Below, piece after piece: positions 1 to 64,000 of a DNA stretch of 64,000 nt. The notes under the pieces are model-generated. The model saw nothing but the letters and a program-made list of their open reading frames with translations. It was not told the DNA's origin and made no database searches. The number at the start of each line of letters is the position of its first letter. Within the stretch, counting starts at the first letter, position 1. Origin of the DNA: an uncultured Isosphaeraceae bacterium (GTDB lineage Bacteria > Planctomycetota > Planctomycetia > Isosphaerales > Isosphaeraceae); the NCBI GenBank assembly GCA_945957605.1, contig CAMFLR010000007.1, positions 62,001 through 126,000 of the forward strand, written 5' to 3'. The position numbers and the translations under genes are program-made.

Positions 1-9
1 GAGGCCGCC

Positions 10-699
10 TTAGTCGGCCGCCTTCTTTTTGCTGCCGCCAGCCGCAACGCCGTTGCGCGGACAAAATTCGTTGAGCGTGCACGTATCGCACAGCGGCTTA
101 CGCGCAAAGCAGACGTTCCGCCCATGCTCGATGAGCCGATGGCTGAAGTTGATCCACTCCGCCTGAGGCACAAGCGCGGCAAGTTCGTGTTCGATAATTT
201 GCGGATCGGTCGCTTTCGTCAGTCCAATTCGAAACGCTAACCGCTTCACGTGGGTATCAACAACGACTCCCGACGCCACATTGAACGCATTGCCGAGGAC
301 GACGTGTGCCGTTTTGCGGCCCACGCCGGGCAAATCTGTGAGGGCTTCGAGATCTTCAGGAACCTCTCCACGATGAAATTCGACGAGTCGGTTCGCCATC
401 GCTACGAGATTCTTCGCCTTCGCGTGGAAGAATCCAGTCGAGCGAATGATTTCCTCGACGTCTTCAATCTCGGCTTTCGCCAACTCGGCTGGCTTCGAGT
501 AACGCGCAAAGAGTTCGGGCGTCACCATGTTCACGCGGGCGTCGGTGCACTGTGCCGAGAGGATGGTGGCGACGAGGAGTTCGTAGGCGTTCCGGTGCAC
601 GAGTGCGCATTCAGGGTTGGGATAAAGCGCGATGAGTGCGCCGAGCGTTTGAGCGGCGGTCTGTTTCGTTTTAGGCGACAGCCGAGACTTTGGCGGCAT
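10..699 (-). CDS. nth: Endonuclease III (DNA glycosylase/AP lyase)
   Basis: Base-excision repair enzyme that removes oxidised pyrimidines and cleaves the abasic site. The 229-residue protein has the family's normal length. The helix-hairpin-helix LPGVGRKTA is at residues 123-131, with the catalytic Lys at 129. The catalytic Asp is 148 in [10 protein letters not shown]-terminal 4Fe-4S loop has Cys at 197, 204, 207 and 213 (C-x6-C-x2-C-x5-C). I chose the ATG at 699 because the upstream extension to 768 has no family resemblance, while MPPKSRL leads directly into the domain. A Lys-rich tail ends the protein. It is divergent from the LON-domain gene. All key residues are present, so I expect it to be active. 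Confidence 0.95.
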
Positions 700-769
700 G
701 GCAGTCAGCGTTCCATATAAACAGAACTTGCGGTGAATCTGCCCGACGTTCGTGCGAGCGTGGCGCATC

Positions 770-797
770 TTGCCGGATTTCGGAGCTCAAATACAAT
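770..797 (+). promoter_or_regulatory. Sigma-70-type promoter for the LON-domain gene
   Basis: TTGCCG (770-775) and TACAAT (792-797) are separated by 16 bases in the gap between nth and the LON-domain gene. The -10 box is 72 bases before the start codon at 869. Assigned by eye from match to the consensus. Confidence 0.5.
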
Positions 798-868
798 GGC
801 ATTTCGAACCATAATGAGGAAAGATCGTTCCTCATTCCACCGGATAGGCAAGGTTCGCGTGGTGACGA

Positions 869-1546
869 ATGGACGATGAATGTGATTTGACGGGTGTAAA
901 AACCCTTCGGCTCTTTCCGTTGCCCGGCGTGGTCTTCTTCCCGCATTCGGTTCTGCCGCTGCACATCTTCGAGCCGCGCTACCGCCAAATGACCGCCGAT
1001 GCGCTCGAAAGCGACGGCCTCATCACCATGGTCATGGCCCGCCCCGCGCGAAGTGAGGAATCGTTCGAAGGCCCACCCGAACTGGAAGAGTACGCCTGTG
1101 TCGGCCGGATCTTCAAGCACAAACAACTGTCCGACGGCCGCTACAATTTGCTCCTCGTCGGCCTGAAACGCGTCCGCTTGATCCGCGAACTCGCGACCGA
1201 CAAGCTCTACCGCCTGGCCGATGCCGAGATTGTGGAAGAACCCGCCGATTCCCCCGCCGACACTGGCATAAAAAAACTTCTGGTCAACCAATTCCGGCGC
1301 CACATGCAGCCGAGCGGCGGTATCGACCAGGAACTCGACTCGATCCTCTCGGGCGACCTCTCACTCGCGATTGTGACCGACATTCTCGCCCACACGCTGC
1401 CTTTGACCGCGTCCGACAAGCAAACGCTTCTGGCTGAAACCAATCCGAAGCTTCGCGTGGCAAACTTGCTGTGCCACTTGAAAGACCCCGCCGCCACCGA
1501 CGATAAGTCGGCTCGCGAGTTCCCACCGTCCTTCAGCGCGAATTGA
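869..1546 (+). CDS. LON substrate-binding-domain protein (stand-alone)
   Basis: A 225-residue protein consisting essentially of the N-terminal domain of Lon protease. The opening LRLFPLPGVVFFPHSVLPLH and IFEPRYRQM are diagnostic of PF02190 ('peptidase S16, Lon N-terminal'). No AAA+ ATPase or Ser-Lys protease domain follows, so it is not a protease. The second half (about residues 130-200) is helical and matches the helical subdomain of stand-alone LON proteins. Such proteins are widespread and their substrates are generally unknown, so I assign only the fold. It is the first gene after a recognisable promoter, followed by a separate promoter for folE. Confidence 0.85.
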   Translation: MDDECDLTGVKTLRLFPLPGVVFFPHSVLPLHIFEPRYRQMTADALESDGLITMVMARPARSEESFEGPPELEEYACVGRIFKHKQLSDGRYNLLLVGLKRVRLIRELATDKLYRLADAEIVEEPADSPADTGIKKLLVNQFRRHMQPSGGIDQELDSILSGDLSLAIVTDILAHTLPLTASDKQTLLAETNPKLRVANLLCHLKDPAATDDKSAREFPPSFSAN

Positions 1547-1580
1547 AGAGGCTGCGGTTCGAGCCCATCCGCCGCCCCGC

Positions 1581-1609
1581 TTGATTTCAGAAGCACTGAA
1601 CCTTACAAT
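1581..1609 (+). promoter_or_regulatory. Sigma-70-type promoter for folE
   Basis: TTGATT (1581-1586), a 17-base spacer and TACAAT (1604-1609), about 90 bases before the folE start. An inverted repeat AAAGCAA/TTGCTTT lies in the presumed 5' leader at about 1631-1652 and could be an operator or leader hairpin. Visual call only. Confidence 0.5.
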
Positions 1610-1700
1610 CGAAGCGGCTGATTTCTCCCAAAAGCAAGTGCTGTTTTGCTTTAGATACTGATCCGCCCTGACTTTACGCAGCAAGCTGGATACGCTTTCC

Positions 1701-2345
1701 ATGTCGAATGAGTTTCCGATGCCCTGGCAAACAGGGTACGGCCATATTGCCGACTTTGATGAGCACGCCGCTTCCTCGCCCGTCGACCTCGAGCGGATTC
1801 GCCGGGCCGTTCGCGAGATCCTGATCGCCGTCGGCGAAGATCCCGACCGCGAAGGGTTGCTCGAAACGCCCGATCGCGTCGCGCGGATGTACGCTGAGGT
1901 CTTCGCCGGAATGCACCAGGACCCGCGCGTCCATCTCCGCAAGGTCTTCACGCAAAAATATGACGAAATGGTGATCGTTCGCGACATCCGTTTCGAGAGC
2001 TTCTGCGAGCATCATCTCCTGCCATTCACGGGTAAGGCGCACGTCGCTTACATCCCGCAAGGGAAAGTCGTGGGGTTGTCGAAGATCCCTCGCGTGATCG
2101 ATTCGCTCTCTCGTCGGCCGCAACTGCAAGAGAAGCTGACAGAGGAAGTCGCCGATCTGATCATGACCGAGCTCGACGCCCAGGGCGTCGCCGTCGTGAT
2201 GGAGGCGAGCCACTCGTGCATGACAATTCGCGGCGTGCACAAGCCCGATAGCTCGATGGTCACGAGTGCGCTTCGCGGCATCTGCAAGGATAAGCCTGCG
2301 ACTCGTGCTGAAGTTCTTGCCCTGATCATGGGCTCGAAGATTTAG
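1701..2345 (+). CDS. folE: GTP cyclohydrolase I
   Basis: Converts GTP to 7,8-dihydroneopterin triphosphate, the first step of folate (and queuosine precursor) synthesis. The 214-residue length is standard for the type I enzyme. The zinc site is visible: Cys102 and His105 in ESFCEHHLLPF and Cys173 in SHSCMTIRG. The signature RGVHKPDSSMVTS follows directly. The N-terminal helical part contains EGLLETPDRVARMY. All catalytic residues are present. It is a single gene with its own promoter, and I see no other folate genes next to it. Confidence 0.96.
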   Translation: MSNEFPMPWQTGYGHIADFDEHAASSPVDLERIRRAVREILIAVGEDPDREGLLETPDRVARMYAEVFAGMHQDPRVHLRKVFTQKYDEMVIVRDIRFESFCEHHLLPFTGKAHVAYIPQGKVVGLSKIPRVIDSLSRRPQLQEKLTEEVADLIMTELDAQGVAVVMEASHSCMTIRGVHKPDSSMVTSALRGICKDKPATRAEVLALIMGSKI

Positions 2346-2360
2346 CCCGCTGGATAGTCG

Positions 2361-2436
2361 AGTGCGACTGGCTATGCAAGTGCTCTTAATATGCCAACTG
2401 AAGAAGGAAGACCACTGGCAAAGCCAGTGGCACCCA
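2361..2436. repeat. Double-palindrome dispersed repeat, copy 1 (partly degenerate)
   Basis: The right half is a clean hairpin, CCACTGGC-AAA-GCCAGTGG (2412-2430), followed by CACCC. The left half (GACTGGCTATGCAAGTGCTCTT, from about 2366) is a decayed version of the same stem. The element fills the gap between folE and the next gene. The same arrangement recurs at 57998-58098 and 62237-62300. Confidence 0.7.
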
Positions 2437-2500
2437 ATCCATAATCTCGCTGTGACGGTCCACTCGCCCGCATCTTTGCCCACCCGCGTCTGAGATTCGC

Positions 2501-3268
2501 ATGTCACTCCCGATGCTGGCTGATTTTTCGATCCGTCTCGCTGGCGGCCTTGCGGCCGTTCTGGCAACGGCCCCCTGGCGCGTCGTTCCGCCGCAATTCT
2601 TTCGCACTCACTGCCAGGTGATGCTCGGCCTGGGCGTTCTAGCGACGCTCGTAACCGCTGGGCCATCAATGGACGGCTGGATGTTCAGCCTCTCACTCGC
2701 GGTGACGATCCTCGCATTCCTGGGATCGGTGCTCTGGGGCCTCGGGCTGCCGACCATCGCATTGCCGGTCACGGTGCTGACGGCTTCGGCGTCTGCGGCA
2801 CTCCTTTGCATCACGGCCGACGGCAGCACGCCGGCACTCTGGGCGATCAACGCCGCTTCACGACTCGCTTCATCGTTCCTGCTGGGATCGACGCTCACGG
2901 CGATGCTGCTGGGCCATTACTATCTCACCGCGCCGGCCATGTCGATCGACCCACTTCGCAAGTTCGTGAAGTTCATGGTCTCTGGCCTGGCGATTCGCAC
3001 CGCGCTGGCGACCGTCGTCGCGATCATCCTCTGGCGCGGCGAACTCGGCGGAGTTGCCGTGGGCGAGCAGATTTCGCCACTCTTCCTGGCAATGCGCTGG
3101 GGGATGGGAATCGCGGGGGCAGGGGTGGCGACGTATCTCACCTGGGAAACAGTCAAGATCCGCTCGACGCAATCGGCCACCGGCATCCTGTACATCGCGA
3201 TGACGCTATTGCTGTTCGGCGAGCTGTCGTCGCTGATCCTGGCACGTGAATCTCATGTGCTGATTTGA
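2501..3268 (+). CDS. Multi-pass membrane protein of unknown function
   Basis: A 255-residue, strongly hydrophobic protein with about seven predicted membrane spans (for example around residues 10-25, 42-55, 63-85, 86-105, 120-140, 160-180 and 225-245). Charged stretches between spans include SIDPLRKFVKF (around 147-157). I do not recognise a family and see no cofactor or catalytic motif. It sits upstream of another small membrane protein with a zinc ribbon, but a 92-base gap separates them and I cannot claim an operon. The start is an ATG at 2501 with only a weak ribosome-binding site. Confidence 0.7.
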   Translation: MSLPMLADFSIRLAGGLAAVLATAPWRVVPPQFFRTHCQVMLGLGVLATLVTAGPSMDGWMFSLSLAVTILAFLGSVLWGLGLPTIALPVTVLTASASAALLCITADGSTPALWAINAASRLASSFLLGSTLTAMLLGHYYLTAPAMSIDPLRKFVKFMVSGLAIRTALATVVAIILWRGELGGVAVGEQISPLFLAMRWGMGIAGAGVATYLTWETVKIRSTQSATGILYIAMTLLLFGELSSLILARESHVLI

Positions 3269-3360
3269 CGAATAAGCGGGACGCCCCTTTTTCCCACGCG
3301 CCGGTCGCGTTACAACTGACGTCGGCGTTTCACTTACCGCCCTGAGACCCCGGAACGCTC

Positions 3361-3876
3361 ATGGAGTTGACCTACAGCTGCCGCAAGTGCGGCGCAATCG
3401 ACCGTGTTGCCTCGATCGAGAACGCAAGCACGCTGACATGCCCGGGCTGCGGTGAAACGCGGCCGGTGCATACGGCGGCTTTCCAGGAGAACGGGCTTCA
3501 CGCGTGCGCTGCCTGTGGGACTGAAGATCTCTACATCCAGAAAGATTTCCCGCAAGGGCTGGGTATAGCGATCGTCGTCGTCGGCTTCATCATCAGTTCG
3601 GTGTTCTGGTATTACGAACGCCCGCTCTGGACGTACGCGATCTTGCTGTCGTCTGCCTTGCTCGACATGGTTCTGTTCTACCGCGTCCCCAACGTGACGA
3701 TTTGCTACCGCTGCCTCGCGCAACATCGAGGCGTGGGAGCAAATCCTGCCGATGCTTCGGGCGCTCCGCTCTACAAGCCGTTCGACCTGGCGATTGGCGA
3801 GCGTTATCGCCACGAACGTCTCCGAATCGAAGAGCTTCGCGAGCGCGAACGAGCCAAGGAAAACAAGGCGAGCTAG
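3361..3876 (+). CDS. Zinc-ribbon membrane protein of unknown function
   Basis: A 171-residue protein. The N-terminal 60 residues hold CxxC pairs (CRKCG near residue 8, CPGCG near 28 and CAACG near 50), consistent with a zinc ribbon. Two membrane spans follow at about 68-83 and 90-108, then a fourth pair, CYRC, near 118. The C-terminus is a charged, probably coiled-coil tail rich in Arg and Glu that ends RERERAKENKAS. The architecture suggests a membrane-anchored, cytoplasm-facing metal-binding protein. The function is unknown. Confidence 0.75.
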   Translation: MELTYSCRKCGAIDRVASIENASTLTCPGCGETRPVHTAAFQENGLHACAACGTEDLYIQKDFPQGLGIAIVVVGFIISSVFWYYERPLWTYAILLSSALLDMVLFYRVPNVTICYRCLAQHRGVGANPADASGAPLYKPFDLAIGERYRHERLRIEELRERERAKENKAS

Positions 3877-3976
3877 TGCGAGATTGCCACGCAGATACGT
3901 CCAGTGATACGTAGATGATGATGGCCGCATAGATCCCCCCGATCGAGCCTCTCGTCTCTTCCCTCCTTCCACTCCG

Positions 3977-6900
3977 GTGAGCCCTTCCGCGACGATGGAC
4001 GAACGTCGGGCGAGGATCGTAGACGACCTGCGCGGTTTGATCGACGGCGAACTCCTGTTCGGCGAGATCGAACGAGCCCCGTACGCGCTTGACGCGAGCC
4101 TGTACGAGATCGACCCGCTCGGGGTTGTCGTGCCTCGTCACGAAGACGACTTACTCACGATCGTCCGCTACGCCGGCGAGCAGAGTATCCCTCTGCACCC
4201 GCGAGGCGCGGGGACGAGCATGGCGGGCGAGACGCTTGGCGAGGGGATCGTCGTCGACTTCAGCCGCCATTTTCGCCGAATCGTCGCAACCGATAACCAT
4301 CGCGTCGTTGTTCAGCCTGGCGTCGTGCTCGACGTACTTAATTCGCACCTCGCGCCGCTCGGTCGCAAGATCGGTCCCGATCCCAGCGGCCCCGAGGCCC
4401 GCACGATTGGCGGAATGATCGGCGCGAATGCTGCCGGTGCTCGCTCGCTGCGCCACGGTACGATGCAGGAACACGTCGAATCGCTCCGCGTCGTTTTCGC
4501 CAACGGCGAAACTGCGCAACTCGGGCGGGAACCGTGGCCCGACTTCGAAGAGGAATCCACCGATTTCCGTGGCTCAGTCACGCGTAAAGTGGCGACGATT
4601 CTCCGTCATCATGCAGACGCGATTCCGAAACACTGGCCGAAATCCCCCCGCAACCGCGCTGGGTATGCACTGACGCACGCGAGCGGACCCGATTTCATCG
4701 ACCTCTCGCGACTGGTGATCGGCAGCGAAGGGACGCTCGCGTTCGTCACCGAAGCGACGCTGCGAACCGTGCCGATCTCGCAAGTCCACGGCGTGCTGGT
4801 CCTGCCATTCTCGCGACTCGGCGACGCCGCGACAGCCGTGATGGATTGTCTGCCGCTCTACCCTTCGGCGTGCGAGCTATTCGACTGGCGGTCGATCTCA
4901 CTCGCACGCGACGCAATTCCGATCGCACGAACCTGGTTCCCGTTCGCGACCGAAGCCGCGCTTCTGGTCGAGTTCGATGCGCCGCATCCCGATGAGAATC
5001 TGGATCGTATCAACACGCTTGTACGCCGCCTCGATCGTCGAGGCTGGCTCGCGGGTGAACCGACGATCGCCAGCCGTCGCACCGACTGCGACGAAATCAT
5101 GGCGCTGCGCAGCGTCGTCAAACCGATGCTCACGCGCATGAAAGGCCCCGCCAGGCCAACGGCGTTCATCGAAGACGTCGCTGTGTCGCCCGACACGCTG
5201 CCGACATTCCTGCAACGGCTGCAACACATCCTCAAATCGTTTAACCTGAGCTGGACGATTTACGGACACGTCGGCGACGGACAATTGCACGTTCGGCCGC
5301 TCATCGACCTCGCCAACCCGGCCGACCGCGCCAAGCTCGAACCGCTCGCGAGCGAGGTTTATGCGGCGGTCTGGGACGTCGGCGGCACAATCTCCGGCGA
5401 GCACGGCTGCGGCCTGGTTCGCACGCAATTCCTCCGCAAACAATACGGCGATCTCGTTCACGCGTTCAGCGGTATCAAGGAGGCGTTCGACCCGTTCAAC
5501 CTCTTGAATCCCGGCAAAGTCGTGAGCGAAGATCCGCACGCGATGACGCGCAATCTCAGGCGCATGCCCGAAGTTGTTGCCGAACCCGCAAGCGGCGAGT
5601 CGGAGCCTGGTTCGGGTGAAACCAAACCGGCCTCCCTCCGAACCTTTGCAAGCCTGCCCGTCATCGAGCCAGCGCTGCGCTGGAATGGCACATCGGCATG
5701 GGACGAAGCGGCCAAGTGCAACGGCTGTGGATCGTGCCGGACGCTCGAGCCGAGCATGCGTATGTGTCCCACGTTCCGGGCGCTTCGTACCGAAGGGGCG
5801 TCACCACGCGCCCAGGCGAATTTGCTGAGACAGGTCGCCACCGGACTCGTCGACCCTCGCCTCTGGGGTTCCGATGAGATGAAAAAACATACCGACCTGT
5901 GCATTCATTGCACATTATGCAGGTCGGAATGTCCTTCGGCCGTCGATGTCTCTTCGCTCATGCTCGAAGCGAAAGCCGCTTACGTGCAAATGCACGGTCT
6001 GCCGCAGGTTGACTGGCTACTCTCGCGCGTCGAACGCTGGTCACGGCTCGCGAGCCGATTTCCGGTGATCTCGAATGCAGTGATGGGGAGCCGCCGCGCC
6101 CGGTGGCTTCTTGAACGCCTCACCGGCCTTTCGCGACATAGGCGTCTGCCGAGGGCTCATCGCCGGTCGTTCGTGCGACGCGCTGAGAAACTGGGCCTCA
6201 CAACGCCTCGTGCGCAGACTTCTGGCCCGCGCGTCGCCTATCTCGTCGACGTCTTCGCCAATTACTTCGACCAGGAACTCGCCGAATCGGTCGTTAACGT
6301 TCTCCGCCACGCGGGTGTGAACGTTTATGTTCCGCCAACGCAGGTTGGGTCGGGTATGGCCGCGCTCGTGGCTGGCGATATCGATCACGCGCGCGATCAG
6401 GCAGTGACGAACCTTCGCGTCCTCGGCAACGCCGTCCGCGATGGCTACACCGTCGTTTGCTCCGAGCCAGTCGCCGCGCTGATGTTGAAAGAAGAGTACG
6501 CCAAGCTCACCGATGACCTGGATGCCGAACTCGTCGCCGCGAACACGATGGACGTGGGCCAGTATCTCGCGGGGCTCGCCAATCGCGGCTCGCTGCCGAC
6601 GCCTCGGGGCGCGCTCCATGTCCGGGTCGGCTATCACCAGCCATGTCATCTCCGGACGCTGAACGTCGGCACGCCGGGGCTCGACCTCATGCGTCTGATT
6701 CCCGACCTCAACGTGCAACTCATCGATCGCGGCTGTTCGGGGATGGCCGGAACGTTTGGACTCGCCCGGCGCAATTTTCGAACGTCGCTTCGCGCCGGTC
6801 GGGGCCTGCAACGCCGGCTCAAAGATGAAGACCTCGAAATCGGCGCGACAGAATGCGGCTCGTGCCGGATGCAAATGGAGCAGGGGAGCGTCAAACGCAC

Positions 6901-6997
6901 ATTCCACCCGATCAAGCTGCTTAGCCTAAGTTACGGGCTCAATCCTGTTCTTCAAGGCGTGTACAACACTCCCAAATCACGCCATGAGATCGTTTGA
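3977..6997 (+). CDS. GlcD/GlcF-type FAD and iron-sulfur oxidoreductase (fused)
   Basis: A 1006-residue single-chain 2-hydroxy-acid dehydrogenase of the D-lactate/glycolate oxidase type. The FAD_binding_4 domain lies at about residues 45-235, with PRGAGTSMAG and IGPDPSG. The FAD-oxidase C-terminal domain has GHVGDGQLHV (about 431) and ISGEHGCGLVR (about 472). After a linker of low complexity (about 530-555) come two ferredoxin-like Cys clusters, CNGCGSC (about 581) and CIHCTLC...CP (about 642). A cysteine-rich CCG region follows with QPCH and CSGMAG (about 919). In E. coli the corresponding glycolate oxidase parts are separate genes. The natural substrate (D-lactate, glycolate or another 2-hydroxy acid) cannot be read from the sequence. 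The start could be GTG 3977 or ATG 3995; neither has a strong ribosome-binding site. Confidence 0.88.
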   Translation: MSPSATMDERRARIVDDLRGLIDGELLFGEIERAPYALDASLYEIDPLGVVVPRHEDDLLTIVRYAGEQSIPLHPRGAGTSMAGETLGEGIVVDFSRHFRRIVATDNHRVVVQPGVVLDVLNSHLAPLGRKIGPDPSGPEARTIGGMIGANAAGARSLRHGTMQEHVESLRVVFANGETAQLGREPWPDFEEESTDFRGSVTRKVATILRHHADAIPKHWPKSPRNRAGYALTHASGPDFIDLSRLVIGSEGTLAFVTEATLRTVPISQVHGVLVLPFSRLGDAATAVMDCLPLYPSACELFDWRSISLARDAIPIARTWFPFATEAALLVEFDAPHPDENLDRINTLVRRLDRRGWLAGEPTIASRRTDCDEIMALRSVVKPMLTRMKGPARPTAFIEDVAVSPDTLPTFLQRLQHILKSFNLSWTIYGHVGDGQLHVRPLIDLANPADRAKLEPLASEVYAAVWDVGGTISGEHGCGLVRTQFLRKQYGDLVHAFSGIKEAFDPFNLLNPGKVVSEDPHAMTRNLRRMPEVVAEPASGESEPGSGETKPASLRTFASLPVIEPALRWNGTSAWDEAAKCNGCGSCRTLEPSMRMCPTFRALRTEGASPRAQANLLRQVATGLVDPRLWGSDEMKKHTDLCIHCTLCRSECPSAVDVSSLMLEAKAAYVQMHGLPQVDWLLSRVERWSRLASRFPVISNAVMGSRRARWLLERLTGLSRHRRLPRAHRRSFVRRAEKLGLTTPRAQTSGPRVAYLVDVFANYFDQELAESVVNVLRHAGVNVYVPPTQVGSGMAALVAGDIDHARDQAVTNLRVLGNAVRDGYTVVCSEPVAALMLKEEYAKLTDDLDAELVAANTMDVGQYLAGLANRGSLPTPRGALHVRVGYHQPCHLRTLNVGTPGLDLMRLIPDLNVQLIDRGCSGMAGTFGLARRNFRTSLRAGRGLQRRLKDEDLEIGATECGSCRMQMEQGSVKRTFHPIKLLSLSYGLNPVLQGVYNTPKSRHEIV

Positions 6998-7325
6998 AAA
7001 TTGGGCGAATTGAAAAGCTTGCTCGCGAAGTTGGAGTCTGCGCGGAATATCGAAAGCGGCACCGTCATATCGTGGTGAATTCACGATTCGGCTCGGGTTG
7101 ACGCTTTTTGGTCGACCGGATACTTTGCCCGCCGATACTCCTCGCGCTATCACTTCGTCGGTCGTTTCCTGACACACACCTCGAAACACCTCCCTCTCAT
7201 CAGTAATCTCCCTCGCTTCAGTGCGAGCGGCTGGCTTCGATGAGAACGACTCGCGCAGTGACGTGGGCTTGCCAAGGAGGGCAAGACCATTGAAAGCGAG
7301 GGGTCGTTCCGAGTGTGGAGGAGCC
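6998..7325. other. Intergenic leader region before the LptD-like gene
   Basis: A 328-base gap. It holds a hairpin ATCGTG/CACGAT at 7069-7087, which could end the preceding transcript although no T-run follows, and the promoter listed separately. The rest is a leader of about 190 bases. I see no further gene. Confidence 0.5.
7098..7126 (+). promoter_or_regulatory. Sigma-70-type promoter for the LptD-like gene
   Basis: TTGACG (7098-7103), exactly 17 bases, then TACTTT (7121-7126). One of the best promoter matches in the window. It is placed to drive the LptD-like gene and the kinase gene coupled to it. Confidence 0.6.
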
Positions 7326-10300
7326 GTGCGGGGTTATCTAACCACCTACGGTCGCCGACGTTGTCGAGCGGCAGGTTTCGGGTTGATGCTGATTCTCCTT
7401 GCGCCCTGGGCCGCTTCCCGCGGTCAGGCGCCCGGTGATTCATCAACCGCGGACTCCGCGCCCGTCGAGACAGAGGAAATCTCCCTCACCGCCGACAAGG
7501 TGCGGTACTGGGAAGAGTCCGGGACGAAGCACGTGCTGCTCGAAGGCCACGCCTCCGCCTTCAAGGGAGACGTTGGCATTCGTTCCGAACGCGCGCTCGC
7601 AACAATCGTTTCCGAGCCCGACGATCAAGGAAAACTCGTCCATCGCGTCGAGGTCACCCTCCGCGGCAAGGCCAAACATTCCAATCGCGACGAAGCGCCA
7701 AGCGCTGAGATTTCCGCGCGCTGGGCAACCAATGGCGATCTGAAGGTGACCGCGGCGAAGGCGACGGACCTTCGCGCGCTCGACGGACCGCCAGCCGATC
7801 TCAATTTCCCCAGCGAATTGCCGAGAACCGCCCAATCCAAAGCAAAACCGCGCCCGGCTCCATTCGCCAGAAAACGTCCCGTCAAGGACGACCAGATTCA
7901 GCGTGCCAGCGCCACGGCCGAAGAACCGCCGCCACTTCCGGTTGAAGACCTTCCCGCCTTGCCGGCTGCCGCGACCGAACCGTCGCAAGCACCGCCTGCG
8001 CTGGAGCCACGGCCGCAAGAAGCAAGGCCTGACGATTCGAGCCCGAGGAAGCCCAGCCGTCCTCGCACCGAAGAAGAGCGGCCGATACGCCTTCGCGATC
8101 CCGCGTACAAGCCGGTGCAGTTCATCGACGGCCAGGGTTTCCCCGACCGCGAGAACGGCCAGCCTCGTCCTGCGGCCCCGGCGACGCCCGCCGCGCCTGG
8201 TGACGCACCACCGCCCGATGAATTCGGCCCGTCGATTCTGCCGCCGATCATCGAAGCGCCCGGAAATACCACGCCCGCTCCGCGCGCACCGGCGAACGCC
8301 GATGACACGGAACTGTCGCCATTGCCAGGCATCGAACCAAACCGCTCCGCGCCGCCTCGCGCCGAAAACCGCAATCCCGCGCCGATTTTGCCGGGCACGC
8401 AACGAATCACAAACATCTATCAGCGCGTTGGTCCCAACGCGACAGTCGAGACGCTTCCCACCACGGCTGATGGCACGGTCGTCATCATCATCCGCGGCGG
8501 CGTGAACATCGTCACCGAAGCAGCCAAACTGGGAACGGTCGACGTCGAAGCCGACAGCATCATCATCTGGCGGAAAAAGAAGACCGACGATGCGTATAGC
8601 CGAGTCGGGCCCGACAACGTGATGGTCGATAGCCAGGACGATCCGATGGAGATCTACCTGGAAGGGCACGTGATCTTCCGCCAAGACCGCCGCGTGTGGC
8701 AGGGGAAGGACGACCAGGCGACCTATCACGCCAAGCGTGCTTACTACGACTATCGCGCCGACCGCTTTCTTGGCCTTGATGCAGAAATCGATATCTTCGC
8801 GCCAGGGCTGATCTCTCCGTTGAAGATCAACACCCCGCGTGCCGAAGCGTTCCACCCGCTCGTCGCCGCCCCGAATGGCGGAATGTTCCCCAGCACCTTC
8901 CGCGAAATTCGTGCTGAGACCACGACCTCGACCGGCAGCCGCTTTCCGAGGCCGGGCTACCGCTTCAACAGCAAGTCGATCGACGTGAAAGACGTGTTGA
9001 GCGACAACGTTCCGCCCAACACCGCCGGCGACAACAAGAACAACGACATGCGGACGACCTCGCGCATCGACGCGAGGCAGAACGTCTTCTACATGGGGCC
9101 CGTGCCCGTCTTCTACTGGCCGCGCTTCGTGACGGATGCCGACGACCTCGAACCGCCGCTCCGTCAGTTCTCGTTCCGCACGAACAACTACTTCGGTCAA
9201 CAACTGCTGCTCGACTTCAACGGCTTCAAGGTGTTCAACCTTCGCAAGCCGACGTTCATCGACCAGTGGAATCTCGACTTCGATTATCTCAGTGCGCGTG
9301 GTATCGGTCTTGGGTCCGAACTCGGCTGGTCGGGAACCGACCCGCTCCGCGACATCATGGACCCGTACCATCGCTCAACTACGATCACGCCGAGCATTCT
9401 GACCGACTACTTCGGCTACTTCGACCTCTGGGGCATTCAGGACAAAGGCCGCGACGTACTCGGTCCTGGACCGGCCGTCGTCACGGCAAACGTGTTCGTT
9501 CGCGGACCCGGCGGTACCGAAGTGATTGCCGGTAAAGCAGGCTATCAGCGAATCTCTGTGCCGGCGTTCCAGAACTACCGCGGACGCGTCAACTTCCGCC
9601 ACATGCAGTCGCTGCTGACGCCCGACAGCGATCCTCTCGAAGACTTCCGGTTCAATGTCGAAGTCGGCTTCTATTCCGACCGTCAGTTCCTCGAGCAGTA
9701 CTACAAGCGTTTGTACGACATCGGTCTCGACCACGAAGTGCTTTTCTACGGCATCAAGCAGTGGGAAAACCAGGCGATCACTCTCCACACGGAGATGAAC
9801 CCGAACGTTTTCAACACCGAAACGCAGTGGTTGCCCAAGCTCGACTACTACCGTCTCGGCGACTCGCTTCTGGGCGATCACCTCACCTATTTCCAGCACA
9901 CCGGCGTCGACTACGCGAACATTCATACAGCGAATGAAGTCGACAATAAGAACATCTTTGCATTCATTCCGTTCGACCCAACGTCGAACACCGCAGGCTC
10001 GCTCGGCTCGGGTCGCGCCTACACTGCACACGAGATCGACCTGCCGCTGAATTTCAACTTTATCCGCGTGGTTCCGTACGTTCAGGGGCAAGCGACGGCG
10101 TGGAACGAGCAGCTCGGCGGGCAATCGGTCGGCCGTATCTGGGGTTCGGCGGGTGCCAGGGCTGACATCCTCGCGCACAAACCGTATCCCAACGTCGAGA
10201 GCGAGCTCTTCAACGTCCACGGGCTCAATCACAAGATCGACTTTGTTGTTGACGCCCACTCGGCGTACTCGAACGTCAATTTGAACCGCCTGGCGATTCA

Positions 10301-11126
10301 GGACGACATCGACGACAACACTTACGAATTCGTGCGACGTTACTTCGCGCTCACGAACTTCGCAGGCGGTTTGCTACCGCTGCAGTATGACCCGCGATTC
10401 TTGATGCTTCGCCGCAACGTTTCGCCGATCACCGGCTCGACCGACATTCAAGGTTCGATCGAGATGATCCAGTTCGGCATTCACCAGCGGTTGCAGACCA
10501 AGCGTGGCCCGGAAGGAAAGCGCCGGATCATCGACTACATGGTCTTTGACCTCGACACGACGTACTTCCCGAACGCCAACCGCGACAACTTCGGCAAGCC
10601 GATCGGCCAGAATATGTACAACTTCGAGTGGTACGTCGGCGACCGCACGAGCATCGTGTCGTACGGTTGGTTCGAGTTCTGGAACATCGTGGGTGACCCG
10701 CTGTACCAGGTGGCGAAGAAGAACCAACTCGACCCGTTCGGTATGAACCTGACGACCTCGGGTATCAACATCAACCGTCCGCCTCGCGGCAATATCTTCC
10801 TCGGCTACACCTACTTCAACACTGGCCCGATTCAGACGTCGGCCCTCATCGCCAGCTTCAGCTACTGGATGAGCCCGAAGTGGTACGCCTCGGCTGGTAC
10901 GTCGTACGACTTCGGTAACTTCGGCCACCCGTTGTTGCTCGGTGCGAATGCGTCGCTCACACGCGTCGGTGCCGACTACTTCATGTCGATGGGCCTCACG
11001 GCAGTTCCGCTTCAACACAGCTACATGTTCGCATTCGAGATCGCGCCACGGCTTAGCCCGTCGTTGCGACTCGGCTCGGGTGCGGGTATCACCCGGCTTG
11101 ACCCTCGTTACGCACCGGTGCAGTAA
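7326..11126 (+). CDS. LptA/LptD-like LPS-assembly outer-membrane protein
   Basis: An approximately 1266-residue envelope protein. After a signal sequence (hydrophobic GLMLILLAPWAA) an OstA/LptA-type domain begins near residue 50 (EISLTADKVRYWEE, LLEGHASAFKG). A Pro/Ala-rich, probably disordered segment spans about 170-360. A second OstA-like unit lies near 385-500 (DVEADSIIIW, IYLEGHVIFRQ). A long C-terminal region rich in alternating aromatic strands then starts at NVFYMGPVPVFYWP, as in the LptD beta-barrel. LptD inserts lipopolysaccharide into the outer leaflet. This version carries the LptA-like part in the same chain. I chose GTG 7326 because GGAGGAG lies just before it and the signal peptide follows. 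An upstream GTG at 7221 would add 35 non-signal residues. The barrel function is inferred. Confidence 0.8.
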   Translation: MRGYLTTYGRRRCRAAGFGLMLILLAPWAASRGQAPGDSSTADSAPVETEEISLTADKVRYWEESGTKHVLLEGHASAFKGDVGIRSERALATIVSEPDDQGKLVHRVEVTLRGKAKHSNRDEAPSAEISARWATNGDLKVTAAKATDLRALDGPPADLNFPSELPRTAQSKAKPRPAPFARKRPVKDDQIQRASATAEEPPPLPVEDLPALPAAATEPSQAPPALEPRPQEARPDDSSPRKPSRPRTEEERPIRLRDPAYKPVQFIDGQGFPDRENGQPRPAAPATPAAPGDAPPPDEFGPSILPPIIEAPGNTTPAPRAPANADDTELSPLPGIEPNRSAPPRAENRNPAPILPGTQRITNIYQRVGPNATVETLPTTADGTVVIIIRGGVNIVTEAAKLGTVDVEADSIIIWRKKKTDDAYSRVGPDNVMVDSQDDPMEIYLEGHVIFRQDRRVWQGKDDQATYHAKRAYYDYRADRFLGLDAEIDIFAPGLISPLKINTPRAEAFHPLVAAPNGGMFPSTFREIRAETTTSTGSRFPRPGYRFNSKSIDVKDVLSDNVPPNTAGDNKNNDMRTTSRIDARQNVFYMGPVPVFYWPRFVTDADDLEPPLRQFSFRTNNYFGQQLLLDFNGFKVFNLRKPTFIDQWNLDFDYLSARGIGLGSELGWSGTDPLRDIMDPYHRSTTITPSILTDYFGYFDLWGIQDKGRDVLGPGPAVVTANVFVRGPGGTEVIAGKAGYQRISVPAFQNYRGRVNFRHMQSLLTPDSDPLEDFRFNVEVGFYSDRQFLEQYYKRLYDIGLDHEVLFYGIKQWENQAITLHTEMNPNVFNTETQWLPKLDYYRLGDSLLGDHLTYFQHTGVDYANIHTANEVDNKNIFAFIPFDPTSNTAGSLGSGRAYTAHEIDLPLNFNFIRVVPYVQGQATAWNEQLGGQSVGRIWGSAGARADILAHKPYPNVESELFNVHGLNHKIDFVVDAHSAYSNVNLNRLAIQDDIDDNTYEFVRRYFALTNFAGGLLPLQYDPRFLMLRRNVSPITGSTDIQGSIEMIQFGIHQRLQTKRGPEGKRRIIDYMVFDLDTTYFPNANRDNFGKPIGQNMYNFEWYVGDRTSIVSYGWFEFWNIVGDPLYQVAKKNQLDPFGMNLTTSGININRPPRGNIFLGYTYFNTGPIQTSALIASFSYWMSPKWYASAGTSYDFGNFGHPLLLGANASLTRVGADYFMSMGLTAVPLQHSYMFAFEIAPRLSPSLRLGSGAGITRLDPRYAPVQ

Positions 11127-11128
11127 CC

Positions 11129-11698
11129 ATGTTTCGATCCGACGAAGCCAGCAAAGTTTCGGTTGAGTCACCCTATATCGCCACGATCGGCCGTGCCGAA
11201 GCGCCACGCGCTCGCACGCCAGGCCCAGATATTGCGGTCGAGCCCGTTCCCGACCTCGCGTCGCAGTTCGAGCTCGACGAACCTGAAATCTGGATCTCAC
11301 GCGCCGGCCGGCGCAATCTCCGCGAGAAGCTCATCGCGGGACTCGTGGGCATCAAGTTCGCGGTGCGTGGCGATTCGAGCTTCTTCGCGCACGCCTACCG
11401 CGCACTTCTGGTCTTCCTCACGGCCGGAATGATCGGCGTGCCACCGATCGGCTGGTGTCTGCTGGTGATCGGTCTGGGACTCGTGCTGATTGCCGAACTC
11501 GCGCATTCCGCCGTCGACACGCTCGCCCGGGCGATCGGCGATCCCGATGAACCCAAACTGCGCGTCGCACGCGATATTGCAGCCGCGGCTGTGCTCGTGG
11601 CCGTCGTGATTTCCGCCGCGATTTCAATCACCGTGTTGACGATCAAGCTGGGCGATTATCTCGGCTGGTGGGAACGCCTGCCGATCGACATGCATTGA
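11129..11698 (+). CDS. DgkA-family (diacylglycerol/undecaprenol) kinase-like membrane protein
   Basis: A 189-residue protein starting two bases after the LptD-like stop, so probably translationally coupled to it. The first 80 residues are a soluble extension. The rest matches the DgkA trimeric membrane kinase: three spans (about 90-108, 110-128 and 155-178), IAELAHSAVDTLARAIG in place of the usual E-x-x-N-(S/T)-A-(I/V)-E motif, and KLRVARDIAAAAVLVA in place of the K-x-x-D-x-(A/G)-(A/S)-AAV motif. The first motif keeps the first Glu but has His for Asn and Asp for the second Glu. Likely role: lipid phosphate recycling linked to the envelope. With these substitutions, activity is uncertain. Confidence 0.72.
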   Translation: MFRSDEASKVSVESPYIATIGRAEAPRARTPGPDIAVEPVPDLASQFELDEPEIWISRAGRRNLREKLIAGLVGIKFAVRGDSSFFAHAYRALLVFLTAGMIGVPPIGWCLLVIGLGLVLIAELAHSAVDTLARAIGDPDEPKLRVARDIAAAAVLVAVVISAAISITVLTIKLGDYLGWWERLPIDMH

Positions 11699-11702
11699 AC
11701 AA

Positions 11703-12215
11703 TTACTGCTGCACTTGCTGTTGCTGGCGTGCATGAAGCGCGGCGTGTGATTTTTCGTCCTCGGGGCGAGTATCGCGACCGCGCTTCACAGTCAGTTCGA
11801 TCCGGCTGAGATATTTCACGTTCGCGCAATCATCGAGCTCGGCTGAGTGACACGTCGCCGGGTCGCGAATGAGAAAGCGAATCGGCCCACCGGCCGAAGT
11901 GCTGATCGGCGCTCCCTGCTGCTGATACAGCACCATGCCGCGGTCGAGAATATCGGCCAGCGGAATCGAGACGTGGAAGTCGTCGTGATCGGCGTGCAAG
12001 GTGAGATAATTCGCCTCGGCGTGCGGTTTCACGAGTTCGAGCAACGCCCGTAAGTCGACCGCCTGTCCCTTGCGGCCAGGATGAACAGGCGAAACGTCGG
12101 CGATTTGGTAGTGCGCGGGCAGCGCTAGGAGCGCGTCGTAATCAAAACGATGCGGCAGTTCGACCGCGCCGTCGACGAGTAAATGTGCAGACGTGTTTGT
12201 TTCTTCGTGGTTCAT
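11703..12215 (-). CDS. Small sulfite-oxidase-fold (molybdopterin-domain) protein
   Basis: A 170-residue protein resembling the 'oxidoreductase molybdopterin-binding' fold: an opening LLVDGAVELPHRFDYDALLALP, then VDLRALLEL, LHADHDDFHVSIPL and GGPIRFLI. Bona fide enzymes of this superfamily carry a Mo-coordinating Cys in the first third. I see none there; the only Cys residues are late (ATCHSAELDDC). It may be a cofactor-free or degenerate member. It starts 9 bases downstream of the GlcNAc-kinase stop, so it is probably the last gene of that minus-strand run. The C-terminus is Gln-rich. Confidence 0.65.
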   Translation of the reverse strand: MNHEETNTSAHLLVDGAVELPHRFDYDALLALPAHYQIADVSPVHPGRKGQAVDLRALLELVKPHAEANYLTLHADHDDFHVSIPLADILDRGMVLYQQQGAPISTSAGGPIRFLIRDPATCHSAELDDCANVKYLSRIELTVKRGRDTRPEDEKSHAALHARQQQQVQQ

Positions 12216-12224
12216 GGACGTATC

Positions 12225-13169
12225 TTATCGCGGAGAATTCAAAGCGCGGCGGGCGAGCACCAACGCACCTTCAACAGGATGTTCGACGCCTCGCGTATTC
12301 ACGTGAAAGCCGCGGGATTCGAGGCCGTCAATCATACCTTGCTGCACGGCGACACAATTGAGGATGAGCCCACCGCCCATACCGACATCAAGCGGTCCGC
12401 CATTCCAGCCGAGTCGGTGAGCCACCGCGGCGATGATATCAGCCAGGTCGCGCCCAGCCGGCGTGAGAATTTCGTCCACGATCGCCCGATCTTCGTCCGC
12501 GGCCGCAACAACCGCTGGTACCATTCCCGCAATCCACGCGCGATCATATCCGCGTCCATAGACCGCTGAAACTAGACCGACGGGATGCTCGATCTCCATG
12601 AACCGGCAGACGTGGCGAGCTAGCGCGTCGTGTTCGGCGGACCGTGGATCGCGGCCGTCAGTCAGGCGAGCGATGCGGCGAAGGGCAGCGACCGCGACCG
12701 CGTATCCACTTCCTTCATCGCCAAAAATATGCCCCCAGCCGCCGGCGCGAACACGTCGGCCATCGGCGGCGATGCCCATTGCGATCGAGCCTGTTCCCGC
12801 GATCACGCCGACGCCCACGCCGCTCGGCGTTCCCGCGGCGACCACGAGTTCGCAGTCGTTCGTGAGCACGAGCGATCGCGCCCACGACGCTTGATCCGAC
12901 CAGTCTCGCAACAGAACGCGGTCTTCCTCGCGATCGAATCCGGCGAGACCAAGGCAGGCGACGGCCACAGGCTGAACCGACAGGCCCGCGCTTTCGAATG
13001 CGCCCTCGATTGCAGCATTGAGCGAGGTCCGTGCAACCGTGGCGCCCACCGATTTGACGTTCGACGGCCCGGATTCCGCGCGGCCGACGACGCGTCCACT
13101 CTCATCGGCCAGCCAGCAGGTCGTTCCCGTTCCGCCGCCGTCCATTCCCAGGACCAAACAGTCGCTCAT
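12225..13169 (-). CDS. N-acetylglucosamine kinase (BadF/BadG-type ATPase)
   Basis: A 314-residue sugar kinase of the ASKHA superfamily. The phosphate-1 loop MDGGGTGTTCWLAD is at residues 9-22. The adenosine/phosphate-2 segment is GVIAGTGSIAMG, and the family signature GGWGHIFGDEGSGYAVA follows. Phosphorylates GlcNAc (or a related amino sugar) to the 6-phosphate in the cytoplasm. Its ATG overlaps the stop of murQ in an ATGA, so translation is coupled. MurQ makes GlcNAc-6-phosphate from MurNAc-6-phosphate, so the pair fits cell-wall sugar recycling. I see no MurNAc kinase (AnmK/MurK) nearby; this enzyme could in principle act on MurNAc as MurK does. The exact substrate is inferred. Confidence 0.85.
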   Translation of the reverse strand: MSDCLVLGMDGGGTGTTCWLADESGRVVGRAESGPSNVKSVGATVARTSLNAAIEGAFESAGLSVQPVAVACLGLAGFDREEDRVLLRDWSDQASWARSLVLTNDCELVVAAGTPSGVGVGVIAGTGSIAMGIAADGRRVRAGGWGHIFGDEGSGYAVAVAALRRIARLTDGRDPRSAEHDALARHVCRFMEIEHPVGLVSAVYGRGYDRAWIAGMVPAVVAAADEDRAIVDEILTPAGRDLADIIAAVAHRLGWNGGPLDVGMGGGLILNCVAVQQGMIDGLESRGFHVNTRGVEHPVEGALVLARRALNSPR

Positions 13170-14086
13170 GCCGGCATCTCATCACGGGTTGCCGCGGCGA
13201 CGGCGCTGCGCACCTGGCCGCCACAGCGGTTCAAAAGCACCTCGGCCTGTTCAGGAGTGACGCCGGCAAGCGCTGCGACAAGAGCGGGTTTCAGGCGTCC
13301 ATTCGTCGCTTCGAGAAGTCGCGCCGCCTCGTCGTCGCTGATGTCACCCAACTCGCGCAAAATGCGTCGCGTGCGCAGGCGAAGTTTGTGATTCGTCGGC
13401 TGCAGGTCGATCATCCGGTTGCCGTACGTTTTGCCAATGAGCACCATCGCGCCCGTGGTGATCATGTTGAGAATCACCTTGGTCGCAGTACCGGCCTTCA
13501 GTCGGGTCGAACCCGCAACCACTTCCGGACCGACAACCGGCGCGATATCGAGATCGACGACGCCACCGAGCACGCTCCGCTCATTGCAGGCGATTCCGAC
13601 TGTGAACGCGCCGCGGCTTTTCGCGAGTTCAACCGCACCGAGGACATAAGGCGTTCGTCCCGAGGTGGCGATCCCGATGACGATATCATTCGGCCCAGGT
13701 TCGAGCGCGAGCAAATCGGCCGCACCACGTTCGGGATCGTCTTCAGCGCCTTCAACCGCGCGAGTGAGCGCTGTGTGTCCACCGGCGATCAGGCCGACCA
13801 CCTGTTCGGGACGCGAATTGAACGTCGGCGGACACTCGGATGCATCGAGCACGCCGAGGCGGCCGGATGTTCCCGCACCGATGTAGAGGATACGTCCGCC
13901 GCGTTTGAGGCAATCGGCCGCACGCTCGACTGCAATCGCGACCGCATCGCCCACCGCGCCAACGGCTGCAATGGCACGGGCGTCTTCCTCGTTCATCAGC
14001 GTGACGATTTCACGCGCACTCAGGCGATCGATTTCAAGCGATCGCGGATTGAGTGCTTCCGTTGTCAGGTGATCTTCTAACGCCAT
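13166..14086 (-). CDS. murQ: N-acetylmuramic acid 6-phosphate etherase
   Basis: Cleaves the lactyl ether of MurNAc-6-phosphate to give GlcNAc-6-phosphate and D-lactate in peptidoglycan recycling. The 306-residue length is typical. The SIS sugar-phosphate-binding domain has GAGTSGRLGVLDASECPPTF near residues 72-91 and TSGRTPYVLGA near 152. The family signature GSTRLKAGTATKVILNM and the later TNHKLRLRTRRI are intact. A C-terminal helical UBA-like tail (TPEQAEVLLNRCGG) is present, as in other MurQ proteins. Its presence indicates that the organism makes and recycles peptidoglycan. It starts 38 bases after the Hsp70 stop. Confidence 0.95.
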   Translation of the reverse strand: MALEDHLTTEALNPRSLEIDRLSAREIVTLMNEEDARAIAAVGAVGDAVAIAVERAADCLKRGGRILYIGAGTSGRLGVLDASECPPTFNSRPEQVVGLIAGGHTALTRAVEGAEDDPERGAADLLALEPGPNDIVIGIATSGRTPYVLGAVELAKSRGAFTVGIACNERSVLGGVVDLDIAPVVGPEVVAGSTRLKAGTATKVILNMITTGAMVLIGKTYGNRMIDLQPTNHKLRLRTRRILRELGDISDDEAARLLEATNGRLKPALVAALAGVTPEQAEVLLNRCGGQVRSAVAAATRDEMPA

Positions 14087-14123
14087 CGAATCTTCCAGCG
14101 CAAGAATGTGCGAAAATCAATAA

Positions 14124-15935
14124 TCAAGCATCCGAGTCGCGGACGTTGTATTCCAGCTTCCAGCGGCGGTCGTCTCGCGTGCACTGGCACCAGAGATCGA
14201 GAGTTCCCACCTCGGTCACGTGCGTATGCAACTTCACAGGCACCGTGTCACCTTCGTGCGAAGCGTCGGAAACTTCGAGATGCGTCTCGATCGGTTCGAG
14301 TTCCTGCACCTCGTCGGCCGTCCAGCGTTCGAGAACGGTGCCTACCTTGTCGTCACGCCTCGTGGTCGAACCAAGGAAACGAAACGAGGTCGGCTCGCCG
14401 ACGATCAGGCCGAATTCAGGCCCCGGAACATCGGTTTCGGTACCTTCTTCCATACCCATCGGCACGACACAAAGCGCCTTGATCGGCGGCGTCACACCAG
14501 GAACGGCAGGAGCCGACGACTCGATGCCGACGTAATAAGCCCGAGGCACGCCGCCCCGAATCCTAACGCCCTTACCGCGTCGAACAAGACCGTAGTATGC
14601 GGCCCCTTGCGCGACGGCCAGATCAAGATCGCCACCGCCGAGAGCTGGAACATCAGTCCCCGCCCAGCCGCTCAGCACGCTGATCACGCGATCGCGCAAT
14701 TCGCTCGCCTTGAACACGCCGCCGTTGAACAACACGGCCGACGGTCGCACCGCGCCGCCACTCGCATGCAGCGATCCAGCCTGACCAGCGAGGAACTTCG
14801 CCAGGTGTTTCGTTACCGCGGCATCGGCCGCGTAGGGGAGGCCGATTTCAGTCAGGCCGACGCGCCTGCCTCGTGCTGGGGCATCAGTGATCTGGCAGCC
14901 AGGAAAGAATCCATCAAGCAACACCGAGTTGAGCGTATCACGACTCAATTCCGTTTTGATCGATCCGCCAATCACTTTCGAGCCACGACCCAACACAGCG
15001 ACGGGCGCGGTCGTCTTGCTGGGATGTGCGAAGAGAAACTCTTTCGCAGCTCGGCAGGCGTGACCAAGACCGACGCGTTGAGTCGAATCGAGGCCGTCCA
15101 TTCCGCCGGGGATCGTGGCAGCCACCGCATAAGCGAGCGCCAAATCCATGTTGTCGCCGCCGAGCAAGATGTGCTCGCCAACGGCCAGACGCGTCAGCTC
15201 GAGGTCGCCGCTTTGATCGCTTACCGAGATGAGCGTGAAGTCGGTCGTGCCGCCGCCGACGTCGCAAACAAGGAGCAGGTCGCCGACTTTCACCTTCTTC
15301 CGCCAGCCGTCACCCTCGCGGCCAAGCCACGAGTAGAACGCCGCCTGAGGCTCTTCGAGCAGCGTGACATTTTTCAAGCCAGCGAGGCGCGCTGCTTCAA
15401 CCGTCAACTCGCGAGCGGCAGCGTCGAACGACGCGGGCACCGTGAGCAAAACGTCCTGTTCTTCGAGACGATCGGCGGCAGCCTTTCCAGCAATCTTCGT
15501 ATTCCAAGCGTCGCGCAGGTGCATGAGATACGCGGCCGACGCATCGAGTGGTGAAATCTTCGACACATCTTCGGGAGCGTTCCACGGCAAGATTGCACTC
15601 TTGCGGTCGACGCCGTTATGCGAGAGCCAGCTTTTTGCCGAGCTGACGAGTCGCCCCGGCACTTTGGCGCCGTGCTCGCGTGCAAAGGCGCCGATGATTC
15701 GATCGCTCGACGACTTCCAGGGCAAGTCGGTCGATCCGGCGGGAAATTCTTTGGCGGCTGGAAGGTAAAGGAACGACGGCAACACGGGGCGATCGCTCAC
15801 GTCGTTCAGGCCGACGACCTGGGGCAGGGGGAGGGGAGCGATGGGCGGCAGTTCGTCGCCCGCCGCTCCAGTATCGGCGTAGGCCAGAGCGCTGTTTGTA
15901 GTTCCCAGGTCGATGCCGACGACGTACCGCGACAT
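14124..15935 (-). CDS. Divergent Hsp70-family protein, short form
   Basis: A 603-residue protein with the Hsp70/actin-type ATPase. Phosphate-1 is GIDLGTTNSALAY (residues 7-19), phosphate-2 is VCDVGGGTTDFTL (about 240), and LLEEPQAAFYSW is in the position of the DnaK LNEPTAA segment. A region corresponding to the substrate-binding domain follows, but it is not DnaK-like, and no DnaJ or GrpE is adjacent. It starts two bases after the stop of the DUF2760 gene, a pairing I recall from planctomycetes and deltaproteobacteria. It shares long near-identical stretches with the Hsp70 at 42080 (for example LVSSAKSWL, GVDR, ILPW). The client is unknown. Confidence 0.88.
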   Translation of the reverse strand: MSRYVVGIDLGTTNSALAYADTGAAGDELPPIAPLPLPQVVGLNDVSDRPVLPSFLYLPAAKEFPAGSTDLPWKSSSDRIIGAFAREHGAKVPGRLVSSAKSWLSHNGVDRKSAILPWNAPEDVSKISPLDASAAYLMHLRDAWNTKIAGKAAADRLEEQDVLLTVPASFDAAARELTVEAARLAGLKNVTLLEEPQAAFYSWLGREGDGWRKKVKVGDLLLVCDVGGGTTDFTLISVSDQSGDLELTRLAVGEHILLGGDNMDLALAYAVAATIPGGMDGLDSTQRVGLGHACRAAKEFLFAHPSKTTAPVAVLGRGSKVIGGSIKTELSRDTLNSVLLDGFFPGCQITDAPARGRRVGLTEIGLPYAADAAVTKHLAKFLAGQAGSLHASGGAVRPSAVLFNGGVFKASELRDRVISVLSGWAGTDVPALGGGDLDLAVAQGAAYYGLVRRGKGVRIRGGVPRAYYVGIESSAPAVPGVTPPIKALCVVPMGMEEGTETDVPGPEFGLIVGEPTSFRFLGSTTRRDDKVGTVLERWTADEVQELEPIETHLEVSDASHEGDTVPVKLHTHVTEVGTLDLWCQCTRDDRRWKLEYNVRDSDA

Positions 15936-15936
15936 A

Positions 15937-16413
15937 TCAGGGAATCTCCACCTCGGCGGGTGCGAGCACTGGGCTGTCGCCGCGCGAGGCGGGCAGCACC
16001 GGCAATTGCACCGACTTCACCTTCCAGCCGTGGTGCTTGAGAATTCCCTGGAACGGCGGAGCGCCGTGAACGTTTCCCGTAAGCCGGATTTCGGTCGGGT
16101 CAAAGTCAGTCGCGACGTGAATTTGCGACTCTTCAGCGCCCGCCAGGACGGGTTCGATCGTGAGGTAGTCGCGAAGCGCCTTGCGGCAGCCTCGGTGAAT
16201 ATCACGCACCGCCGCGCCGATCTGGGCGTCGGTATAAGCGTCGATCTCTTCTTGCAGGAAGTCGACCAGCCGCCCGTCGCGCTGAAGAACCGTGAGAATC
16301 CGCAAATCCGGACCGGCAGGTGCCTTGGAGAACAACGCCTCGACGCGAGCAGCGAAGTCGGCTTGAGTCAGGGTCTGCCAGAACGCCTTCAGGGCAAGAA
16401 CAAACTGGTTCAA
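15937..16413 (-). CDS. DUF2760-family protein, partner of the divergent Hsp70
   Basis: A 158-residue cytoplasmic protein. Its N-terminal helix NQFVLALKAFWQTLTQADFA and a C-terminal part ending in ILKHHGWKV, SVQLPVLP and LAPAEVEIP match my memory of the DUF2760 family, which sits directly upstream of Hsp70-like genes. Start: TTG at 16413 preceded by GAGGAG at the right distance. A GTG at 16455 would add 14 basic residues without a better site. It is separated from the Hsp70 start by a single base, so the two are made together. A co-chaperone role is inferred only from linkage. Confidence 0.75.
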   Translation of the reverse strand: MNQFVLALKAFWQTLTQADFAARVEALFSKAPAGPDLRILTVLQRDGRLVDFLQEEIDAYTDAQIGAAVRDIHRGCRKALRDYLTIEPVLAGAEESQIHVATDFDPTEIRLTGNVHGAPPFQGILKHHGWKVKSVQLPVLPASRGDSPVLAPAEVEIP

Positions 16414-16567
16414 CGCGCGGCTCCTCAACCGAGATCGAGAGGGTCCAGGGCGCACGCCTCGACGGCAATGTGCCCGGGAACATTCAACGTCTCAGTGTAA
16501 CCGCCTCGCATCACGATGAAAACGGTTTGCACCGCGATGCGATATGATCGCCCGGCTTCCCAGCGAT

Positions 16568-16801
16568 TCAGTCGTCCATCGCAGGAAGTTCGTCACGCTC
16601 GGCAACCATCGGACGTGATTTCTTGGGAACGCGAACATCGACGAACGGCGCCTGCACGTGCACGTCGTCATCGGTATCGACTCGGACGACGGAACTGCGG
16701 GTGGTTGGCCGACTAGAGACGCGTTCTGGCCCGTTTTGACATCCCGCCGTGGAGAAGAGGGCAACCAGAACGATAACGCCGGAGAAAGCGATTCGGCTCA
16801 T
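16568..16801 (-). CDS. Small putative lipoprotein
   Basis: A 77-residue protein with a hydrophobic N-terminus and a lipobox-like end, LFSTAGC (Cys20). An acidic, soluble tail follows, containing VRVDTDDDVHVQAPFVDVRV. A ribosome-binding site GGGAG lies 8 bases before the ATG. No family recognised. It lies upstream of the DUF2760-Hsp70 pair, but a gap of about 150 bases leaves operon membership open. Confidence 0.6.
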   Translation of the reverse strand: MSRIAFSGVIVLVALFSTAGCQNGPERVSSRPTTRSSVVRVDTDDDVHVQAPFVDVRVPKKSRPMVAERDELPAMDD

Positions 16802-17000
16802 TCCGAAGACTCCCTACAGAATGAACAACCCGCCCGAAAGCGGTTGGGAACTTGGTCGACTACGCGCGGATTTCGGGTTAATCTAAGTATTAAGTTTGCG
16901 CCATCTTATGTGAGATTCTACCGCACTTATGGGAACGGAGACGGTCGGTGACGGCCCGATTCTCAGGTTCTCCATGCGCCGGATCGGAGGAATCGTTCTA

Positions 17001-17354
17001 ATGCGTCCACTCGATGTCCGTGAGGTGGGCGGAGCGCTGATCGTCGTGTTCGACGACCCGCAGAGCGTGAACGACGGCCAGTCGGACCAGTTCCGCAACG
17101 CGGTCTATGAACGGGTCGAAGAACAGCCACGGCCGCGCATCGCCGTCGACCTCGCCGCAATGGATTTCCTCTCCAGTTCGGGAGTCGCGCTACTCATTGG
17201 TCTCCGCCGGCGCATTATCGCGCTAGACGGCAAACTCGTCCTGCTTCGCCCCCATCCGTACGTTCGCGATCTCCTTAACATGATGAAGCTCGCCCCTCTC
17301 TTCCTTTTCGCCAACGACGAGAGCGCGGCGCTCGCACTGCTCCCACCGTCGTGA
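17001..17354 (+). CDS. STAS-domain protein (anti-anti-sigma-factor type)
   Basis: A 117-residue single STAS domain. The strand GGALIVVFDD is followed by the core FLSSSGVALLIGLRRR, where the second or third Ser is at the phosphorylated position of SpoIIAA/RsbV-type proteins. The remainder (KLVLLRPHPYVRDLLNMMKL, with AALALL near the end) completes the fold. Such proteins release a sigma factor from an anti-sigma kinase when unphosphorylated. No partner kinase or phosphatase lies next to it. I chose ATG 17001 because GGAGG sits 10 bases upstream. An ATG at 16929 would add 24 residues. Confidence 0.82.
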   Translation: MRPLDVREVGGALIVVFDDPQSVNDGQSDQFRNAVYERVEEQPRPRIAVDLAAMDFLSSSGVALLIGLRRRIIALDGKLVLLRPHPYVRDLLNMMKLAPLFLFANDESAALALLPPS

Positions 17355-17666
17355 ACCGACTAATCGCTTCTCACGATTCTCTCGACACCCCTCCTCTCCT
17401 AAACTTCCTATCCTTCTGAAGACTTGTGGTTTCTTAAGTCGAGTAAAAGGACGTGATGACAGATCACGGCCTCGGCGGGAGCAGTCCCCGGCGAAAGACT
17501 CGCCGGACGATCGCTCTGCGTGATGTGGGCCAGGTCACGTCATTGTGTGCAGCCGGTTCGGCCATCCGAGTCACGGACGGCAACTGAGGGCGGCGGAATG
17601 GACCGCGCGCCATCGGCCCCGGTCTTGATTCGCCCCAGGTGGGGTTGTCCGCGAAGGGAGTCTTCC
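17355..17666 (+). other. Structured leader region upstream of the exported surface protein
   Basis: A 312-base gap. It begins with a pyrimidine-rich stretch (17370-17420). Two perfect small hairpins follow: CGTGAT-gacag-ATCACG (17452-17468) and CCGGCGA-aagac-TCGCCGG (17488-17506). A good ribosome-binding site, GAAGGGAG, lies at 17653-17660. I recognise no known riboswitch consensus and no gene. Confidence 0.4.
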
Positions 17667-19349
17667 ATGCGTTTTACGCGGCGACGGTCTGACCGACCCG
17701 ACCCGGCTCGACGCCGGCTGAGGTCGAGTCTCGAGACTCTCGAAAAGCGAGAGGTGCTCACGACTTCACCCGTCAATTACTACACCCCGCAGGTGGCGGG
17801 CGTGATTCTGGGTTCGCAGAACCCGCACACGCCTCAGTCGGTTATTGCCAACGTTAACCAGCTCTCGCAGACGGTTGTTGCGGGACTTGGCACGTCAGGC
17901 AAGGTCGTCTCAGGGACCGACCGACTGGGCAACCAGTGGGAAATCGTCGTCCAGGGACCTGGCCAGGTCGTAGTCACCGACGCGACGCCGAACGACGGTG
18001 TTCTCGACGACGACCTCGACACGATCCAGCTCGTCGGGACCGATCCGAAGCGCACGACCGTGACTGGTGGCGTTTCGGCGACCTCGCTGTCGCAAACGTC
18101 TGATAGCGGCCTGGTCCAGTTCAACAAGCTGATCTCTCAGAACGGCGTGAAGTCGATCGTTCTGAACGGCTTTGTGCTGGCACAGACGGTCAACCCGCCG
18201 AACGGCGGTCTGCCGTATAGCAATACAGGCATTTATCTGCCAGCTGGTGCACAGCGGCTTGAATTCACCGGCGTGCGCGGCAACTTCGACATCGCGCAGT
18301 CGGCCCAGCCGCTCAACATCATCGTTGGCGATCCGAACATCCCGCTCAAGATCAAGCCGACGATCCGCATCGACGAGATCACGAACACCGTGTTCAACTC
18401 GTCGGTCGCGCTTGTGCCGACCACACCGCAGACCCTGCCGTCGATCAACATCATCGTCAACGGCGACCTGCGTGGTCTCGAGCTCGTGTCGTCGACCGAA
18501 GCGACGATCGACGCGGCCGAGCAGTACTTCTTCCCGCTCGTCGGCACGACTGGCCGCACGTCGATCCAAACGACCGGCATCGACACGCTCAACGTCACCG
18601 GCTCGGCGATCAACACGACCGTGTCCCGCACCGCGACGCCGTTCCAGGGCTCGTTCTCGAGCGTCAGCCACATCAAGCGTGCGACATTCGGCGGCAACGC
18701 CGACGCTCTCGCGCTCGACGTCAAGGGACGCATCGGCGGTCTCCGGTTCGCCAAGGGGCTCGGCAGCTCGGTCAGCAACTCGAACCTGCCAGCCAACTAC
18801 GGCGTTCCTTACGCCAACACCGGTTACCCGGCGAACGGCCTCATGGGCGGCGCGATCAGCGCTGGCAGCATCGGCCACATCAACGTTGGTCCCCAGAACG
18901 AAACGCTGCTCCAGAGCAACAACCCGGATCTGCAACAGAGCTCGCCGGGTACCCCGCTCTACTTCCCGATCCCCGGTGTTGCACTCGCCAGCGCGGCCGT
19001 CACCACGACCGGCAGCATTGGCAGCGTGAAGGTGCTGGGCGACTCGCACCAGAGCGAAATCAAGACCGGCTTCAGCCTTACGTCATACGCCGCCGGCTTC
19101 AGCGGCCAGACGGGCAAGAGCCACATCGGCAAGCTGCACATGAAGGGCAGCATGGTCAACACGGTGGTCTCGGCCAGCTACACGCCAGGTGCTGCCGGCT
19201 ACGGTTCAGTCGGCTCGGCCGCTGGTCCAGGCTCGATCACCGGCAACCTGCAGGGCACGACGTACAACACCGGTACACCGACGGTTCTCGGCAACGTCGG
19301 CACCGGGTTCTACGCTCGCCACAAGAAGGGTTATCTGCCCAAGAATTGA
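17667..19349 (+). CDS. Exported surface protein with planctomycete N-terminal 'LExLExRxVL' motif
   Basis: A 560-residue protein. The N-terminus is highly basic (MRFTRRRSDRPDPARRRLR) and runs into SSLETLEKREVLTT, the motif that planctomycetes carry at the start of many secreted giant or surface proteins. The body is Ser/Thr/Asn/Gly-rich and poor in Cys, with repeating beta-type segments such as SGLVQFNKLI, GDLRGLELVS and GSIGHINVGP. This is consistent with an extracellular beta-solenoid or adhesin-like fold. No catalytic motif seen. The C-terminus HKKGYLPKN has no sorting signal I recognise. I chose ATG 17667, which has a good ribosome-binding site. An inverted repeat spans the stop codon. Confidence 0.7.
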   Translation: MRFTRRRSDRPDPARRRLRSSLETLEKREVLTTSPVNYYTPQVAGVILGSQNPHTPQSVIANVNQLSQTVVAGLGTSGKVVSGTDRLGNQWEIVVQGPGQVVVTDATPNDGVLDDDLDTIQLVGTDPKRTTVTGGVSATSLSQTSDSGLVQFNKLISQNGVKSIVLNGFVLAQTVNPPNGGLPYSNTGIYLPAGAQRLEFTGVRGNFDIAQSAQPLNIIVGDPNIPLKIKPTIRIDEITNTVFNSSVALVPTTPQTLPSINIIVNGDLRGLELVSSTEATIDAAEQYFFPLVGTTGRTSIQTTGIDTLNVTGSAINTTVSRTATPFQGSFSSVSHIKRATFGGNADALALDVKGRIGGLRFAKGLGSSVSNSNLPANYGVPYANTGYPANGLMGGAISAGSIGHINVGPQNETLLQSNNPDLQQSSPGTPLYFPIPGVALASAAVTTTGSIGSVKVLGDSHQSEIKTGFSLTSYAAGFSGQTGKSHIGKLHMKGSMVNTVVSASYTPGAAGYGSVGSAAGPGSITGNLQGTTYNTGTPTVLGNVGTGFYARHKKGYLPKN

Positions 19350-19414
19350 TTTCTTGGGATTAGCTCAGAGCAAAACCAAAGCGGGCGGAGGAGGGGCAAC
19401 CTTCCCTGCCCGCT
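19338..19414 (+). terminator. Two hairpins at the 3' end of the surface-protein gene
   Basis: CCCAAGAA-ttgat-TTCTTGGG (19338-19358) is a perfect 8-base stem that includes the stop codon. A second stem, AGCGGGC/GCCCGCT (19380-19414), follows. Neither has a clear T-run, so termination efficiency is uncertain. Confidence 0.4.
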
Positions 19415-19573
19415 GGTCGTTTGCCAATTTTGAAACTGCGGGTGCGATGTTTATGTAGAACAGATCAGCATGTGAGTGTTGGAAACTCGAGTTGCTTACC
19501 CCCGCTCAACGGAAGCGTCGCACCCGAGCTTGGAAGACGTGCTTTGCCTCGAATCGCTCGCGCGTCTCACTGA

Positions 19574-20593
19574 CTACCAGCGCCAGAGCGCTGTGCCCCA
19601 ATTAAGTCCAGCACCAAAGCCTGACGTCAAAATCAAGTCACCCCGCGCCACCTGGCCGTCTTCAACCAACTCATCGAGCGCAATGGGAATCGACCCACCC
19701 GACGTATTACCGTATCGCTCAAGGTTTTTGTAAACCGACTCTCGCGCGAAACCAAGCACATCACTCGCCGAATGAATGATGCGAATATTCGCCTGGTGCG
19801 GGATGAACCACCGCACGTCATTCACACCGACTCCCGCGTGATTGAGCACCGTCGTCGACGAATCGGCCAGCACGCGCACGGCCCATTTGAAAACGGCTCG
19901 ACCATCCATCGTCAGGAAGTGCAAACCTTCCTTGAGCGCTTCGGGCGAGGGCGGGATGCGGCTTCCACAAGCGGGTCGACTGAGCAAGTCGCCGCCTGAA
20001 CCGTCCGACCCAAGCTGATAAGAGAGCATGCCCTGTTCGGGCGAGCCTTTTCCGAGGAGAACGGCTCCAGCACCATCGCCGAAGAGAGGAAAACTCTTCT
20101 GATCACCCGGGTTGATCACGCGACTGTTGCAATCGCCGCCGATGACCAGGGCTCGCCGCGCGGTTCCGGCCGCCACGAACTGGGCGGCGGTCACCAGTGC
20201 ATAAACAAAGCCTGCGCATGCGGCTTGCAGGTCAAACGCAGGGCAGTTCAGCTTGAGGCGATCCTGGACCAGACACGCGGTCGACGGAAAGCACATGTCG
20301 GGCGTGAAAGTGCCGACGACCAGCAGGTCGACCTCGCTGGGATCGCACTCAGCCGCCGCCAGGCAGCGCGTGGCAGCAATGGCGCAAAGGTCGCTCGTGG
20401 CTTGATGTTCGGGCGCGAACCTTCGTTCGTGAATTCCCGTCCGATTGACGATCCAGTCAGGGTCGAAGCCGTAGATGTCCCGAAGGTCGTGGTTGGTTAC
20501 CACCCGTTCGGGGACGTATCGGCCGCTGCCGAGGATTTGAACGCCCATGAGCGTTCGTGTCCTTGGCTCGACGTGAGGAACAGCAGTAGTCAT
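19574..20593 (-). CDS. fabH: 3-oxoacyl-ACP synthase III
   Basis: Starts fatty-acid elongation by condensing an acyl-CoA with malonyl-ACP. The thiolase-fold protein is 339 residues, or 324 if it starts at the internal ATG 20548. The Cys-His-Asn triad is visible: Cys in DLQAACAGFVYAL, His in FIPHQANIRI and Asn in YGNTSGGSIP. The N-terminus MGVQILGSGRYVPERVVTN is canonical. No fatty-acid operon neighbours (plsX, fabD, acpP) are present, so the gene is isolated here. The 15-residue extension from ATG 20593 has no known role. Confidence 0.95.
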   Translation of the reverse strand: MTTAVPHVEPRTRTLMGVQILGSGRYVPERVVTNHDLRDIYGFDPDWIVNRTGIHERRFAPEHQATSDLCAIAATRCLAAAECDPSEVDLLVVGTFTPDMCFPSTACLVQDRLKLNCPAFDLQAACAGFVYALVTAAQFVAAGTARRALVIGGDCNSRVINPGDQKSFPLFGDGAGAVLLGKGSPEQGMLSYQLGSDGSGGDLLSRPACGSRIPPSPEALKEGLHFLTMDGRAVFKWAVRVLADSSTTVLNHAGVGVNDVRWFIPHQANIRIIHSASDVLGFARESVYKNLERYGNTSGGSIPIALDELVEDGQVARGDLILTSGFGAGLNWGTALWRW

Positions 20594-20911
20594 TGGCGTT
20601 CCGCGACGGCCAGAACCATGATCGCGACCCCTCTCCGGGTCTCGGAATCACCCAGCCTGGCCAAGCTAACAATATAAATAAGGGCGGGAACGCTGGTTCC
20701 CCCACGGCGCTTCGCCAAGGAAGGACGCGGACCCTTCAGTCTCACTGCCGCGAGGAACCCAAAAAGGCGGATTAGCTCGACCCTGGAAGTGTCCACGCGA
20801 ATACAGACTATAATGCGGGGAACCGATACTGACCAGAGCAAAGCCGTTTGACGAGGCCGCGCATTCACTGCCGCCAGCTCTCCTGCGGTGTGCCCCAGTC
20901 CGAGAATCTTC
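20594..20911. other. Divergent intergenic region between fabH and an unknown gene
   Basis: A 318-base gap. It contains a perfect hairpin GGGAAC-gctg-GTTCCC (20686-20701) and a perfect -10 hexamer TATAAT (20809-20814) facing the plus-strand gene at 20912, with only a weak -35. On the minus strand TATATT near 20670 could serve fabH. I see no gene in it. Confidence 0.35.
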
Positions 20912-21337
20912 ATGGCCGAACATCGCATAAGACTGCGCGGAGGATGGGAATGCCTCTACCGCCAGGGCGACGAGGAAGGCTCACCGGAAGTCTCTCGCCG
21001 CATTGATCTTCCAGCCGAATCTATAAGCGATTGGCCCGCCCAGATCCGGCTGACTCGCCAGTTCGGCCGCCCCCCCGTCGATCTCCAGATCGAGGAAGTC
21101 TTCCTTGAATTGAAGAACGTCCCAGGTCTTCGTCGGGCACGGCTCAACGGTCTGGAAATCGACCTGTCTTCTTGTGGCAACGATGCTTGCACGCTTGCGT
21201 TCGGCGATCCGCTCTTGCCGCGGAACGGCTTACTTTTGGAGGTGCAAATCGATTCGGCGATTGCCTCGACGACCGGCTGGGGGGAAATCGCACTTGTGAT
21301 TCGGCCGCGTTCAGACGAGGCAGGATCTGCTCGGTGA
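20912..21337 (+). CDS. Hypothetical beta-sandwich-like protein
   Basis: A 141-residue protein. The pattern (RLRGGWECLYRQ at the start, then RRIDLPAES, RLTRQFGRP and VFLELKNVPGLRRARLNGLEI) resembles the jelly-roll sugar-binding domain of GH2-type glycosidases (strand order 'GxW... ARLNG'). No catalytic domain is attached, so I would not assign an activity. The start is the ATG at 20912; an earlier codon at 20888 adds eight residues. A TATAAT box lies about 100 bases upstream. The next gene starts 91 bases later in the same direction. Confidence 0.6.
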   Translation: MAEHRIRLRGGWECLYRQGDEEGSPEVSRRIDLPAESISDWPAQIRLTRQFGRPPVDLQIEEVFLELKNVPGLRRARLNGLEIDLSSCGNDACTLAFGDPLLPRNGLLLEVQIDSAIASTTGWGEIALVIRPRSDEAGSAR

Positions 21338-21428
21338 GGCTTGGCGTTGCCTGCCAGAGTCGGTACGATTTTCTTACGACTTTTCGTCGTTTCGCCCAAG
21401 CGGTTCCTTCTTCGAGTGCACCGGCATC

Positions 21429-22181
21429 ATGGATTTTGACAAGGAACGCGAGCTGGCAATTCTGAAGGCCGGCTATCGATGGAGCGGTATCGGGTTCTCA
21501 GTCTATGGCTTGATGATGAGCGTCGGCTGCGTGACGTCCATGCTTTGGCTCGGAGGTCTTTTCTTCCGACTGCCGATTGGTGGGCCTGTCGGTATCAGTA
21601 GTTTTGATTTCTGGCACTCGACACTTCGTGCCTGGACGCGCGTCTTTGCGACCGGCTGCATCTTTCTCGCGTGGACAGAGCCAAGCTGGCGAAGGCGGTC
21701 GGGCCTGCTCTTGCTTCTATCAGTTTCCGACCTCGCCCTATGGTTCGTCGACCTTGCAGTGCGCGATGGTTACCTTCTCGAAAACGATTCGCATCCGTTT
21801 CTGCGATCGACATTGATGCAGGCCATGGGCTGGGCGCGCTTCGGCCTGATTTCGAGCCTGGTCGGAAGTCTCGCGTTGGGTGTGAACAACAAGTCGCTCG
21901 AGGCGTTCAGCAAGACGGCTCGCGCCACCGCTTCGGTCGGAACGATCGTTTGGTTCTTTTACTTTCTCGAACAGGTCGACTGGCGGCAAGTCTGGCCGCT
22001 TCGTCCTCGGCCATTCAACGCTGAGCTACTTTTGCTGATGCTGGTTTTCAGCGTGATGACAACCGTCTGTCTCATTCAGGCGAGCTACATGTGCCTCGTC
22101 GCAGGCCGTGAATCATCCATCACCACACGGGCGATTCGCAAAGAAGAATCGAATGGCCCGTGGGGCAACGACGATCGTTAA
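21429..22181 (+). CDS. Multi-pass membrane protein of unknown function
   Basis: A 250-residue protein with about six predicted membrane spans (around residues 20-48, 62-82, 92-108, 132-150, 165-185 and 198-222). Hydrophilic ends begin MDFDKERELAILKAGYRW and finish RKEESNGPWGNDDR. No family, cofactor or catalytic motif recognised. It converges with ispH, with only nine bases between stop codons, so the two transcripts may overlap at their 3' ends. Confidence 0.65.
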   Translation: MDFDKERELAILKAGYRWSGIGFSVYGLMMSVGCVTSMLWLGGLFFRLPIGGPVGISSFDFWHSTLRAWTRVFATGCIFLAWTEPSWRRRSGLLLLLSVSDLALWFVDLAVRDGYLLENDSHPFLRSTLMQAMGWARFGLISSLVGSLALGVNNKSLEAFSKTARATASVGTIVWFFYFLEQVDWRQVWPLRPRPFNAELLLLMLVFSVMTTVCLIQASYMCLVAGRESSITTRAIRKEESNGPWGNDDR

Positions 22182-22190
22182 TTCGAGCGA

Positions 22191-23129
22191 TTAGCCAATC
22201 ACCGGCAGCAACTCGCGAAGCGACTTGGGCAGCGGGAAATGAACGTTTTCCTCGCGCACCCACTCCTCGACGATCGTCGCACCAAACGTCGCCTGAATGA
22301 ACTCGATGCACTCCTGAACCACGTCTTCCGGTGCGCTGGCTCCGGCAGTGATCAATACATTCTCGACGCCGTTGAACCATTCGCGTTTGATCTCGCTCAC
22401 ACCGTCGATCAAATGCGCGTGCGGCCCAAGCGAGCCGGCAATCTCTGCAAGCCGCTTGCTGTTTGAGCTATTCTGACTACCCAGGACGAGCACAAGATCG
22501 GCCCGCTGCGCCAGCTCGCGCACAGCCTCCTGGCGATTCTGCGTCGCGTAGCAGATATCATCCTTCGGCGGATTAGCGATCTGCGGGAATTTCTTTCGCA
22601 AGGCAGAGATCACGATGTTCGCGTCGTCGACGCTGAGCGTCGTCTGTGTGAGATAAGCAATCTTTTCGGGATTGATCTCGAGCTTTTCCACATCTTCCGC
22701 CGTCTCGACGAGAATCATCTTGTCGGGAGCTTCGCCCATCGTACCGATGACCTCATCGTGCCCCTCGTGGCCGATAAGAATGATGGTGTATCCCTCATTC
22801 GCATATTTAACGGCTTCGAGGTGAACCTTGGTGACGAGTGGGCAGGTGGCGTCGATGGCACGAAGCCGGCGAGCGCGCGACTCCTCGCGAATCTGCGGCG
22901 AGACCCCATGCGCAGAGTAGAGGAGGGGGGCGCCTTCGGGAACTTCAGAGATCGACTCGACGAAAACCACTCCGCGCGTTTTGAAGCGTTCGACGACGTA
23001 CTTGTTGTGGACGATTTCGTGATAGACAAAAAGGGGAGCACCAAAAAGATTCAGCGCTTGTTCAAGACTTTCAATCGCCATATTCACGCCCGCGCAGAAA
23101 CCACGCGGATTCGCCAGGATGATCTGCAT
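22191..23129 (-). CDS. ispH: 4-hydroxy-3-methylbut-2-enyl diphosphate reductase
   Basis: Last step of the MEP isoprenoid pathway, giving IPP and DMAPP. The three Cys ligands of the iron-sulfur cluster are present in PRGFCAGV, DATCPLVTKVH and DICYATQNRQ. The conserved LIGHEGHDEVIGTMGE and GSQNSSNSKRL segments are also present. The 312-residue length is standard when starting at ATG 23129, which has GGGAGG upstream. A 19-residue extension to 23186 is less likely. It is divergent from pyrR across about 230 bases that must hold both promoters. Confidence 0.95.
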   Translation of the reverse strand: MQIILANPRGFCAGVNMAIESLEQALNLFGAPLFVYHEIVHNKYVVERFKTRGVVFVESISEVPEGAPLLYSAHGVSPQIREESRARRLRAIDATCPLVTKVHLEAVKYANEGYTIILIGHEGHDEVIGTMGEAPDKMILVETAEDVEKLEINPEKIAYLTQTTLSVDDANIVISALRKKFPQIANPPKDDICYATQNRQEAVRELAQRADLVLVLGSQNSSNSKRLAEIAGSLGPHAHLIDGVSEIKREWFNGVENVLITAGASAPEDVVQECIEFIQATFGATIVEEWVREENVHFPLPKSLRELLPVIG

Positions 23130-23272
23130 CGTCCGAAACGCCTCCCAACTCGTGTCTATTTTCTCTGGATTGAACCTGCGTCGCATGCGAAAGATGGCTT
23201 GCGCCAGATACTTAGCCCTACTGTACGCATTTCGGCCCGATCCGGAAAGATTACCGCCACGCGGTTGTCGCC

Positions 23273-23302
23273 TTGCGACTGCGAACCGCAGTTTGCTACG
23301 AT
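23273..23302 (+). promoter_or_regulatory. Probable promoter of the pyrRBC operon
   Basis: TTGCGA (23273-23278), 18 bases, TACGAT (23297-23302), 58 bases before the pyrR start. The predicted transcript begins with a perfect hairpin CGACGTT-GGGA-AACGTCG (23308-23325). Visual call. Confidence 0.4.
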
Positions 23303-23359
23303 CCGCTCGACGTTGGGAAACGTCGCTGGGTCCGTTCGTTAACGAGGGCAGAATGCCCG

Positions 23360-23923
23360 ATGAATTCGCACGAAGAAATCCTTTGCGACGCCGACGGGCT
23401 CGGACTCATCCTTGACCGATTGGCCCGCGACATCCTCGACGCCTACGGCAAAGATGTTCCCTTGCGGCTGGTCGGGATCCGCTCCCGTGGCGTGCCGATC
23501 GCGGAACGTCTTGCCACGCGCATCCAGGCCGTGACGGGGCGTCCGGTGCCCATCGGTGCGATCGACGTCACGCTCTATCGTGACGACATCAATACATCGC
23601 CGCGCTGGCCCGTGTTGCTCGGAACCGAGATCGGTTTTCCCGTCGAAGGCGAGCAAATCATCCTCGTCGACGATGTGCTCTACACCGGCCGCACAGCGCG
23701 AGCAGCGTTAAACGTGTTGCTCGACCTGGGACGCCCAGCCCGCGTTCGGTTGCTGGCTGCTGTGGACCGCGGACACCGCGAGTTGCCGATTCAGGCCGAT
23801 TTTGCCGGCATGCACGTGCGAACGACGCGCGATGATCGTATCCTCGTGCAAATCACACCTGCCGATCCCGTTGATCGCATCGTTCTTCTTCGCGCACCAG
23901 GCCATCAACCCCGGAGCGTTTGA
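23360..23923 (+). CDS. pyrR: PyrR-type uracil phosphoribosyltransferase/regulator
   Basis: A 187-residue phosphoribosyltransferase-fold protein with the PRPP loop [17 protein letters not shown] at about residues 98-114 and the PyrR-typical [12 protein letters not shown] and [16 protein letters not shown]. In Gram-positives PyrR binds pyr mRNA and attenuates transcription, and also has weak uracil phosphoribosyltransferase activity. In many other phyla it may only be an enzyme. It heads a pyrR-pyrB-pyrC operon. The chosen start ([11 protein letters not shown] 23360) has GAGGG upstream, and that ribosome-binding site lies inside a small hairpin GGGCA-GAA-TGCCC (23346-23358), which could modulate translation. 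Confidence 0.9.
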
Positions 23924-24900
23924 ACTTGGCCCCCTCTCCGAAACCTCCGGCGAACGTGCGCTGGACGCATAAGCATCTTCTCGGGCTCGAGGACCTGAGT
24001 CGCGAAGAAATCACCGCGATTCTCGACACGGCCGACTCGTTTTACGAGGTTTCGAAACGCGATCGTAAAAAAGTTCCCGCGCTCACGGGCCGCGTTGTTT
24101 TCAACCTCTTCTTCGAAAACTCGACCCGCACGCGCACGAGCTTCGACCTCGCCGCCAAACGCCTTTCGGCCGACACGCAAGACTTCACCGCGAGTGTCTC
24201 GAGCCTTTCGAAAGGCGAGACGTTCATCGACACCGCCAAGAATATTGAAGCGATGGGCGCCGACTTCATGGTCGTCCGCCATCCCACTCCTGGCGCTCCG
24301 CATTTGCTCGCGCGAAACGTCCAATCGTCCATCATCAACGCCGGCGACGGCTCGCACGAGCACCCCACGCAAGGGTTGCTCGATCTGATGACGATCCGCC
24401 GCAAAAAAGGCAAGATCGAAGGGCTTACCGTCGCGCTCGTCGGCGATATTTCGCACTCGCGCGTCGCGCGATCGAACATATGGGGCCTGCTGAAACTTGG
24501 CGCCAAGGTGATCCTTTGCGGCCCGCCCACGCTCGTCCCCAAGCGGTTCGAAGCGATGGGATGCGAGGTCGCGTATCACCTCGATGAAGTGCTCCCGCGC
24601 GTCGACGTCGTGAACGTCTTGCGCATCCAATTCGAGCGCGCGGCTGGGGGATCATTCCCGTCGATCGCCGAGTACTCGCATTTTTATGGAATGACGCAAG
24701 AACGGGTCAATCGCGCCAAGCCTGACTTGCTGCTGCTCGCGCCTGGGCCGATCAACCGCGGCGTCGAACTGACGCCCGAAGTCGCCGACGGCCCGAATTC
24801 CGCGATTCTCGACCAGGTGACAAATGGTCTCGCGGTGCGGATGGCAGTCCTCTATCTACTTTCCGGCCGCAAAGACGCACCGGCCCTGACGACGGAGTGA
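23920..24900 (+). CDS. pyrB: Aspartate carbamoyltransferase catalytic chain
   Basis: Joins carbamoyl phosphate and aspartate in de novo pyrimidine synthesis. Of the 326 residues, the carbamoyl-phosphate loop [11 protein letters not shown] is near 65-75, [11 protein letters not shown] near 93-103 and [11 protein letters not shown] near 147-157. The start is a TTG at 23920 overlapping the pyrR stop codon (TTGA), so translation is coupled. The 3' end overlaps pyrC. No pyrI regulatory subunit is present, as expected for the class that works with or beside dihydroorotase. Confidence 0.95.
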
Positions 24901-26192
24901 CCGACGTGTCGACAATTCGCATCCATGGCGGCCGGGTGATCGACCCCAGCCAAAACATCGACACCATCACCGACGTTTGGATCGGCCGCGGCCACATTCT
25001 GGCAATCGGCCCCCACGGCGAGCCGCCCGACCGCACGATCGACGCCACCGGCCTGATCGTTTGCCCCGGCCTCATCGACGCCCACGTCCACCTCCGCGAA
25101 CCGGGGAACGAAGAAGACGAAACGATCGCGACAGGTGCGATGTCTGCGCTCGCTGGCGGCTGCACGTCCGTCGCCTGCATGCCCAATACCCTTCCGCCGC
25201 TCGACACTCAGGCCGCGGCCGAGTTCGTCGTCCGCCAGGCCAAGCGAGCCGGAAAGGCGAACGTTTATCCCGTCGGCGCAGTGAGCAAGGGACGCAAGGG
25301 CGAGGAACTTGCCGAATTGGGACGCCTGGTCGATGGCGGTGCTGTCGCATTCACCGACGACGGCGCCCCGGTCGCCTCCGCCAGCCTGATGCGCAAGGCG
25401 CTGACGTATGCGAAGATGTTCGATCGCGTGATCATGCAACACTGCCAGGTGCCCGAGCTGACCGTCGGTGGTGTGATGAACGAAGGGATTGAGTCGATGA
25501 AGCTCGGACTCGGCGGCATGCCGGGCGCGGCCGAGGACATCATGGTCGCACGCGATATCCGTCTGGCCGAAATCACCGGCGGCCGCGTTCACATCCAGCA
25601 TCTCTCAACCGAACGCGCGGTCGAACTGGTGCGCGAGGGGAAGAAGCGTGGCATTGGCGTAACGGCCGAAGCCTGCCCGCACCACTTCACGCTGACCGAC
25701 GAAAGCCTACGGACGTTCGATTCCAACTTCAAAATGAACCCGCCGCTCCGCACCAAGCACGACATTGATGCAGTGATCGGCGGTCTGCGCGATGGCACGA
25801 TCGAGCTACTTGCAACCGACCACGCTCCGCACGCGCCCGAAAAGAAAGCACGCGAACTCGATCTCGCACCGTTCGGAATCGTCGGCCTGGAAACGCTGAT
25901 CCCGATCACCGTATTCGGTCTGATCGAGCCGGGTTTTCTGACCTGGCCCGAAGTGATCCGTAAACTGACAATTGCGCCGGCTCAATTGCTCGGTATTCCC
26001 AAGGGCACGCTCAAACCCGGCGCCGACGCTGACGTAACGCTGATCGACCCCGAAATGAAGTGGACGATCGATCCCAATAAGTTCCACTCCAAGAGCCGCA
26101 ACACACCGTATGGCGGGTGGAACGTGAAGGGCCGTGCCGTGATGGCGATCGTTGGCGGGGAAGTTCGATACGAACTCAGCGCGCACGCGTAA
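24897..26192 (+). CDS. pyrC: Dihydroorotase, class I
   Basis: Cyclises carbamoyl aspartate to dihydroorotate. The 431-residue amidohydrolase has the first zinc motif [10 protein letters not shown] (His63 and His65), then [28 protein letters not shown] and ATDHAPH (about 304-310). The metal and catalytic residues are complete, so this is an active enzyme and not the inactive PyrC' partner type. It starts with GTG at 24897 overlapping the pyrB stop (GTGA). It is the last gene of the operon, followed by a terminator-like palindrome. Confidence 0.95.
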
Positions 26193-26651
26193 GCCGAAAT
26201 TCCCGCGCTTCGCGCCCAATGCCTACGAATGAGTCGAAGTTCCCCCGCTCCTACGCTCCGCGTGGGAGCGTTTCTTCGACCGCTCCGCGGTCATTCCATT
26301 CAAGTAACCGCCGTCATCCCGAATCTTCCAGTCTCATATCTCCGCGACGCGAAAATTGCACTTCAACCCCAACTTTGTCACCTTGACATTAGAACAGTAG
26401 AAAAACTTACAAGATTCGCTTGCGGATTCGCTCTCCGGGAACTTTAGAAAAAAACGAGAAATTCCCTCCGATTTTTCGCCCATCGGCCAAACAGCGTGTA
26501 GACTTGAGTCGAATCCGCGATTGATTCCAAAAATCGCGAAGCGACCGTGAATCAGCCTCTGGCATCGCGGTTGCGTTAAGGGTACCGGCGTCGTGAGTTG
26601 GTCGACGTCGAGCGACATCGGCCCGTTTTACCGAGCTTCAGGAGCAGAGTC
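26193..26651. other. AT-richer intergenic region between pyrC and the amidase gene
   Basis: A 459-base gap. It holds the palindrome listed at 26248 and an AT-rich segment from about 26330 to 26560 that stands out from its GC-rich surroundings. This segment includes a perfect -35 hexamer TTGACA (26383-26388) with only a weak -10 (TTACAA, 26407). I see no gene and no RNA I recognise. Confidence 0.4.
26248..26274 (+). terminator. Palindrome/terminator after pyrC
   Basis: CGCTCCTACGC (26248-26258) pairs with GCGTGGGAGCG (26261-26271) with one G-T pair, followed by TTTCTTC. It is 55 bases after the pyrC stop. The core ACGCTCCGCGT also looks like the centre of a known type of dispersed REP palindrome, so it may be both. 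Confidence 0.55.
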
Positions 26652-27659
26652 ATGGCGTTCCCGCGCATGGCCTCGACACGTCCACGTCTTTTGCAAATGG
26701 CGACCGTTTGTCTCTCCGCCGCCGTTATGTTCAACACAACTGGGTGCAGCCATCGCCGTAGCGCGATGCGACCTGTGTACGGCACGCCCGTTCCCGCCGA
26801 ATCTGGCACGATTGTAACGGATGAACCGGTCGACGCAGGTATTCCGCCCGCGCTTCCCAAGAGCGGTCCGGTCATCGATCGCGAGATCGACAAAAACCTC
26901 GACAAGGATCCCGAACTCGCGCCAATCAAGCCGCAAAAGGATTCGAGCGTTAAGCCGTCGCGAAACAACACGACACCGCCCGCTGCGACCGACCTTAACG
27001 AGCCCGATCTGAACGTCGCCCCCGAGCGCAAGCCCAAGGCGAACATCATCGCCCCGCCGCTCGAAAGCCCTAACGGCTCCGGCCCCGCCGCCTCGCGGGG
27101 CACCGGAATCCGCACAAGCTCGCGGGTTCGCCGGACCTCGATGCAGGACACGGTTCGTCCGTTCGTGAACGACGCCGACGACCTCTTCCAGCCGCCCAAG
27201 GCCGACCGCTCGTGGAAGTACATCGTCGTCCACCACAGCGCGAACGCGACTGGGAGCTACGATCAGATCGACCGCGAGCACCGCAAGATTCAAGGGTGGG
27301 ACGGCTGCGGCTACCACTTCGTGATCGGCAACGGCTCCGACAGCCCGGACGGCCAGATCGAAGTTGCCCGCCGCTGGGCCAACCAGAAGCACGGCCTGCA
27401 CTGCCGCAACGGTAAGAACCCGGACGTCAACGAGTTCGGCATCGGCATCTGCCTGATCGGTGATCTCGACAAATCGCCGCCGACCCCCAAGCAGATTGCC
27501 GCCGCCCGCGCCCTCGTCGCCTATCTCGCCGAGCGATACGACATTCCGACCGATGCAGTCGGCACGCACGCTGAACTTGCCGAAAGTCCCACCGCCTGCC
27601 CGGGCAAGCACTTCCCCGAAGAACAGATCTTTGGCTCGAAGCACCTGGCCAAGAAGTAA
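26652..27659 (+). CDS. Exported N-acetylmuramoyl-L-alanine amidase (Amidase_2/PGRP domain)
   Basis: A 335-residue envelope protein. After an export signal ending in a weak lipobox (FNTTGC, Cys32) comes a Pro/Lys-rich, probably unstructured segment (about 40-180). The zinc-dependent amidase domain spans about 188-330: KYIVVHHSAN gives the first zinc His, THAEL near 306 gives the second His, and PTACPGKHFP gives the Cys ligand. Cleaves the bond between MurNAc and the stem peptide, or may only bind peptidoglycan. ATG 26652 is preceded by AGGAGC. The presence of Cys as the third ligand indicates catalysis. A strong terminator follows. Confidence 0.87.
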   Translation: MAFPRMASTRPRLLQMATVCLSAAVMFNTTGCSHRRSAMRPVYGTPVPAESGTIVTDEPVDAGIPPALPKSGPVIDREIDKNLDKDPELAPIKPQKDSSVKPSRNNTTPPAATDLNEPDLNVAPERKPKANIIAPPLESPNGSGPAASRGTGIRTSSRVRRTSMQDTVRPFVNDADDLFQPPKADRSWKYIVVHHSANATGSYDQIDREHRKIQGWDGCGYHFVIGNGSDSPDGQIEVARRWANQKHGLHCRNGKNPDVNEFGIGICLIGDLDKSPPTPKQIAAARALVAYLAERYDIPTDAVGTHAELAESPTACPGKHFPEEQIFGSKHLAKK

Positions 27660-27687
27660 GCCACCTGTCGAAATCCAACTTGAGTGA

Positions 27688-27714
27688 AGCCCCGATGATC
27701 AATCGGGGCTTTTT
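27688..27714. terminator. Intrinsic terminator shared by convergent genes
   Basis: AGCCCCGAT (27688-27696), loop GATCA, ATCGGGGCT (27702-27710), then TTTTTG on the plus strand; the minus strand has a run of A/T on the other side too. It terminates the amidase gene. The stop codon of the convergent globin gene (27699-27701) lies in the loop. Confidence 0.85.
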
Positions 27715-29060
27715 GTTTTATCCTTCTCGGCTTCAGTCGCCGCTTGCTTGTCCTTCGCAGAGACGATTTGCGACTCGTACTTGCTCAGCAATGCAACGAG
27801 CTCGTCCGCTTCAGTTTTTTTAACACTGTGTGCTTCGAGCACGTCGCGCAAGTCTTCTATCATGGCCTTATATTCCGAAGGCATGATGGCCATGGCTTGG
27901 TGAGCAGTCGCCATCTTCGCCCCCTTGTATTCAAACGGGCCACCCGTCCGACTGCTCAAAAACTCGAGTACGGCTTTTTCTATTTTGAGCATCGTCATGT
28001 CATCGGTCGCGAACTTGCCGTTGCGGCCAAAATCGACGCGTGGGTCATTCGACGCCTTGAACAGGAAGTCCTGAACAATTGGCTTGATCTTCTCGACCCC
28101 CCCGAGCCGATTCCAGAGCGTGGGATTCGTCGGCTCGGTCCGCGACGCGAGTAGTTCCTGCCGCATCCGTTCGGCGTAGCTCGTTCCCGCTGGCAATTTG
28201 GGTGTCTCAGCCGGCTTTGTGGTCGACGGCGAAGAATCTGGCTTGGTATCCGCCGGCTTGTCTTCGGTTTTGGGCATTTCTTGCGGCTTCGTATCCGCTG
28301 GCGTCGCGCTCGCGACAGCGTTCGGAGCCGGTTTCGTGTCGATCGGCTTGATCTCGGCCGGTTTCGATTGAGCCGGCTTTGCAACTTCTGCCGGCTTTGA
28401 ATCGGCCGCTTTTGCAACTTCGACCGGTTTGCTCGAATCCGGCTTCGTGTTCGCGGCCATTTCGCCTGCCGGAACTGCAGGTGTAGGCGGCTTTGCTGTT
28501 AATGCTTCGGCCGGCTTTGTCTCGGCGGGCTTTGGAGAAGGAGTCGTCGCTGGCTCCGGCGGCTTTTCCGTCTTGGCAACTTCTGTCGCCGCAGGTTTGC
28601 TCGCCTCAGGCTTCATCTCGGCCTTGGCTGGTTCGGCTGGCTTGGCCGCTTCGGGTTTGGGGGCGGGAGCTTGTACGACTTCCGCCGGCATCGCAACACG
28701 GCGCCGAGCCGCTTCAAGCAAGATGTCGAGCGGTTTTCGCAGTTCCAGGGCACGCTCAGCGTCGGTCGCAAGTTTTTCCGCCTTCGTCAGCGATGCGACA
28801 ACCTGCTTTTCATAGTCGGGCGAGACTTTGAGAAATGGGACGAGCGTTCGGAGCGAGCCTTGAAACAGCCGATAACAACCCGCCGTGTCGCCATTATTAT
28901 AAAGAGCAACGCCATCGTTAATTGTTTGATATGTTGCCGAATCGAGTGCAACCGCAAAGTCGCGCGACCACGCTGTAACCGGTGGCTGATCGGCGGCGAT
29001 CGCAATCGCAGCCACCAGCAGCATTCCAAGGGCAAGCGAGCAGACGCGAGGGAGAATCAT
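27699..29060 (-). CDS. Exported protein with a C-terminal truncated-haemoglobin domain
   Basis: A 453-residue protein. An N-terminal signal peptide (SLALGMLLVAAIAIAA) and a small helical domain lead into a long repetitive Lys-Pro-Ala-Glu linker (about 125-300) of units like KPAE, TKPA and SKPAE. The last 130 residues match a group 1 truncated globin: NRLGGVEKIKPIVQDF, GGPFEYKGAKM, the proximal His in TAHQAMAI, and a final helix DLRDVLEAHSV. The family's usual B10 Tyr position appears to be Leu. A haem globin outside the cytoplasm is unusual; O2/NO sensing or chemistry is possible. It is last in a run with sucCD and Nudix. The signal peptide and globin domain are read from the sequence; the function is open. 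Confidence 0.78.
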   Translation of the reverse strand: MILPRVCSLALGMLLVAAIAIAADQPPVTAWSRDFAVALDSATYQTINDGVALYNNGDTAGCYRLFQGSLRTLVPFLKVSPDYEKQVVASLTKAEKLATDAERALELRKPLDILLEAARRRVAMPAEVVQAPAPKPEAAKPAEPAKAEMKPEASKPAATEVAKTEKPPEPATTPSPKPAETKPAEALTAKPPTPAVPAGEMAANTKPDSSKPVEVAKAADSKPAEVAKPAQSKPAEIKPIDTKPAPNAVASATPADTKPQEMPKTEDKPADTKPDSSPSTTKPAETPKLPAGTSYAERMRQELLASRTEPTNPTLWNRLGGVEKIKPIVQDFLFKASNDPRVDFGRNGKFATDDMTMLKIEKAVLEFLSSRTGGPFEYKGAKMATAHQAMAIMPSEYKAMIEDLRDVLEAHSVKKTEADELVALLSKYESQIVSAKDKQAATEAEKDKTKSPD

Positions 29061-29102
29061 CGCTCGACTCCATGTTCAAAGAGGCATTTGTTATGAAGTT
29101 GT

Positions 29103-29663
29103 TCAATCCCACTTCTGGCCGCGCCGGATCGCCTCATGAAACAGGGCGATCACGGTCATCGAGTCGGTGATTTGTCCCGATCGTACCATGCGCCACGCCT
29201 CAGGCCACGGTACGCGTCGCACTTCGATTCGTTCGGTCCCTTCGGGCTCGCTCGGCCCGTGAGTTAGGCCAGTCGCGCGAAACACCGTCGCCAACTCGTC
29301 GCTGACTGAATTGGAAAGATGAGAGATCGAGATCCGCTCATATTCAGCCGCGACAAGCCCCGTCTCCTCGACAAGCTCGCGGCGGGCGGTTTCGAGCGGA
29401 TCTTCGCCCGGCGGACCGCCGCCTTCGGGGATCTCCCACGAATACATGTCGAGTGGATATCGGTGCTGGCCCACCATCCAGATTGAGCCGTCGTCGTCGA
29501 CCGGCAAAACGCCAACAGCGTGGTTCTTGAAGTGAACCACGCCGTAAATTCCCGGCTTGCCGTCGGGACGAATAATTTGATCCTCTCGCACGTTGATCCA
29601 CGGATTATCGTAGATCGCCCGCGTTGCGAGAGTCTTCCAGGGATTGCCTTCGTGATCGCTCAC
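29103..29663 (-). CDS. Nudix hydrolase, ADP-ribose pyrophosphatase type
   Basis: A 186-residue protein whose Nudix box reads GGGPPGEDPLETARRELVEE followed by TGL, matching G-x5-E-x7-R-E-(I/L/V)-x-E-E-x-G-(I/L/V). The upstream YSWEIPEGG is typical of ADP-ribose/nucleoside-diphosphate-sugar pyrophosphatases. It likely clears nucleoside diphosphate derivatives; the substrate is not readable from the sequence. The start is a GTG at 29663. The gene begins six bases after the sucD stop, so it is co-transcribed with the succinyl-CoA synthetase genes. Confidence 0.88.
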   Translation of the reverse strand: MSDHEGNPWKTLATRAIYDNPWINVREDQIIRPDGKPGIYGVVHFKNHAVGVLPVDDDGSIWMVGQHRYPLDMYSWEIPEGGGPPGEDPLETARRELVEETGLVAAEYERISISHLSNSVSDELATVFRATGLTHGPSEPEGTERIEVRRVPWPEAWRMVRSGQITDSMTVIALFHEAIRRGQKWD

Positions 29664-29669
29664 AGGCCT

Positions 29670-30551
29670 TTAACCCTTGAGCGCGGCCTGAAGGGTCACC
29701 CCCATGTCGGCCGGACTCTTGGCGACCTTGATTCCCGCGGCTTCGAGCGCAGCAATCTTGTCCGACGCCTTGCCCGAACCGCCCGAGATGATCGCGCCGG
29801 CGTGGCCCATGCGCTTGCCCGGAGGAGCGGTTTGACCGGCGATGAACGCGGCCATCGGCTTCGTGAACTCGCCTGAGCGCTTCAACTCAGCGGCCTGTTC
29901 CTCGGCGTTGCCGCCGATTTCGCCCATCATCAAGACGGCGTCGGTGTCAGGATCTGCCTGGAACATCCGCAGAACGTCAACGAAGTTGGTGCCGTTCACC
30001 GGGTCGCCGCCGATGCCAACGCACGTGCTCTGGCCAATGCCGAGGTTCGTGAGTTGCCAAACACCTTCATAAGTGAGAGTGCCCGAGCGGCTAACGAGCC
30101 CCACTCGCCCCGGCTTATGAATATATCCCGGCATAATGCCGATCTTGCACGCGCCCGGAGTAATCACGCCCGGGCAGTTGGGACCGATCAGTCGCGCCTT
30201 GGGATGATGCGCCTTCAAATAGGCCACGGCGCGAGCCATGTCGAGGACCGGAATCCCCTCGGTGATCGCGACGATCAGCGAAATTCCCGCGTCGGCCGCT
30301 TCGAGAATCGCGTCGGCCGCGAACGGCGGCGGCACGAAAATCATCGTCGCGTTCGCGCCGGTCTTGGCGACGGCTTCATGGCACGTATCGAAGACAGGTA
30401 CGCCAAGAGTTGACGTGCCGCCGCGACCGGGTGTCACACCGCCAACCAGCGTGGTGCCATAGTCGCGGCAATTCTCCGAGTGGAACGCCCCCGCCTTGCC
30501 GGTGATCCCCTGACAGATCAGACGCGTGTTCTTGTCGACAAGAATGCTCAT
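29670..30551 (-). CDS. sucD: Succinyl-CoA ligase, alpha subunit
   Basis: A 293-residue CoA-binding subunit of the TCA-cycle enzyme that converts succinyl-CoA to succinate with substrate-level phosphorylation. The CoA-binding N-terminus has [17 protein letters not shown] and GGVTPGRGG. The phosphorylated His is in [17 protein letters not shown]. The subunit is complete at the usual length. Unusually, it is separated from sucC by a nucleotidyltransferase-like gene. Confidence 0.96.
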
Positions 30552-30573
30552 GTGTGATATCCGGCAAGTTCCG

Positions 30574-31146
30574 TTAATTGTGATGATCTTGTTCGCTGGC
30601 GATCGCCTTCACGAGCTTGCGAAAGCCGGGTTGAAGCGATTCGTCGAGATCGTCGGCAAAATCGCTGCAAAGTTGGCGATGTCGAATGAGGCCGACGACG
30701 TCGCCCATATCCTGAGCACGCGACGGGAATTTGAGGCCCGTTCGCATCTTCATCTCAATCAAATCAGTAAGCGAAACGGTCGTGATCCCGTCGATTTCCA
30801 CAGGACTACCCAGGTCGAATCCAACCTGATCGCTTCTGACGAGATGAACTGGAACTCCGCCTCGCATGTATTCTTTTTTGATCGGGTCGCGAATGAATCC
30901 GTTGTCGATCAGGACTTGCCCAACCGTGTTAGTCGAGTCAATCGCCACGAGATCGACGTCAGTCGTCGTTCGGACGTAGCCGTGCAGCACGACCGCAATG
31001 CCACCGATCACCGGCGCTGAAACGCCTGCCGCGCGGAGGATCTCTGAGATGTCGTGAGCGGTTTCGAGGATCGCACCTCGGCCGTCGAGCATCCGTAAAG
31101 CCTCGTCGCGCAAGAACGTGTCAGCAACCGGCGCGTTGGTGGTCAT
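30574..31146 (-). CDS. Nucleotidyltransferase-fold protein inserted between sucC and sucD
   Basis: A 190-residue protein with the polymerase-beta-type nucleotidyltransferase pattern: [22 protein letters not shown], where GG, HG, R-x-T and D-x-D are the motif residues (about 46-67). The rest, including [13 protein letters not shown], resembles the AbiEii/MNT-like stand-alone nucleotidyltransferases. The gene is co-directional with sucC (gap 9 bases) and sucD (gap 22 bases), so it is translated from the same message. No paired antitoxin-size gene is adjacent. The role could be AMP or nucleotide transfer to an unknown target; I would not claim toxin activity. Confidence 0.75.
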
Positions 31147-31155
31147 GGATATGCG

Positions 31156-32406
31156 TCAGGCCGCCCCTTTCGCCGCCGCGACAACCTTTTTCGCCGCGTC
31201 GGTCAGGCCGTCCGCCGTGATAATCTTCCGGCCCGACTCGGAAAGCAGCTTCTTGCCCAGCTCGACGTTCGTCCCTTCGAGACGAACCACCAAGGGGACG
31301 TTGAACTCGATCTCGTCGTAAGCTGCCAGAAGTGCCGACGCGATGATGTCGCACTTCATGATGCCGCCGAAGATATTCACGAGAACCGCTTTCACGTTCT
31401 TCGTGCCGAGCAAAATGCGGAAGGCTTCGAGCACCTGATCCTTCTGCGCACCACCACCGACGTCGAGGAAGTTGGCCGGCTCGCCGCCGTGATACTTGAT
31501 CAGGTCCATCGTGCTCATCGCCAGGCCGGCACCGTTTACCAGGCAAGCGATATCGCCATCGAGACTGACGTAGCTCAGGCCGCTCTTGCCGGCGCGAAGC
31601 TCGTTCGGATCTTCTTCGTGCTCGTCGAGCAACGCGGCCACGTCTTTATGCTTGAACATCGCGTTGTCGTCGAAGTTCAGCTTGGCATCGAGTGCCAGCA
31701 CTTCGCCCGAATCGGTGACGATCAGCGGGTTGATCTCGGCGAGCGACGCATCTTTATCAATGAAGAACTTCACGAACGCCTTGAAGAGCGCTTCGCCCTT
31801 GCGAACGCTTTCGCCCTTCAGTCCGAGCGCTGCCGAGATCTTGCGAGCCTGGAAATCGGCGAGGCCCATGCCGACGTCGATCGGTTCGCGGTGAATCTTC
31901 TCAGGAGTCTCGTGGGCAACGGTTTCGATCTCGACGCCGCCTTCGGTCGAGGCCATCAAAACCGGGCACTGCGTGGCGCGGTCGACGGCCACGGCGAGAT
32001 AAAGCTCGCGTTCGATGTTGTGGCCGACGGTCACCAGCACCTTGCGAATGAGCTGACCTTCTTCGCCGGTCTGGTAGGTGATCAGCGTCTTGCCCAGCAA
32101 GCTAGCGGCTGCGGCCTTCGCTTCTTCCTTGCTGTTGACGAGCTGAACTCCCTTGGCCATTCCGGGCTGGCGAGGCTTGCGGCCGCTGGCGATCTCGAGG
32201 GCATCGGCCTTGTCAGCTTCGGGGCCGACTGCGATACCCTTCCCGCGACCGCCGGCATGCACCTGGGCTTTGACGACGATCAGGCCTCCGCCCAACTTGT
32301 CGTACGCCTCGGCGGCCTCCTCGGGAGTGGTCGCCACCACGCCCGCGGGAACGGCAACTCCGGCCGCCTTCAGCAAATCCTTGGCCTGATATTCGTGGAC
32401 TTTCAT
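31156..32406 (-). CDS. sucC: Succinyl-CoA ligase, beta subunit
   Basis: A 416-residue ATP-grasp subunit. The nucleotide-binding part has [11 protein letters not shown] near residues 46-56. The metal-binding segment is [20 protein letters not shown], and the C-terminal CoA-ligase domain carries [13 protein letters not shown] and FLDVGGGA. It is complete and forms the heterodimer with sucD. First gene of the five-gene minus-strand run sucC, nucleotidyltransferase, sucD, Nudix, globin. Confidence 0.96.
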
Positions 32407-32513
32407 GGCAGCGGACTATGCCTCGTCATGGTCGCAAACGTGGCTGACCTTCAAGATCAACACGATACCACGTTTTACCAGACGACCCAGCCTGCGGCCA
32501 GACCCCTTCGCAT

Positions 32514-33131
32514 TCAACTCCGCCGCCGTTCCCGGTCCTCGCGTTCGACCTCGCGCTCAATCTGCGCGATCTCGTCGTCGCTGGGAAACATCGGGTCGCG
32601 CTTGAACGCATCTTTCAACTCGCCCGACCGTTCCAAATCACCAAATTCTTCGGCCCAATACGCCAATTCTTCCTCGCTCAGGTTGCTCGGCTTCTCCGGC
32701 CTCGCCTCCTGCGCGGCCTCCTTGCGCTTTTCAATCGCCTGACTCATCTGACTAAGAAATTCATCAGCCGTCGACGTCCCCGCCTTGCGTTTGCGAGCCG
32801 CCGCCTTGATCTGATTGTCCGACGACACGACCATGAGTCGCTTGGGGTCGCTATGTTGCTGAATGAATTCGGTGATCTGCTCATCGGCCGAGGGATTGTT
32901 CACCGCGAAAATAACGGTAATTCCCTTATGCCGCGTGCGCGACGGCAAACCTTCGGGGACTTTCTTGGCGTCAAAGACAACCGTCGTGAGATGCGCCTCG
33001 ACCGGCCCGAGTTTGTGCGCGACATCATTCAAAAACCGCGTGCGAACGCGCCGGAACCCATCGGGCCCGAACTTTCGGCCCATCAGGCCTGCGGCGAACA
33101 TCACGTTGTAACCGTCGATCAAGGTGCGCAT
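32514..33131 (-). CDS. YacP-like NYN-domain protein (putative ribonuclease)
   Basis: A 205-residue protein of the NYN/PIN-like family (YacP/Rae1). The N-terminus MRTLIDGYNVMFAAG carries the first conserved Asp. TTVVFDAKKVP, ITVIFAVNNPSADEQITEF and LMVVSSDNQI carry the others of the acidic metal site. YacP/Rae1 cleaves mRNA on ribosomes in Bacillus. The C-terminal 60 residues are a charged extension ending in REVEREDRERRR. I chose ATG 33131 because the fold begins immediately. It lies about 107 bases upstream of sucC in the same direction. Confidence 0.85.
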   Translation of the reverse strand: MRTLIDGYNVMFAAGLMGRKFGPDGFRRVRTRFLNDVAHKLGPVEAHLTTVVFDAKKVPEGLPSRTRHKGITVIFAVNNPSADEQITEFIQQHSDPKRLMVVSSDNQIKAAARKRKAGTSTADEFLSQMSQAIEKRKEAAQEARPEKPSNLSEEELAYWAEEFGDLERSGELKDAFKRDPMFPSDDEIAQIEREVEREDRERRRS

Positions 33132-33197
33132 GCGAACACGAACTTGCGATGAGACTTTTGGGCTTTCTCTACGAAGACATTCTAAGTTTTCAAATGG

Positions 33198-33239
33198 ATT
33201 GGTCAAACCATCGGCTCGGCGACTGGTTTGACCAATTTT
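33198..33239. terminator. Perfect 13-base inverted repeat
   Basis: ATTGGTCAAACCA (33198-33210), 13-base loop, TGGTTTGACCAAT (33224-33236), then TTT on the plus strand. It sits 20 bases downstream of the PEP-CTERM gene's stop and 67 bases upstream of yacP. Most simply a terminator or transcript-stabilising stem, but the length and symmetry would also fit an operator. Confidence 0.6.
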
Positions 33240-33255
33240 CGCGGCGACTGATTTT

Positions 33256-34128
33256 TCAGATCGAATCGATTGATTTTCGTCGACGTCGAACCGCCGCTCG
33301 AACGCCGAACACTCCGACGACCAGGCTGAAAATCATCCAGCTTGCTGGTTCGGGCGTGGGGGTGGGTGGTGGCGGGTTGATTGGTACGCCGGCAGGGGCG
33401 GCGAGTCCGGGCGGCGTTAGCATGAAATCCTTCCAATCCGAATTGCCGTTAAGCGGAGCGCGAATCAGAATATCTCCACGATCATCGAAGCCCTTGATGT
33501 TTACATAAGAACCGTAGTCGGGAGCTTTCTGGATTTTGTCGAGTAGATCTTGGGGAATCAGATCCAAAATCCGAGTCGTTGTGCCTGTGTTCAAATCAAG
33601 TAGACTGCTCCCTAGGCCCGATGGATTAGCGAGCAGAATTTGGTTTGCCTGATTCAACATCAAGGTGCCCCAGCCGTTCACCGACCACTGAGTTGGCATG
33701 AGCAGTGGCTTAAAATCGGAATAAGCTCCGTTGGCATATTGCACGGCGTAGCCATACGTTAGGCTACTCTCCGGCTCGGAGCGAATTAGGCCTGACGGCA
33801 TGGCGCCAATGATTGTCCCAGCGTCGTTCGTTTGATAAACCTGCATTGTATATGTTCGTTCTATCGGGGTCGCCACGCCTTGATAAAGTTGTTCCGTCGG
33901 GGCCTTGGCTCGATCAGCCTGAGTGATCGGCGTCGTCCTGCTGATGAAGTCGTAAGAAAGACCAGTTTTGGTGTTGTAGTATCCGGTTGAACTCGCTTTG
34001 ATGTCCGCGTCGTCACCTAAAACGGTCACGCTGTAATATGCTGATGCGTTTGCTCTTTCTGATACCGCCAAGCCAAAAAGGAAAGCCAAAGGCAGCAAAT
34101 GGAATCCCAGCGTTCGTAAGACATGCAT
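33256..34128 (-). CDS. PEP-CTERM-anchored exported protein
   Basis: A 290-residue exported protein. The signal peptide (GFHLLPLAFLFGLAVSERANA) precedes a soluble domain with YGYAVQYANGAYS-like repeats resembling secreted planctomycete proteins. A Pro-rich PPPTPTPEPAS leads into the hydrophobic stretch MIFSLVVGVFGV, then the basic tail RAAVRRRRKS: together a PEP-CTERM sorting signal. Exosortase would cut and process it, but no exosortase gene is in this window. The start is ATG 34128 with GGAG upstream; a GTG at 34152 would add eight residues. Confidence 0.82.
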   Translation of the reverse strand: MHVLRTLGFHLLPLAFLFGLAVSERANASAYYSVTVLGDDADIKASSTGYYNTKTGLSYDFISRTTPITQADRAKAPTEQLYQGVATPIERTYTMQVYQTNDAGTIIGAMPSGLIRSEPESSLTYGYAVQYANGAYSDFKPLLMPTQWSVNGWGTLMLNQANQILLANPSGLGSSLLDLNTGTTTRILDLIPQDLLDKIQKAPDYGSYVNIKGFDDRGDILIRAPLNGNSDWKDFMLTPPGLAAPAGVPINPPPPTPTPEPASWMIFSLVVGVFGVRAAVRRRRKSIDSI

Positions 34129-34358
34129 CGCATTCACTCCATTGATTCGCACGGCTAAGGCACAATCGGAAGGGGGCGAGTCGTTCGTCTCCTTCCTCGC
34201 GGACGAGACAACTATTACAGCAGACGACTTTGGGGTTCGCTCGAATCGGCAACCACGCAGACAATCGCCAAATCGCCGGGATATTGCCTGAATTATCGGA
34301 AGGCGTCAATCTGAGCTCGAACCAGGCGCAATCGAGGATGCGTTTTAGGCTAAAGGCT

Positions 34359-37300
34359 TTACTTCGACGTTTGCGACGCCTTCAATTTGAGTAAATCTTT
34401 GAAGTCTGTCCGTGATCGTAAGGACTCGAAGTCTTTGTTCTCGGCGACGTCTTTCCAGTCTGCAAACCCTGTGGCCTCGGCCTTGTGGATTGACTCCATC
34501 GCCCCATCAGCTAGTTTCTTGGCCTTCGCTGGATCCTTCGTTGCCGCCGATTGAAGGGCAAATGTTCGGGCGACATGGTAATGAGTTCGCGCAAGTTGGG
34601 CCCGGTCGGCCGCACTCAGGTGATTTTCCTTGGAGAGCTGTTGCCAAACCGCGATGGCTCGCTCGAATGATGCAGCCGCAGCGTCGTACTGTCCCGACAC
34701 CCGCTGAACGTTGCCGAGGTTGTGAACACTCTCCGCGAGTTCGCTGGCGATTTCCTCAGCCGTTGGGTTTTCCTTGACCAATCGTTCGCGGATTGCGATT
34801 GCTTGCCGATACGACTCAACGGCGGCCTCATTTTTCCCGGTCGCGGTCAGAACGTTGCCGATGTTGTTGTGGCTCATTGCTGTGTCGTCAGCATACTCGG
34901 TAATCGCCGGGTTATCTTTCGTCAGCCGTTCGCAGATCGCGAGAGCGCGCTCGTGCGACTTGAGCGCCGCGTCATTCTGCCCCGTCGCGCTTTGGAGCAG
35001 CCCCAGGTTGTTCAGGCTGCCGGCGAGATTGCTTTGGTAATCCGGAACAGCGGGATTCTCGCCCGCAAGTCGCTCACGGATCGTGATCGCCCGATCGTGC
35101 GCCTGCCGCGCTTCGTCATATCGTCCCAACGTTGCAAGAAGAATCGCGACGTTGTTATGGCTTGCCGCCAGGCCGGCCTGAAAATCAGTAACCGCCGGGT
35201 TTTGCTTCACCAGACGCTCGTGCAGGTTGATCGATTGTTCATGCGACTTTAGCGCCGAATCGAAATCGCCATTGGCTCGCTGAATCGTCGCGATGTTGCC
35301 ATAAGTTGTGGCCAAGCTGTTTTGATATTCATTGATGCTGGGATTTTCGGTTACGAGTCGTTCCCAGATCGCCCTCGCCGACTCGTACGATATGAGCGCC
35401 ACGCCGCTTTGAGCCATCTCGCGTTGAAGAATGCCGATGTTGTTATGTGTCGTCGCGAGTTCGTGTTGAAAGAATGCTGCGGAAGGGTTTTGCGCGGCCA
35501 ATTTCTCCCGGATTTGCAGCGATCTTCGATACGATTCAACCGCCTGTTCAGCGTGTCCCGTCACGCGCTGGAGATTGCCGATGTTGAAGTGACTGGCCGC
35601 GAGATCGCTTTGATATTCAGCGTCGCTTGGATCGGCTCGAACCAATCGTTCACGAATGGCGATCGCACGCTCGTACGAATTTCGCGCGAGGTCGAGTTGT
35701 CCCATCACACGTTGGAGAATGCCGAGATTGTTCAAGTCGCTTGCGAGGCTATTTTGAAACTCAGGATGAACCGTATTCTCCTGGACGAGCCGTTCGTGGA
35801 TTTCGAGCGCACGATGATACGAGGCGTTTGCTGCGTCGTTTTGACCGATGGCACTTTGCAAGTTGCCGATATTTGTGTAACAGCCGCCTAGCGAATTCTG
35901 AAACCCAGTGAGCCGGGAATCTACCGCGAGCAGGCGCGTCCAACGATCGGCGGCCTGCTGGTAGGATGCGATGGCCGCTTCGTTCTGCCCCATCGCCGCT
36001 TGCAGGTTGCCAATGTTGTTGTAACCCATCGCCAGACCGCTTTGATATTCGGTCGTACTTGGGTCGTCCTTGATCAGCCGCTCCCGTATCGCCTGCGACT
36101 CTTGATACGCCTCGAGGGCATCTTGCCGATTGCCAATCTCGTTGGTGGTTCGAGCGAGCGCGAAGCAAACTTCGGCCAGTCGCTCGAGTGACGTCGGGCG
36201 TGGGTCGGTATCCTCCTGAAGCAACTTGCGCAGACTTTTCGAGAAGATCAGCGGTTCCTTGAGCAGGGAATCGCGGAGCGGCTTGAGTGGGGCGTCGTAC
36301 TTCAGTTGAGGATTGTCGATCACGGCCAGCTCGAATTTGCGTATCGCCTGGACGGCCAGCTCTTCGCGTTTTTCCGCCCGGACTCGATCGCGTTCCGAGG
36401 CGATGTTAGCGTTCAACTGCCCTGTGAGAGCGTCCTGTTCAGCAACGAGCGCGCGATGTACCTCGAAATATGCGGCAATAGACACGATGCACACGGCGAA
36501 AAGCGCGGCGGCACCAGAAACGGTGGCCGCTCTGTGCCGGCGAGCCCAGCGAGCGACGCGAGAACCAAGCGACTCTGGATGCGCCGAAATCGGCTCGTCA
36601 GCCAGCCAATGTTCGATGTCGTCGGCCAGTGCCCGCGCTGTGGGATAGCGATCGAGCCGGTCAACCTTCATCGCCTTGAGGCAGATCGATTCGAGCGGAA
36701 CGGGAATGCGAGGATCGACATGCCTCGGAGGCGTAAATGCGCCACGCGAAATTTGCGCGACAATCTCATCGGTGCGTCCTTCATAGGGCGCATGCCCCGT
36801 GAGTAACTCGTAAAGCGTTGCTCCCAGGCTATAAACATCACTCCGCGGCCCAAGTGCTTCGAGCCGACCTTCCGCCTGTTCAGGGCTCATGTAAGCCGGC
36901 GTGCCAACGACAGTTCCCGCCTCTGTCTCGGTCGACGCAATAGCCGATGCCGGCTGAAGTGACGGCTCATCGCCCGGAACTTCCGATTTGCCGATGATTT
37001 TCGCGAGTCCCCAATCGACGACAATCGTCTCGCCATAGTCGCCTAGCATGATGTTGCCTGGCTTGAGGTCGCGGTGAAGCACACCTCGACTGTGCGCATA
37101 AGCCATCGCGTTGCAAACGTCGAGAAATCGCCCGAGCAGCTTGCGCAAAGCAAGCGCGCGTTCGCCAGGGTCTCGTTTGGGATCGGCGTCATCCTGCCGG
37201 AATCGCTTGATCGCCGCCTGCAGATTATCGCCGCGAATGAAACGCATGGCGTAGTAAGGACGCCCCGTCGCATCGTGCCCCAGGCTGTAAACCGGCACGA

Positions 37301-37868
37301 TACCCGGGTGTTCGAGCCCGCCGGTGATTTCGGCCTCAACCTTGAACCGAACCCGGCTATCTGCACGATCGGCGTGTGTTTCGTGAATCTCCTTGAACGC
37401 AACCTCGCGCCCAAGCTCCTTGTCAATCGCCACCGAAACCTGTCCCAAACCTCCGCGCGCGTGAAAACGAAGCACGCGAAACCGCGAAGCTTGCGGCAAG
37501 ATCGCTTCCGATGCCGTGGGCATGCGCGTCGCGAAAACATCGGGCGGCTTGCCGCCGAGATGCCCCAGGCTGGCCTGAACTTCGGGATTCGCAATTCGCG
37601 CGAGGACATCGCGCGCCGTCTCAAGCGAACCGAGCGCCGCCAGGCTTTTCGCGGGGTCATCGCCAAACTTGTCGAGATGCAAGCGAACGATCGACTCGAG
37701 CACCCGGGCCGATTCCTCGCTGAGCGCCTTGCGATCGCGGAGAATTTGCACTAGCGACCTCGAACGCTCGTCGCACCAAACGTGAAAGGCCGCGAGCAGG
37801 TCGGAGTGATCGATGAAATGATTTTGAAGGGCGATCAGGCCATAGAGCAGGTCGCGATCGGCAGACAT
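34359..37868 (-). CDS. Membrane-spanning Ser/Thr protein kinase with eleven TPR repeats
   Basis: An approximately 1169-residue kinase. A 120-residue N-terminal helical part is followed by the kinase domain (about 125-420): HARGGLGQVSVA, the invariant Lys in VAFKEI, the catalytic loop VLHRDLKPGN, the metal loop VDWGLAK (DWG in place of DFG) and TPAYMSPEQ. A single membrane helix (about 443-465) precedes an extended region of eleven near-perfect 48-residue TPR-type repeats (about 560-1090) with the pattern NNIGNLQ...G...A..SY..A..I.ERL. The architecture is typical of planctomycete kinases. The input signal is unknown; the TPR part probably lies outside the cytoplasm. I chose ATG 37868. Confidence 0.88.
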   Translation of the reverse strand: MSADRDLLYGLIALQNHFIDHSDLLAAFHVWCDERSRSLVQILRDRKALSEESARVLESIVRLHLDKFGDDPAKSLAALGSLETARDVLARIANPEVQASLGHLGGKPPDVFATRMPTASEAILPQASRFRVLRFHARGGLGQVSVAIDKELGREVAFKEIHETHADRADSRVRFKVEAEITGGLEHPGIVPVYSLGHDATGRPYYAMRFIRGDNLQAAIKRFRQDDADPKRDPGERALALRKLLGRFLDVCNAMAYAHSRGVLHRDLKPGNIMLGDYGETIVVDWGLAKIIGKSEVPGDEPSLQPASAIASTETEAGTVVGTPAYMSPEQAEGRLEALGPRSDVYSLGATLYELLTGHAPYEGRTDEIVAQISRGAFTPPRHVDPRIPVPLESICLKAMKVDRLDRYPTARALADDIEHWLADEPISAHPESLGSRVARWARRHRAATVSGAAALFAVCIVSIAAYFEVHRALVAEQDALTGQLNANIASERDRVRAEKREELAVQAIRKFELAVIDNPQLKYDAPLKPLRDSLLKEPLIFSKSLRKLLQEDTDPRPTSLERLAEVCFALARTTNEIGNRQDALEAYQESQAIRERLIKDDPSTTEYQSGLAMGYNNIGNLQAAMGQNEAAIASYQQAADRWTRLLAVDSRLTGFQNSLGGCYTNIGNLQSAIGQNDAANASYHRALEIHERLVQENTVHPEFQNSLASDLNNLGILQRVMGQLDLARNSYERAIAIRERLVRADPSDAEYQSDLAASHFNIGNLQRVTGHAEQAVESYRRSLQIREKLAAQNPSAAFFQHELATTHNNIGILQREMAQSGVALISYESARAIWERLVTENPSINEYQNSLATTYGNIATIQRANGDFDSALKSHEQSINLHERLVKQNPAVTDFQAGLAASHNNVAILLATLGRYDEARQAHDRAITIRERLAGENPAVPDYQSNLAGSLNNLGLLQSATGQNDAALKSHERALAICERLTKDNPAITEYADDTAMSHNNIGNVLTATGKNEAAVESYRQAIAIRERLVKENPTAEEIASELAESVHNLGNVQRVSGQYDAAAASFERAIAVWQQLSKENHLSAADRAQLARTHYHVARTFALQSAATKDPAKAKKLADGAMESIHKAEATGFADWKDVAENKDFESLRSRTDFKDLLKLKASQTSK

Positions 37869-38015
37869 TGCAGGAAAACTCCGGCAGGGCACGATGCATT
37901 CAAAATCAAATCAAGCACCGACGCTCGAAAACTCGTTCAGCCCAACTTCCCAATCTTCCTATTACGAGCAGTGGAGGCTGCTGTTCGCAACAGCGCGGCT
38001 CTGGCACCGAGGCGA

Positions 38016-38561
38016 TCATTCGCTCGTTCGCGAATTCACCGCATTGATAAGCGTTGCGAGCACTTCTTGCAGCTTTTCGACGATTGCAGAGTCGGCGAGC
38101 ACATCATCGAGCGAAAGTCTGTTGCTTCGCAGCGGGATTCGGCTCGAAGTCACGTCGGCCATAAGCACAGTAAGCGTTTCGATCAGCGAATCTTGAGCGT
38201 GATTTGAAGTCGCCGACGCATTGATGAGGGCGAGAGGTTTGCCGATGAAGACGCCAGAGCTTGCAGTCCAGTCGAGCGCGTTCTTGAACGAACCCGGCAC
38301 GCCGTGAATGTACTCGGGACTCGAAATTAATATGGCGTCGGCCTGTCGAATCCGCTCGTGAAACTCCGCGACTTCCCGCGGCAGTTCCATTCCTTCGCCA
38401 TCGAGGTCTGGGTTGAAGTGAGGAAGCAGGCCGACGCTCTCACTAAGACCCACGCTCACTCCATCAGGAGCCAGCCGAGCGGCTGCGTTTAACAAAGTTT
38501 GGTTCGACGAACTCGATCGCAAGCTGCCCGAGATTCCAAGAATCGTGATTCGCGTGGCCAA
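38016..38561 (-). CDS. NADPH-dependent FMN reductase/quinone reductase
   Basis: A 181-residue flavodoxin-fold protein. The flavin phosphate loop GISGSLRSSSSNQTLL is at residues 9-24, and the family signature SPEYIHGVPGSFKNALDW is at about 81-98. Such proteins reduce FMN, azo dyes, quinones or chromate with NADPH. It starts at a TTG (38561) with a weak ribosome-binding site. No redox partner is next to it. Confidence 0.88.
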   Translation of the reverse strand: MATRITILGISGSLRSSSSNQTLLNAAARLAPDGVSVGLSESVGLLPHFNPDLDGEGMELPREVAEFHERIRQADAILISSPEYIHGVPGSFKNALDWTASSGVFIGKPLALINASATSNHAQDSLIETLTVLMADVTSSRIPLRSNRLSLDDVLADSAIVEKLQEVLATLINAVNSRTSE

Positions 38562-38678
38562 TTTTCAGTCTCGCGTGGTACCCGAGGAAGTCCTACCGTC
38601 GGTCACATTCTACCGCCGCGGCCAATCCGCAACGCGCTCACTCGCATCTCCGACCGCGCCCTCGTGTTCTGGCCAGAC

Positions 38679-39026
38679 TCACTTCAAGCGTTCGAGGTAA
38701 TCTTTTAACGCACATGCACTGTTCCGTTCTTCGTCGCTGGCAGCGTACACGAATGTCACGGTTTCCTGTTCGATCACATGCTTGAGTAAGGCGAGCAAGT
38801 CGGCCTGGTCCTTCAATTCGGCCCAGTAACGCTTGCGAAACTCCGGCCAGCGTTCGGAGTCGTGGTTATACCACTTGCGCAGCTCGGGACTCGGCGACAG
38901 ACTCTTGAGCCAGAGATCGATATGTGCCTTCTCTTTCGTCACCCCGCGCGGCCAGAGCCGCTCCACGAGAATGCGGAGCCCGTCACTCGTGGCATGCGGC
39001 TCATACGCCCGTTTCAGCTTGAGCAT
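38679..39026 (-). CDS. DUF488-family protein
   Basis: A 115-residue protein. KLKRAYEP, then RILVERLWPRGVTKEKA, LWLKSLSPSPELRKWYNHD and WPEFRKRYWAEL are the hallmark blocks of DUF488/YeaO-type proteins, whose biochemical role is unsettled. It has a good GAGGAAAG ribosome-binding site before the ATG. It is divergent from leuS across about 240 bases. Confidence 0.85.
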   Translation of the reverse strand: MLKLKRAYEPHATSDGLRILVERLWPRGVTKEKAHIDLWLKSLSPSPELRKWYNHDSERWPEFRKRYWAELKDQADLLALLKHVIEQETVTFVYAASDEERNSACALKDYLERLK

Positions 39027-39164
39027 GGCTTTCCTCGATGGAATGGGGAGATCGGTCGAAATTGCGGTATTTCGGATTGGTTTGTTTCATGCTAACTCAA
39101 TTGTGCGATCAGTCTTCTGGCGAATTCTGGGACGGTGCGGTATCTTAAGACTCCGATATTTCAC

Positions 39165-39193
39165 CCGCCCGCGCGAGCCGGGCGGTTTTTTTT
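39165..39193 (+). terminator. Intrinsic terminator immediately upstream of leuS
   Basis: CCGCCCG (39165-39171), loop CGCGAGC, CGGGCGG (39179-39185), then eight T residues. It points in the leuS direction and lies 72 bases before its ATG. No plus-strand gene precedes it, so it either attenuates leuS or ends a short RNA made from the intergenic region. Confidence 0.75.
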
Positions 39194-39265
39194 CTTGTCT
39201 AGTCCTGCGAACGCACGTACTCATTCCGACCGTGTGCCGTCGAAGTTGCCTCGGAGCCTGGTTCC

Positions 39266-42040
39266 ATGCCCGCGTATCATCCGCAGAAGATCGAGCCGAA
39301 ATGGCAAGCTTTTTGGGACGAAAACAAAACCTTCAAAACGCGTGATCTCGTCGCCGGCCAGCCGAAGCTTTACATCCTCGACATGTTCCCGTATCCCAGC
39401 GGCGCCGGCCTGCATGTCGGCCACCCGGAAGGATATACGGCGACCGACATCCTGTGCCGCTACAAGCGGATGCGCGGATTCAACGTGCTGCACCCGATGG
39501 GCTGGGACGCCTTCGGCCTCCCCGCCGAGCAGTACGCGATCAAGAACAACGTCCACCCGCGAATTACGACCAAAAACAACGTCGATAACTTCCGCAGGCA
39601 GATCAAGTCACTGGGATTTTCCTACGACTGGGATCGCGAGGTCGACACCACCGACCCCAACTACTACAAGTGGACGCAGTGGATCTTTCTGCAACTGTTC
39701 GACACCTGGTACGACCCCACCTTCGAGTGGACCGATACCACCGGCCAGAAGCGTAAAGGCAAAGGCCGGCCAATCGCCGAAATGCCGATCCCGCCAGGCA
39801 CCGAATACCCGCAACTGTATCGCGATAGCAAGCGACTGGCTTATCGCGCGGAAGTGCCGGTGAACTGGTGCCCTGCGCTGGGCACTGTGCTGGCCAACGA
39901 GGAAGTTGTCGATGGCAAGAGCGAAGTCGGCGGCCATCCCGTGGTTCGCATGCCGCTGAAGCAGTGGATGCTCCGCATTACCGCCTACGCCGATCGCCTG
40001 GCCGACGACATTGAACACGTCGACTGGCCTAAACCGATCAAGGACATGCAGCGCAACTGGATCGGCCGGTCCGAAGGGGCCGAGGTCGATTTCACCACGT
40101 CTGCAGGCCCACTGCGCGTCTTCACAACTCGTCCCGACACGCTGTTCGGCGCGACTTATATGGTCGTGGCGCCCGAGCATCCGCTGGTCGAATCGCTGAC
40201 GGTCGCCGAGCAGCGCGACGCTGTGAACGCCTATCGCGAAGCGGCCGCGCGGAAGTCGGACCTGGATCGCACCGACCTGGCCAAATCGAAAACTGGCGTC
40301 TTCACCGGATCGTACGCGACCAATCCGGTGAACGGCCAGCCGATTCCGATTTGGGTCGCCGACTACGTGCTGATTGGCTATGGCACCGGCGCGATCATGG
40401 CGGTTCCGGGCCACGACGACCGCGACTTTGAATTCGCCAAAACCTTCGATCTGCCAATCGTGCGAGTCGTCGCCAAAACGCTTGCCGACGCCGGCCAGCC
40501 GCTGGATGTCGCCGACACCGATGCCGGCGTGGCCGTCAATTCGAGCAACGACGAAATCAGCCTGAACGGCATGAGCACCCCCGAAGCCAAGGCGACGATT
40601 ACCGCCTGGCTAGAAGGGCGTGGTGCCGGTAAGAAAGCCGTGAACACCAAGCTGCGCGACTGGCTGTTTAGCCGTCAGCGCTACTGGGGTGAACCGTTTC
40701 CGGTGCTACTCGGCGAGGATGGTTCGGTCGTCGGCGTGAACGAATCCGAGCTGCCGGTGCTGCTGCCCGAACTCGATGACTTCAAGCCATCGGGCAAGCC
40801 TGAGCCGCCGCTGGGCAAGGCCACCGATTGGGTGAAGTATTCCGATACGTACAAGCGTGAAACCAACACGATGCCGCAATGGGCAGGTTCGTGCTGGTAT
40901 TATCTGCGATACATCGACCCGCAAAACGCCGACGCCCCCTGGTCGCCTGAGCTGGAAAAATACTGGCTGCCAGTCGACTTGTATGTCGGCGGCGCCGAGC
41001 ACGCGGTGCTGCACCTGCTGTATAGCCGCTTCTGGCACAAGGTGCTGTTCGACCGCGGCCTGGTAAGCACTCCCGAGCCGTTCCAGAAGCTGGTCAACCA
41101 GGGAATGATCCTCGGCGAAACCGAGTACACCGTCTATAAGGACGAAGCCGGCGCATGGGTCGGTGCGAATGAAGTCGACGAAGACGTTGTGGACGAGAAG
41201 CAGGCCTACTTCATCAAGAAGACGAATCCCCGCCGATACGTCACGCAGGTCAAACTGCCTGAAGAAAGTGTGACGAAGAAGGGCGAAGGTTTCGTGCTCG
41301 AAAGCGAGCCGTCGGTCAAGGTCGACGCCCGCGCGCACAAGATGTCGAAAAGCCGCGGCAACGTCATCTCGCCCGACAAAGTCGTCAACGACTACGGCGC
41401 CGATAGCCTGCGACTCTATGAAATGTTCATGGGGCCGCTCGAAGCGGTGAAGCCCTGGAGCATGAAGGGCGTCGAAGGCGTTTATCGCTTCCTCGCCCGT
41501 GCCTGGCGGCTGGTCGTTCACTTCGAAGAGCCGGAAGTGCAACTCGACGGACGTCTGAAAGACGTCGCGCCCACGCCTGCGCAAGCGAAAGTCATTGCCC
41601 GAACGATCGCCGGCGTGACCGACGACTTCGACGGAATGCGGTTCAATACAGCGATCAGCAAGCTGATGGAGTTCGTCAACTTTTTCACATCCGAAGAAGT
41701 TCGGCCGATTGCAGCGATGAAGACATTTTCACTGCTGCTTGCTCCGATGGCGCCGCACCTGGCTGAAGAGCTCTGGTCGCTGCTGGGCGGCAAAACAACG
41801 CTCGCCTACGAACCCTGGCCGACCTTTGATCCCGCGCTCTTGATCGACAACGAGATCGAGGTGCCGGTGCAGATCAACGGTAAGGTGAAGGGGAAGGTGG
41901 TTGTGCCTAACGGCTCGAACGGCGAGGCGTTGGAAGCAGCCGCGCGAGGCGACGAGCGCGTTCAGGGGTTGCTGGAAGGGAAAACGATCAAGAAGGTGAT
42001 CGTGGTTCCGGGCAAGCTTGTCAATTTTGTGGTCGGTTAA
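39266..42040 (+). CDS. leuS: Leucyl-tRNA synthetase
   Basis: A 924-residue class I synthetase that charges tRNA-Leu and edits mischarged products. The HIGH-type motif reads [11 protein letters not shown] near residue 47, following FPYPS. The signature [17 protein letters not shown] is at about 73. The CP1 editing domain has [12 protein letters not shown] near 285. [13 protein letters not shown] is at about 692. The C-terminal [13 protein letters not shown] domain is present. It is somewhat longer than the E. coli enzyme, with an insertion around 610-680. All catalytic motifs are intact. A strong terminator lies in its leader. Confidence 0.97.
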
Positions 42041-42079
42041 CGGCGGGGTAGGCCGATGGCGCCGGGGTCTGAAAACGGC

Positions 42080-44926
42080 ATGACACGCTCTCGATTCATC
42101 ATTGGCATCGACCTCGGCACAACCAATAGCGCCGTGGCTTATGTGGATACGAAGGGGCGAGAGCGTCCCGGCGCCGATATTCGCACCTTCGAAATCCCAC
42201 AACTTGTTGCGCCTGGCGAAACCGCCCCGCGGCAGATGCTTCCCTCGTTCTTCTATCTCCCCGGTCCGCACGAGCTTCCACCTGGCTCGGGCGATACTCC
42301 CTGGGCAGAAGGAAGCGATCGAATCGTCGGCGAATTTGCGCGAATTCAGGGAGCGAAAGTCCCTTCGCACCTCGTGAGTTCGGCCAAAAGCTGGCTCTGC
42401 CACAGCGGGGTTGATCGCGAAGCCGAGATTCTCCCCTGGGGGGCGCCGAGCGACGCGCGAAAGGTCTCGCCTGTCGAAGCCTCGGCCGAGTACTTGCAGC
42501 ACATTCGCGACGCCTGGGACATTACCTTTGCGCTCGAAGATCCCGAGTGCCTTTTCGACCGCCAAGAGGTTGTGCTCACCGTCCCGGCGTCGTTCGACGA
42601 AGCAGCACGCGAGCTAACCGTCGCCGCAGCCAAGGCGGCCGGCTACCCCAACATGGTGCTGCTCGAAGAGCCCCAGGCCGCGTTTTATTGCTGGATCGTC
42701 ACACATCAAGACATCTGGCAGCGTGAAGTGCGTGCGGGCGAGCTAATCCTCGTTTGTGACATCGGCGGTGGTACGACTGACTTCAGCCTGATCACCGTCA
42801 TCGAAACTCCCAACGGACCTGGCTTCCGCCGCGTCGCCGTCGGCGATCACCTGATGCTTGGCGGCGATAACATTGACCTCGCACTGGCGCACAAAGTCGA
42901 AGAAAAACTCGGCGGCGTGCGGCTCGATAATGAGCAATGGTCGGCCCTGCGCTACTCGTGTCGAACCGCCAAGGAGAAACTGCTCGGCGAAGGAAATCAG
43001 GAACGCTGGCCGGTGACAATTGCCGGGCGCGGTTCCAAGCTGATCGGCGGCAGCATTCAGTCGGAACTGACGAAGCAAGAAGTGATCGACGTCGTCATCG
43101 ATGGTTTCTTCCCGTTGACCGGTCCTGGCGACGAACCAAACAAAACCGCACGCTCCGGTTTGCAGGAATTTGGCCTACCGTTCGTTTCCGATCCCGCGAT
43201 TCCCAAGCATCTCGCAAACTTTCTCCGGCGGCATAAAGGCGAACCAATCGGGCAGGGGGGATTCACGCCCGACGATCGCCCCGCGCGTCCCGATGCGATC
43301 CTCTTCAACGGCGGAGCCCTGACGCCGAACATCGTTCGCCAGCGTGTCGTCGAAGTGATCACGTCGTGGTTCGCGGGCGACGCTGGTGCGCCCTACCATC
43401 CGCGCGTGCTCACGAATATGTCGCTCGACCTCGCCGTTGCTCACGGCGCCGCTTATTACGGCGTCGTTCGTCGCGGCGGTGGTATCCGAATTGGCGGCGG
43501 CACAGCGCGTTCGTTCTACGTCGGACTCGACACGGCGAACCCGAATCTCCCCTGGCTCTGCGCCGTCCCGCGCGACGCACAGGAAGGGGACGAAATCGCG
43601 ATCGAAAAGCACGACTTCGACCTGCTCACCGATCAGCCCGTTTCATTCCCGCTCGCAAGCTCGTCGGTGCGTCCCAACGACAAGCCCGGCGACCTCGTTG
43701 CTCGCGATCCCGATTCGATTCTCGACCTACCTCCGCTGCAAACGCACATTCGCGTCGGTCGTAAGGCAAAGGCCGAGCGCGTGCCCGTCCGACTCGCGGC
43801 GAAGGTGACGGAAATCGGTACGATCGAAGTCTGGTGCCTTTCGCGGACCGACGACCGCCGCTGGCGCTTGCAAATCCAGCTCCGAGGCGCGGCGAACGAA
43901 CGGAAGCTGAACATTCCGATCGTCGACCCGAGCGTGCAAACGGTCATCATCGAACAGTCCGAACTCGACGCCGGAATTGCTGCGATCAAGACTGCGTTCA
44001 CCGGCGTGGGAATCACCGACGAAGAAGGGCCCGCACGACTGGTCAAGCGGCTCGAAGAAGCACTCGACGCCCCTCGCGATAACTGGCCGCCGTCAGCGCT
44101 TCGTGCTCTTTGGGACCCGCTACGTGACGTTGCCGACTCCCGCAACAAATCACCGCGGCATGAATCCCGCTGGTACAATCTCGCTGGCTACTTCCTGCGG
44201 CCCGGCTCCGGTTTCCCGCTCGACGAGAATCGAATCAAGGCTCTCTGGCCGGTCTTCCATCAAGGCGTAAAGAATCAAAAAGATCTGCAATGCTGGGCCG
44301 AGTGGTGGATTCTCTGGCGTCGCGTTGCGGCCGGTTTGAACAAGGCCCATCACGACGAAATCTACCGTCGACTCTCGCCTTACATGTTCCCGCCCAAGGG
44401 GGCCGCGCCGAAAAAGCAGGCACGACCCAAGCCGGAACCGCACGAAATGGCCGAAATCTGGCGATGCGCTGCAGCGCTCGAACGCCTCGCCTCGCCCGTG
44501 AAGGAATCGCAGGGCGATGCGCTGGTGAAGGAACTCGCCAAGCCAACCGTGGCGAATCACGTACTCTGGTGCCTTGGACGCCTCGGGGCTCGCGTACCGC
44601 TCTATGGTCCTGCGAACACGGTCGTTGCGCGTGAGAAAGCCGAGCGCTGGGTGAACGCGCTACTGAATCGAACTTACGCAGCCGGTCGCGAAACGACTGA
44701 TGCGATCTTCGCACTCAGCCAGATTGCTCGAGTCGCCGGAGACCGCTCACGCGACCTCGACGAATCGCTGCGTGAAAAGGTGATTGAGCGACTCGTTTCG
44801 CTGAGCGCAGACGAAGCGGCAATTGAACCGGTGCGCCGCTTTACCGAACTCGAAGCGGGCCAGCAATCGCAGGCGCTTGGCGATAGCTTGCCGATCGGCC
44901 TTCGCCTCGTTTCAACAGCGGAATAA
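42080..44926 (+). CDS. Divergent Hsp70-family protein, long form with C-terminal extension
   Basis: An approximately 948-residue Hsp70-like protein beginning 39 bases after leuS. The ATPase domain carries GIDLGTTNSAVAYVD (near residue 9), VCDIGGGTTDFSLI (about 230) and VLLEEPQAAFYCW. The paralogue at 14124 shares blocks such as LVSSAKSWL and GVDRE. After the Hsp70 portion (about 600 residues), a 340-residue helical extension contains WYNLAGYFLRPGSGFPLDE and WRRVAAGLNKAHHDEI, known to me only from this long Hsp70 subtype. I placed the start at ATG 42080, matching the paralogue; ATG 42056 is possible. The function is unknown, and the extension may replace the normal lid. Confidence 0.83.
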   Translation: MTRSRFIIGIDLGTTNSAVAYVDTKGRERPGADIRTFEIPQLVAPGETAPRQMLPSFFYLPGPHELPPGSGDTPWAEGSDRIVGEFARIQGAKVPSHLVSSAKSWLCHSGVDREAEILPWGAPSDARKVSPVEASAEYLQHIRDAWDITFALEDPECLFDRQEVVLTVPASFDEAARELTVAAAKAAGYPNMVLLEEPQAAFYCWIVTHQDIWQREVRAGELILVCDIGGGTTDFSLITVIETPNGPGFRRVAVGDHLMLGGDNIDLALAHKVEEKLGGVRLDNEQWSALRYSCRTAKEKLLGEGNQERWPVTIAGRGSKLIGGSIQSELTKQEVIDVVIDGFFPLTGPGDEPNKTARSGLQEFGLPFVSDPAIPKHLANFLRRHKGEPIGQGGFTPDDRPARPDAILFNGGALTPNIVRQRVVEVITSWFAGDAGAPYHPRVLTNMSLDLAVAHGAAYYGVVRRGGGIRIGGGTARSFYVGLDTANPNLPWLCAVPRDAQEGDEIAIEKHDFDLLTDQPVSFPLASSSVRPNDKPGDLVARDPDSILDLPPLQTHIRVGRKAKAERVPVRLAAKVTEIGTIEVWCLSRTDDRRWRLQIQLRGAANERKLNIPIVDPSVQTVIIEQSELDAGIAAIKTAFTGVGITDEEGPARLVKRLEEALDAPRDNWPPSALRALWDPLRDVADSRNKSPRHESRWYNLAGYFLRPGSGFPLDENRIKALWPVFHQGVKNQKDLQCWAEWWILWRRVAAGLNKAHHDEIYRRLSPYMFPPKGAAPKKQARPKPEPHEMAEIWRCAAALERLASPVKESQGDALVKELAKPTVANHVLWCLGRLGARVPLYGPANTVVAREKAERWVNALLNRTYAAGRETTDAIFALSQIARVAGDRSRDLDESLREKVIERLVSLSADEAAIEPVRRFTELEAGQQSQALGDSLPIGLRLVSTAE

Positions 44927-44932
44927 TCAAGC

Positions 44933-44962
44933 CGGCCGACTCGCATGATCGCGAATCGGCCG
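44933..44962. terminator. Bidirectional hairpin between convergent genes
   Basis: CGGCCGA (44933-44939) pairs with TCGGCCG (44956-44962), with an inner TCGC/GCGA pair. It fills the 44-base gap between the stop of the long Hsp70 and the stop of the thioredoxin-NHL gene, and can terminate both. Confidence 0.6.
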
Positions 44963-44970
44963 AGCTCTCA

Positions 44971-46965
44971 TTACTTCGCGCCAATTTTAACGTCGCTCGC
45001 ACCGCCGGCGGAGAACGTTACCGGTACAGTCCAGGTGAAACTCTTCACCGTGCAGAGCGAGTTCGGCAGGCAAACCATCGCCTTGAGCGAGACCTTCACC
45101 TTGAGCGTTTCGCCATCTTTGGGCGTTTCTGCGAGGGGAACCTTCACGGTGAAGGGAGAATGCGGCGGGTCGATTTTGCCGCCCGTTGTCGGGTTCTCAT
45201 TCGAGAGTGCAAGCGGCTTGTCGGGCGTTTCGACGAGGTAAGTCAACGGCGCCTGTTCGTTCAGCTCGTAACCCTTTTCAAGCGTCGGCTTGATCGTGAT
45301 CGTGAACGACTTGCCCGGCGCAACCTGAGCCGCGGGAACGTCCACGGCCGTCGCATTCGCAAACGTCGGTACCTGCTTCACCACCGGCGCTTTAATGCTG
45401 CTTATATCGAGCGTGCGCACCTTCTTGGTTTTGAGCGAAACGACGCGAATCGCATGGTTGTTCGTATCAGCGACATAAAGCTCATCGCCCGCCACGCTCA
45501 GACCGCCCGGTTCGTCGAAGTGAGCGGGATCATCCTTCGTGCCGGGCGCGTGTGAGCCTACAAACGCGTGTACCGATTTGTGTGCGGGATCACAAGTTTT
45601 GATGCGGTTATTGTAAGTGTCGGCGACGTAGAGCTTGCCGCCCCCGAACGCCAGGCCGAGGCAATGCTGCAAACGGACATGGGCGCCAGTGCCGTCGACG
45701 TCACCAAACCCGAACAGTCCGACGCCCACCACCGTTTGCACGCCGGTTTCGATATCCGGACGACCCAGCGCGATTTGCCGAATCCCAGAAACTTCAGAGT
45801 CCGCAATGAAGAGGTGTTTGCCGTCAGTCGCCAGACCGCTCGGCTGCGCGAGCGCCGCTTGAGCTAATGGTCCGTCAACAATGTTCTCACGCCCCGATCC
45901 TGCCCAGGCGCGAACGCTCGAAGTATCGAGGTCGAGTTGCCAGATCTGGTGCGGACCTGCCATTGCGATCGCCAGAATTCGCGTGCCAGGAAGCTGAACG
46001 AGGTCCCATGGACTATTCAAACTCGCCGACTTCCCCGTTCCACTCCTGGTCCCAAAACTCGCCTGTTTGCCGGTGCCAACGACGGTCGACACCGTCTGCG
46101 CCTTGAGGTCGATCGCACGAATTGCGTGGCTTTCCGTATCGGCGACATAAAGGATATCGCCCACCAGGCACATCCCCTGCGGCCGGTTGAACTTAGCCTG
46201 AGCATAGTTGCCGTCGGCCAGTCCTTCCTCGCCGCTTCCCACGGCAGCCTGAAACTTCCCTTCCAAATCCGTAATGACGATGCGGTTGTGGCCGGTGTCA
46301 GACACGAACAGTCGCGAACCAGTCGCGTCTGCCAGTATCTTGCCCGGGAAAAGCAGGCCCGACTTGTGTTCTTTCTCCCGTTCGGCGAAGAACTGAACCG
46401 GAGTTTCGTCGAGGTCGCCCTTTTCTTTGTGAATCTTCACGAGCGTGCCGATGACTTGATCGAGCGCCTCGTATTGCCCTTCGCCTGACTCGGCATAAAC
46501 CGGCTTACCATCGACATCAAGGACAGCGAGCGTTGGCCAGCCGCTGACTCCGAGGCGATTCCAAATGGTCTGATTGCCATCGTTCACAACCGGGTGCTTG
46601 ATGTTGTATTCACGCACTTTCTTGCGAATGTTTTCCGTCTCGCGCTCGGCGGGAAATTTTGCGGTATGAACGCCGATGACGACAATCTGGTTTTTGTACT
46701 TCTCTTCGAGCTTGGCGAGGTCGGGCAAAACGTGGTGGCAATTGATGCAGCAATAGGTCCAGAAGTCGAGCACGATGATCTTGCCACGAAGCTTGTCGAG
46801 GTGAATGGGGCGGTCGGTATTGATCCAGCCAATCCCGCCGTCGAGCGTAATCCGCGGCACCAGCTGCTGGGCCACGAGCGTGCCAGTCTGGCCGATGCAG
46901 ATGGCGAGCGCCAGAACCACTGCCAAACCAGCGGGGCGGCGGGTTGTGTTGCGTAACGAATTCAT
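44971..46965 (-). CDS. Exported thioredoxin-fold + NHL-repeat protein
   Basis: A 664-residue protein. A signal peptide (LAVVLALAICIGQTGTLVA) precedes a thioredoxin-like domain with the active-site stretch FWTYCCINCHHVLPDL (C-C-x-x-C near residue 70) and the cis-Pro in GWPTLAVLDVDG. Four or more NHL-type propeller repeats follow, with NRPQGMCLVGD, LYVADTYNNRI and LYVADTNNHAIRVV (about 210-520). A C-terminal beta domain (about 560-650) contains MVCLPNSLCTVKSF. The NHLRC2-like layout suggests redox or thiol handling in the periplasm. I chose ATG 46965, because the upstream extension is basic and not signal-like. Confidence 0.85.
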   Translation of the reverse strand: MNSLRNTTRRPAGLAVVLALAICIGQTGTLVAQQLVPRITLDGGIGWINTDRPIHLDKLRGKIIVLDFWTYCCINCHHVLPDLAKLEEKYKNQIVVIGVHTAKFPAERETENIRKKVREYNIKHPVVNDGNQTIWNRLGVSGWPTLAVLDVDGKPVYAESGEGQYEALDQVIGTLVKIHKEKGDLDETPVQFFAEREKEHKSGLLFPGKILADATGSRLFVSDTGHNRIVITDLEGKFQAAVGSGEEGLADGNYAQAKFNRPQGMCLVGDILYVADTESHAIRAIDLKAQTVSTVVGTGKQASFGTRSGTGKSASLNSPWDLVQLPGTRILAIAMAGPHQIWQLDLDTSSVRAWAGSGRENIVDGPLAQAALAQPSGLATDGKHLFIADSEVSGIRQIALGRPDIETGVQTVVGVGLFGFGDVDGTGAHVRLQHCLGLAFGGGKLYVADTYNNRIKTCDPAHKSVHAFVGSHAPGTKDDPAHFDEPGGLSVAGDELYVADTNNHAIRVVSLKTKKVRTLDISSIKAPVVKQVPTFANATAVDVPAAQVAPGKSFTITIKPTLEKGYELNEQAPLTYLVETPDKPLALSNENPTTGGKIDPPHSPFTVKVPLAETPKDGETLKVKVSLKAMVCLPNSLCTVKSFTWTVPVTFSAGGASDVKIGAK

Positions 46966-47221
46966 TGCGAAACCTCGACTCCGTGAAAATCGCAAGCGGA
47001 TCGCTCCTGGATAACCCCAAGCGATTGTAGAGGATCGGGCAACGAGCGGCACGCTTTTTCCACACGGCGACGCCTCTCAGCTCCGGCGGCGACTGGCGAG
47101 ATGGCGTCGATTCGATTAAGCTCTGGTCAAGATCGAGTAAAGTTCGATCAAAATGTGGGTTGAGCGACTTCGCCGGGATGTCGCGGCTTCGTTCGCTCCC
47201 CGCTTTCGAGGCCTTGCGGGC

Positions 47222-48223
47222 ATGGACAACTCGCTGATCTGCACGTCGAAACAGACAGACCCCTTCGGTGAGTTGAAAATCTTCGCAGGTCGCGCCAGTC
47301 GCGACCTCGGCACTGCCATCTGCAAAGAGATTGGCATCGCCACCGCCAAGTCCGAAACCAAAATCTTCAGCGAAGGCAACGTCTTCGTCCGCGTGCTCGA
47401 AAATGTGCGCGGGCGTGACGTGTTCGTCGTTCAAGGGACCGAGTTCCCCGTGAACGACAACTTCATGGAACTTCTCTTCTGGATCGACGCCCTCAAACGC
47501 GCGAGCGCCGCGCAGGTGACGGCAGTCATTCCGTTCTTCTCTTACGCCAAGGGCGACAAGAAGGACGAGCCGCGCGTGTCGATTCGTGCCCGAGTCTGCG
47601 CTGATGCCATCGAAGCGGCCGGCGCCGACCGCGTGCTGACGATGGACCTGCACAGCCCGCAAATTCAAGGCTTCTTCAAAGTTCCCGTCGACCACCTTTA
47701 CGCCATGCCGGTGCTCGTCGACTATTTCCGCGCGAAGAAGATCCCCGACCTCGTTGTCGCCTCGCCCGACGTCGGATTCGGCAAGCAGGCGTACAAGTTC
47801 GCCGATATGATGCGTGCGCCTGTGGTCATTGGTAACAAGACGCGTCAGGACCATAACGAACGCGCGGAAGTGCTCGACATCATTGGTTCGGTTCAGGGAA
47901 AGAATGTTTTAATTGTCGACGACTTCACGATTTCGGGCGGCACGCTCATCGAGATGGCAAAGGCTTGTAAAGAGCATGGCGCCAAGGATATTTACGCCTG
48001 CGTCTCTCACGGGGTGCTGACGAAAGGCTCTGTGGCGCGGATCGCTGAAAGCCCGATCAAGGAGTTGGTGATGACCGACACGATCGGTTATCGCTACGAA
48101 CCGCTGAGCTCCAATATTAAGGTTGTGAGTGTGGCTCCGCTTTTCGCCGATGCCATTCTCTCGATCCACCGCCGCGAAAGCGTGAGCCGGCTGTTCAAGG
48201 ACACGCCGCCGGGCGACAGCTGA
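47222..48223 (+). CDS. prs: Ribose-phosphate pyrophosphokinase
   Basis: Makes PRPP from ribose-5-phosphate and ATP, feeding nucleotide synthesis. A 333-residue phosphoribosyltransferase-fold enzyme with KIFAGRASRDLG at the start, ALKRASAAQVTAVIPFF and MDLHSPQIQGFF. The PRPP loop LIVDDFTISGGTLIEMA replaces the more usual DDIIDTGGTI. These changes mark it as a divergent member. I chose ATG 47222, because the 23 upstream residues look non-homologous. It lies in a position to be co-regulated with no visible pathway neighbour. Confidence 0.9.
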   Translation: MDNSLICTSKQTDPFGELKIFAGRASRDLGTAICKEIGIATAKSETKIFSEGNVFVRVLENVRGRDVFVVQGTEFPVNDNFMELLFWIDALKRASAAQVTAVIPFFSYAKGDKKDEPRVSIRARVCADAIEAAGADRVLTMDLHSPQIQGFFKVPVDHLYAMPVLVDYFRAKKIPDLVVASPDVGFGKQAYKFADMMRAPVVIGNKTRQDHNERAEVLDIIGSVQGKNVLIVDDFTISGGTLIEMAKACKEHGAKDIYACVSHGVLTKGSVARIAESPIKELVMTDTIGYRYEPLSSNIKVVSVAPLFADAILSIHRRESVSRLFKDTPPGDS

Positions 48224-48248
48224 TCGGTAGGCTAAAAACCCGGGTTGA

Positions 48249-48276
48249 TTGACTTTCGGCTGAGGTTGCCTAGCAT
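48249..48276 (+). promoter_or_regulatory. Sigma-70-type promoter for the MoxR/VWA pair
   Basis: TTGACT (48249-48254), 16 bases, TAGCAT (48271-48276), about 70 bases before the MoxR ATG. A good match to the consensus for the moxR-like operon. Confidence 0.55.
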
Positions 48277-48348
48277 ACCTCTATTGCTTCGTGCTGCGCG
48301 CGAATGCGGCGTCGGCCAAGGAAAATCGAGACCCTGGAGCCTGCCCCG

Positions 48349-49776
48349 ATGGCGACGGACCGTCCCAAAACACTCGGCGAATTGAAGGCCAGCGGATACA
48401 AAGTTGAGACGGTCAAGGACGAAATGAGGCGCAACCTGATCGACCGAATTCGGTCGAAACAGGCGCTTTTCCCCGACATTCTCGGCTACGAAGAGACCGT
48501 CGTCCCGCAAATTCAAAATGCGATTCTCTCGCGCCACGACATGCTATTTCTTGGCTTGCGCGGTCAGGCCAAAACTCGCATGCTGCGGCAGTTGATTCAC
48601 CTGCTCGACGACGCGATTCCGGTCGTCGAAGGATCCGAGGTGAACGACAACCCTTTTGCGCCGGTCTCGAAGGAGTCGCGCGACAAAATCGTCGCGATGG
48701 GAGATTCCACGCCGATCGCCTGGGTCGGCCGCGCTGATCGTTATCAAGAAAAGCTTGCCACGCCCGACGTGACAATTGCCGATCTCGTCGGCGAAGTCGA
48801 CATGATCAAGCACGCCGAAGGACGCTACCTTTCGAGCGAATTGACCATGCATTTCGGCCTGATTCCGCGGGCCAATCGTGGCATTTTCTGCATGAACGAA
48901 CTGCCCGACCTTTCGCCTAAAATTCAGGTCGGCCTGTTCAACGTGCTTGAAGAACGCGACATTCAGATTCGTGGATTTCCCATTCGTTTGAATCTCGATT
49001 TGTGCATGGTTTTCTCGGCGAATCCGGAAGACTATACGAATCGCGGGCGAATCGTCACTCCCCTCAAAGACCGCATCGGCTCTGTCGTTCGCACGCACTA
49101 TCCGCTGACGCGAGAGCTTGGCATCGCGATCAACGACCAGAACGCGTGGGTCGAGCGCGATGGCTCGCACGTTTTCGTCCCGCAGTTCATCAAGGAAGTC
49201 GTCGAAGAAGTTTCGCGACTGGCACGCTCATCGAGCCATGTTAACCAGGCGTCGGGCGTGTCAGTGCGCATGTCAATTGCGAACCTGGAAAACGTGCTTT
49301 CCAATGCGGAACGTCGGGCCTTGCTGAACGGCGAAAGCTGGATTGTGCCGCGTGTCAGCGACCTGACGCACGTGCTCCCGAGCTCGCGTGGCAAGCTTGA
49401 GCTGACGATGTCGGAAGATGACGGCCATGAAGATAAGCTGATTGGACGACTCGTCGGCGAGGCGGTAAAGAACGTGTTCGACGCCTATTTCGACGTCAAA
49501 GACTTCCGAGCCACAGTCGATTACTTCGAGTCGGGCAAGGGCGTTGAAGTCGGCGATACGTTGTCCGTGAGAGACGTGCTCGATCGCATTGAACGCGTAC
49601 CGAACTTGCGCAAAAAGGCCGAGGAATTGGGGCGAAACATCGCGGGCTCGCTGCCGGGTAATGAAGCACGCGATGCTGTGACGGCAAGCGTTGCCGAGTT
49701 CATTCTCGAAGGCTTGCATGTTCACAACAAGTTGAACAAGTCGAGCAAGACGGGCGGCGCATCATACCGTCGCTGA
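48349..49776 (+). CDS. MoxR-like AAA+ ATPase
   Basis: A 475-residue AAA+ protein of the MoxR/magnesium-chelatase-I group. The Walker A-like loop reads GLRGQAKTRM (about 68-77) with Ala in place of the last Gly. The Walker B-like strand GIFCMNELPDL has Asn before the Glu. VGLFNVLEERDIQIRG and SANPEDYTNRG (sensor-1 Asn) complete the core. MoxR ATPases usually work with VWA proteins to remodel or insert metal into target complexes, and a VWA gene follows 28 bases later. ATG 48349 was chosen over 48304 because homologous sequence begins there. The target of the pair cannot be seen here. Confidence 0.85.
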   Translation: MATDRPKTLGELKASGYKVETVKDEMRRNLIDRIRSKQALFPDILGYEETVVPQIQNAILSRHDMLFLGLRGQAKTRMLRQLIHLLDDAIPVVEGSEVNDNPFAPVSKESRDKIVAMGDSTPIAWVGRADRYQEKLATPDVTIADLVGEVDMIKHAEGRYLSSELTMHFGLIPRANRGIFCMNELPDLSPKIQVGLFNVLEERDIQIRGFPIRLNLDLCMVFSANPEDYTNRGRIVTPLKDRIGSVVRTHYPLTRELGIAINDQNAWVERDGSHVFVPQFIKEVVEEVSRLARSSSHVNQASGVSVRMSIANLENVLSNAERRALLNGESWIVPRVSDLTHVLPSSRGKLELTMSEDDGHEDKLIGRLVGEAVKNVFDAYFDVKDFRATVDYFESGKGVEVGDTLSVRDVLDRIERVPNLRKKAEELGRNIAGSLPGNEARDAVTASVAEFILEGLHVHNKLNKSSKTGGASYRR

Positions 49777-49804
49777 GCGACCTTAGACACGCAAAGAGGC
49801 TCGC

Positions 49805-50941
49805 ATGTCTGTCTTTGAATATAGCAAGTGGGATGGCTCGCAGCAGTTCTCGCCACAGTCGGCCGAGCGTGCGTTCGATCAGCTCACCGAATACATTATG
49901 CAGCACGGAGACCAGGTTCTCCGGAGCCTCGATGATCTCGACGACTCGCCCGAAATCCTGGAGATGATTCAAAAGGAAGGGCTGATCGAAAAGGACGAAG
50001 AAGGGAAGTATCGCGTCAGTCCCAAGGGTATTCGCCGCATCCAATCGTCCGCACTCACCGAGCTGTTCCAGACCTTTCAACGCGATGGTGTCGGCAAGCA
50101 CGACACTGCGCAGAAGGGCGAAGGAACGGTCCGGCTCGAAGATTCGCGTCCCTATGTCTACGGCGATTCGCTTGCGAATATGAACGTCCATGAGACGTTG
50201 AAGAACGCCCTGATTCGCCAGGGCGGCGGCACGCCGATTCGTTTGAAGTCGGAAGACTACGTCATTTACGAAACCGAATATCAAACGCGGTGCGCGACGA
50301 TCGTATTGATCGACATGAGCGGTTCGATGAGCCGTTACGGCAAATACGCCACGACGAAAAAGGTCGCGCTCGCGCTGCAAGCGATGGTTCGAGCGCAGTA
50401 CCCTCAAGATACGCTTCAACTTGTGGGCTTTTATTCGTATGCGAACGTGCTCACAGAACGTCAACTCATCGATTCCGCACCCAAGCCCGTGAGCATGTTC
50501 GATAGCCGGATCAACCTGCGCTTCGACCTCGATCATCTTCCTTCGCGCGTGCCGCAGCACTTCACGAATATCGACGCCGGACTTCGGCTCGCTCGCAATA
50601 TGCTCACAAGGCACGCGGCGGGGAACAAGCAGATCATCGTGATCACCGACGGCGAGCCGACGGCCCACATCGAAGGTCGCGAATTGGTGCTCATCTACCC
50701 GCCCGCCAAGAAAACTGCACAGCACACGCTCGCCGAAGCGCGGCGGTGTGCAGCCGCGGGAATTCGCGTATCGAGCTTCGCGCTCGTGGAAGATTACTTC
50801 TATCTCGGGCTCGTGAACTTCGTCGAGGAGATGGCACGCGTTACCCAGGGCGTCGCGGCGTATTGTGGCGCAGACGACCTGGGCAAATACGTGTTCGATA
50901 GCTTTATTGGCGGCCGGCGCACGCGGCGGACTGCGAACTGA
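49805..50941 (+). CDS. VWA-domain protein partnered with the MoxR ATPase
   Basis: A 378-residue protein with a helical N-terminal half and a C-terminal von Willebrand factor A domain. The MIDAS residues are DMSGSMS near 177-183, Thr in HFTNIDAGL and Asp in VITDGEPT, so metal binding should be intact. No signal peptide or membrane span. Encoded directly after the ATPase, so both are probably one complex. It converges with the cyclase gene, with only ten bases between stop codons. Confidence 0.88.
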   Translation: MSVFEYSKWDGSQQFSPQSAERAFDQLTEYIMQHGDQVLRSLDDLDDSPEILEMIQKEGLIEKDEEGKYRVSPKGIRRIQSSALTELFQTFQRDGVGKHDTAQKGEGTVRLEDSRPYVYGDSLANMNVHETLKNALIRQGGGTPIRLKSEDYVIYETEYQTRCATIVLIDMSGSMSRYGKYATTKKVALALQAMVRAQYPQDTLQLVGFYSYANVLTERQLIDSAPKPVSMFDSRINLRFDLDHLPSRVPQHFTNIDAGLRLARNMLTRHAAGNKQIIVITDGEPTAHIEGRELVLIYPPAKKTAQHTLAEARRCAAAGIRVSSFALVEDYFYLGLVNFVEEMARVTQGVAAYCGADDLGKYVFDSFIGGRRTRRTAN

Positions 50942-50951
50942 GAAAGCTCGC

Positions 50952-52790
50952 TCACTTCGTCGGCAGCGTCCAGACCCTGTCATACGTCGACGGATCGACT
51001 TTCGCATTCACAACGCGCGACAGTAAAATCAGCGACGGCCCATCGTTGGGAAACTCGAGTTGAAGAATGCCGAGCGTGCGTGCGGCTTGCGCCAGATTTT
51101 CGACTTCAAATGCTTCGAGTGCCTGCTCGTAACCCTTGCGCAACGGATCCCAGTTCGCCGTTCCACTGGCGGCAAGCTCGAATACTTCGATTTCCTTATC
51201 GATTCCCACAACGCGAATCCAGCCTAGCCGGCGCGTAGGGAGTTGACCCTGGAATTTCGTGTGCGACGCGCCCGATACCAGCACGCGCGTCTTGAATTGT
51301 TTTGTCGCATTTTGAAGACGTGAAGCCATGTTCACAGTATTGCCTAACGGGCCGTACTTGAACTTCAGCTTCGTGCCCGTGTTTCCCACGCGGGCCGTGC
51401 CGGTGTTGATGCCGATACCCAGGTCGAATCCCTTGTCAATCCGCGTCTTCCAGCGGTCATTGAGCTTGGGAATCACGTCGATCATGTCGATCGCTGCGCG
51501 ACAGGCAAGCAACGCCTGGTCGGGCTGGTCCTGAGGCGCCCCCCACATCGCCATCAACTCGTCGCCAATATAATCGACGAGTACGCCGTTATGGGCGAGC
51601 ACGCAGTCTGAAAGACCGCCCATCACGTCGTTAATCCAGTCCATTGTCGCTTGCGGGCCAAGCTGCTCGCTGATTCGACTGAAGCCGCGGATGTCGGCGA
51701 AAAGCAGGGTCACTTCCTGCTCGCGCGATTGGAGCATGTCGGGGCGTGCAATCAGCTCTTTTGCTAGCTCGGGCGTGAAAAACTGCTCGAAGAGGACCGA
51801 CGCCTCGATCGCCTTCTTTTCCTGCTTCATACGTTCGAGGCCGGCGGCAACGCCATCTGCCATCACCTCGACCAGCATCGCCTCGGCTTCGCTAATCGGA
51901 CCCGAAACGCGGGTGAAGCTGCTATCGATATTGCGATCGCCGTACAGCGCGCCGATCACCTCTCCCGCACGATTGAGAATCGGCGCGGCAACGACGGCCG
52001 ATACGCGCGCCAAGCTTTGCCCCTCGGTCCACCCACTCTCGGGGAGTTCGAAGAACGTAGCTCGCTCTTCAAGCACCCTGCGGAGAACCGAACGGCTTGG
52101 TGGCAGCACCTGATCGACGGTCATACGAGGCGAGGTTTTTGTGGCGTCGATTTTCCAGACGCGATCTTCGTAGCGAAGTACGCGACCGGTATCGAGTCCA
52201 ACGAGGTCGACGAGCGCCATCGCCGCGCGTTCGAGAAACTCAGACGTTCCCGCCGCGGCCTGAAGGACGCCCTGCATCGTTTTGAGCCAGCGGATGACCG
52301 CTTCAGGGCTAAGGCTCCCTTGCTGATTGATGTTCAGCGAGGGGAACTTGACCGATCCCGAGGGTGGACCGGACCCGGGCGGTAAGGTTGCCGAGCCGAG
52401 TTTTTGCAGCGTTTTTTCGGGCTCGGCGGCGAGCGGATGGATGCGGATCGTCTTGCGCCCGAGTGTGAAGACCCAGGGAAGATTGAATTCCTTCTTCTCG
52501 CCGGGCCCAACCTGCTGGCCGTCGTCCGAAATGCGGACGGGCACGGCTGGGCTGATGTTCTCGATGCGAACAGCGTAATCGCCGACAGGAATGAGCTTAA
52601 CGTGGTGGCGCGATACAGAGTCTTCGAGATGGCTGGCGATGATCAGGCGGGTATGGTCGTCCTTGGAAATCCGGTTGAACGGGCCGGGCTCGTTTCTGTC
52701 CTGGCGACCGAGTTCCACTACGCCCTGGAACTCTTCCTCAGCGACGAACCCGCCGGCGTCAAAGATTTTCAGACGTATACCCGCTGACAT
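50952..52790 (-). CDS. FHA-GAF-class III nucleotide cyclase
   Basis: A 612-residue signalling protein. The FHA domain (about 20-125) has the phosphothreonine pocket residues in DSVSRHHVKL. A GAF domain (about 165-320) with VVAAPILNRAGEVIGALYGD follows. The class III cyclase domain (about 345-525) has metal Asp residues in LLFADIRGFS and YIGDELMAMWGA and the transition-state pair in GNTVNMASRLQ. Converts ATP (or GTP) to the cyclic product. The combination could couple Ser/Thr kinase output (FHA reads phosphothreonine) and a small-molecule signal to cAMP. The substrate-specifying residues would need an alignment. Confidence 0.87.
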   Translation of the reverse strand: MSAGIRLKIFDAGGFVAEEEFQGVVELGRQDRNEPGPFNRISKDDHTRLIIASHLEDSVSRHHVKLIPVGDYAVRIENISPAVPVRISDDGQQVGPGEKKEFNLPWVFTLGRKTIRIHPLAAEPEKTLQKLGSATLPPGSGPPSGSVKFPSLNINQQGSLSPEAVIRWLKTMQGVLQAAAGTSEFLERAAMALVDLVGLDTGRVLRYEDRVWKIDATKTSPRMTVDQVLPPSRSVLRRVLEERATFFELPESGWTEGQSLARVSAVVAAPILNRAGEVIGALYGDRNIDSSFTRVSGPISEAEAMLVEVMADGVAAGLERMKQEKKAIEASVLFEQFFTPELAKELIARPDMLQSREQEVTLLFADIRGFSRISEQLGPQATMDWINDVMGGLSDCVLAHNGVLVDYIGDELMAMWGAPQDQPDQALLACRAAIDMIDVIPKLNDRWKTRIDKGFDLGIGINTGTARVGNTGTKLKFKYGPLGNTVNMASRLQNATKQFKTRVLVSGASHTKFQGQLPTRRLGWIRVVGIDKEIEVFELAASGTANWDPLRKGYEQALEAFEVENLAQAARTLGILQLEFPNDGPSLILLSRVVNAKVDPSTYDRVWTLPTK

Positions 52791-52944
52791 GGACAGTCGC
52801 TCCGCGCGTGAATCGATCCTGCTGACCAGGAGTTGAGCTTATTCTAATCGTCACGCTGAATAAACTGTCCATCGAGTTTTTCTTTGGGATCGAAAGCAAC
52901 GTGGTCGCACGCTCGATCCATCGACATCAAGCCGTGCGCAACGT

Positions 52945-53364
52945 CTAGTCGTGCAGGCTGCGCAGGAAAGTCGTCACCGGTTTGGCGGTATCCTGCATGT
53001 ATGTTCCGCCGCCCATCTGGTAACGCCGGCCGTGCGTAAAGCCAAGGTTTACGTTGCTCAGGCCGCGGTAATCCCAGCCAAACGTTCCTTCGTCGGGGCA
53101 GGGGCCCGAACCGCCACGTCTGGCACCGCCGCCCACCATGTAACCATGATGGTGCGTTTCGTCTGTGAATACGGCGTGTTTGGAAATCCAGAACGGGTGG
53201 CCCGCGTCGCAAGCAGTACGCGGCAGCGGCGGCAATTCGCTATGGTGGTGATGTATGCACTCGAGGTGATGGGTATGGTTATGGTCGCCCGCTTTCGCGT
53301 TCGAGCCCATCGCCAGACCGATCACGGCGAGTCCGCTCAAGAGAAGCCAGTTTATAGAACGCAC
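52945..53364 (-). CDS. Small exported His-rich protein
   Basis: A 139-residue protein with a signal peptide (WLLLSGLAVIGLAMGSNAKA). A His/Cys-rich stretch DHNHTHHLECIHHHH at about 27-41 and further His pairs (ETHHHGYM) suggest metal or haem binding. The C-terminus is Gly-rich (GGGARRGGSG). I recognise no family. It starts with GTG 53364, preceded by GAAGGAG. It lies 45 bases after the stop of the GlcG-type gene and probably is co-transcribed with it. Confidence 0.7.
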   Translation of the reverse strand: MRSINWLLLSGLAVIGLAMGSNAKAGDHNHTHHLECIHHHHSELPPLPRTACDAGHPFWISKHAVFTDETHHHGYMVGGGARRGGSGPCPDEGTFGWDYRGLSNVNLGFTHGRRYQMGGGTYMQDTAKPVTTFLRSLHD

Positions 53365-53408
53365 GTATGACGCTCCTTCGCTGGGAATCCGAACGACGAT
53401 GTCGTCGA

Positions 53409-55670
53409 TCAGAGCAGCGGGTTACGGTTGAACTTCATGTAAGGCAGCCGCACGCCGCGAACCTTGAAGTGGTCGACCTGGATCGCGTTCGGAGCCCGGA
53501 AGCCGAGCGAGGCAGAGTACGTCACGACATCGTCCTGATCGACGCCGTCGCCCGACACGCCTAACCCGCCAACAAGCGTTGGCCTGCCGTTGATCGTCTT
53601 GTAAACACCCGAGGCACCGGGGAAGAAGACGATCCCGTTTTGATTCGCCGCAGCAGTCGGTGCGTGGAAGTTTGTCTGCGGGTTGAACGCGTCGTAACCG
53701 AGCACGCTTTGATAGGCGGAAATCGGTTTCGGTGCGCCGGTGACCGAATTGTCGTTGAGGATCGAGAACGGCCCTTGCGGGTAGACGTCGATGCCTTCAG
53801 GGAAGTGCGGCAGCGACAGATAGCGGAACGTGCGGTTCGTCAACGCCGTTCCCGGAATGAGGCCGGGCACCTGGTCCTGCGGCTGAAGCTGCTGGGCGTT
53901 GTTGTAGTAGGCGACGTTACGCGCCTTGGCCACGGCGACGTCGATCGAGAACATCGTCGCATCAGGCGTGCGATAGAGGCCGACGATGTTGCCGTCGAGG
54001 TCGGAGACGGCGAACACCATGCGGGCCGCGCGTCCCAGCGGGAGGCGAATCGCTGCACGAGTGCGGGCCGCTCGCAGAATTCCGTTGGCGACCATCTGGT
54101 AAACGTCGGCCGCGGTGATGCCCGTGCCGTCATGCGGCGTCACGAGCCAACCCGACGGAACGATCGTTCCGGTCTTGGTGTTGGCAGGCGCGCCTGTCGT
54201 GGGCGGCGTGGTCGGTGGCGTCGCTGCAGGGGCGCCAATCGCGGTATTTACGCCGTTCGCGACGGCCAGAGCCTTCGCCTGCTCGGCTGCGGTGGTCGGC
54301 TGGACGGTCGAGCTCGCTGTGAGCGTGAACGGCTGGGCCGACTGTCCCGCGGTGATGGGTAGGTCAATGCCGTTGACGGTTCCCTTGGTAAGCTGGAACC
54401 CAGGAGCGTCTTTGAACAGGTTGATCGGGCCCTGGTTACCGTTCGGGCCGAAGACGTCGAGCGTGATACCGACGAGGTCGATTCGGCCCTGGTAGAGCTG
54501 TGCACCGGGCTTCGTGAGGTTGATCGGCAGCAGGTCGAGGCCAGTCACTGGCGGCACGCCGGCGTAGGTGCCGATGTTCGTCGAGTGGCCGACGATGATC
54601 TTGGCACCTTGCGCACCACCCAGTGCGGCGAAGCTAACGAGCTCGGCTTCGAGCGACTTATCGACCTGCGTCGGGTCGTAGCCAACCTGGTTGAGCTTTG
54701 AGTTCTCAGCGCTGGCAAACCCGGTTGTGCCCGGGTAGAAGACGCCAATACCGCCGATCGTGACCGAGCCGGTCACCTGGCCCTTGGCGTTATAAGTATT
54801 GCGCTGGATGGGGATTCCACCCGGCAGCGTACCAATGCCACGAGGTTGGGCGTTGGGCTCAATGCCGGTGAGATATCCATAAGAGTCGGGCGGCGCAAGA
54901 CCGTCCCCGGCGGCAGTAATATTGGCTGGAATGTACTGGTCGGGCACGTTGAACCGGTTCGGGCGGACCTGACCTGTGCTGGGCACGACCGTCGTGTCAC
55001 GGTTCGTCAGCTCGATCTGGAAAAGGTCGACCTGAGGCGTGAAGGGGACGCCCGGAGGGAAGTGTCCCTTGATGCCGATCGGGGCGACAATACCCGGCCC
55101 CTTTGCAGTGGAATTCGGGTCGGTGATATTCGGATTCGAATTCACCTCTTGCGTGATCATGGTTGATTGGCTGATATCCTGAATCGTTCGCGACGTCAGC
55201 GGCGCTTCGTTGTTACCGAAGAAGGCGCCGGTGCGCGCTTCTGACATCGCGCCGTCGACGGCGAACGTCAGTGCGGCAGGATCATTCAGGATCGTCGGCG
55301 AGACGCCGGATTCGGCTCGAACGCCCAGCAACCGGCCGCCGCGGTCCATCACAACAATGATGGCCGACTGATCGGGGGTGGCAGCCGATGCGCGGTTGAG
55401 CAAATCCTCAACCTCGCTTGGCGTAAGCTGTTGCGCCGGTGTGGCGTCGCGATTGACGGCCGGCGGATTTACCGTCGCCTGATTGATGATATAGGCGGCC
55501 GTGCTGTTTTGCGGGTCGAGCGGATTCGGCGCAGGCACGGGCGCGGTTTGAATCGAGGAAAGCACCTGACGGGCTTCCAAGGAGTCATAAGAAGGAATTG
55601 CGTGACGGATTCGCCGGCGTTCTGGGCCGCCGAGGCTCGCCTTCATATTCGGCTTTCCATTCAGAGACAT
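53409..55670 (-). CDS. Exported protein with two GlcG/HbpS-type domains
   Basis: A 753-residue protein. Its N-terminus has the planctomycete surface motif in PSYDSLEARQVLSS. The first GlcG/HbpS (DUF336) domain (about 65-200) has the signature IIVVMDRGGRLLGVRAESG and AMSEARTGAFF. The second (about 505-620) has MVFAVSDLDGNIVGLYRTPD and VAVAKARNVAYY. Between them is a long connector with a TPPTTPPTTG-like stretch. HbpS in Streptomyces binds haem and relates to oxidative stress sensing; the role here is inferred only. ATG 55670 has GAGGAGGGAC upstream. It is divergent from the barrel gene. Confidence 0.82.
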   Translation of the reverse strand: MSLNGKPNMKASLGGPERRRIRHAIPSYDSLEARQVLSSIQTAPVPAPNPLDPQNSTAAYIINQATVNPPAVNRDATPAQQLTPSEVEDLLNRASAATPDQSAIIVVMDRGGRLLGVRAESGVSPTILNDPAALTFAVDGAMSEARTGAFFGNNEAPLTSRTIQDISQSTMITQEVNSNPNITDPNSTAKGPGIVAPIGIKGHFPPGVPFTPQVDLFQIELTNRDTTVVPSTGQVRPNRFNVPDQYIPANITAAGDGLAPPDSYGYLTGIEPNAQPRGIGTLPGGIPIQRNTYNAKGQVTGSVTIGGIGVFYPGTTGFASAENSKLNQVGYDPTQVDKSLEAELVSFAALGGAQGAKIIVGHSTNIGTYAGVPPVTGLDLLPINLTKPGAQLYQGRIDLVGITLDVFGPNGNQGPINLFKDAPGFQLTKGTVNGIDLPITAGQSAQPFTLTASSTVQPTTAAEQAKALAVANGVNTAIGAPAATPPTTPPTTGAPANTKTGTIVPSGWLVTPHDGTGITAADVYQMVANGILRAARTRAAIRLPLGRAARMVFAVSDLDGNIVGLYRTPDATMFSIDVAVAKARNVAYYNNAQQLQPQDQVPGLIPGTALTNRTFRYLSLPHFPEGIDVYPQGPFSILNDNSVTGAPKPISAYQSVLGYDAFNPQTNFHAPTAAANQNGIVFFPGASGVYKTINGRPTLVGGLGVSGDGVDQDDVVTYSASLGFRAPNAIQVDHFKVRGVRLPYMKFNRNPLL

Positions 55671-55909
55671 CCTTGTCCCTCCTCGATCACAGCCAGCCCG
55701 CGCAATCTGCGAACAGTTCGGTCCGTAGCCGTGTTATCGACCGCAAAAGGCGTCGTCATGAACCGCAAGTTCGATAAATCACGTTTTTTTGGCATAACCG
55801 TAATTACCCTTAAGGTCTGCCACGACGGTGACGATGTGTATGGCAAGTCGATGCGATGTGCGCTCGATTCCGAACCTGAGTTAAGGCAGTGTTTCGTGGA
55901 GTCAGAAGT

Positions 55910-57874
55910 ATGACTCGAACGTCGTATGCCGCGCCGGGCCACATCAGAGGGTGGCTCAGCCTCCCGCTGATCGTTGCCGTGCTGGGCGCCACCCCCCAGG
56001 CTCGAGCTCAGTCTCCGGCTCCCGCTTCACTGCCTGCTCCTGCGGCTGTCGCGAGTCCGTCTACGGACGCCGAAGTCAAACCGACTCAGGCGTTCGACTT
56101 GCCGCCGCTGCCCGAACCTTCGTATCCATTGCTGCGTTCGCCAGTGGAACCTGTCTTCCCGACGCCGATCGCCGACAACTTGCCGTCGGCGCTGTTCCGC
56201 ACGCCGCGGGACCTTCCCAACGGCTACACGGGGCCGTCAAGCGTCTTGCCTCGCGAGGCTCAAACGACGGCCGATTTCGTGCCGATCGAAGACCGCTGGC
56301 GCCTTGGTTTCCCTCTATGGGACCGCTACGGCACGAATCATCCCTTCATGGACGACTCGCCGTATGAGCCGGGATCGATTCTCAACCCCTACCGTCAGAA
56401 CGTGCTCAAGGGTGATTACCCCTTCATCGGTCAGCACGTGTTCTTTGAGCTGACAGCGAACCAGTTTACGTTCATGGAAGGGCGATCGGTTCCGGTTCAG
56501 ACCGGAGCCTTCGAAAGTACGGCCCGTCCGAACCAGTTCTCATTCTTTGGACACCCGAACCAGTTCTTCATCACGAACTTCTCGTCGCTCTCGTTCGAGA
56601 TCTTCCACGGTGAAGCGGGGTTCAAACCCAAAGACTGGATGATCAAGTTCACGCCTGTTTATAACGTGAACAACGTTGCTCTGTCCGAACTGGCGAACGT
56701 CAATCCGAACGTCTTGCAAGGGACGACTCGTAACCGCACGTTCTTCGCGGTGCAGGAACTGTTCGCTGAATACAAGATCGCCGACCTGAGCCCGAATTAC
56801 GACTTCGCGAGCATGCGAGTCGGTAACCAGTTCTTTGTCAGCGACTTCCGCGGCTTTATCTTCAACGATATCAACCGCGCTGTGCGGCTCTTCGGCACGC
56901 GGAACTCGAATCGCGATCAGTTCAACCTTGCCTTCTTCCGCCAGTGGGAAAAGGACACGAACAGCGGTTTGAACTCGTTCCATGATCGCAATCAAGACAT
57001 TGTGATTGCTAACTACTATCGCCAGGACTTCCTCTTTCCCGGCTACACGGTAACGGGTAGCGTCCACTACAACCACGACAGTCCGACGTTCAAGATCAAC
57101 AAGAACCGTTTCCTGGTTCGTCCCGACGCGTCGGGTATTTTCCAGAAGCACACGCTCGACGTCGTCTACCTCGGCTTCGCAGGCGACGGTCACATCGGCC
57201 GAATCAACGTCAACAACGCGTTCTACTGGGCGTTCGGTCACGACAGTTTGAATCCGATCGCCAACCGTCCGCAAGATATCAGCGCCCAGATGGCGGCCCT
57301 CGAACTATCGTACGACCGCGACTGGATGCGGTTCCGCACGTCGATTCTCTGGTTCTCCGGCGACCATAGCGTGAACAACGGCCACGCGACCGGCTTCGAC
57401 GGTATCTTGAACAACCAGAACTTCGCGGGCGGTATCTTCAGCTACGTCCAGCGCCAGTCGCTGCCGCTCTTCGGTGTGAACGTCATCAACAACAACTCGT
57501 TCATCCCGAACTTGCGTTCGAGCCAGATTCAGGCCCAATCGAACTTCGTGAACCCCGGTTTGCTGCTCTACAACATCGGTCAGGACATGGACCTGACGCC
57601 CAAGCTGAAGATGGTCAACAACATCAACTTTGAATGGTTCGACTCAACGGTTGTCTTGCAGCAGTACCTCTATCAGCCGAACATCCGCAAAGGAATCGGT
57701 ACCGATCTCTCGAGCGGTTTCGTTTACCGTCCCTTCCTGAGCGACAATGTGATCTGCGTCGCCGGTGTGACGACCCTTCTGCCCGGCCTGGGATTCCGCG
57801 ACCTTTACAGCAACTACGGAAACCGGGTCGACTTCCCGCTCGCCGGCTTCCTGTCGATGGCGTTCACGTTCTAA
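55910..57874 (+). CDS. Predicted outer-membrane beta-barrel protein
   Basis: A 654-residue exported protein. A signal sequence (LSLPLIVAVLGATPQARA) and a Pro/Ala-rich stretch precede a region of many short amphipathic strands with aromatic girdles: for example FFELTANQFTFMEG, FNLAFFRQWEKDT, YTVTGSVHYNHD and FPLAGFLSMAFTF at the very C-terminus. That last strand, ending in F-T-F, is a classic outer-membrane targeting signal. No family recognised. It lies between the tandem GlcG gene and the ten-haem cytochrome, so a porin-cytochrome partnership is possible, but the barrel call is from pattern, not homology. I chose ATG 55910. Confidence 0.68.
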   Translation: MTRTSYAAPGHIRGWLSLPLIVAVLGATPQARAQSPAPASLPAPAAVASPSTDAEVKPTQAFDLPPLPEPSYPLLRSPVEPVFPTPIADNLPSALFRTPRDLPNGYTGPSSVLPREAQTTADFVPIEDRWRLGFPLWDRYGTNHPFMDDSPYEPGSILNPYRQNVLKGDYPFIGQHVFFELTANQFTFMEGRSVPVQTGAFESTARPNQFSFFGHPNQFFITNFSSLSFEIFHGEAGFKPKDWMIKFTPVYNVNNVALSELANVNPNVLQGTTRNRTFFAVQELFAEYKIADLSPNYDFASMRVGNQFFVSDFRGFIFNDINRAVRLFGTRNSNRDQFNLAFFRQWEKDTNSGLNSFHDRNQDIVIANYYRQDFLFPGYTVTGSVHYNHDSPTFKINKNRFLVRPDASGIFQKHTLDVVYLGFAGDGHIGRINVNNAFYWAFGHDSLNPIANRPQDISAQMAALELSYDRDWMRFRTSILWFSGDHSVNNGHATGFDGILNNQNFAGGIFSYVQRQSLPLFGVNVINNNSFIPNLRSSQIQAQSNFVNPGLLLYNIGQDMDLTPKLKMVNNINFEWFDSTVVLQQYLYQPNIRKGIGTDLSSGFVYRPFLSDNVICVAGVTTLLPGLGFRDLYSNYGNRVDFPLAGFLSMAFTF

Positions 57875-57913
57875 AGCCGCAGGCCCATTCGATCCGAAGT
57901 GCGGCTGAGTGCC

Positions 57914-57938
57914 ATGCTTACGCGAATTGCGTAAGCAT
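57914..57938 (+). terminator. Perfect hairpin after the barrel gene
   Basis: ATGCTTACGC (57914-57923), loop GAATT, GCGTAAGCAT (57929-57938). Forty bases after the barrel gene's stop, so a likely transcript end. No strong T-run follows. Confidence 0.5.
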
Positions 57939-57997
57939 GCGGTCGTTTATGGAACTCACAATTTCGAGCTTTTCTTTTGGCCGAAGTGCTTCAGATC

Positions 57998-58098
57998 GGG
58001 TGCCAGTGGCTGTGCCAGTGCTCTTCGGTTCATTTCGCATAGAATCGCACTGGCAGAGCATGCAGTGCGCATCTCCAATACTTCGCTTTGCCAGTGTT
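57998..58098. repeat. Double-palindrome dispersed repeat, copy 2
   Basis: GGGTGCCAGTGGCTGTGCCAGTGCTCTT starts it (57998 onwards), and a second stem with CACTGGC/GCCAGTG parts follows to 58098. Same word order as the copies at 2361 and 62237, but with a longer interior. Non-coding. Confidence 0.65.
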
Positions 58099-58249
58099 AT
58101 CGAATCCATTGTTGCGAATCTCGCGCCAAAGCGGGGTTGACCAATTCTGGTCAGTCTGTCTAATACCCGCGCTTCTCTCCATAGATTGAGTGGAATGATT
58201 CCGCCGCCCGCAGTTGGGCGCCACCGCTGACACGGAGGTCGACGGACCG

Positions 58250-61200
58250 ATGCGCCGCCTCATTATCCACGCAGCTACAGCCAGTTTGGTGCTGGGTCTC
58301 GTCCAGGCGGCCTACGGGCAAGCCGGCTCGAAGTACGTCGCCTATGAGAAGCCGGTCGCGGTGCGCAAGCCGGTCGAGCTCGTACATCCGATCGATAAGG
58401 ATGTAAAAAAGGCTCAGTTCGACCTCGCTGGCCAGGATCAGGCCGATGCGCTTGCGAAAAGCGTCGGCTGCGTGAATTGCCACCAGAACAGCCACGATCC
58501 CCACGCGAAAGACACGGTCAAGCTGGGCTGCACCGATTGCCACGGTGGAAATGCGGCGACGAATATCAAGGAACTCGCCCACGTTTTGCCTCGCTATCCC
58601 GAGATCTGGCGGACATCCGCCAATCCGGTCCGGTCTTACACGCTGCTCAACCACGAGTCGCCCGAATTCAACCGATTCGTGAATCCCGGCGACCTCCGCA
58701 TTGCGCACATTAGCTGCGGTACGAGCGGGTGCCATCCCAGCGAGGTGCTTAACAATCGCAAGAGCATGATGACGCACGGAGCCATGCTCTGGGGCGCTGC
58801 TCTTTACAACAACGGCGGCTTTCCGCTCAAACGCGCGCGGTTCGGCGAAAGTTACAGCATGAACGGTGTGCCGCAGCGGATTCAAACCGTGCCGCCGCCC
58901 ACCGATTACGAAATCCAGGTCAAGGGCGTGCTGCCCTATCTCGACCCGCTTCCCAAGTTCGCGATGACTCAGCCGGGCAACATCCTCCGCATCTTCGAAC
59001 GCGGCGGTAAGGGCCGTCCCGAAGTCGGCATTCCAGACATCTTCGAAGATCCGGGCCGCCCCGGCGTTCGTCTCTCGAATCGCGGCCTCGGTACACTCAA
59101 CCGTACCGACCCCGTTTTCATCGGCTTGCAGAAAACCCGTCTCTTCGACCCCACGCTCAACTTCCTCGGCACGAACGACCATCCTGGCGACTATCGCTCA
59201 GCGGGTTGCACGGCGTGCCACGTCGTGTATGCCAACGACCGCTCGCCGGTTCACTCGGGACCGTTCGCCAAGTTCGGCAACAGGGGGACAAGCTTCTCCG
59301 ACGACCCGATGATCCCCAAGAATGAGTCGGGCCACCCGATCGAACATAAGTTCGTGAACGCTCCGCCGAGCAGCCAGTGCATCATTTGCCACGTGCACCC
59401 GGGCACGACGGTCATGAATTCCTACCTCGGCTTCATGTGGTGGGATAACGAGACCGACGGCGAGTTCATGTATCCCAAGAAGGAAAAGCACCCGAGCGCC
59501 GAAGAAGTCGTGCTCGCGTCGATGCGAAATCCTGAGGAAGCAGCGGTTCGTGGAAACTGGGGCGACCCGAAATTCCTCGACAACCTGACCGACCTCAACC
59601 CCTACCTCAAACACACCCAGTTCGCCGACTTCCACGGCCACGGCTGGGTGTTCAAATCGGTCTTCAAGAAAGACCGCAAAGGCAATCTCCTCGACTCCGA
59701 AGGCGACATCGTCCCGCAGCCTGACACCGCCGCGCTCATGGCGAGCATGGTGCCGCCATCCGCCAAGGAACGTGTCGAAGGCAAGAGCGACCGTCACGGG
59801 GTGCCCGCACACCTGATGGACATCCACCTCGAGAAGGGGATGCACTGCGTCGACTGCCACTTCATCGTGAGTGCGCACGGCAATGGCAAGCTCTACGGCG
59901 AAGTGCGTAACGCCATCGAAATCCAGTGCATCGACTGCCACGGCACCGTCAAGAATCGCACGAACCTTCGATCGAGCGGCCCGGCATCGCCGGAAGGCGG
60001 TATCAATCTCGCATCGCTCCGCACGCCTTCGGGCAAGCCGCGATTCGAGCGCCGCGGGAACGTCGTCATTCAGAACTCGATGGTCGAGCCGAACCAGTCG
60101 TGGCGCATCGTGCAGACCACCGACACGCTCGATAGATCGAGCATGGATTACAACCAAAAGTCCCACATGGCCAAGACCGTTCGTCACGAGAACGGCCAGA
60201 TGGTCTGGGGCGATCTGCCCGCCGACGTCAACCAGTGCGCTCACGCCGACGACAACATGAGCTGCATTTCGTGCCACTCGTCGTGGAATCCGTCCTGCTA
60301 CGGCTGTCACCTGCCGCAGAAGGCGAATTACAAGATGCCCGAGTTGCACAACAACGGCGATGTGTCGCGTAACTACACGGCGTATAACTTCCAGACGTTG
60401 CGTGACGATGTGTTCATGCTCGCCCGCGACGGCGACGTGACCCGCAATCGCATCAATCCCGCGCGATCGAGCTGTGCGATCCACGTCGGTTCGTACAACG
60501 CGAACCGCGAGTCGATTTACGTCCAGCAGCAAACGATTTCGGCGGAAGGTTTCTCCGGTATCGCGTTCAGCACAAACGTCCCGCACACGGTGCGCGGCGG
60601 ACCGAGGCTTGACCGCAATACCGGCCGAGCGTTGAATCCCGCGAACTACCTGTCGGGCCGAAACGAGACCAAGCAGTGCACCGACTGCCACGTCTCGAAG
60701 GAAAACGACAACAACGCGATCATGGCCCAGCTCATGATGCAGGGCACGAACTACACGAACTTCATTGGCCGTTACTGCTGGATTGGTGCCGACCACGACG
60801 GCCTCGTCGCCGCGATCGTCACCGAACGCGACGAACCGCAAACCGTCATCGGTAGTTCGCTGCACAAGACGGTCTATCCCGAGCGGTACGCAAAGCACGT
60901 CGAGCATGGCCGCGAGCTTGAAGGATACGAGCACCCGGGTAAGGACATCTCCAAGACTCTTACTCGCAGCCCGCTGACTTCGACGATCACCAGCTTGCAG
61001 CTCCGCGGTGAATACCTCTACGCCGCGTGCGGAGAGCAGGGGATGCGCGTGTTCGACGTCGCGTTCATCGACGACAAGGCGTTCTCGGAACGCATCACGA
61101 CAGCCCCGGTCTCACCGCTTGGCCAGAAGTTCTTCGTGAAGAGCAAGTTCGCGACCGCCGTCGCAGCGCCGACGACGATCGCCCCCGACCCGACGCGTGC

Positions 61201-62161
61201 CAAGAGCCACCGTCCCGAGAACCACGAAGTCAATCGCGTGCATGCTCTCTATGCATACATCTACTTCGTCGACAAGTTTGAAGGTCTGATTGCTGTCGGC
61301 GCGGGGACGCTGCTCGACGGTAATCCGCTCAACAACTTCCTCGAGCGGGCTGTCACTTACAACCCGAACAACATCCTCTGCGGCGCAAACAACATCACGA
61401 TCGTCGGCACGTATGCTTACATCACGTGCAACGCCGGTCTCGTGGTTGTTTCGCTCGACGATCCGACCAAGCCGGTCGTCACCCAGGTGATTGGTCACGA
61501 GGTCCTGCACGGAGCGAAGGCCTTCCAGGCTCAGTTCCGCTACGGTTTCGCGACCGACGAACATGGCCTGACGGTTTTCGACATCACCGACCTGGCCCAC
61601 CCGACCGTCATCACCAAGCTGCCGATCGAACACGCTCACAACCTCTACCTCGCGCGGACGTATGCCTACGTGGCCGCTGGACCGCAGGGGCTGGTGATCG
61701 TCGACATCGAAAACCCCGAGCAGCCGAAGATCGATCAGATCTTCAACGCCCACGGCGAGATCAACGACGCGCACGACGTGAAGCTTGGCATCACGAACGT
61801 CTCGCAGTTCGCGTACATCGCCGACGGTAAGAACGGTCTCCGCGTCGTTCAGCTTACGTCGCCAGATACGCCCGGCAACGACGGGTTCAGCCCGCGGCCG
61901 ACTCCGGAACTTGTCGCCACGTTCAAGATTCCGCTCGGCGGCGAGGCTCTGGCGATCAGCGAGGGTGTCGACCGCGACCGCGCGATCGACGAGTCGGGCA
62001 ATCAACTTGCGGTGTTTGGACGCGTGGGGGCTCACCCACTCTCGCTCGACAACCAGCGCAAGATGTACCTGAACGGCGGCCAGCTCTATCGCGTGTCGGA
62101 TGACCCGCAAGACCCGGTGTTCCCCGGACCTCGGCCGCTCAACTTGCCGAAAGATCGGTAA
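58250..62161 (+). CDS. Ten-haem cytochrome c fused to LVIVD repeats
   Basis: An approximately 1303-residue exported protein. After a signal peptide (ATASLVLGLVQAAYGQA), ten covalent haem sites are seen: nine CxxCH (CVNCH, CTDCH, CTACH, CIICH, CVDCH, CIDCH, CISCH, CYGCH and CTDCH, at about residues 74, 93, 319, 377, 533, 559, 671, 683 and 810) and one CxxxxCH (CGTSGCH, about 155). The last 400 residues (from about 890) are LVIVD-type propeller repeats such as AYVAAGPQGLVIVDIENPEQP and DEHGLTVFDITDLAHP. It probably carries electrons across or outside the outer membrane; donor and acceptor are unknown. I chose ATG 58250 with GGAGG upstream, because the upstream TTG at 58214 adds non-signal residues. 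Confidence 0.88.
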   Translation: MRRLIIHAATASLVLGLVQAAYGQAGSKYVAYEKPVAVRKPVELVHPIDKDVKKAQFDLAGQDQADALAKSVGCVNCHQNSHDPHAKDTVKLGCTDCHGGNAATNIKELAHVLPRYPEIWRTSANPVRSYTLLNHESPEFNRFVNPGDLRIAHISCGTSGCHPSEVLNNRKSMMTHGAMLWGAALYNNGGFPLKRARFGESYSMNGVPQRIQTVPPPTDYEIQVKGVLPYLDPLPKFAMTQPGNILRIFERGGKGRPEVGIPDIFEDPGRPGVRLSNRGLGTLNRTDPVFIGLQKTRLFDPTLNFLGTNDHPGDYRSAGCTACHVVYANDRSPVHSGPFAKFGNRGTSFSDDPMIPKNESGHPIEHKFVNAPPSSQCIICHVHPGTTVMNSYLGFMWWDNETDGEFMYPKKEKHPSAEEVVLASMRNPEEAAVRGNWGDPKFLDNLTDLNPYLKHTQFADFHGHGWVFKSVFKKDRKGNLLDSEGDIVPQPDTAALMASMVPPSAKERVEGKSDRHGVPAHLMDIHLEKGMHCVDCHFIVSAHGNGKLYGEVRNAIEIQCIDCHGTVKNRTNLRSSGPASPEGGINLASLRTPSGKPRFERRGNVVIQNSMVEPNQSWRIVQTTDTLDRSSMDYNQKSHMAKTVRHENGQMVWGDLPADVNQCAHADDNMSCISCHSSWNPSCYGCHLPQKANYKMPELHNNGDVSRNYTAYNFQTLRDDVFMLARDGDVTRNRINPARSSCAIHVGSYNANRESIYVQQQTISAEGFSGIAFSTNVPHTVRGGPRLDRNTGRALNPANYLSGRNETKQCTDCHVSKENDNNAIMAQLMMQGTNYTNFIGRYCWIGADHDGLVAAIVTERDEPQTVIGSSLHKTVYPERYAKHVEHGRELEGYEHPGKDISKTLTRSPLTSTITSLQLRGEYLYAACGEQGMRVFDVAFIDDKAFSERITTAPVSPLGQKFFVKSKFATAVAAPTTIAPDPTRAKSHRPENHEVNRVHALYAYIYFVDKFEGLIAVGAGTLLDGNPLNNFLERAVTYNPNNILCGANNITIVGTYAYITCNAGLVVVSLDDPTKPVVTQVIGHEVLHGAKAFQAQFRYGFATDEHGLTVFDITDLAHPTVITKLPIEHAHNLYLARTYAYVAAGPQGLVIVDIENPEQPKIDQIFNAHGEINDAHDVKLGITNVSQFAYIADGKNGLRVVQLTSPDTPGNDGFSPRPTPELVATFKIPLGGEALAISEGVDRDRAIDESGNQLAVFGRVGAHPLSLDNQRKMYLNGGQLYRVSDDPQDPVFPGPRPLNLPKDR

Positions 62162-62181
62162 TCGTCTCGCAGTAAAAAACA

Positions 62182-62225
62182 AAACGGCCCGCCAGACTCG
62201 AACTGAGTTTGGCGGGCCGTTTTTG
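62182..62225. terminator. Bidirectional terminator between convergent cytochrome genes
   Basis: AAACGGCCCGCCA (62182-62194) pairs with TGGCGGGCCGTTT (62210-62222), with T-rich tract following on the plus strand and A-rich tract (read as T on the minus strand) before it. It serves both converging cytochrome genes. Confidence 0.9.
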
Positions 62226-62236
62226 TTTTTGCGGTT

Positions 62237-62300
62237 GGGTGCCACTGGCTAAGCCAGTGAGTCTTTGCATTTGGATGCACTGGCATAGCCAGTGGCACCC
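62237..62300. repeat. Double-palindrome dispersed repeat, copy 3 (best preserved)
   Basis: The outer arms GGGTGCCACTGGCT (62237-62250) and AGCCAGTGGCACCC (62287-62300) are perfect inverted repeats. Each half is itself a hairpin: CACTGGCT-A-AGCCAGTG (62243-62259) and CACTGGC-ATA-GCCAGTG. So it is two hairpins in inverted orientation, like a bacterial interspersed mosaic element. Confidence 0.85.
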
Positions 62301-62323
62301 GAGCTTTCTAAAGAGAAGAAACT

Positions 62324-63871
62324 CTAATAAGAGAGCAGGGCACCAAGTGCCTTGAGGTCTTCGCGAAGCGCCGCCGGCTTGTAATTGCCGAGATTATTGA
62401 GCGCGGCTTCGAGTTGATCCTCAATCTTCTTGTCACGACCCGCCGGAAGATTGAGTCGCAGGCCGGTAGCGATGCGTTCGAGAATCGGCTTGATCTCGGC
62501 CTCGTTTTTGGGATCGGGGCCAAGGTCCTGAATAAACGACCAGATCGTCCAGCCAACATGCCGCGCGGCGTCGTAATCAAGATCGTTGTCGGCCGCCTCG
62601 GCGACAAGTCGCTTGAGCATGGCCACAACCACCTTACGATCATACTTCGCCGCATCGAGCCGTTTCGTCAGATCGTCGGACCAGGCTGCGTACTTGCTCG
62701 CCGCTTCGCCCACGTCTTCAGCGCGACCGAAGGGACGGGCACGAATTGCGTCGTTCAACGTCTTCTCAGCACCCTTCAATTCCTCGAGCAATGGCTTGGC
62801 AGCGGGATCGTCGTTGCCGAGTTTCTCGACTCCAAGCAACGCGATGAACAGCGGCCAGCGAGCAACGGGAGGGCGTCCCGGAGCACTCGTGTAACCGCGC
62901 TCTTGCCGCCAACTCGGCCGTTCGAGCTCGTGGTGGCAGCTCGCGCAGTCGAAACGAGCATAGTCGGGCCAGACGAGCCCAGGGGCTGAATTCGCGGCCG
63001 ATTCGACGATCTTCGATTCTTCGGCCAGCAAGTGGAGCGACGTCTTCAAAGCGACCGCCGCGCTCACGATTGCGAGCTTGGAGCGTTCGAGATCGTCACC
63101 CGGCGTCAGCTTGTCTTTGAACTCCGGCTTTTCGCTCCTGAGCCACCAGTGGCGCGGAAGCTGGTCGGAAAACGCGGCAACTTCGATGCTCGGCAGCGGC
63201 GGATGGCCGACGGAGTACATCGCGTGCGTGACGACTTTCCCCTCAGCGCTGTTGCCAATATGGCATGAGAGGCACTTCGCCGCCTGGCGGGCGGGGTTGC
63301 CCATGTCGTTCATGCCGAACTCGGCCTTCTGCGCTGCGTTCTTCACACGCCAGCTCGTGTCGAGGTGGGGCGTCAGCCATTGTTCAGCGGCACCGTGGCA
63401 GTTTTCGCAGCTCACGCCGTCAGACGGCTTGAACGCATCGCCTTGCGAAAGCTTCTCGGTCGCGCTCGCCGAATGGCAGCCGAGGCAGCCCGCTTCGGGC
63501 CGCGTTACGTCCAGACCGAGCCGCTTCGCCATCGCCGCACCGCGCTCGCCCTTGAGATTATCAAAGGCAAGCGAATGCTTATCTTTTTCTTTCCAGTAAT
63601 TGAACTCGTTCAGCTTGATGTGCCCGACGGCCTTATTGAAGATCGTCTTCTCGGGCGTGGTTGCGTGGCAATTCGAGCAGAGGTTCGAGCCCAGAAACTT
63701 CGCGTTCGGCACAGCGGCCGCGGCTGGTACCTGGCCTGTGAGCGCACCGGCAATCTGAAGCGGCGAAAGCGCTGCGGGTTCGGGCGGCGCAGCATGAGCA
63801 GGAGCCGCAACCAGCGCGGCTCCTGTCAGGGCAAGCGAAAGAATTCGCATCCGGGTCGATCGTCCGGTCAT
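62324..63871 (-). CDS. Five-haem cytochrome c (cytochrome c-554-like)
   Basis: A 515-residue exported multihaem protein with five CxxCH sites: CSNCH (65-69), CLGCH, CENCH, CLSCH and CASCH. The signal peptide is ILSLALTGAALVAAPAHA. The stretches KFLGSNLCSNCH and DGVSCENCHGAAEQWL are typical of the cytochrome c-554 domain found in multihaem oxidoreductase relatives. The C-terminal 250 residues are helical and haem-free. ATG 63871 has GAGGAA upstream and starts 14 bases after the stop of another minus-strand gene, so the two are co-transcribed. Likely electron carrier; partners unknown. Confidence 0.88.
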   Translation of the reverse strand: MTGRSTRMRILSLALTGAALVAAPAHAAPPEPAALSPLQIAGALTGQVPAAAAVPNAKFLGSNLCSNCHATTPEKTIFNKAVGHIKLNEFNYWKEKDKHSLAFDNLKGERGAAMAKRLGLDVTRPEAGCLGCHSASATEKLSQGDAFKPSDGVSCENCHGAAEQWLTPHLDTSWRVKNAAQKAEFGMNDMGNPARQAAKCLSCHIGNSAEGKVVTHAMYSVGHPPLPSIEVAAFSDQLPRHWWLRSEKPEFKDKLTPGDDLERSKLAIVSAAVALKTSLHLLAEESKIVESAANSAPGLVWPDYARFDCASCHHELERPSWRQERGYTSAPGRPPVARWPLFIALLGVEKLGNDDPAAKPLLEELKGAEKTLNDAIRARPFGRAEDVGEAASKYAAWSDDLTKRLDAAKYDRKVVVAMLKRLVAEAADNDLDYDAARHVGWTIWSFIQDLGPDPKNEAEIKPILERIATGLRLNLPAGRDKKIEDQLEAALNNLGNYKPAALREDLKALGALLSY

Positions 63872-63885
63872 GTCACGTTCCTCGT

Positions 63886-64000
63886 TCAATGGGGGATGAT
63901 CTCGCGGATGGAACGGAGTTCGCTAGAGACCTTATCGGGAGCATAGTTCGCCGGGCTATCGAGCAACCGGCCAATTTCAGGCTGGTCGATGGGAACGTTC
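63886..64000 (-). CDS. 3' end of an unknown gene (cut by the window edge)
   Basis: Minus-strand reading frame open from the window edge to a TGA at 63886-63888. The last residues read NVPIDQPEIGRLLDSPANYA followed by PDKVSSELRSIREIIPH. It is too short for a family call. It directly precedes the five-haem cytochrome gene with a 14-base gap, so it belongs to the same operon and may be functionally related. Confidence 0.6.
   Translation of the reverse strand, partial: NVPIDQPEIGRLLDSPANYAPDKVSSELRSIREIIPH

Follow-up and report, generated by a model that had tools for sequence, protein, structure and literature searches.

The window, a stretch of 64,000 nucleotides from an uncultured Isosphaeraceae bacterium, contains a gene for a truncated haemoglobin with a predicted export signal. 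The globin gene lies downstream of sucC, a nucleotidyltransferase-like ORF, sucD and a Nudix hydrolase gene on the same strand (Table 1), and begins 42 bp after the stop of the Nudix gene. This arrangement agreed with a preliminary description of the DNA, in which the globin gene was the last gene of an operon with TCA-cycle genes and a Nudix hydrolase. Promoter- and terminator-like sites in the locus did not exceed those in shuffled sequences. On the + strand, a stem of 11 pairs (27686-27712) overlapped the globin stop. The nucleotidyltransferase-like ORF was about 50% identical in a genome of the same genus, versus 96% for sucD.

Table 1. Features of the globin locus, in window coordinates
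Feature	Position	Strand	Basis or remark
Exported NTD-linker-globin gene	27699..29060	-	453 aa, ATG start; export predicted
Signal peptide, Sec type, residues 1-22, cleavage approximate	28995..29060	-	By eye
N-terminal four-helix domain (NTD), residues 30-125, without a Pfam name	28686..28973	-	Paralogue identity 37%, model pLDDT 90.8
Lys/Pro/Ala/Glu-rich linker, residues 126-293 (about 168 residues)	28182..28685	-	Composition count
Group 1 truncated-globin domain (TrHbN-2), residues 314-432	27765..28121	-	PF01152, model, Foldseek
Proximal His F8 (His387), codon CAC	27900..27902	-	Conserved alignment column
Nudix hydrolase, directly upstream in operon	29103..29663	-	PF00293
Succinyl-CoA ligase alpha (sucD)	29670..30551	-	Domain search
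Nucleotidyltransferase-like ORF between sucC and sucD	30574..31146	-	Weak DUF6036/DUF2204 matches below cut-off
Succinyl-CoA ligase beta (sucC)	31156..32406	-	Domain search
Convergent N-acetylmuramoyl-L-alanine amidase bounding the locus	26598..27659	+	PF01510; neighbour in other genomes too

The N-terminus of the precursor is hydrophobic, a cleavage site of the Ala-x-Ala type is seen by eye near residue 22, and export of the Sec type is predicted. The leader of the same-genus orthologue (L112) was classed as SPI by an in-house rule. When the precursor sequence was read for CxxCH, no such motif was found, and it holds two cysteines in total. The stretch of residues 121-293 (173 residues) contained 37 Ala, 36 Pro, 24 Lys and 17 Glu; KP occurred 21 times and KPAE six times in the whole protein. 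Tandem Repeats Finder reported a single short array of 18 bases x 3.6 in the linker DNA. The linker is thus a biased, low-complexity sequence and not a strict tandem array. The orthologue linker (108 residues) was not KPAE-like. The Lys/Pro/Ala/Glu richness given in the preliminary description was therefore retained, and by comparison with the orthologue the KPAE character is not conserved.

The C-terminal domain was matched by PF01152 with E 2.3e-9 and 37.9 bits against a cut-off of 21. An AlphaFold2 model of the globin part, built from 90 sequences, kept the globin fold with a pLDDT of 89.9. Its top Foldseek match was the group 1 truncated haemoglobin of S. benthica (8ugz; E 4.5e-7, TM 0.89 by target). 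All 25 matches at E<=0.001 were truncated haemoglobins, namely those of S. benthica, Tetrahymena, Paramecium and Chlamydomonas and the HbN of M. tuberculosis. The Tetrahymena, Paramecium and Chlamydomonas proteins are presumably also of group 1. The proximal His387 was invariant in the 90 alignment rows chosen (the window globin and 89 of 92 pieces, with L120, which has no proximal His, L124 and L143 left out). Leader, linker and a C-terminal group 1 globin with its proximal His, as first described, were thus recovered. Sequence and model together make an exported TrHbN-2 haem domain probable, and binding of haem b is predicted.

The distal pocket was assigned by alignment to S. benthica HbN. 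Met400 was taken to be G8 in HbN numbering. The other positions, numbered after the available text of PMC11904497, were Leu333 at B10, Ala336 at B13, Phe350 at CD1, Ile360 at E7, Ala363 at E10 and Val364 at E11; the CD1 assignment is uncertain because an insertion precedes the CD loop in the alignment. In 27 NTD-globin rows, B10 was V/L/I and E7 was L/M/I/V in 27/27, E11 was L/V/I/M in 27/27, and F8 was His in 26/27. Phe344 was used as CD1 in this count and is less favoured than Phe350; the remainder group of the count ('other <L145') also holds cytoplasmic-type rows. Five TrHbN-1 rows from the same family all carried Tyr B10 and Gln E11. Hydrophobic B10, E7, E11 and G8 residues are described for S. 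benthica HbN and are linked in the available part of PMC11904497 to a low affinity for O2, as befits transport or storage, and the available part of PMC4720485 ties low-affinity members of clade N to hydrophobic E7, E11 and G8. The wholly apolar pocket read from the window sequence fits low-affinity gas binding.

M. tuberculosis HbN, a TrHbN-1, shares the group 1 2/2 fold with the window globin. Its NO/O2 chemistry relies on Tyr B10 and Gln E11, whereas the window pocket is apolar and resembles that of 2gl3, a variant of HbN engineered to Tyr B10 Phe / Gln E11 Val. The window globin does not fit an NO dioxygenase of the HbN type: the Tyr B10/Gln E11 network is absent, with Leu and Val in its place. 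Removal of NO, as suggested in the preliminary description, is thus unlikely to proceed by dioxygenation because the pocket is apolar, with Leu, Ile and Val at B10, E7 and E11.

S. benthica HbN (TrHbN-2; PDB 8ugz, 7tt9) was the best match in both sequence and fold, and has the proximal His and the hydrophobic B10, E7 and E11 in common with the window globin. It starts at the globin (match from chain residue 2) and is without signal peptide, NTD and linker. It carries Tyr at CD1 and His at B13, where the window globin has Phe and Ala. Tyr(CD1) confers peroxide reactivity on S. benthica HbN, according to the available text of PMC11904497. The window protein could likewise be a peroxide-reactive globin that guards the envelope, and Tyr or Trp stands at the CD1-aligned position in many family members (KY or EW). 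However, Phe occupies this position in both the window protein and the orthologue, as it does in the Y34F variant, with the CD-loop alignment uncertain owing to the insertion, and a peroxide-related role is very unlikely.

The Pfam search of the window protein gave no name for the NTD. A model built from 16 sequences was a four-helix bundle. Foldseek with this model gave no match at E<=0.001, and the best VIA-align Z of 8.8 was within the chance level for helical bundles according to the tool's own note. A two-row NTD profile matched 31 of 294 planctomycete genomes. The NTD also occurred in proteins without globin (L006-L034), of which 28 of 29 were compared, with L017 left out. Pfam identified Fasciclin (FAS1) in 23 of the 28, CIA30 in 9 and SOUL in 9. 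Gly, Cys, Tyr, Trp, Arg and Asp positions were invariant among these 28 NTDs; Gly, Cys, Leu-Arg and Asp were invariant among the 16 globin-linked NTDs. The NTD is thus a conserved domain without a Pfam entry, and it was missed in the preliminary description.

The window genome held four PF01152 domains in three proteins. One, on contig C12, is a paralogue with a leader, the same NTD and two globins, and the two NTDs are 37% identical. The third protein (L002 1432-3078, on contig C24 of the window genome, G000) has 548 aa, with an N-terminal Bac_globin, ankyrin repeats and no visible leader. A genome of the same genus (G300) carried a tandem-globin protein and also an orthologue of the window gene, in which both architecture and synteny are preserved. 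The gene order around the orthologue was that of the window: amidase, globin, Nudix, sucD, nucleotidyltransferase-like ORF, sucC and yacP. Between window gene and orthologue, the NTD had a dN of 0.38 and the globin one of 0.44, and synonymous change was saturated or nearly so. The neighbours in the same pair of genomes gave dN of 0.03 (sucD), 0.07 (sucC), 0.23 (Nudix) and 0.42 (nucleotidyltransferase-like ORF). The NTD and globin are thus under purifying selection, yet evolve faster than sucD, sucC and Nudix and at roughly the rate of the nucleotidyltransferase-like ORF. The layout of the window gene is not due to chance, since the orthologue shares its architecture and synteny and purifying selection is indicated.

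The distribution of the family was investigated in sampled genomes. A 10-row globin profile matched 53 of 392 planctomycete genomes at E<=1e-6 and, at 1e-3, 11 of the 45 genomes of the window's own family; the NTD profile matched 5 of those 45. In a scan of named genomes, 80 of 117 relatives were listed, and in 16 of the 80 the NTD was present, joined to between one and three globins. The domain order of the window protein was found in other planctomycetes, the NTD bearing one to three globins in Isosphaeraceae and Gemmataceae. One NTD-globin (L120 1955-2308) lay on a long branch and had Met in place of the proximal His. In three other planctomycete loci (L160, L163 and L164), a leader, a YHS-type metal-binding-like segment and a truncated globin were seen by eye.

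The syntenic genes of three genomes (G335, G336 and G337) encode two or at least three globins. In the tree, the window-type globins joined the last G336 domain with weak support (83/62), and the window globin lay on a very long branch of 1.15 shared with its orthologue. The window-type gene may therefore have lost its first globin or globins. Decay would extend this reading: from an ancestor with two or three globins only the last was kept, the space of globin 1 became linker, the rest drifts and the paralogue keeps the function. The multi-globin genes and the long branch accord with it, as does the alignment, where the linker stands opposite globin 1. The purifying selection on NTD and globin, the orthologue retained in a second species, and the retained His and GGPxxY motif argue against it, and a decaying copy is quite unlikely.

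The constancy of the locus was examined in the genomes of the window's own family. A Nudix match was found in 44 of 45 genomes, and the best 30 Nudix loci were surveyed. sucD adjoined Nudix in 28 of the 30, and an amidase match was present in 19, although these loci are short and absence may reflect their range. The slot after Nudix held an NTD-globin in only 4 of the 30 (G000, G300, G335 and G337). In G336 the locus is split: Nudix ends near a contig edge, and the globin contig runs into the amidase. From this survey the globin is an accessory and dispensable last gene of the sucC-sucD-Nudix locus, because so few of the best loci hold it after Nudix. Among 89 of 137 called neighbour genes scanned (a scan that omitted L112 entirely, the globin genes and many of the short ORFs), no partner family among those listed matched more than 3 members, and the NTD-globin loci shared no partner beyond the synteny of a few Isosphaeraceae.

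A TCA-linked function was ruled out as a general role, the sucC-sucD-Nudix locus being mostly free of globin, and the metabolic link proposed in the preliminary description is thus weak. That description had also suggested metabolism-linked gas sensing or NO removal at the envelope. The globin gene is co-directional with sucCD and Nudix, and low-affinity globins can be NO, CO or redox sensors, as stated in general terms in the available part of PMC4720485. The window protein contains no transducer domain, however, and no signalling partner recurred among the neighbours scanned. Since the operon mostly lacks the globin and the pocket speaks against NO dioxygenation, a metabolism-linked role at the envelope, whether in sensing NO/CO or in removing NO, is unlikely.

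Export signals were then compared among the nearest relatives. Export was called by a simple in-house rule and not by SignalP. A predicted export signal was found in 67 of 79 assessable relatives (16 NTD-globin and 63 non-NTD genes; L065, at a contig edge, was outside the 79), with 14 positives in the former group and 53 in the latter. The two NTD-globin misses had visible hydrophobic leaders without a preceding Lys or Arg. A lipobox was called in 31 of the 63 non-NTD relatives. This count is probably too low, because L085, L089 and L118 were called SPI despite a visible lipobox-like Cys. Among 307 neighbour genes used as controls, export was called in 45, or in 75 with freer start choice, and a lipobox in 5 or 10; none of the five TrHbN-1 was called exported. 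Fisher tests gave about 5e-19 for export and 3e-19 for the lipobox, values that are overstated as the rows are related.

In a tree of 89 domains (L071, L120 and L139 left out), the export label needed two changes versus a shuffled mean of 13.2, and the 71 exported rows clustered at support 85/82. L071, for which no signal was called, grouped with planctomycete domains in the globin tree. By record titles, the exported group spans about a dozen phyla, including Planctomycetota, Nitrospirota, Pseudomonadota, Myxococcota, Acidobacteriota, Bacteroidota and Chloroflexota. The sample consists of the nearest relatives of the window globin family and does not represent all TrHbN-2, S. benthica HbN itself starting at the globin. 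The normally cytoplasmic location assumed for truncated globins in the preliminary description does not hold for these relatives, because most of them carry predicted Sec or lipoprotein signals. The sequences suggest that the closest relatives form a haemoglobin class of the cell envelope that has been little studied. Relatives on plasmids bear the annotation 'group 1 truncated hemoglobin', a name without location. LysR-type regulators adjoined two Nitrospirota lipoprotein globins (L083 and L101).

Exported single-domain TrHbN-2 with a Cys pair, from Nitrospira, Cupriavidus, Acidobacteriota and others, belong to the same clade and share the signal peptides and the apolar pocket. Many of them are lipoproteins in which one Cys stands at E16 and the other immediately follows GGP, whereas the planctomycete NTD-globins lack both Cys and have the NTD. 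The pair is present in most of the relatives from outside the planctomycetes. Both Cys were present in 48 of 56 exported non-NTD rows, neither in 8 and a single one in none. Among 10 rows without a called signal, none had both and two had one. Cys at either site was absent from 17 NTD rows and five TrHbN-1 rows; the NTD rows number 17 here and 27 in the pocket count, duplicates being filed under earlier locus ids. The window protein has Ser369 and Phe376 at these sites. The two Cys were thus jointly present or jointly absent in all 56 exported non-NTD rows, but well-supported branches gave only three independent pairs (p 0.5 in a sign test), so co-evolution of the two Cys is no more than suggested. 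The pair is compatible with a periplasmic disulfide, with few independent events.

In Bacteroidota, a lipoprotein-type globin gene lay directly upstream of a hemA-type glutamyl-tRNA reductase in 5/5 loci (L111, L122, L124, L125 and L127), and two of these (L111 and L122) had two globin domains. No other partner of the non-NTD exported globins matched more than 3 among the families listed, with 79 of 170 neighbours scanned. The reductase next to these exported globins and the NTD in proteins with SOUL haem-binding domains are what would be expected if globin and NTD stored, buffered or passed on haem in the envelope, rather than gas. However, most NTD proteins carry FAS1 and not SOUL, no haem importer or exporter recurred beside the NTD-globins among the families listed, and the haem of truncated haemoglobins is buried and anchored by His. 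Haem handling is therefore doubtful.

The best published precedent found for an extracytoplasmic truncated haemoglobin is that of cable bacteria. In the available parts of PMC11976967 and PMC12093952, a periplasmic truncated haemoglobin is fused to a pentahaem cytochrome (lPHCtX), with a proposed role in O2 reduction as a terminal oxidase. That truncated haemoglobin is likewise predicted to be periplasmic, with one or two domains per protein. Unlike lPHCtX, the window protein has no CxxCH cytochrome and carries the NTD and linker instead. The open-access literature searched held no account of planctomycete NTD-globins or of TrHbN-2 exported as lipoproteins, subscription papers being mostly outside the scope of the search.

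For the window protein, a low-affinity gas buffer or carrier is our tentative proposal. Sec export would place the TrHbN-2 haemoglobin in the periplasm, and the long disordered tether would hold the globin away from the four-helix NTD. With five-coordinate ferrous haem, the globin would bind O2 (or CO/NO) in the envelope with low affinity and rapid exchange, acting as a local gas buffer or carrier and not as an NO dioxygenase. The operon would supply expression only, the globin gene being an accessory passenger. Several points count against this proposal. The globin is on a long branch, so its function may have shifted, and a buffering role is difficult to defend at low affinity and uncertain abundance. 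Among the neighbour genes scanned, no conserved partner pointing to O2 use was found. The apolar pocket is also compatible with NO/CO sensing, and one relative, L120, is without the proximal His.

Taken jointly, the data may be read as ancestral export in a large TrHbN-2 clade of about a dozen phyla. Its members would be lipoproteins or periplasmic proteins, mostly disulfide-locked, forming an undescribed extracytoplasmic system that in planctomycetes became NTD-linked chains of one to three globins. We consider this reading about evenly balanced.

The finding on the window gene is sound, its functional account is loose, and greater interest lies in the broader occurrence of predicted export among its relatives. 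The general view places truncated haemoglobins in the cytoplasm, and what is predicted for the function of the low-affinity TrHbN-2 half of group 1 builds on that view. If most of the clade is periplasmic or lipid-anchored, roles in O2, NO, CO or haem would need to be re-tested in that compartment. To this the window adds an architecture of NTD, tether and one to three globins, with a planctomycete envelope domain shared with FAS1, SOUL and CIA30 proteins. Tautonia sociabilis and Limnoglobus roseus are named species that offer the system for such tests.

Follow-up and report, generated by a model that had tools for sequence, protein, structure and literature searches.

The right-hand end of the window, a 64,000-nucleotide stretch of a planctomycete genome of 8.8 Mb (contig C7:62001-126000), places a predicted outer-membrane β-barrel gene among genes for multihaem cytochromes and a tandem GlcG/HbpS-like protein, raising the question of whether these parts form one system that carries electrons across the outer membrane. 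The genes are present, and across the phylum they occur together and in clusters. We consider the cluster likely to be the outer-membrane end of a dedicated chain running from cytoplasmic NADH to the cell surface, an electron flow that is inferred from domains and co-inheritance, with no biochemistry.

The first-pass annotation named five genes (a His-rich protein, GlcG, the barrel, the ten-haem/LVIVD protein and a five-haem cytochrome), all of which are confirmed at the coordinates in Table 1. Its further truncated gene also holds and is a second c554-like cytochrome with four CXXCH motifs, running on in C7 to window-equivalent position 65397 and matching ORF 15887-17398 in locus L011. The barrel and ten-haem genes are divergent from GlcG. 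This GlcG/barrel divergent order recurs in many relatives, and the intergenic region is likely a shared regulatory region. The five-haem gene is convergent with the ten-haem gene, and the hairpin region between them, in which a terminator-like hairpin precedes a palindromic repeat present many times in the genome, has a folding energy of -101.6 kcal/mol (z=-13) and 63 matches in the genome, mostly to the palindromic part.

Table 1. Features of the locus, in window positions unless a contig is named
Feature	Position	Strand	Evidence or remark
Class III nucleotidyl cyclase (GAF-like/guanylate-cyclase-type)	50952..52790	-	Guanylate_cyc E=1.5e-22 (Pfam)
Small predicted exported protein, His-rich N-terminus, 139 aa	52945..53364	-	N-terminal hydrophobic stretch
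Tandem GlcG/HbpS-like protein, 753 aa	53409..55670	-	HbpS-like E=4.3e-13 (Pfam)
GlcG/barrel divergent intergenic region	55671..55888		gene arrangement
Predicted outer-membrane beta-barrel	55910..57874	+	sequence features
Ten-haem c-type cytochrome with C-terminal LVIVD beta-propeller repeats, 1303 aa	58250..62161	+	haem motifs; LVIVD E=2e-17 (Pfam)
Two strong hairpins between convergent ten-haem and five-haem genes	62180..62301		folding
Five-haem c554-like cytochrome	62324..63889	-	Cytochrome_C554 E=1.6e-11 (Pfam)
Second c554-like cytochrome, truncated by window end	63886..64000	-	full gene C7:125886-127397, 503 aa; Cytochrome_C554 E=1.4e-10

Phyletic profiles across 99 relatives reveal that the parts are distributed as a set. 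The barrel is present in 36 relatives, as a single copy in each, and the ten-haem LVIVD protein (counted by full-family matches), GlcG and the five-haem c554-like family are each present in 37. Barrel and ten-haem protein are common to 34 relatives, jointly absent from 60 and discordant in 5 (2-3 on each side); GlcG and barrel likewise share 34 with 5 discordant, and all three occur together in 32. Taken pairwise, the three disagree in five or six relatives, of which several have incomplete genomes. The c554-like family follows closely, with a Jaccard index of 0.95-0.97 against the two ten-haem cytochromes, 0.95 being that with the LVIVD ten-haem gene. Shuffling presence within families never reached the observed sharing (0/2000). 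Of 392 genomes of the phylum, 39 have the barrel; all 38 with the ten-haem protein are among them, and the sole barrel-only genome is represented by one weak barrel match. Three genera (g6, g9 and g18) each contain some species with the whole set and others with none. The joint system claimed at first pass would have been refuted had its genes never co-occurred; they co-occur nearly perfectly and are adjacent or co-operonic in several classes, so the joint system is supported.

At most loci the genes for GlcG, the barrel and the ten-haem protein lie side by side, in an order repeated across classes, and in distant lineages the three can form one operon. They overlap head to tail on one strand in locus L137, and the GlcG and barrel genes overlap in L140, GlcG being co-operonic with the barrel at both loci. 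Several f3-family genomes carry the ten-haem gene at a separate locus from GlcG and barrel, and the three still co-occur, so linkage alone is insufficient to account for the shared profile. One genome, G079, carries barrel and GlcG without a ten-haem gene, its barrel lying at a contig end. Tree distances of the three families agree (Spearman 0.78-0.86), as joint inheritance would predict; the species tree would produce such agreement too, and it is not used as evidence.

The ten-haem protein, with nine CXXCH motifs and one CX4CH motif, carries a signal peptide in its window copy. All ten motifs are invariant across 45 homologues, excluding a chance motif pattern, and at least 13 further His residues are near-invariant in the same alignment, a number sufficient for bis-His ligation of all ten haems to be possible. 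The LVIVD match (PF08309) meets its cut-off at 62.5 bits versus 20.2 (E=2e-17). A lipobox is found in 10 of 18 homologues from other classes and, by the same heuristic, in 0 of 29 class relatives; in those other-class lineages, it supports a protein that is likely membrane-attached, an inference made from sequence alone. A PDB profile search with the ten-haem protein returned nothing significant.

The barrel protein, composed of a Pro-rich N-terminus and a barrel region of about 550 aa, has its closest named relative in an Isosphaeraceae metagenome bin (82% identity). Its assignment to the outer membrane is likely but not shown, being inferred indirectly from sequence alone. It is favoured because the C-termini are aromatic and β-signal-like, with F, Y or W in such a context in 44 of 44 relatives, and because a distant homologue matches porin families. 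The homologue at locus L126, from another class, scores 34.9 bits versus a Pfam cut-off of 25.2 for Alginate_exp, an outer-membrane barrel family, and gives a weak DESULF_POR1 match (E=3e-4). The window barrel itself has no Pfam or NCBIfam match, and PDB profile searches with the barrel found no structural relative. An alternating-hydrophobicity strand test gives 2.5 per 100 aa versus 1.2-1.6 in other families, with a z of only 1.0, and this weak result is not relied on as barrel evidence; AlphaFold prediction from an alignment of only three sequences gives a pLDDT of 25 and is uninformative. The earlier description of a barrel with a C-terminal outer-membrane strand is supported by these C-termini and porin-family matches only, and the soluble fold that would have counted against it is not met by the available sequence evidence.

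In GlcG, Pfam recognises a single HbpS-like domain, the C-terminal copy at residues 528-716 (E=4e-13), which meets the curated PF03928 cut-off at 49.8 bits versus 25. The tandem architecture given at first pass nevertheless holds: the N- and C-terminal halves align by hhalign with 98.9% probability (E=4e-17), Pfam seeing the second copy only, and a distant relative displays two HbpS-like stretches. Its description as exported holds in part, as an inference from a LEPR-XLL-like N-terminus (LEARQVLS), with no classical signal peptide visible in the window copy. HbpS-like proteins bind haem, and GlcG is not known to have an electron-transfer role. We infer that it is a haem- or ligand-binding accessory, the least certain of the roles assigned to the parts.

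The small protein, whose family is present in 15-17 of the examined neighbourhoods, has no Pfam or NCBIfam match. The His-rich stretch that gave it its earlier label is present, but the part conserved among 11 relatives is a C-terminal GYYVGGG...EGTWGWDY...GRxYQGGTG domain; the stretch is not conserved among them and was rejected as a functional feature. In several relatives, a cyclase homologue sits next to the gene for the barrel or for the ten-haem protein. Despite this frequent adjacency, the cyclase follows the common profile only in part, with Jaccard indices of 0.46-0.49 where those among core parts are 0.87-0.97, and we rejected it as an obligate part. It is a looser partner and a possible source of cyclic nucleotide for the iron-sulphur protein described below.

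Neighbourhoods in other genomes add two modules, inner-membrane and cytoplasmic, that would supply electrons; being located elsewhere in the window genome, they were not included in the first-pass annotation. One comprises a membrane cytochrome b of four to five helices, with four invariant and two near-invariant His residues, and a second ten-haem cytochrome with ten invariant CXXCH motifs and one N-terminal transmembrane segment. The other comprises a fused NuoE-NuoF (HoxEF-like) protein and a HoxU-like FeS protein bearing cyclic-nucleotide-binding domains (FeS/cNMP protein) together with additional ferredoxin clusters; none of the gene clusters examined had a recognisable hydrogenase subunit. 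Both modules are present in the window genome at two loci on another contig, C4, with cytochrome b and the ten-haem cytochrome at ~281.8-284.5 kb and NuoEF and the FeS/cNMP protein at ~327.8-332 kb. The second ten-haem cytochrome and the FeS/cNMP protein follow the phyletic profile of the outer set across the 99 relatives, the latter being undetected in 6 genomes with the four other parts. Every phylum-sample genome in which the second ten-haem cytochrome passes a strict threshold is a barrel carrier (11/11); this search scored three candidates per genome, and absences were not counted. Outer and inner modules lie in one cluster in three loci (L066, L067 and L129).

In the chain we propose, the HoxEF/NuoEF-like diaphorase and the HoxU-like FeS/cNMP protein would take electrons from NADH, and a di-haem-like cytochrome b would move them across the inner membrane to the second ten-haem cytochrome, anchored there by its one N-terminal helix. 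The c554-like proteins, of which the five-haem member is a predicted periplasmic carrier, would shuttle electrons through the periplasm. From there the LVIVD ten-haem protein would take them to or through the outer membrane, where the barrel and, in many relatives, a lipid anchor would keep it in place. GlcG and the small conserved protein may be surface or periplasmic accessories for binding haem, a metal or some other small ligand, and the nearby nucleotide cyclase may gate the chain via the cNMP domains.

By analogy, the set would function as a counterpart of porin-cytochrome conduits, with the physical path across the outer membrane inferred. The joint outer-membrane conduit advanced at first pass is supported by co-occurrence; the word conduit remains an inference without biochemistry, and the lack of any obvious gene for a small MtrA-like plug speaks against it. 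Most probably the chain serves to send electrons outward, to an external acceptor or for redox balancing, outward flow being the simpler reading because a diaphorase is present; direction and substrate are inferred, and the reverse is not excluded. One cultivated carrier of the core set (locus L063), which we take to be Isosphaera pallida, bears on this use. That species is recorded as obligately aerobic (PMC3072084), so an external acceptor cannot simply be assumed.

Comparison with known systems places the set near porin-cytochrome conduits and outside the Mtr type. A broad porin-cytochrome definition, in which a barrel is genetically coupled to a multihaem cytochrome, is met by co-occurrence (38/38) and adjacency, with the barrel nature resting on sequence features only. 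MtrCAB and PioAB similarly pair a barrel gene with a large surface-type multihaem cytochrome (a lipoprotein in many relatives here) and have inner-membrane multihaem input, but lack the LVIVD propeller, GlcG and NADH-diaphorase module, all of which are added in the planctomycete set. The window barrel has no NCBIfam match to the MtrB/PioB family at E<=1, and two distant barrels have no MtrB-type match at E<=0.001. CXXC is characteristic of MtrB, whereas none of 42 planctomycete barrels has it in the last 600 aa. The MtrA/DmsE plug model TIGR03508 (cut-off 192) is not met by the LVIVD ten-haem protein (10.9 bits) or the inner-membrane ten-haem cytochrome (30.1 bits), and the OmcA/MtrC-family model TIGR03507 does not match the ten-haem protein at E<=1. 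By these tests, of the MtrA, MtrB and MtrC families and CXXC, the set is not of Mtr type. It also differs from Cyc2-type fused cytochrome-porins, whose N-terminal haem motif is absent from the planctomycete barrel: the barrel family has no haem motif, and only one Cys is present in the window copy.

Among curated models, ExtM of the Geobacter ext operons (NF040943, E=1.4e-18) comes closest to the ten-haem protein. The relation is remote, with the curated score not met (66.5 bits versus a cut-off of 800), and the model spans 599 positions versus 1303 aa, leaving the LVIVD part uncovered. The Alginate_exp (AlgE-like) and DESULF_POR1 porins match the distant barrel homologue and not the window barrel, and the planctomycete barrel is associated with cytochromes rather than with genes for polysaccharide export. 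The HoxEFU/NuoEFG diaphorase resembles the unlinked fused NuoE-NuoF and HoxU-like protein found here; differences are the cyclic-nucleotide-binding domains and extra ferredoxin clusters of the latter and the absence of a recognised hydrogenase subunit. The set was not found described in the open-licence papers searched. The only system described from the PVC superphylum that we found is the verrucomicrobial porin-multihaem clusters, with an eight-haem periplasmic cytochrome, a porin with 20 or more transmembrane motifs and a proposed role in extracellular electron transfer (PMC5615132). These also place a porin gene beside multihaem genes, in the same superphylum, but their parts differ, the relevant sections naming neither LVIVD nor GlcG nor a diaphorase, and sequence homology is not implied.

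Four other explanations were weighed. Electron uptake would run the same conduit inward, oxidising reduced iron, manganese or humics, with the diaphorase reducing NAD+. Nothing in the parts fixes a direction, bidirectional hydrogenases have HoxEF/HoxU-like modules that work reversibly, matches to these families occur here, and the likely carrier I. pallida is an aerobe. That species is, however, described as a chemoheterotroph (PMC3072084), and NAD+ reduction from high-potential donors needs energy, for which no coupling site is seen; we regard uptake as improbable. A terminal reductase for one soluble substrate (an oxyanion, NO or similar), admitted by the barrel at the outer membrane in place of a general conduit, is also regarded as improbable. 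In its favour, ExtM, the curated family closest to the ten-haem protein (66.5 bits, E=1e-18), comes from an operon for selenite/tellurite reduction, and c554-type proteins can handle NO; against it, the ExtM score is far under its cut-off, and the near-invariant His residues, at least 13, leave no clear five-coordinate catalytic haem.

Least credible, and very unlikely, is haem or iron acquisition with cytochrome supply, in which the barrel would import or export, GlcG would bind or degrade haem and the cytochromes would be clients. The haem-binding HbpS-like domain matches here and the absence of a haem motif in the barrel itself are compatible with it, whereas no TonB-dependent receptor or plug domain was matched, and the co-tracking inner-membrane electron-input modules have no place in uptake. 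Shared ecology or inheritance could instead bring together two or more separate systems, for example GlcG and barrel on one side and the cytochrome chain on the other. The unlinked ten-haem genes of f3 and the G079 genome favour this reading; it is made unlikely by within-family shuffles that never reproduce the sharing, by a barrel and ten-haem protein that are inseparable in 38 phylum genomes of many families, and by the overlap of their genes in L137.

The preferred reading remains the NADH-to-surface chain. A bolder version, which we put forward tentatively and with the balance tilting slightly against it, is a phylum-wide conduit of evolutionary origin separate from the Mtr type, combining an alginate-export-like barrel, an LVIVD ten-haem lipoprotein, a tandem GlcG partner binding haem or another ligand, and a diaphorase fed directly by NADH with a cyclic-nucleotide-gated FeS subunit.

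Planctomycetes are abundant and mostly regarded as heterotrophs, and the outer pair is found in about a tenth of the sampled phylum genomes (38/392). The proposal is testable in cultivated strains, the apparent I. pallida carrying the core set. If true, the conserved chain would give its carriers a further capacity for respiration or redox balancing, one that searches with Mtr-type models did not pick up here, and would represent an independent solution for moving electrons across the outer membrane.

The hairpin pair between the ten-haem and five-haem cytochrome genes folds with a predicted energy of -101.6 kcal/mol (z -13). The second hairpin is palindromic, and a genome search returned ~60 matches to its family across the organism's own genome, which resembles a repetitive extragenic palindrome. 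A MoxR-like AAA gene lies directly upstream of the VWA-domain gene, and this neighbouring pair appears unrelated to the proposed electron conduit.

Coordinates of the additional features
Feature	Position	Location	Basis
VWA-domain protein	49805-50941		
Two strong hairpins	62180-62301	between convergent ten-haem and five-haem genes	folding
HoxU-like FeS protein	L143:9596-12010	own genome, contig C4	

In the HoxU-like FeS protein, the HoxU-like part is fused both to cyclic-nucleotide domains of the CRP-like type and to ferredoxin clusters resembling those of HydN, an unusual domain combination.

In other classes, additional 12- to 15-haem cytochromes are encoded close to the cluster (gene 4 of locus L134, gene 8 of L138 and gene 0 of L140). 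Six loci (L062, L074, L080, L082, L083 and L097) encode a member of a second barrel family close to the gene for either the ten-haem protein or GlcG, and the L062 member matches Legionella_OMP. Two homologues of the window's predicted barrel, L137:7050-8936 and L140:9979-11934, possess lipobox-like N-termini (AGC, TGC), a start atypical of a β-barrel.

A LEPR-XLL-like motif (LEARQVLS, LEERSLLA) stands at the N-terminus of the GlcG protein (53409-55670) and of its homologues in the window's class. Two homologues from other classes carry lipoboxes instead, raising the possibility that one protein is exported by different routes.
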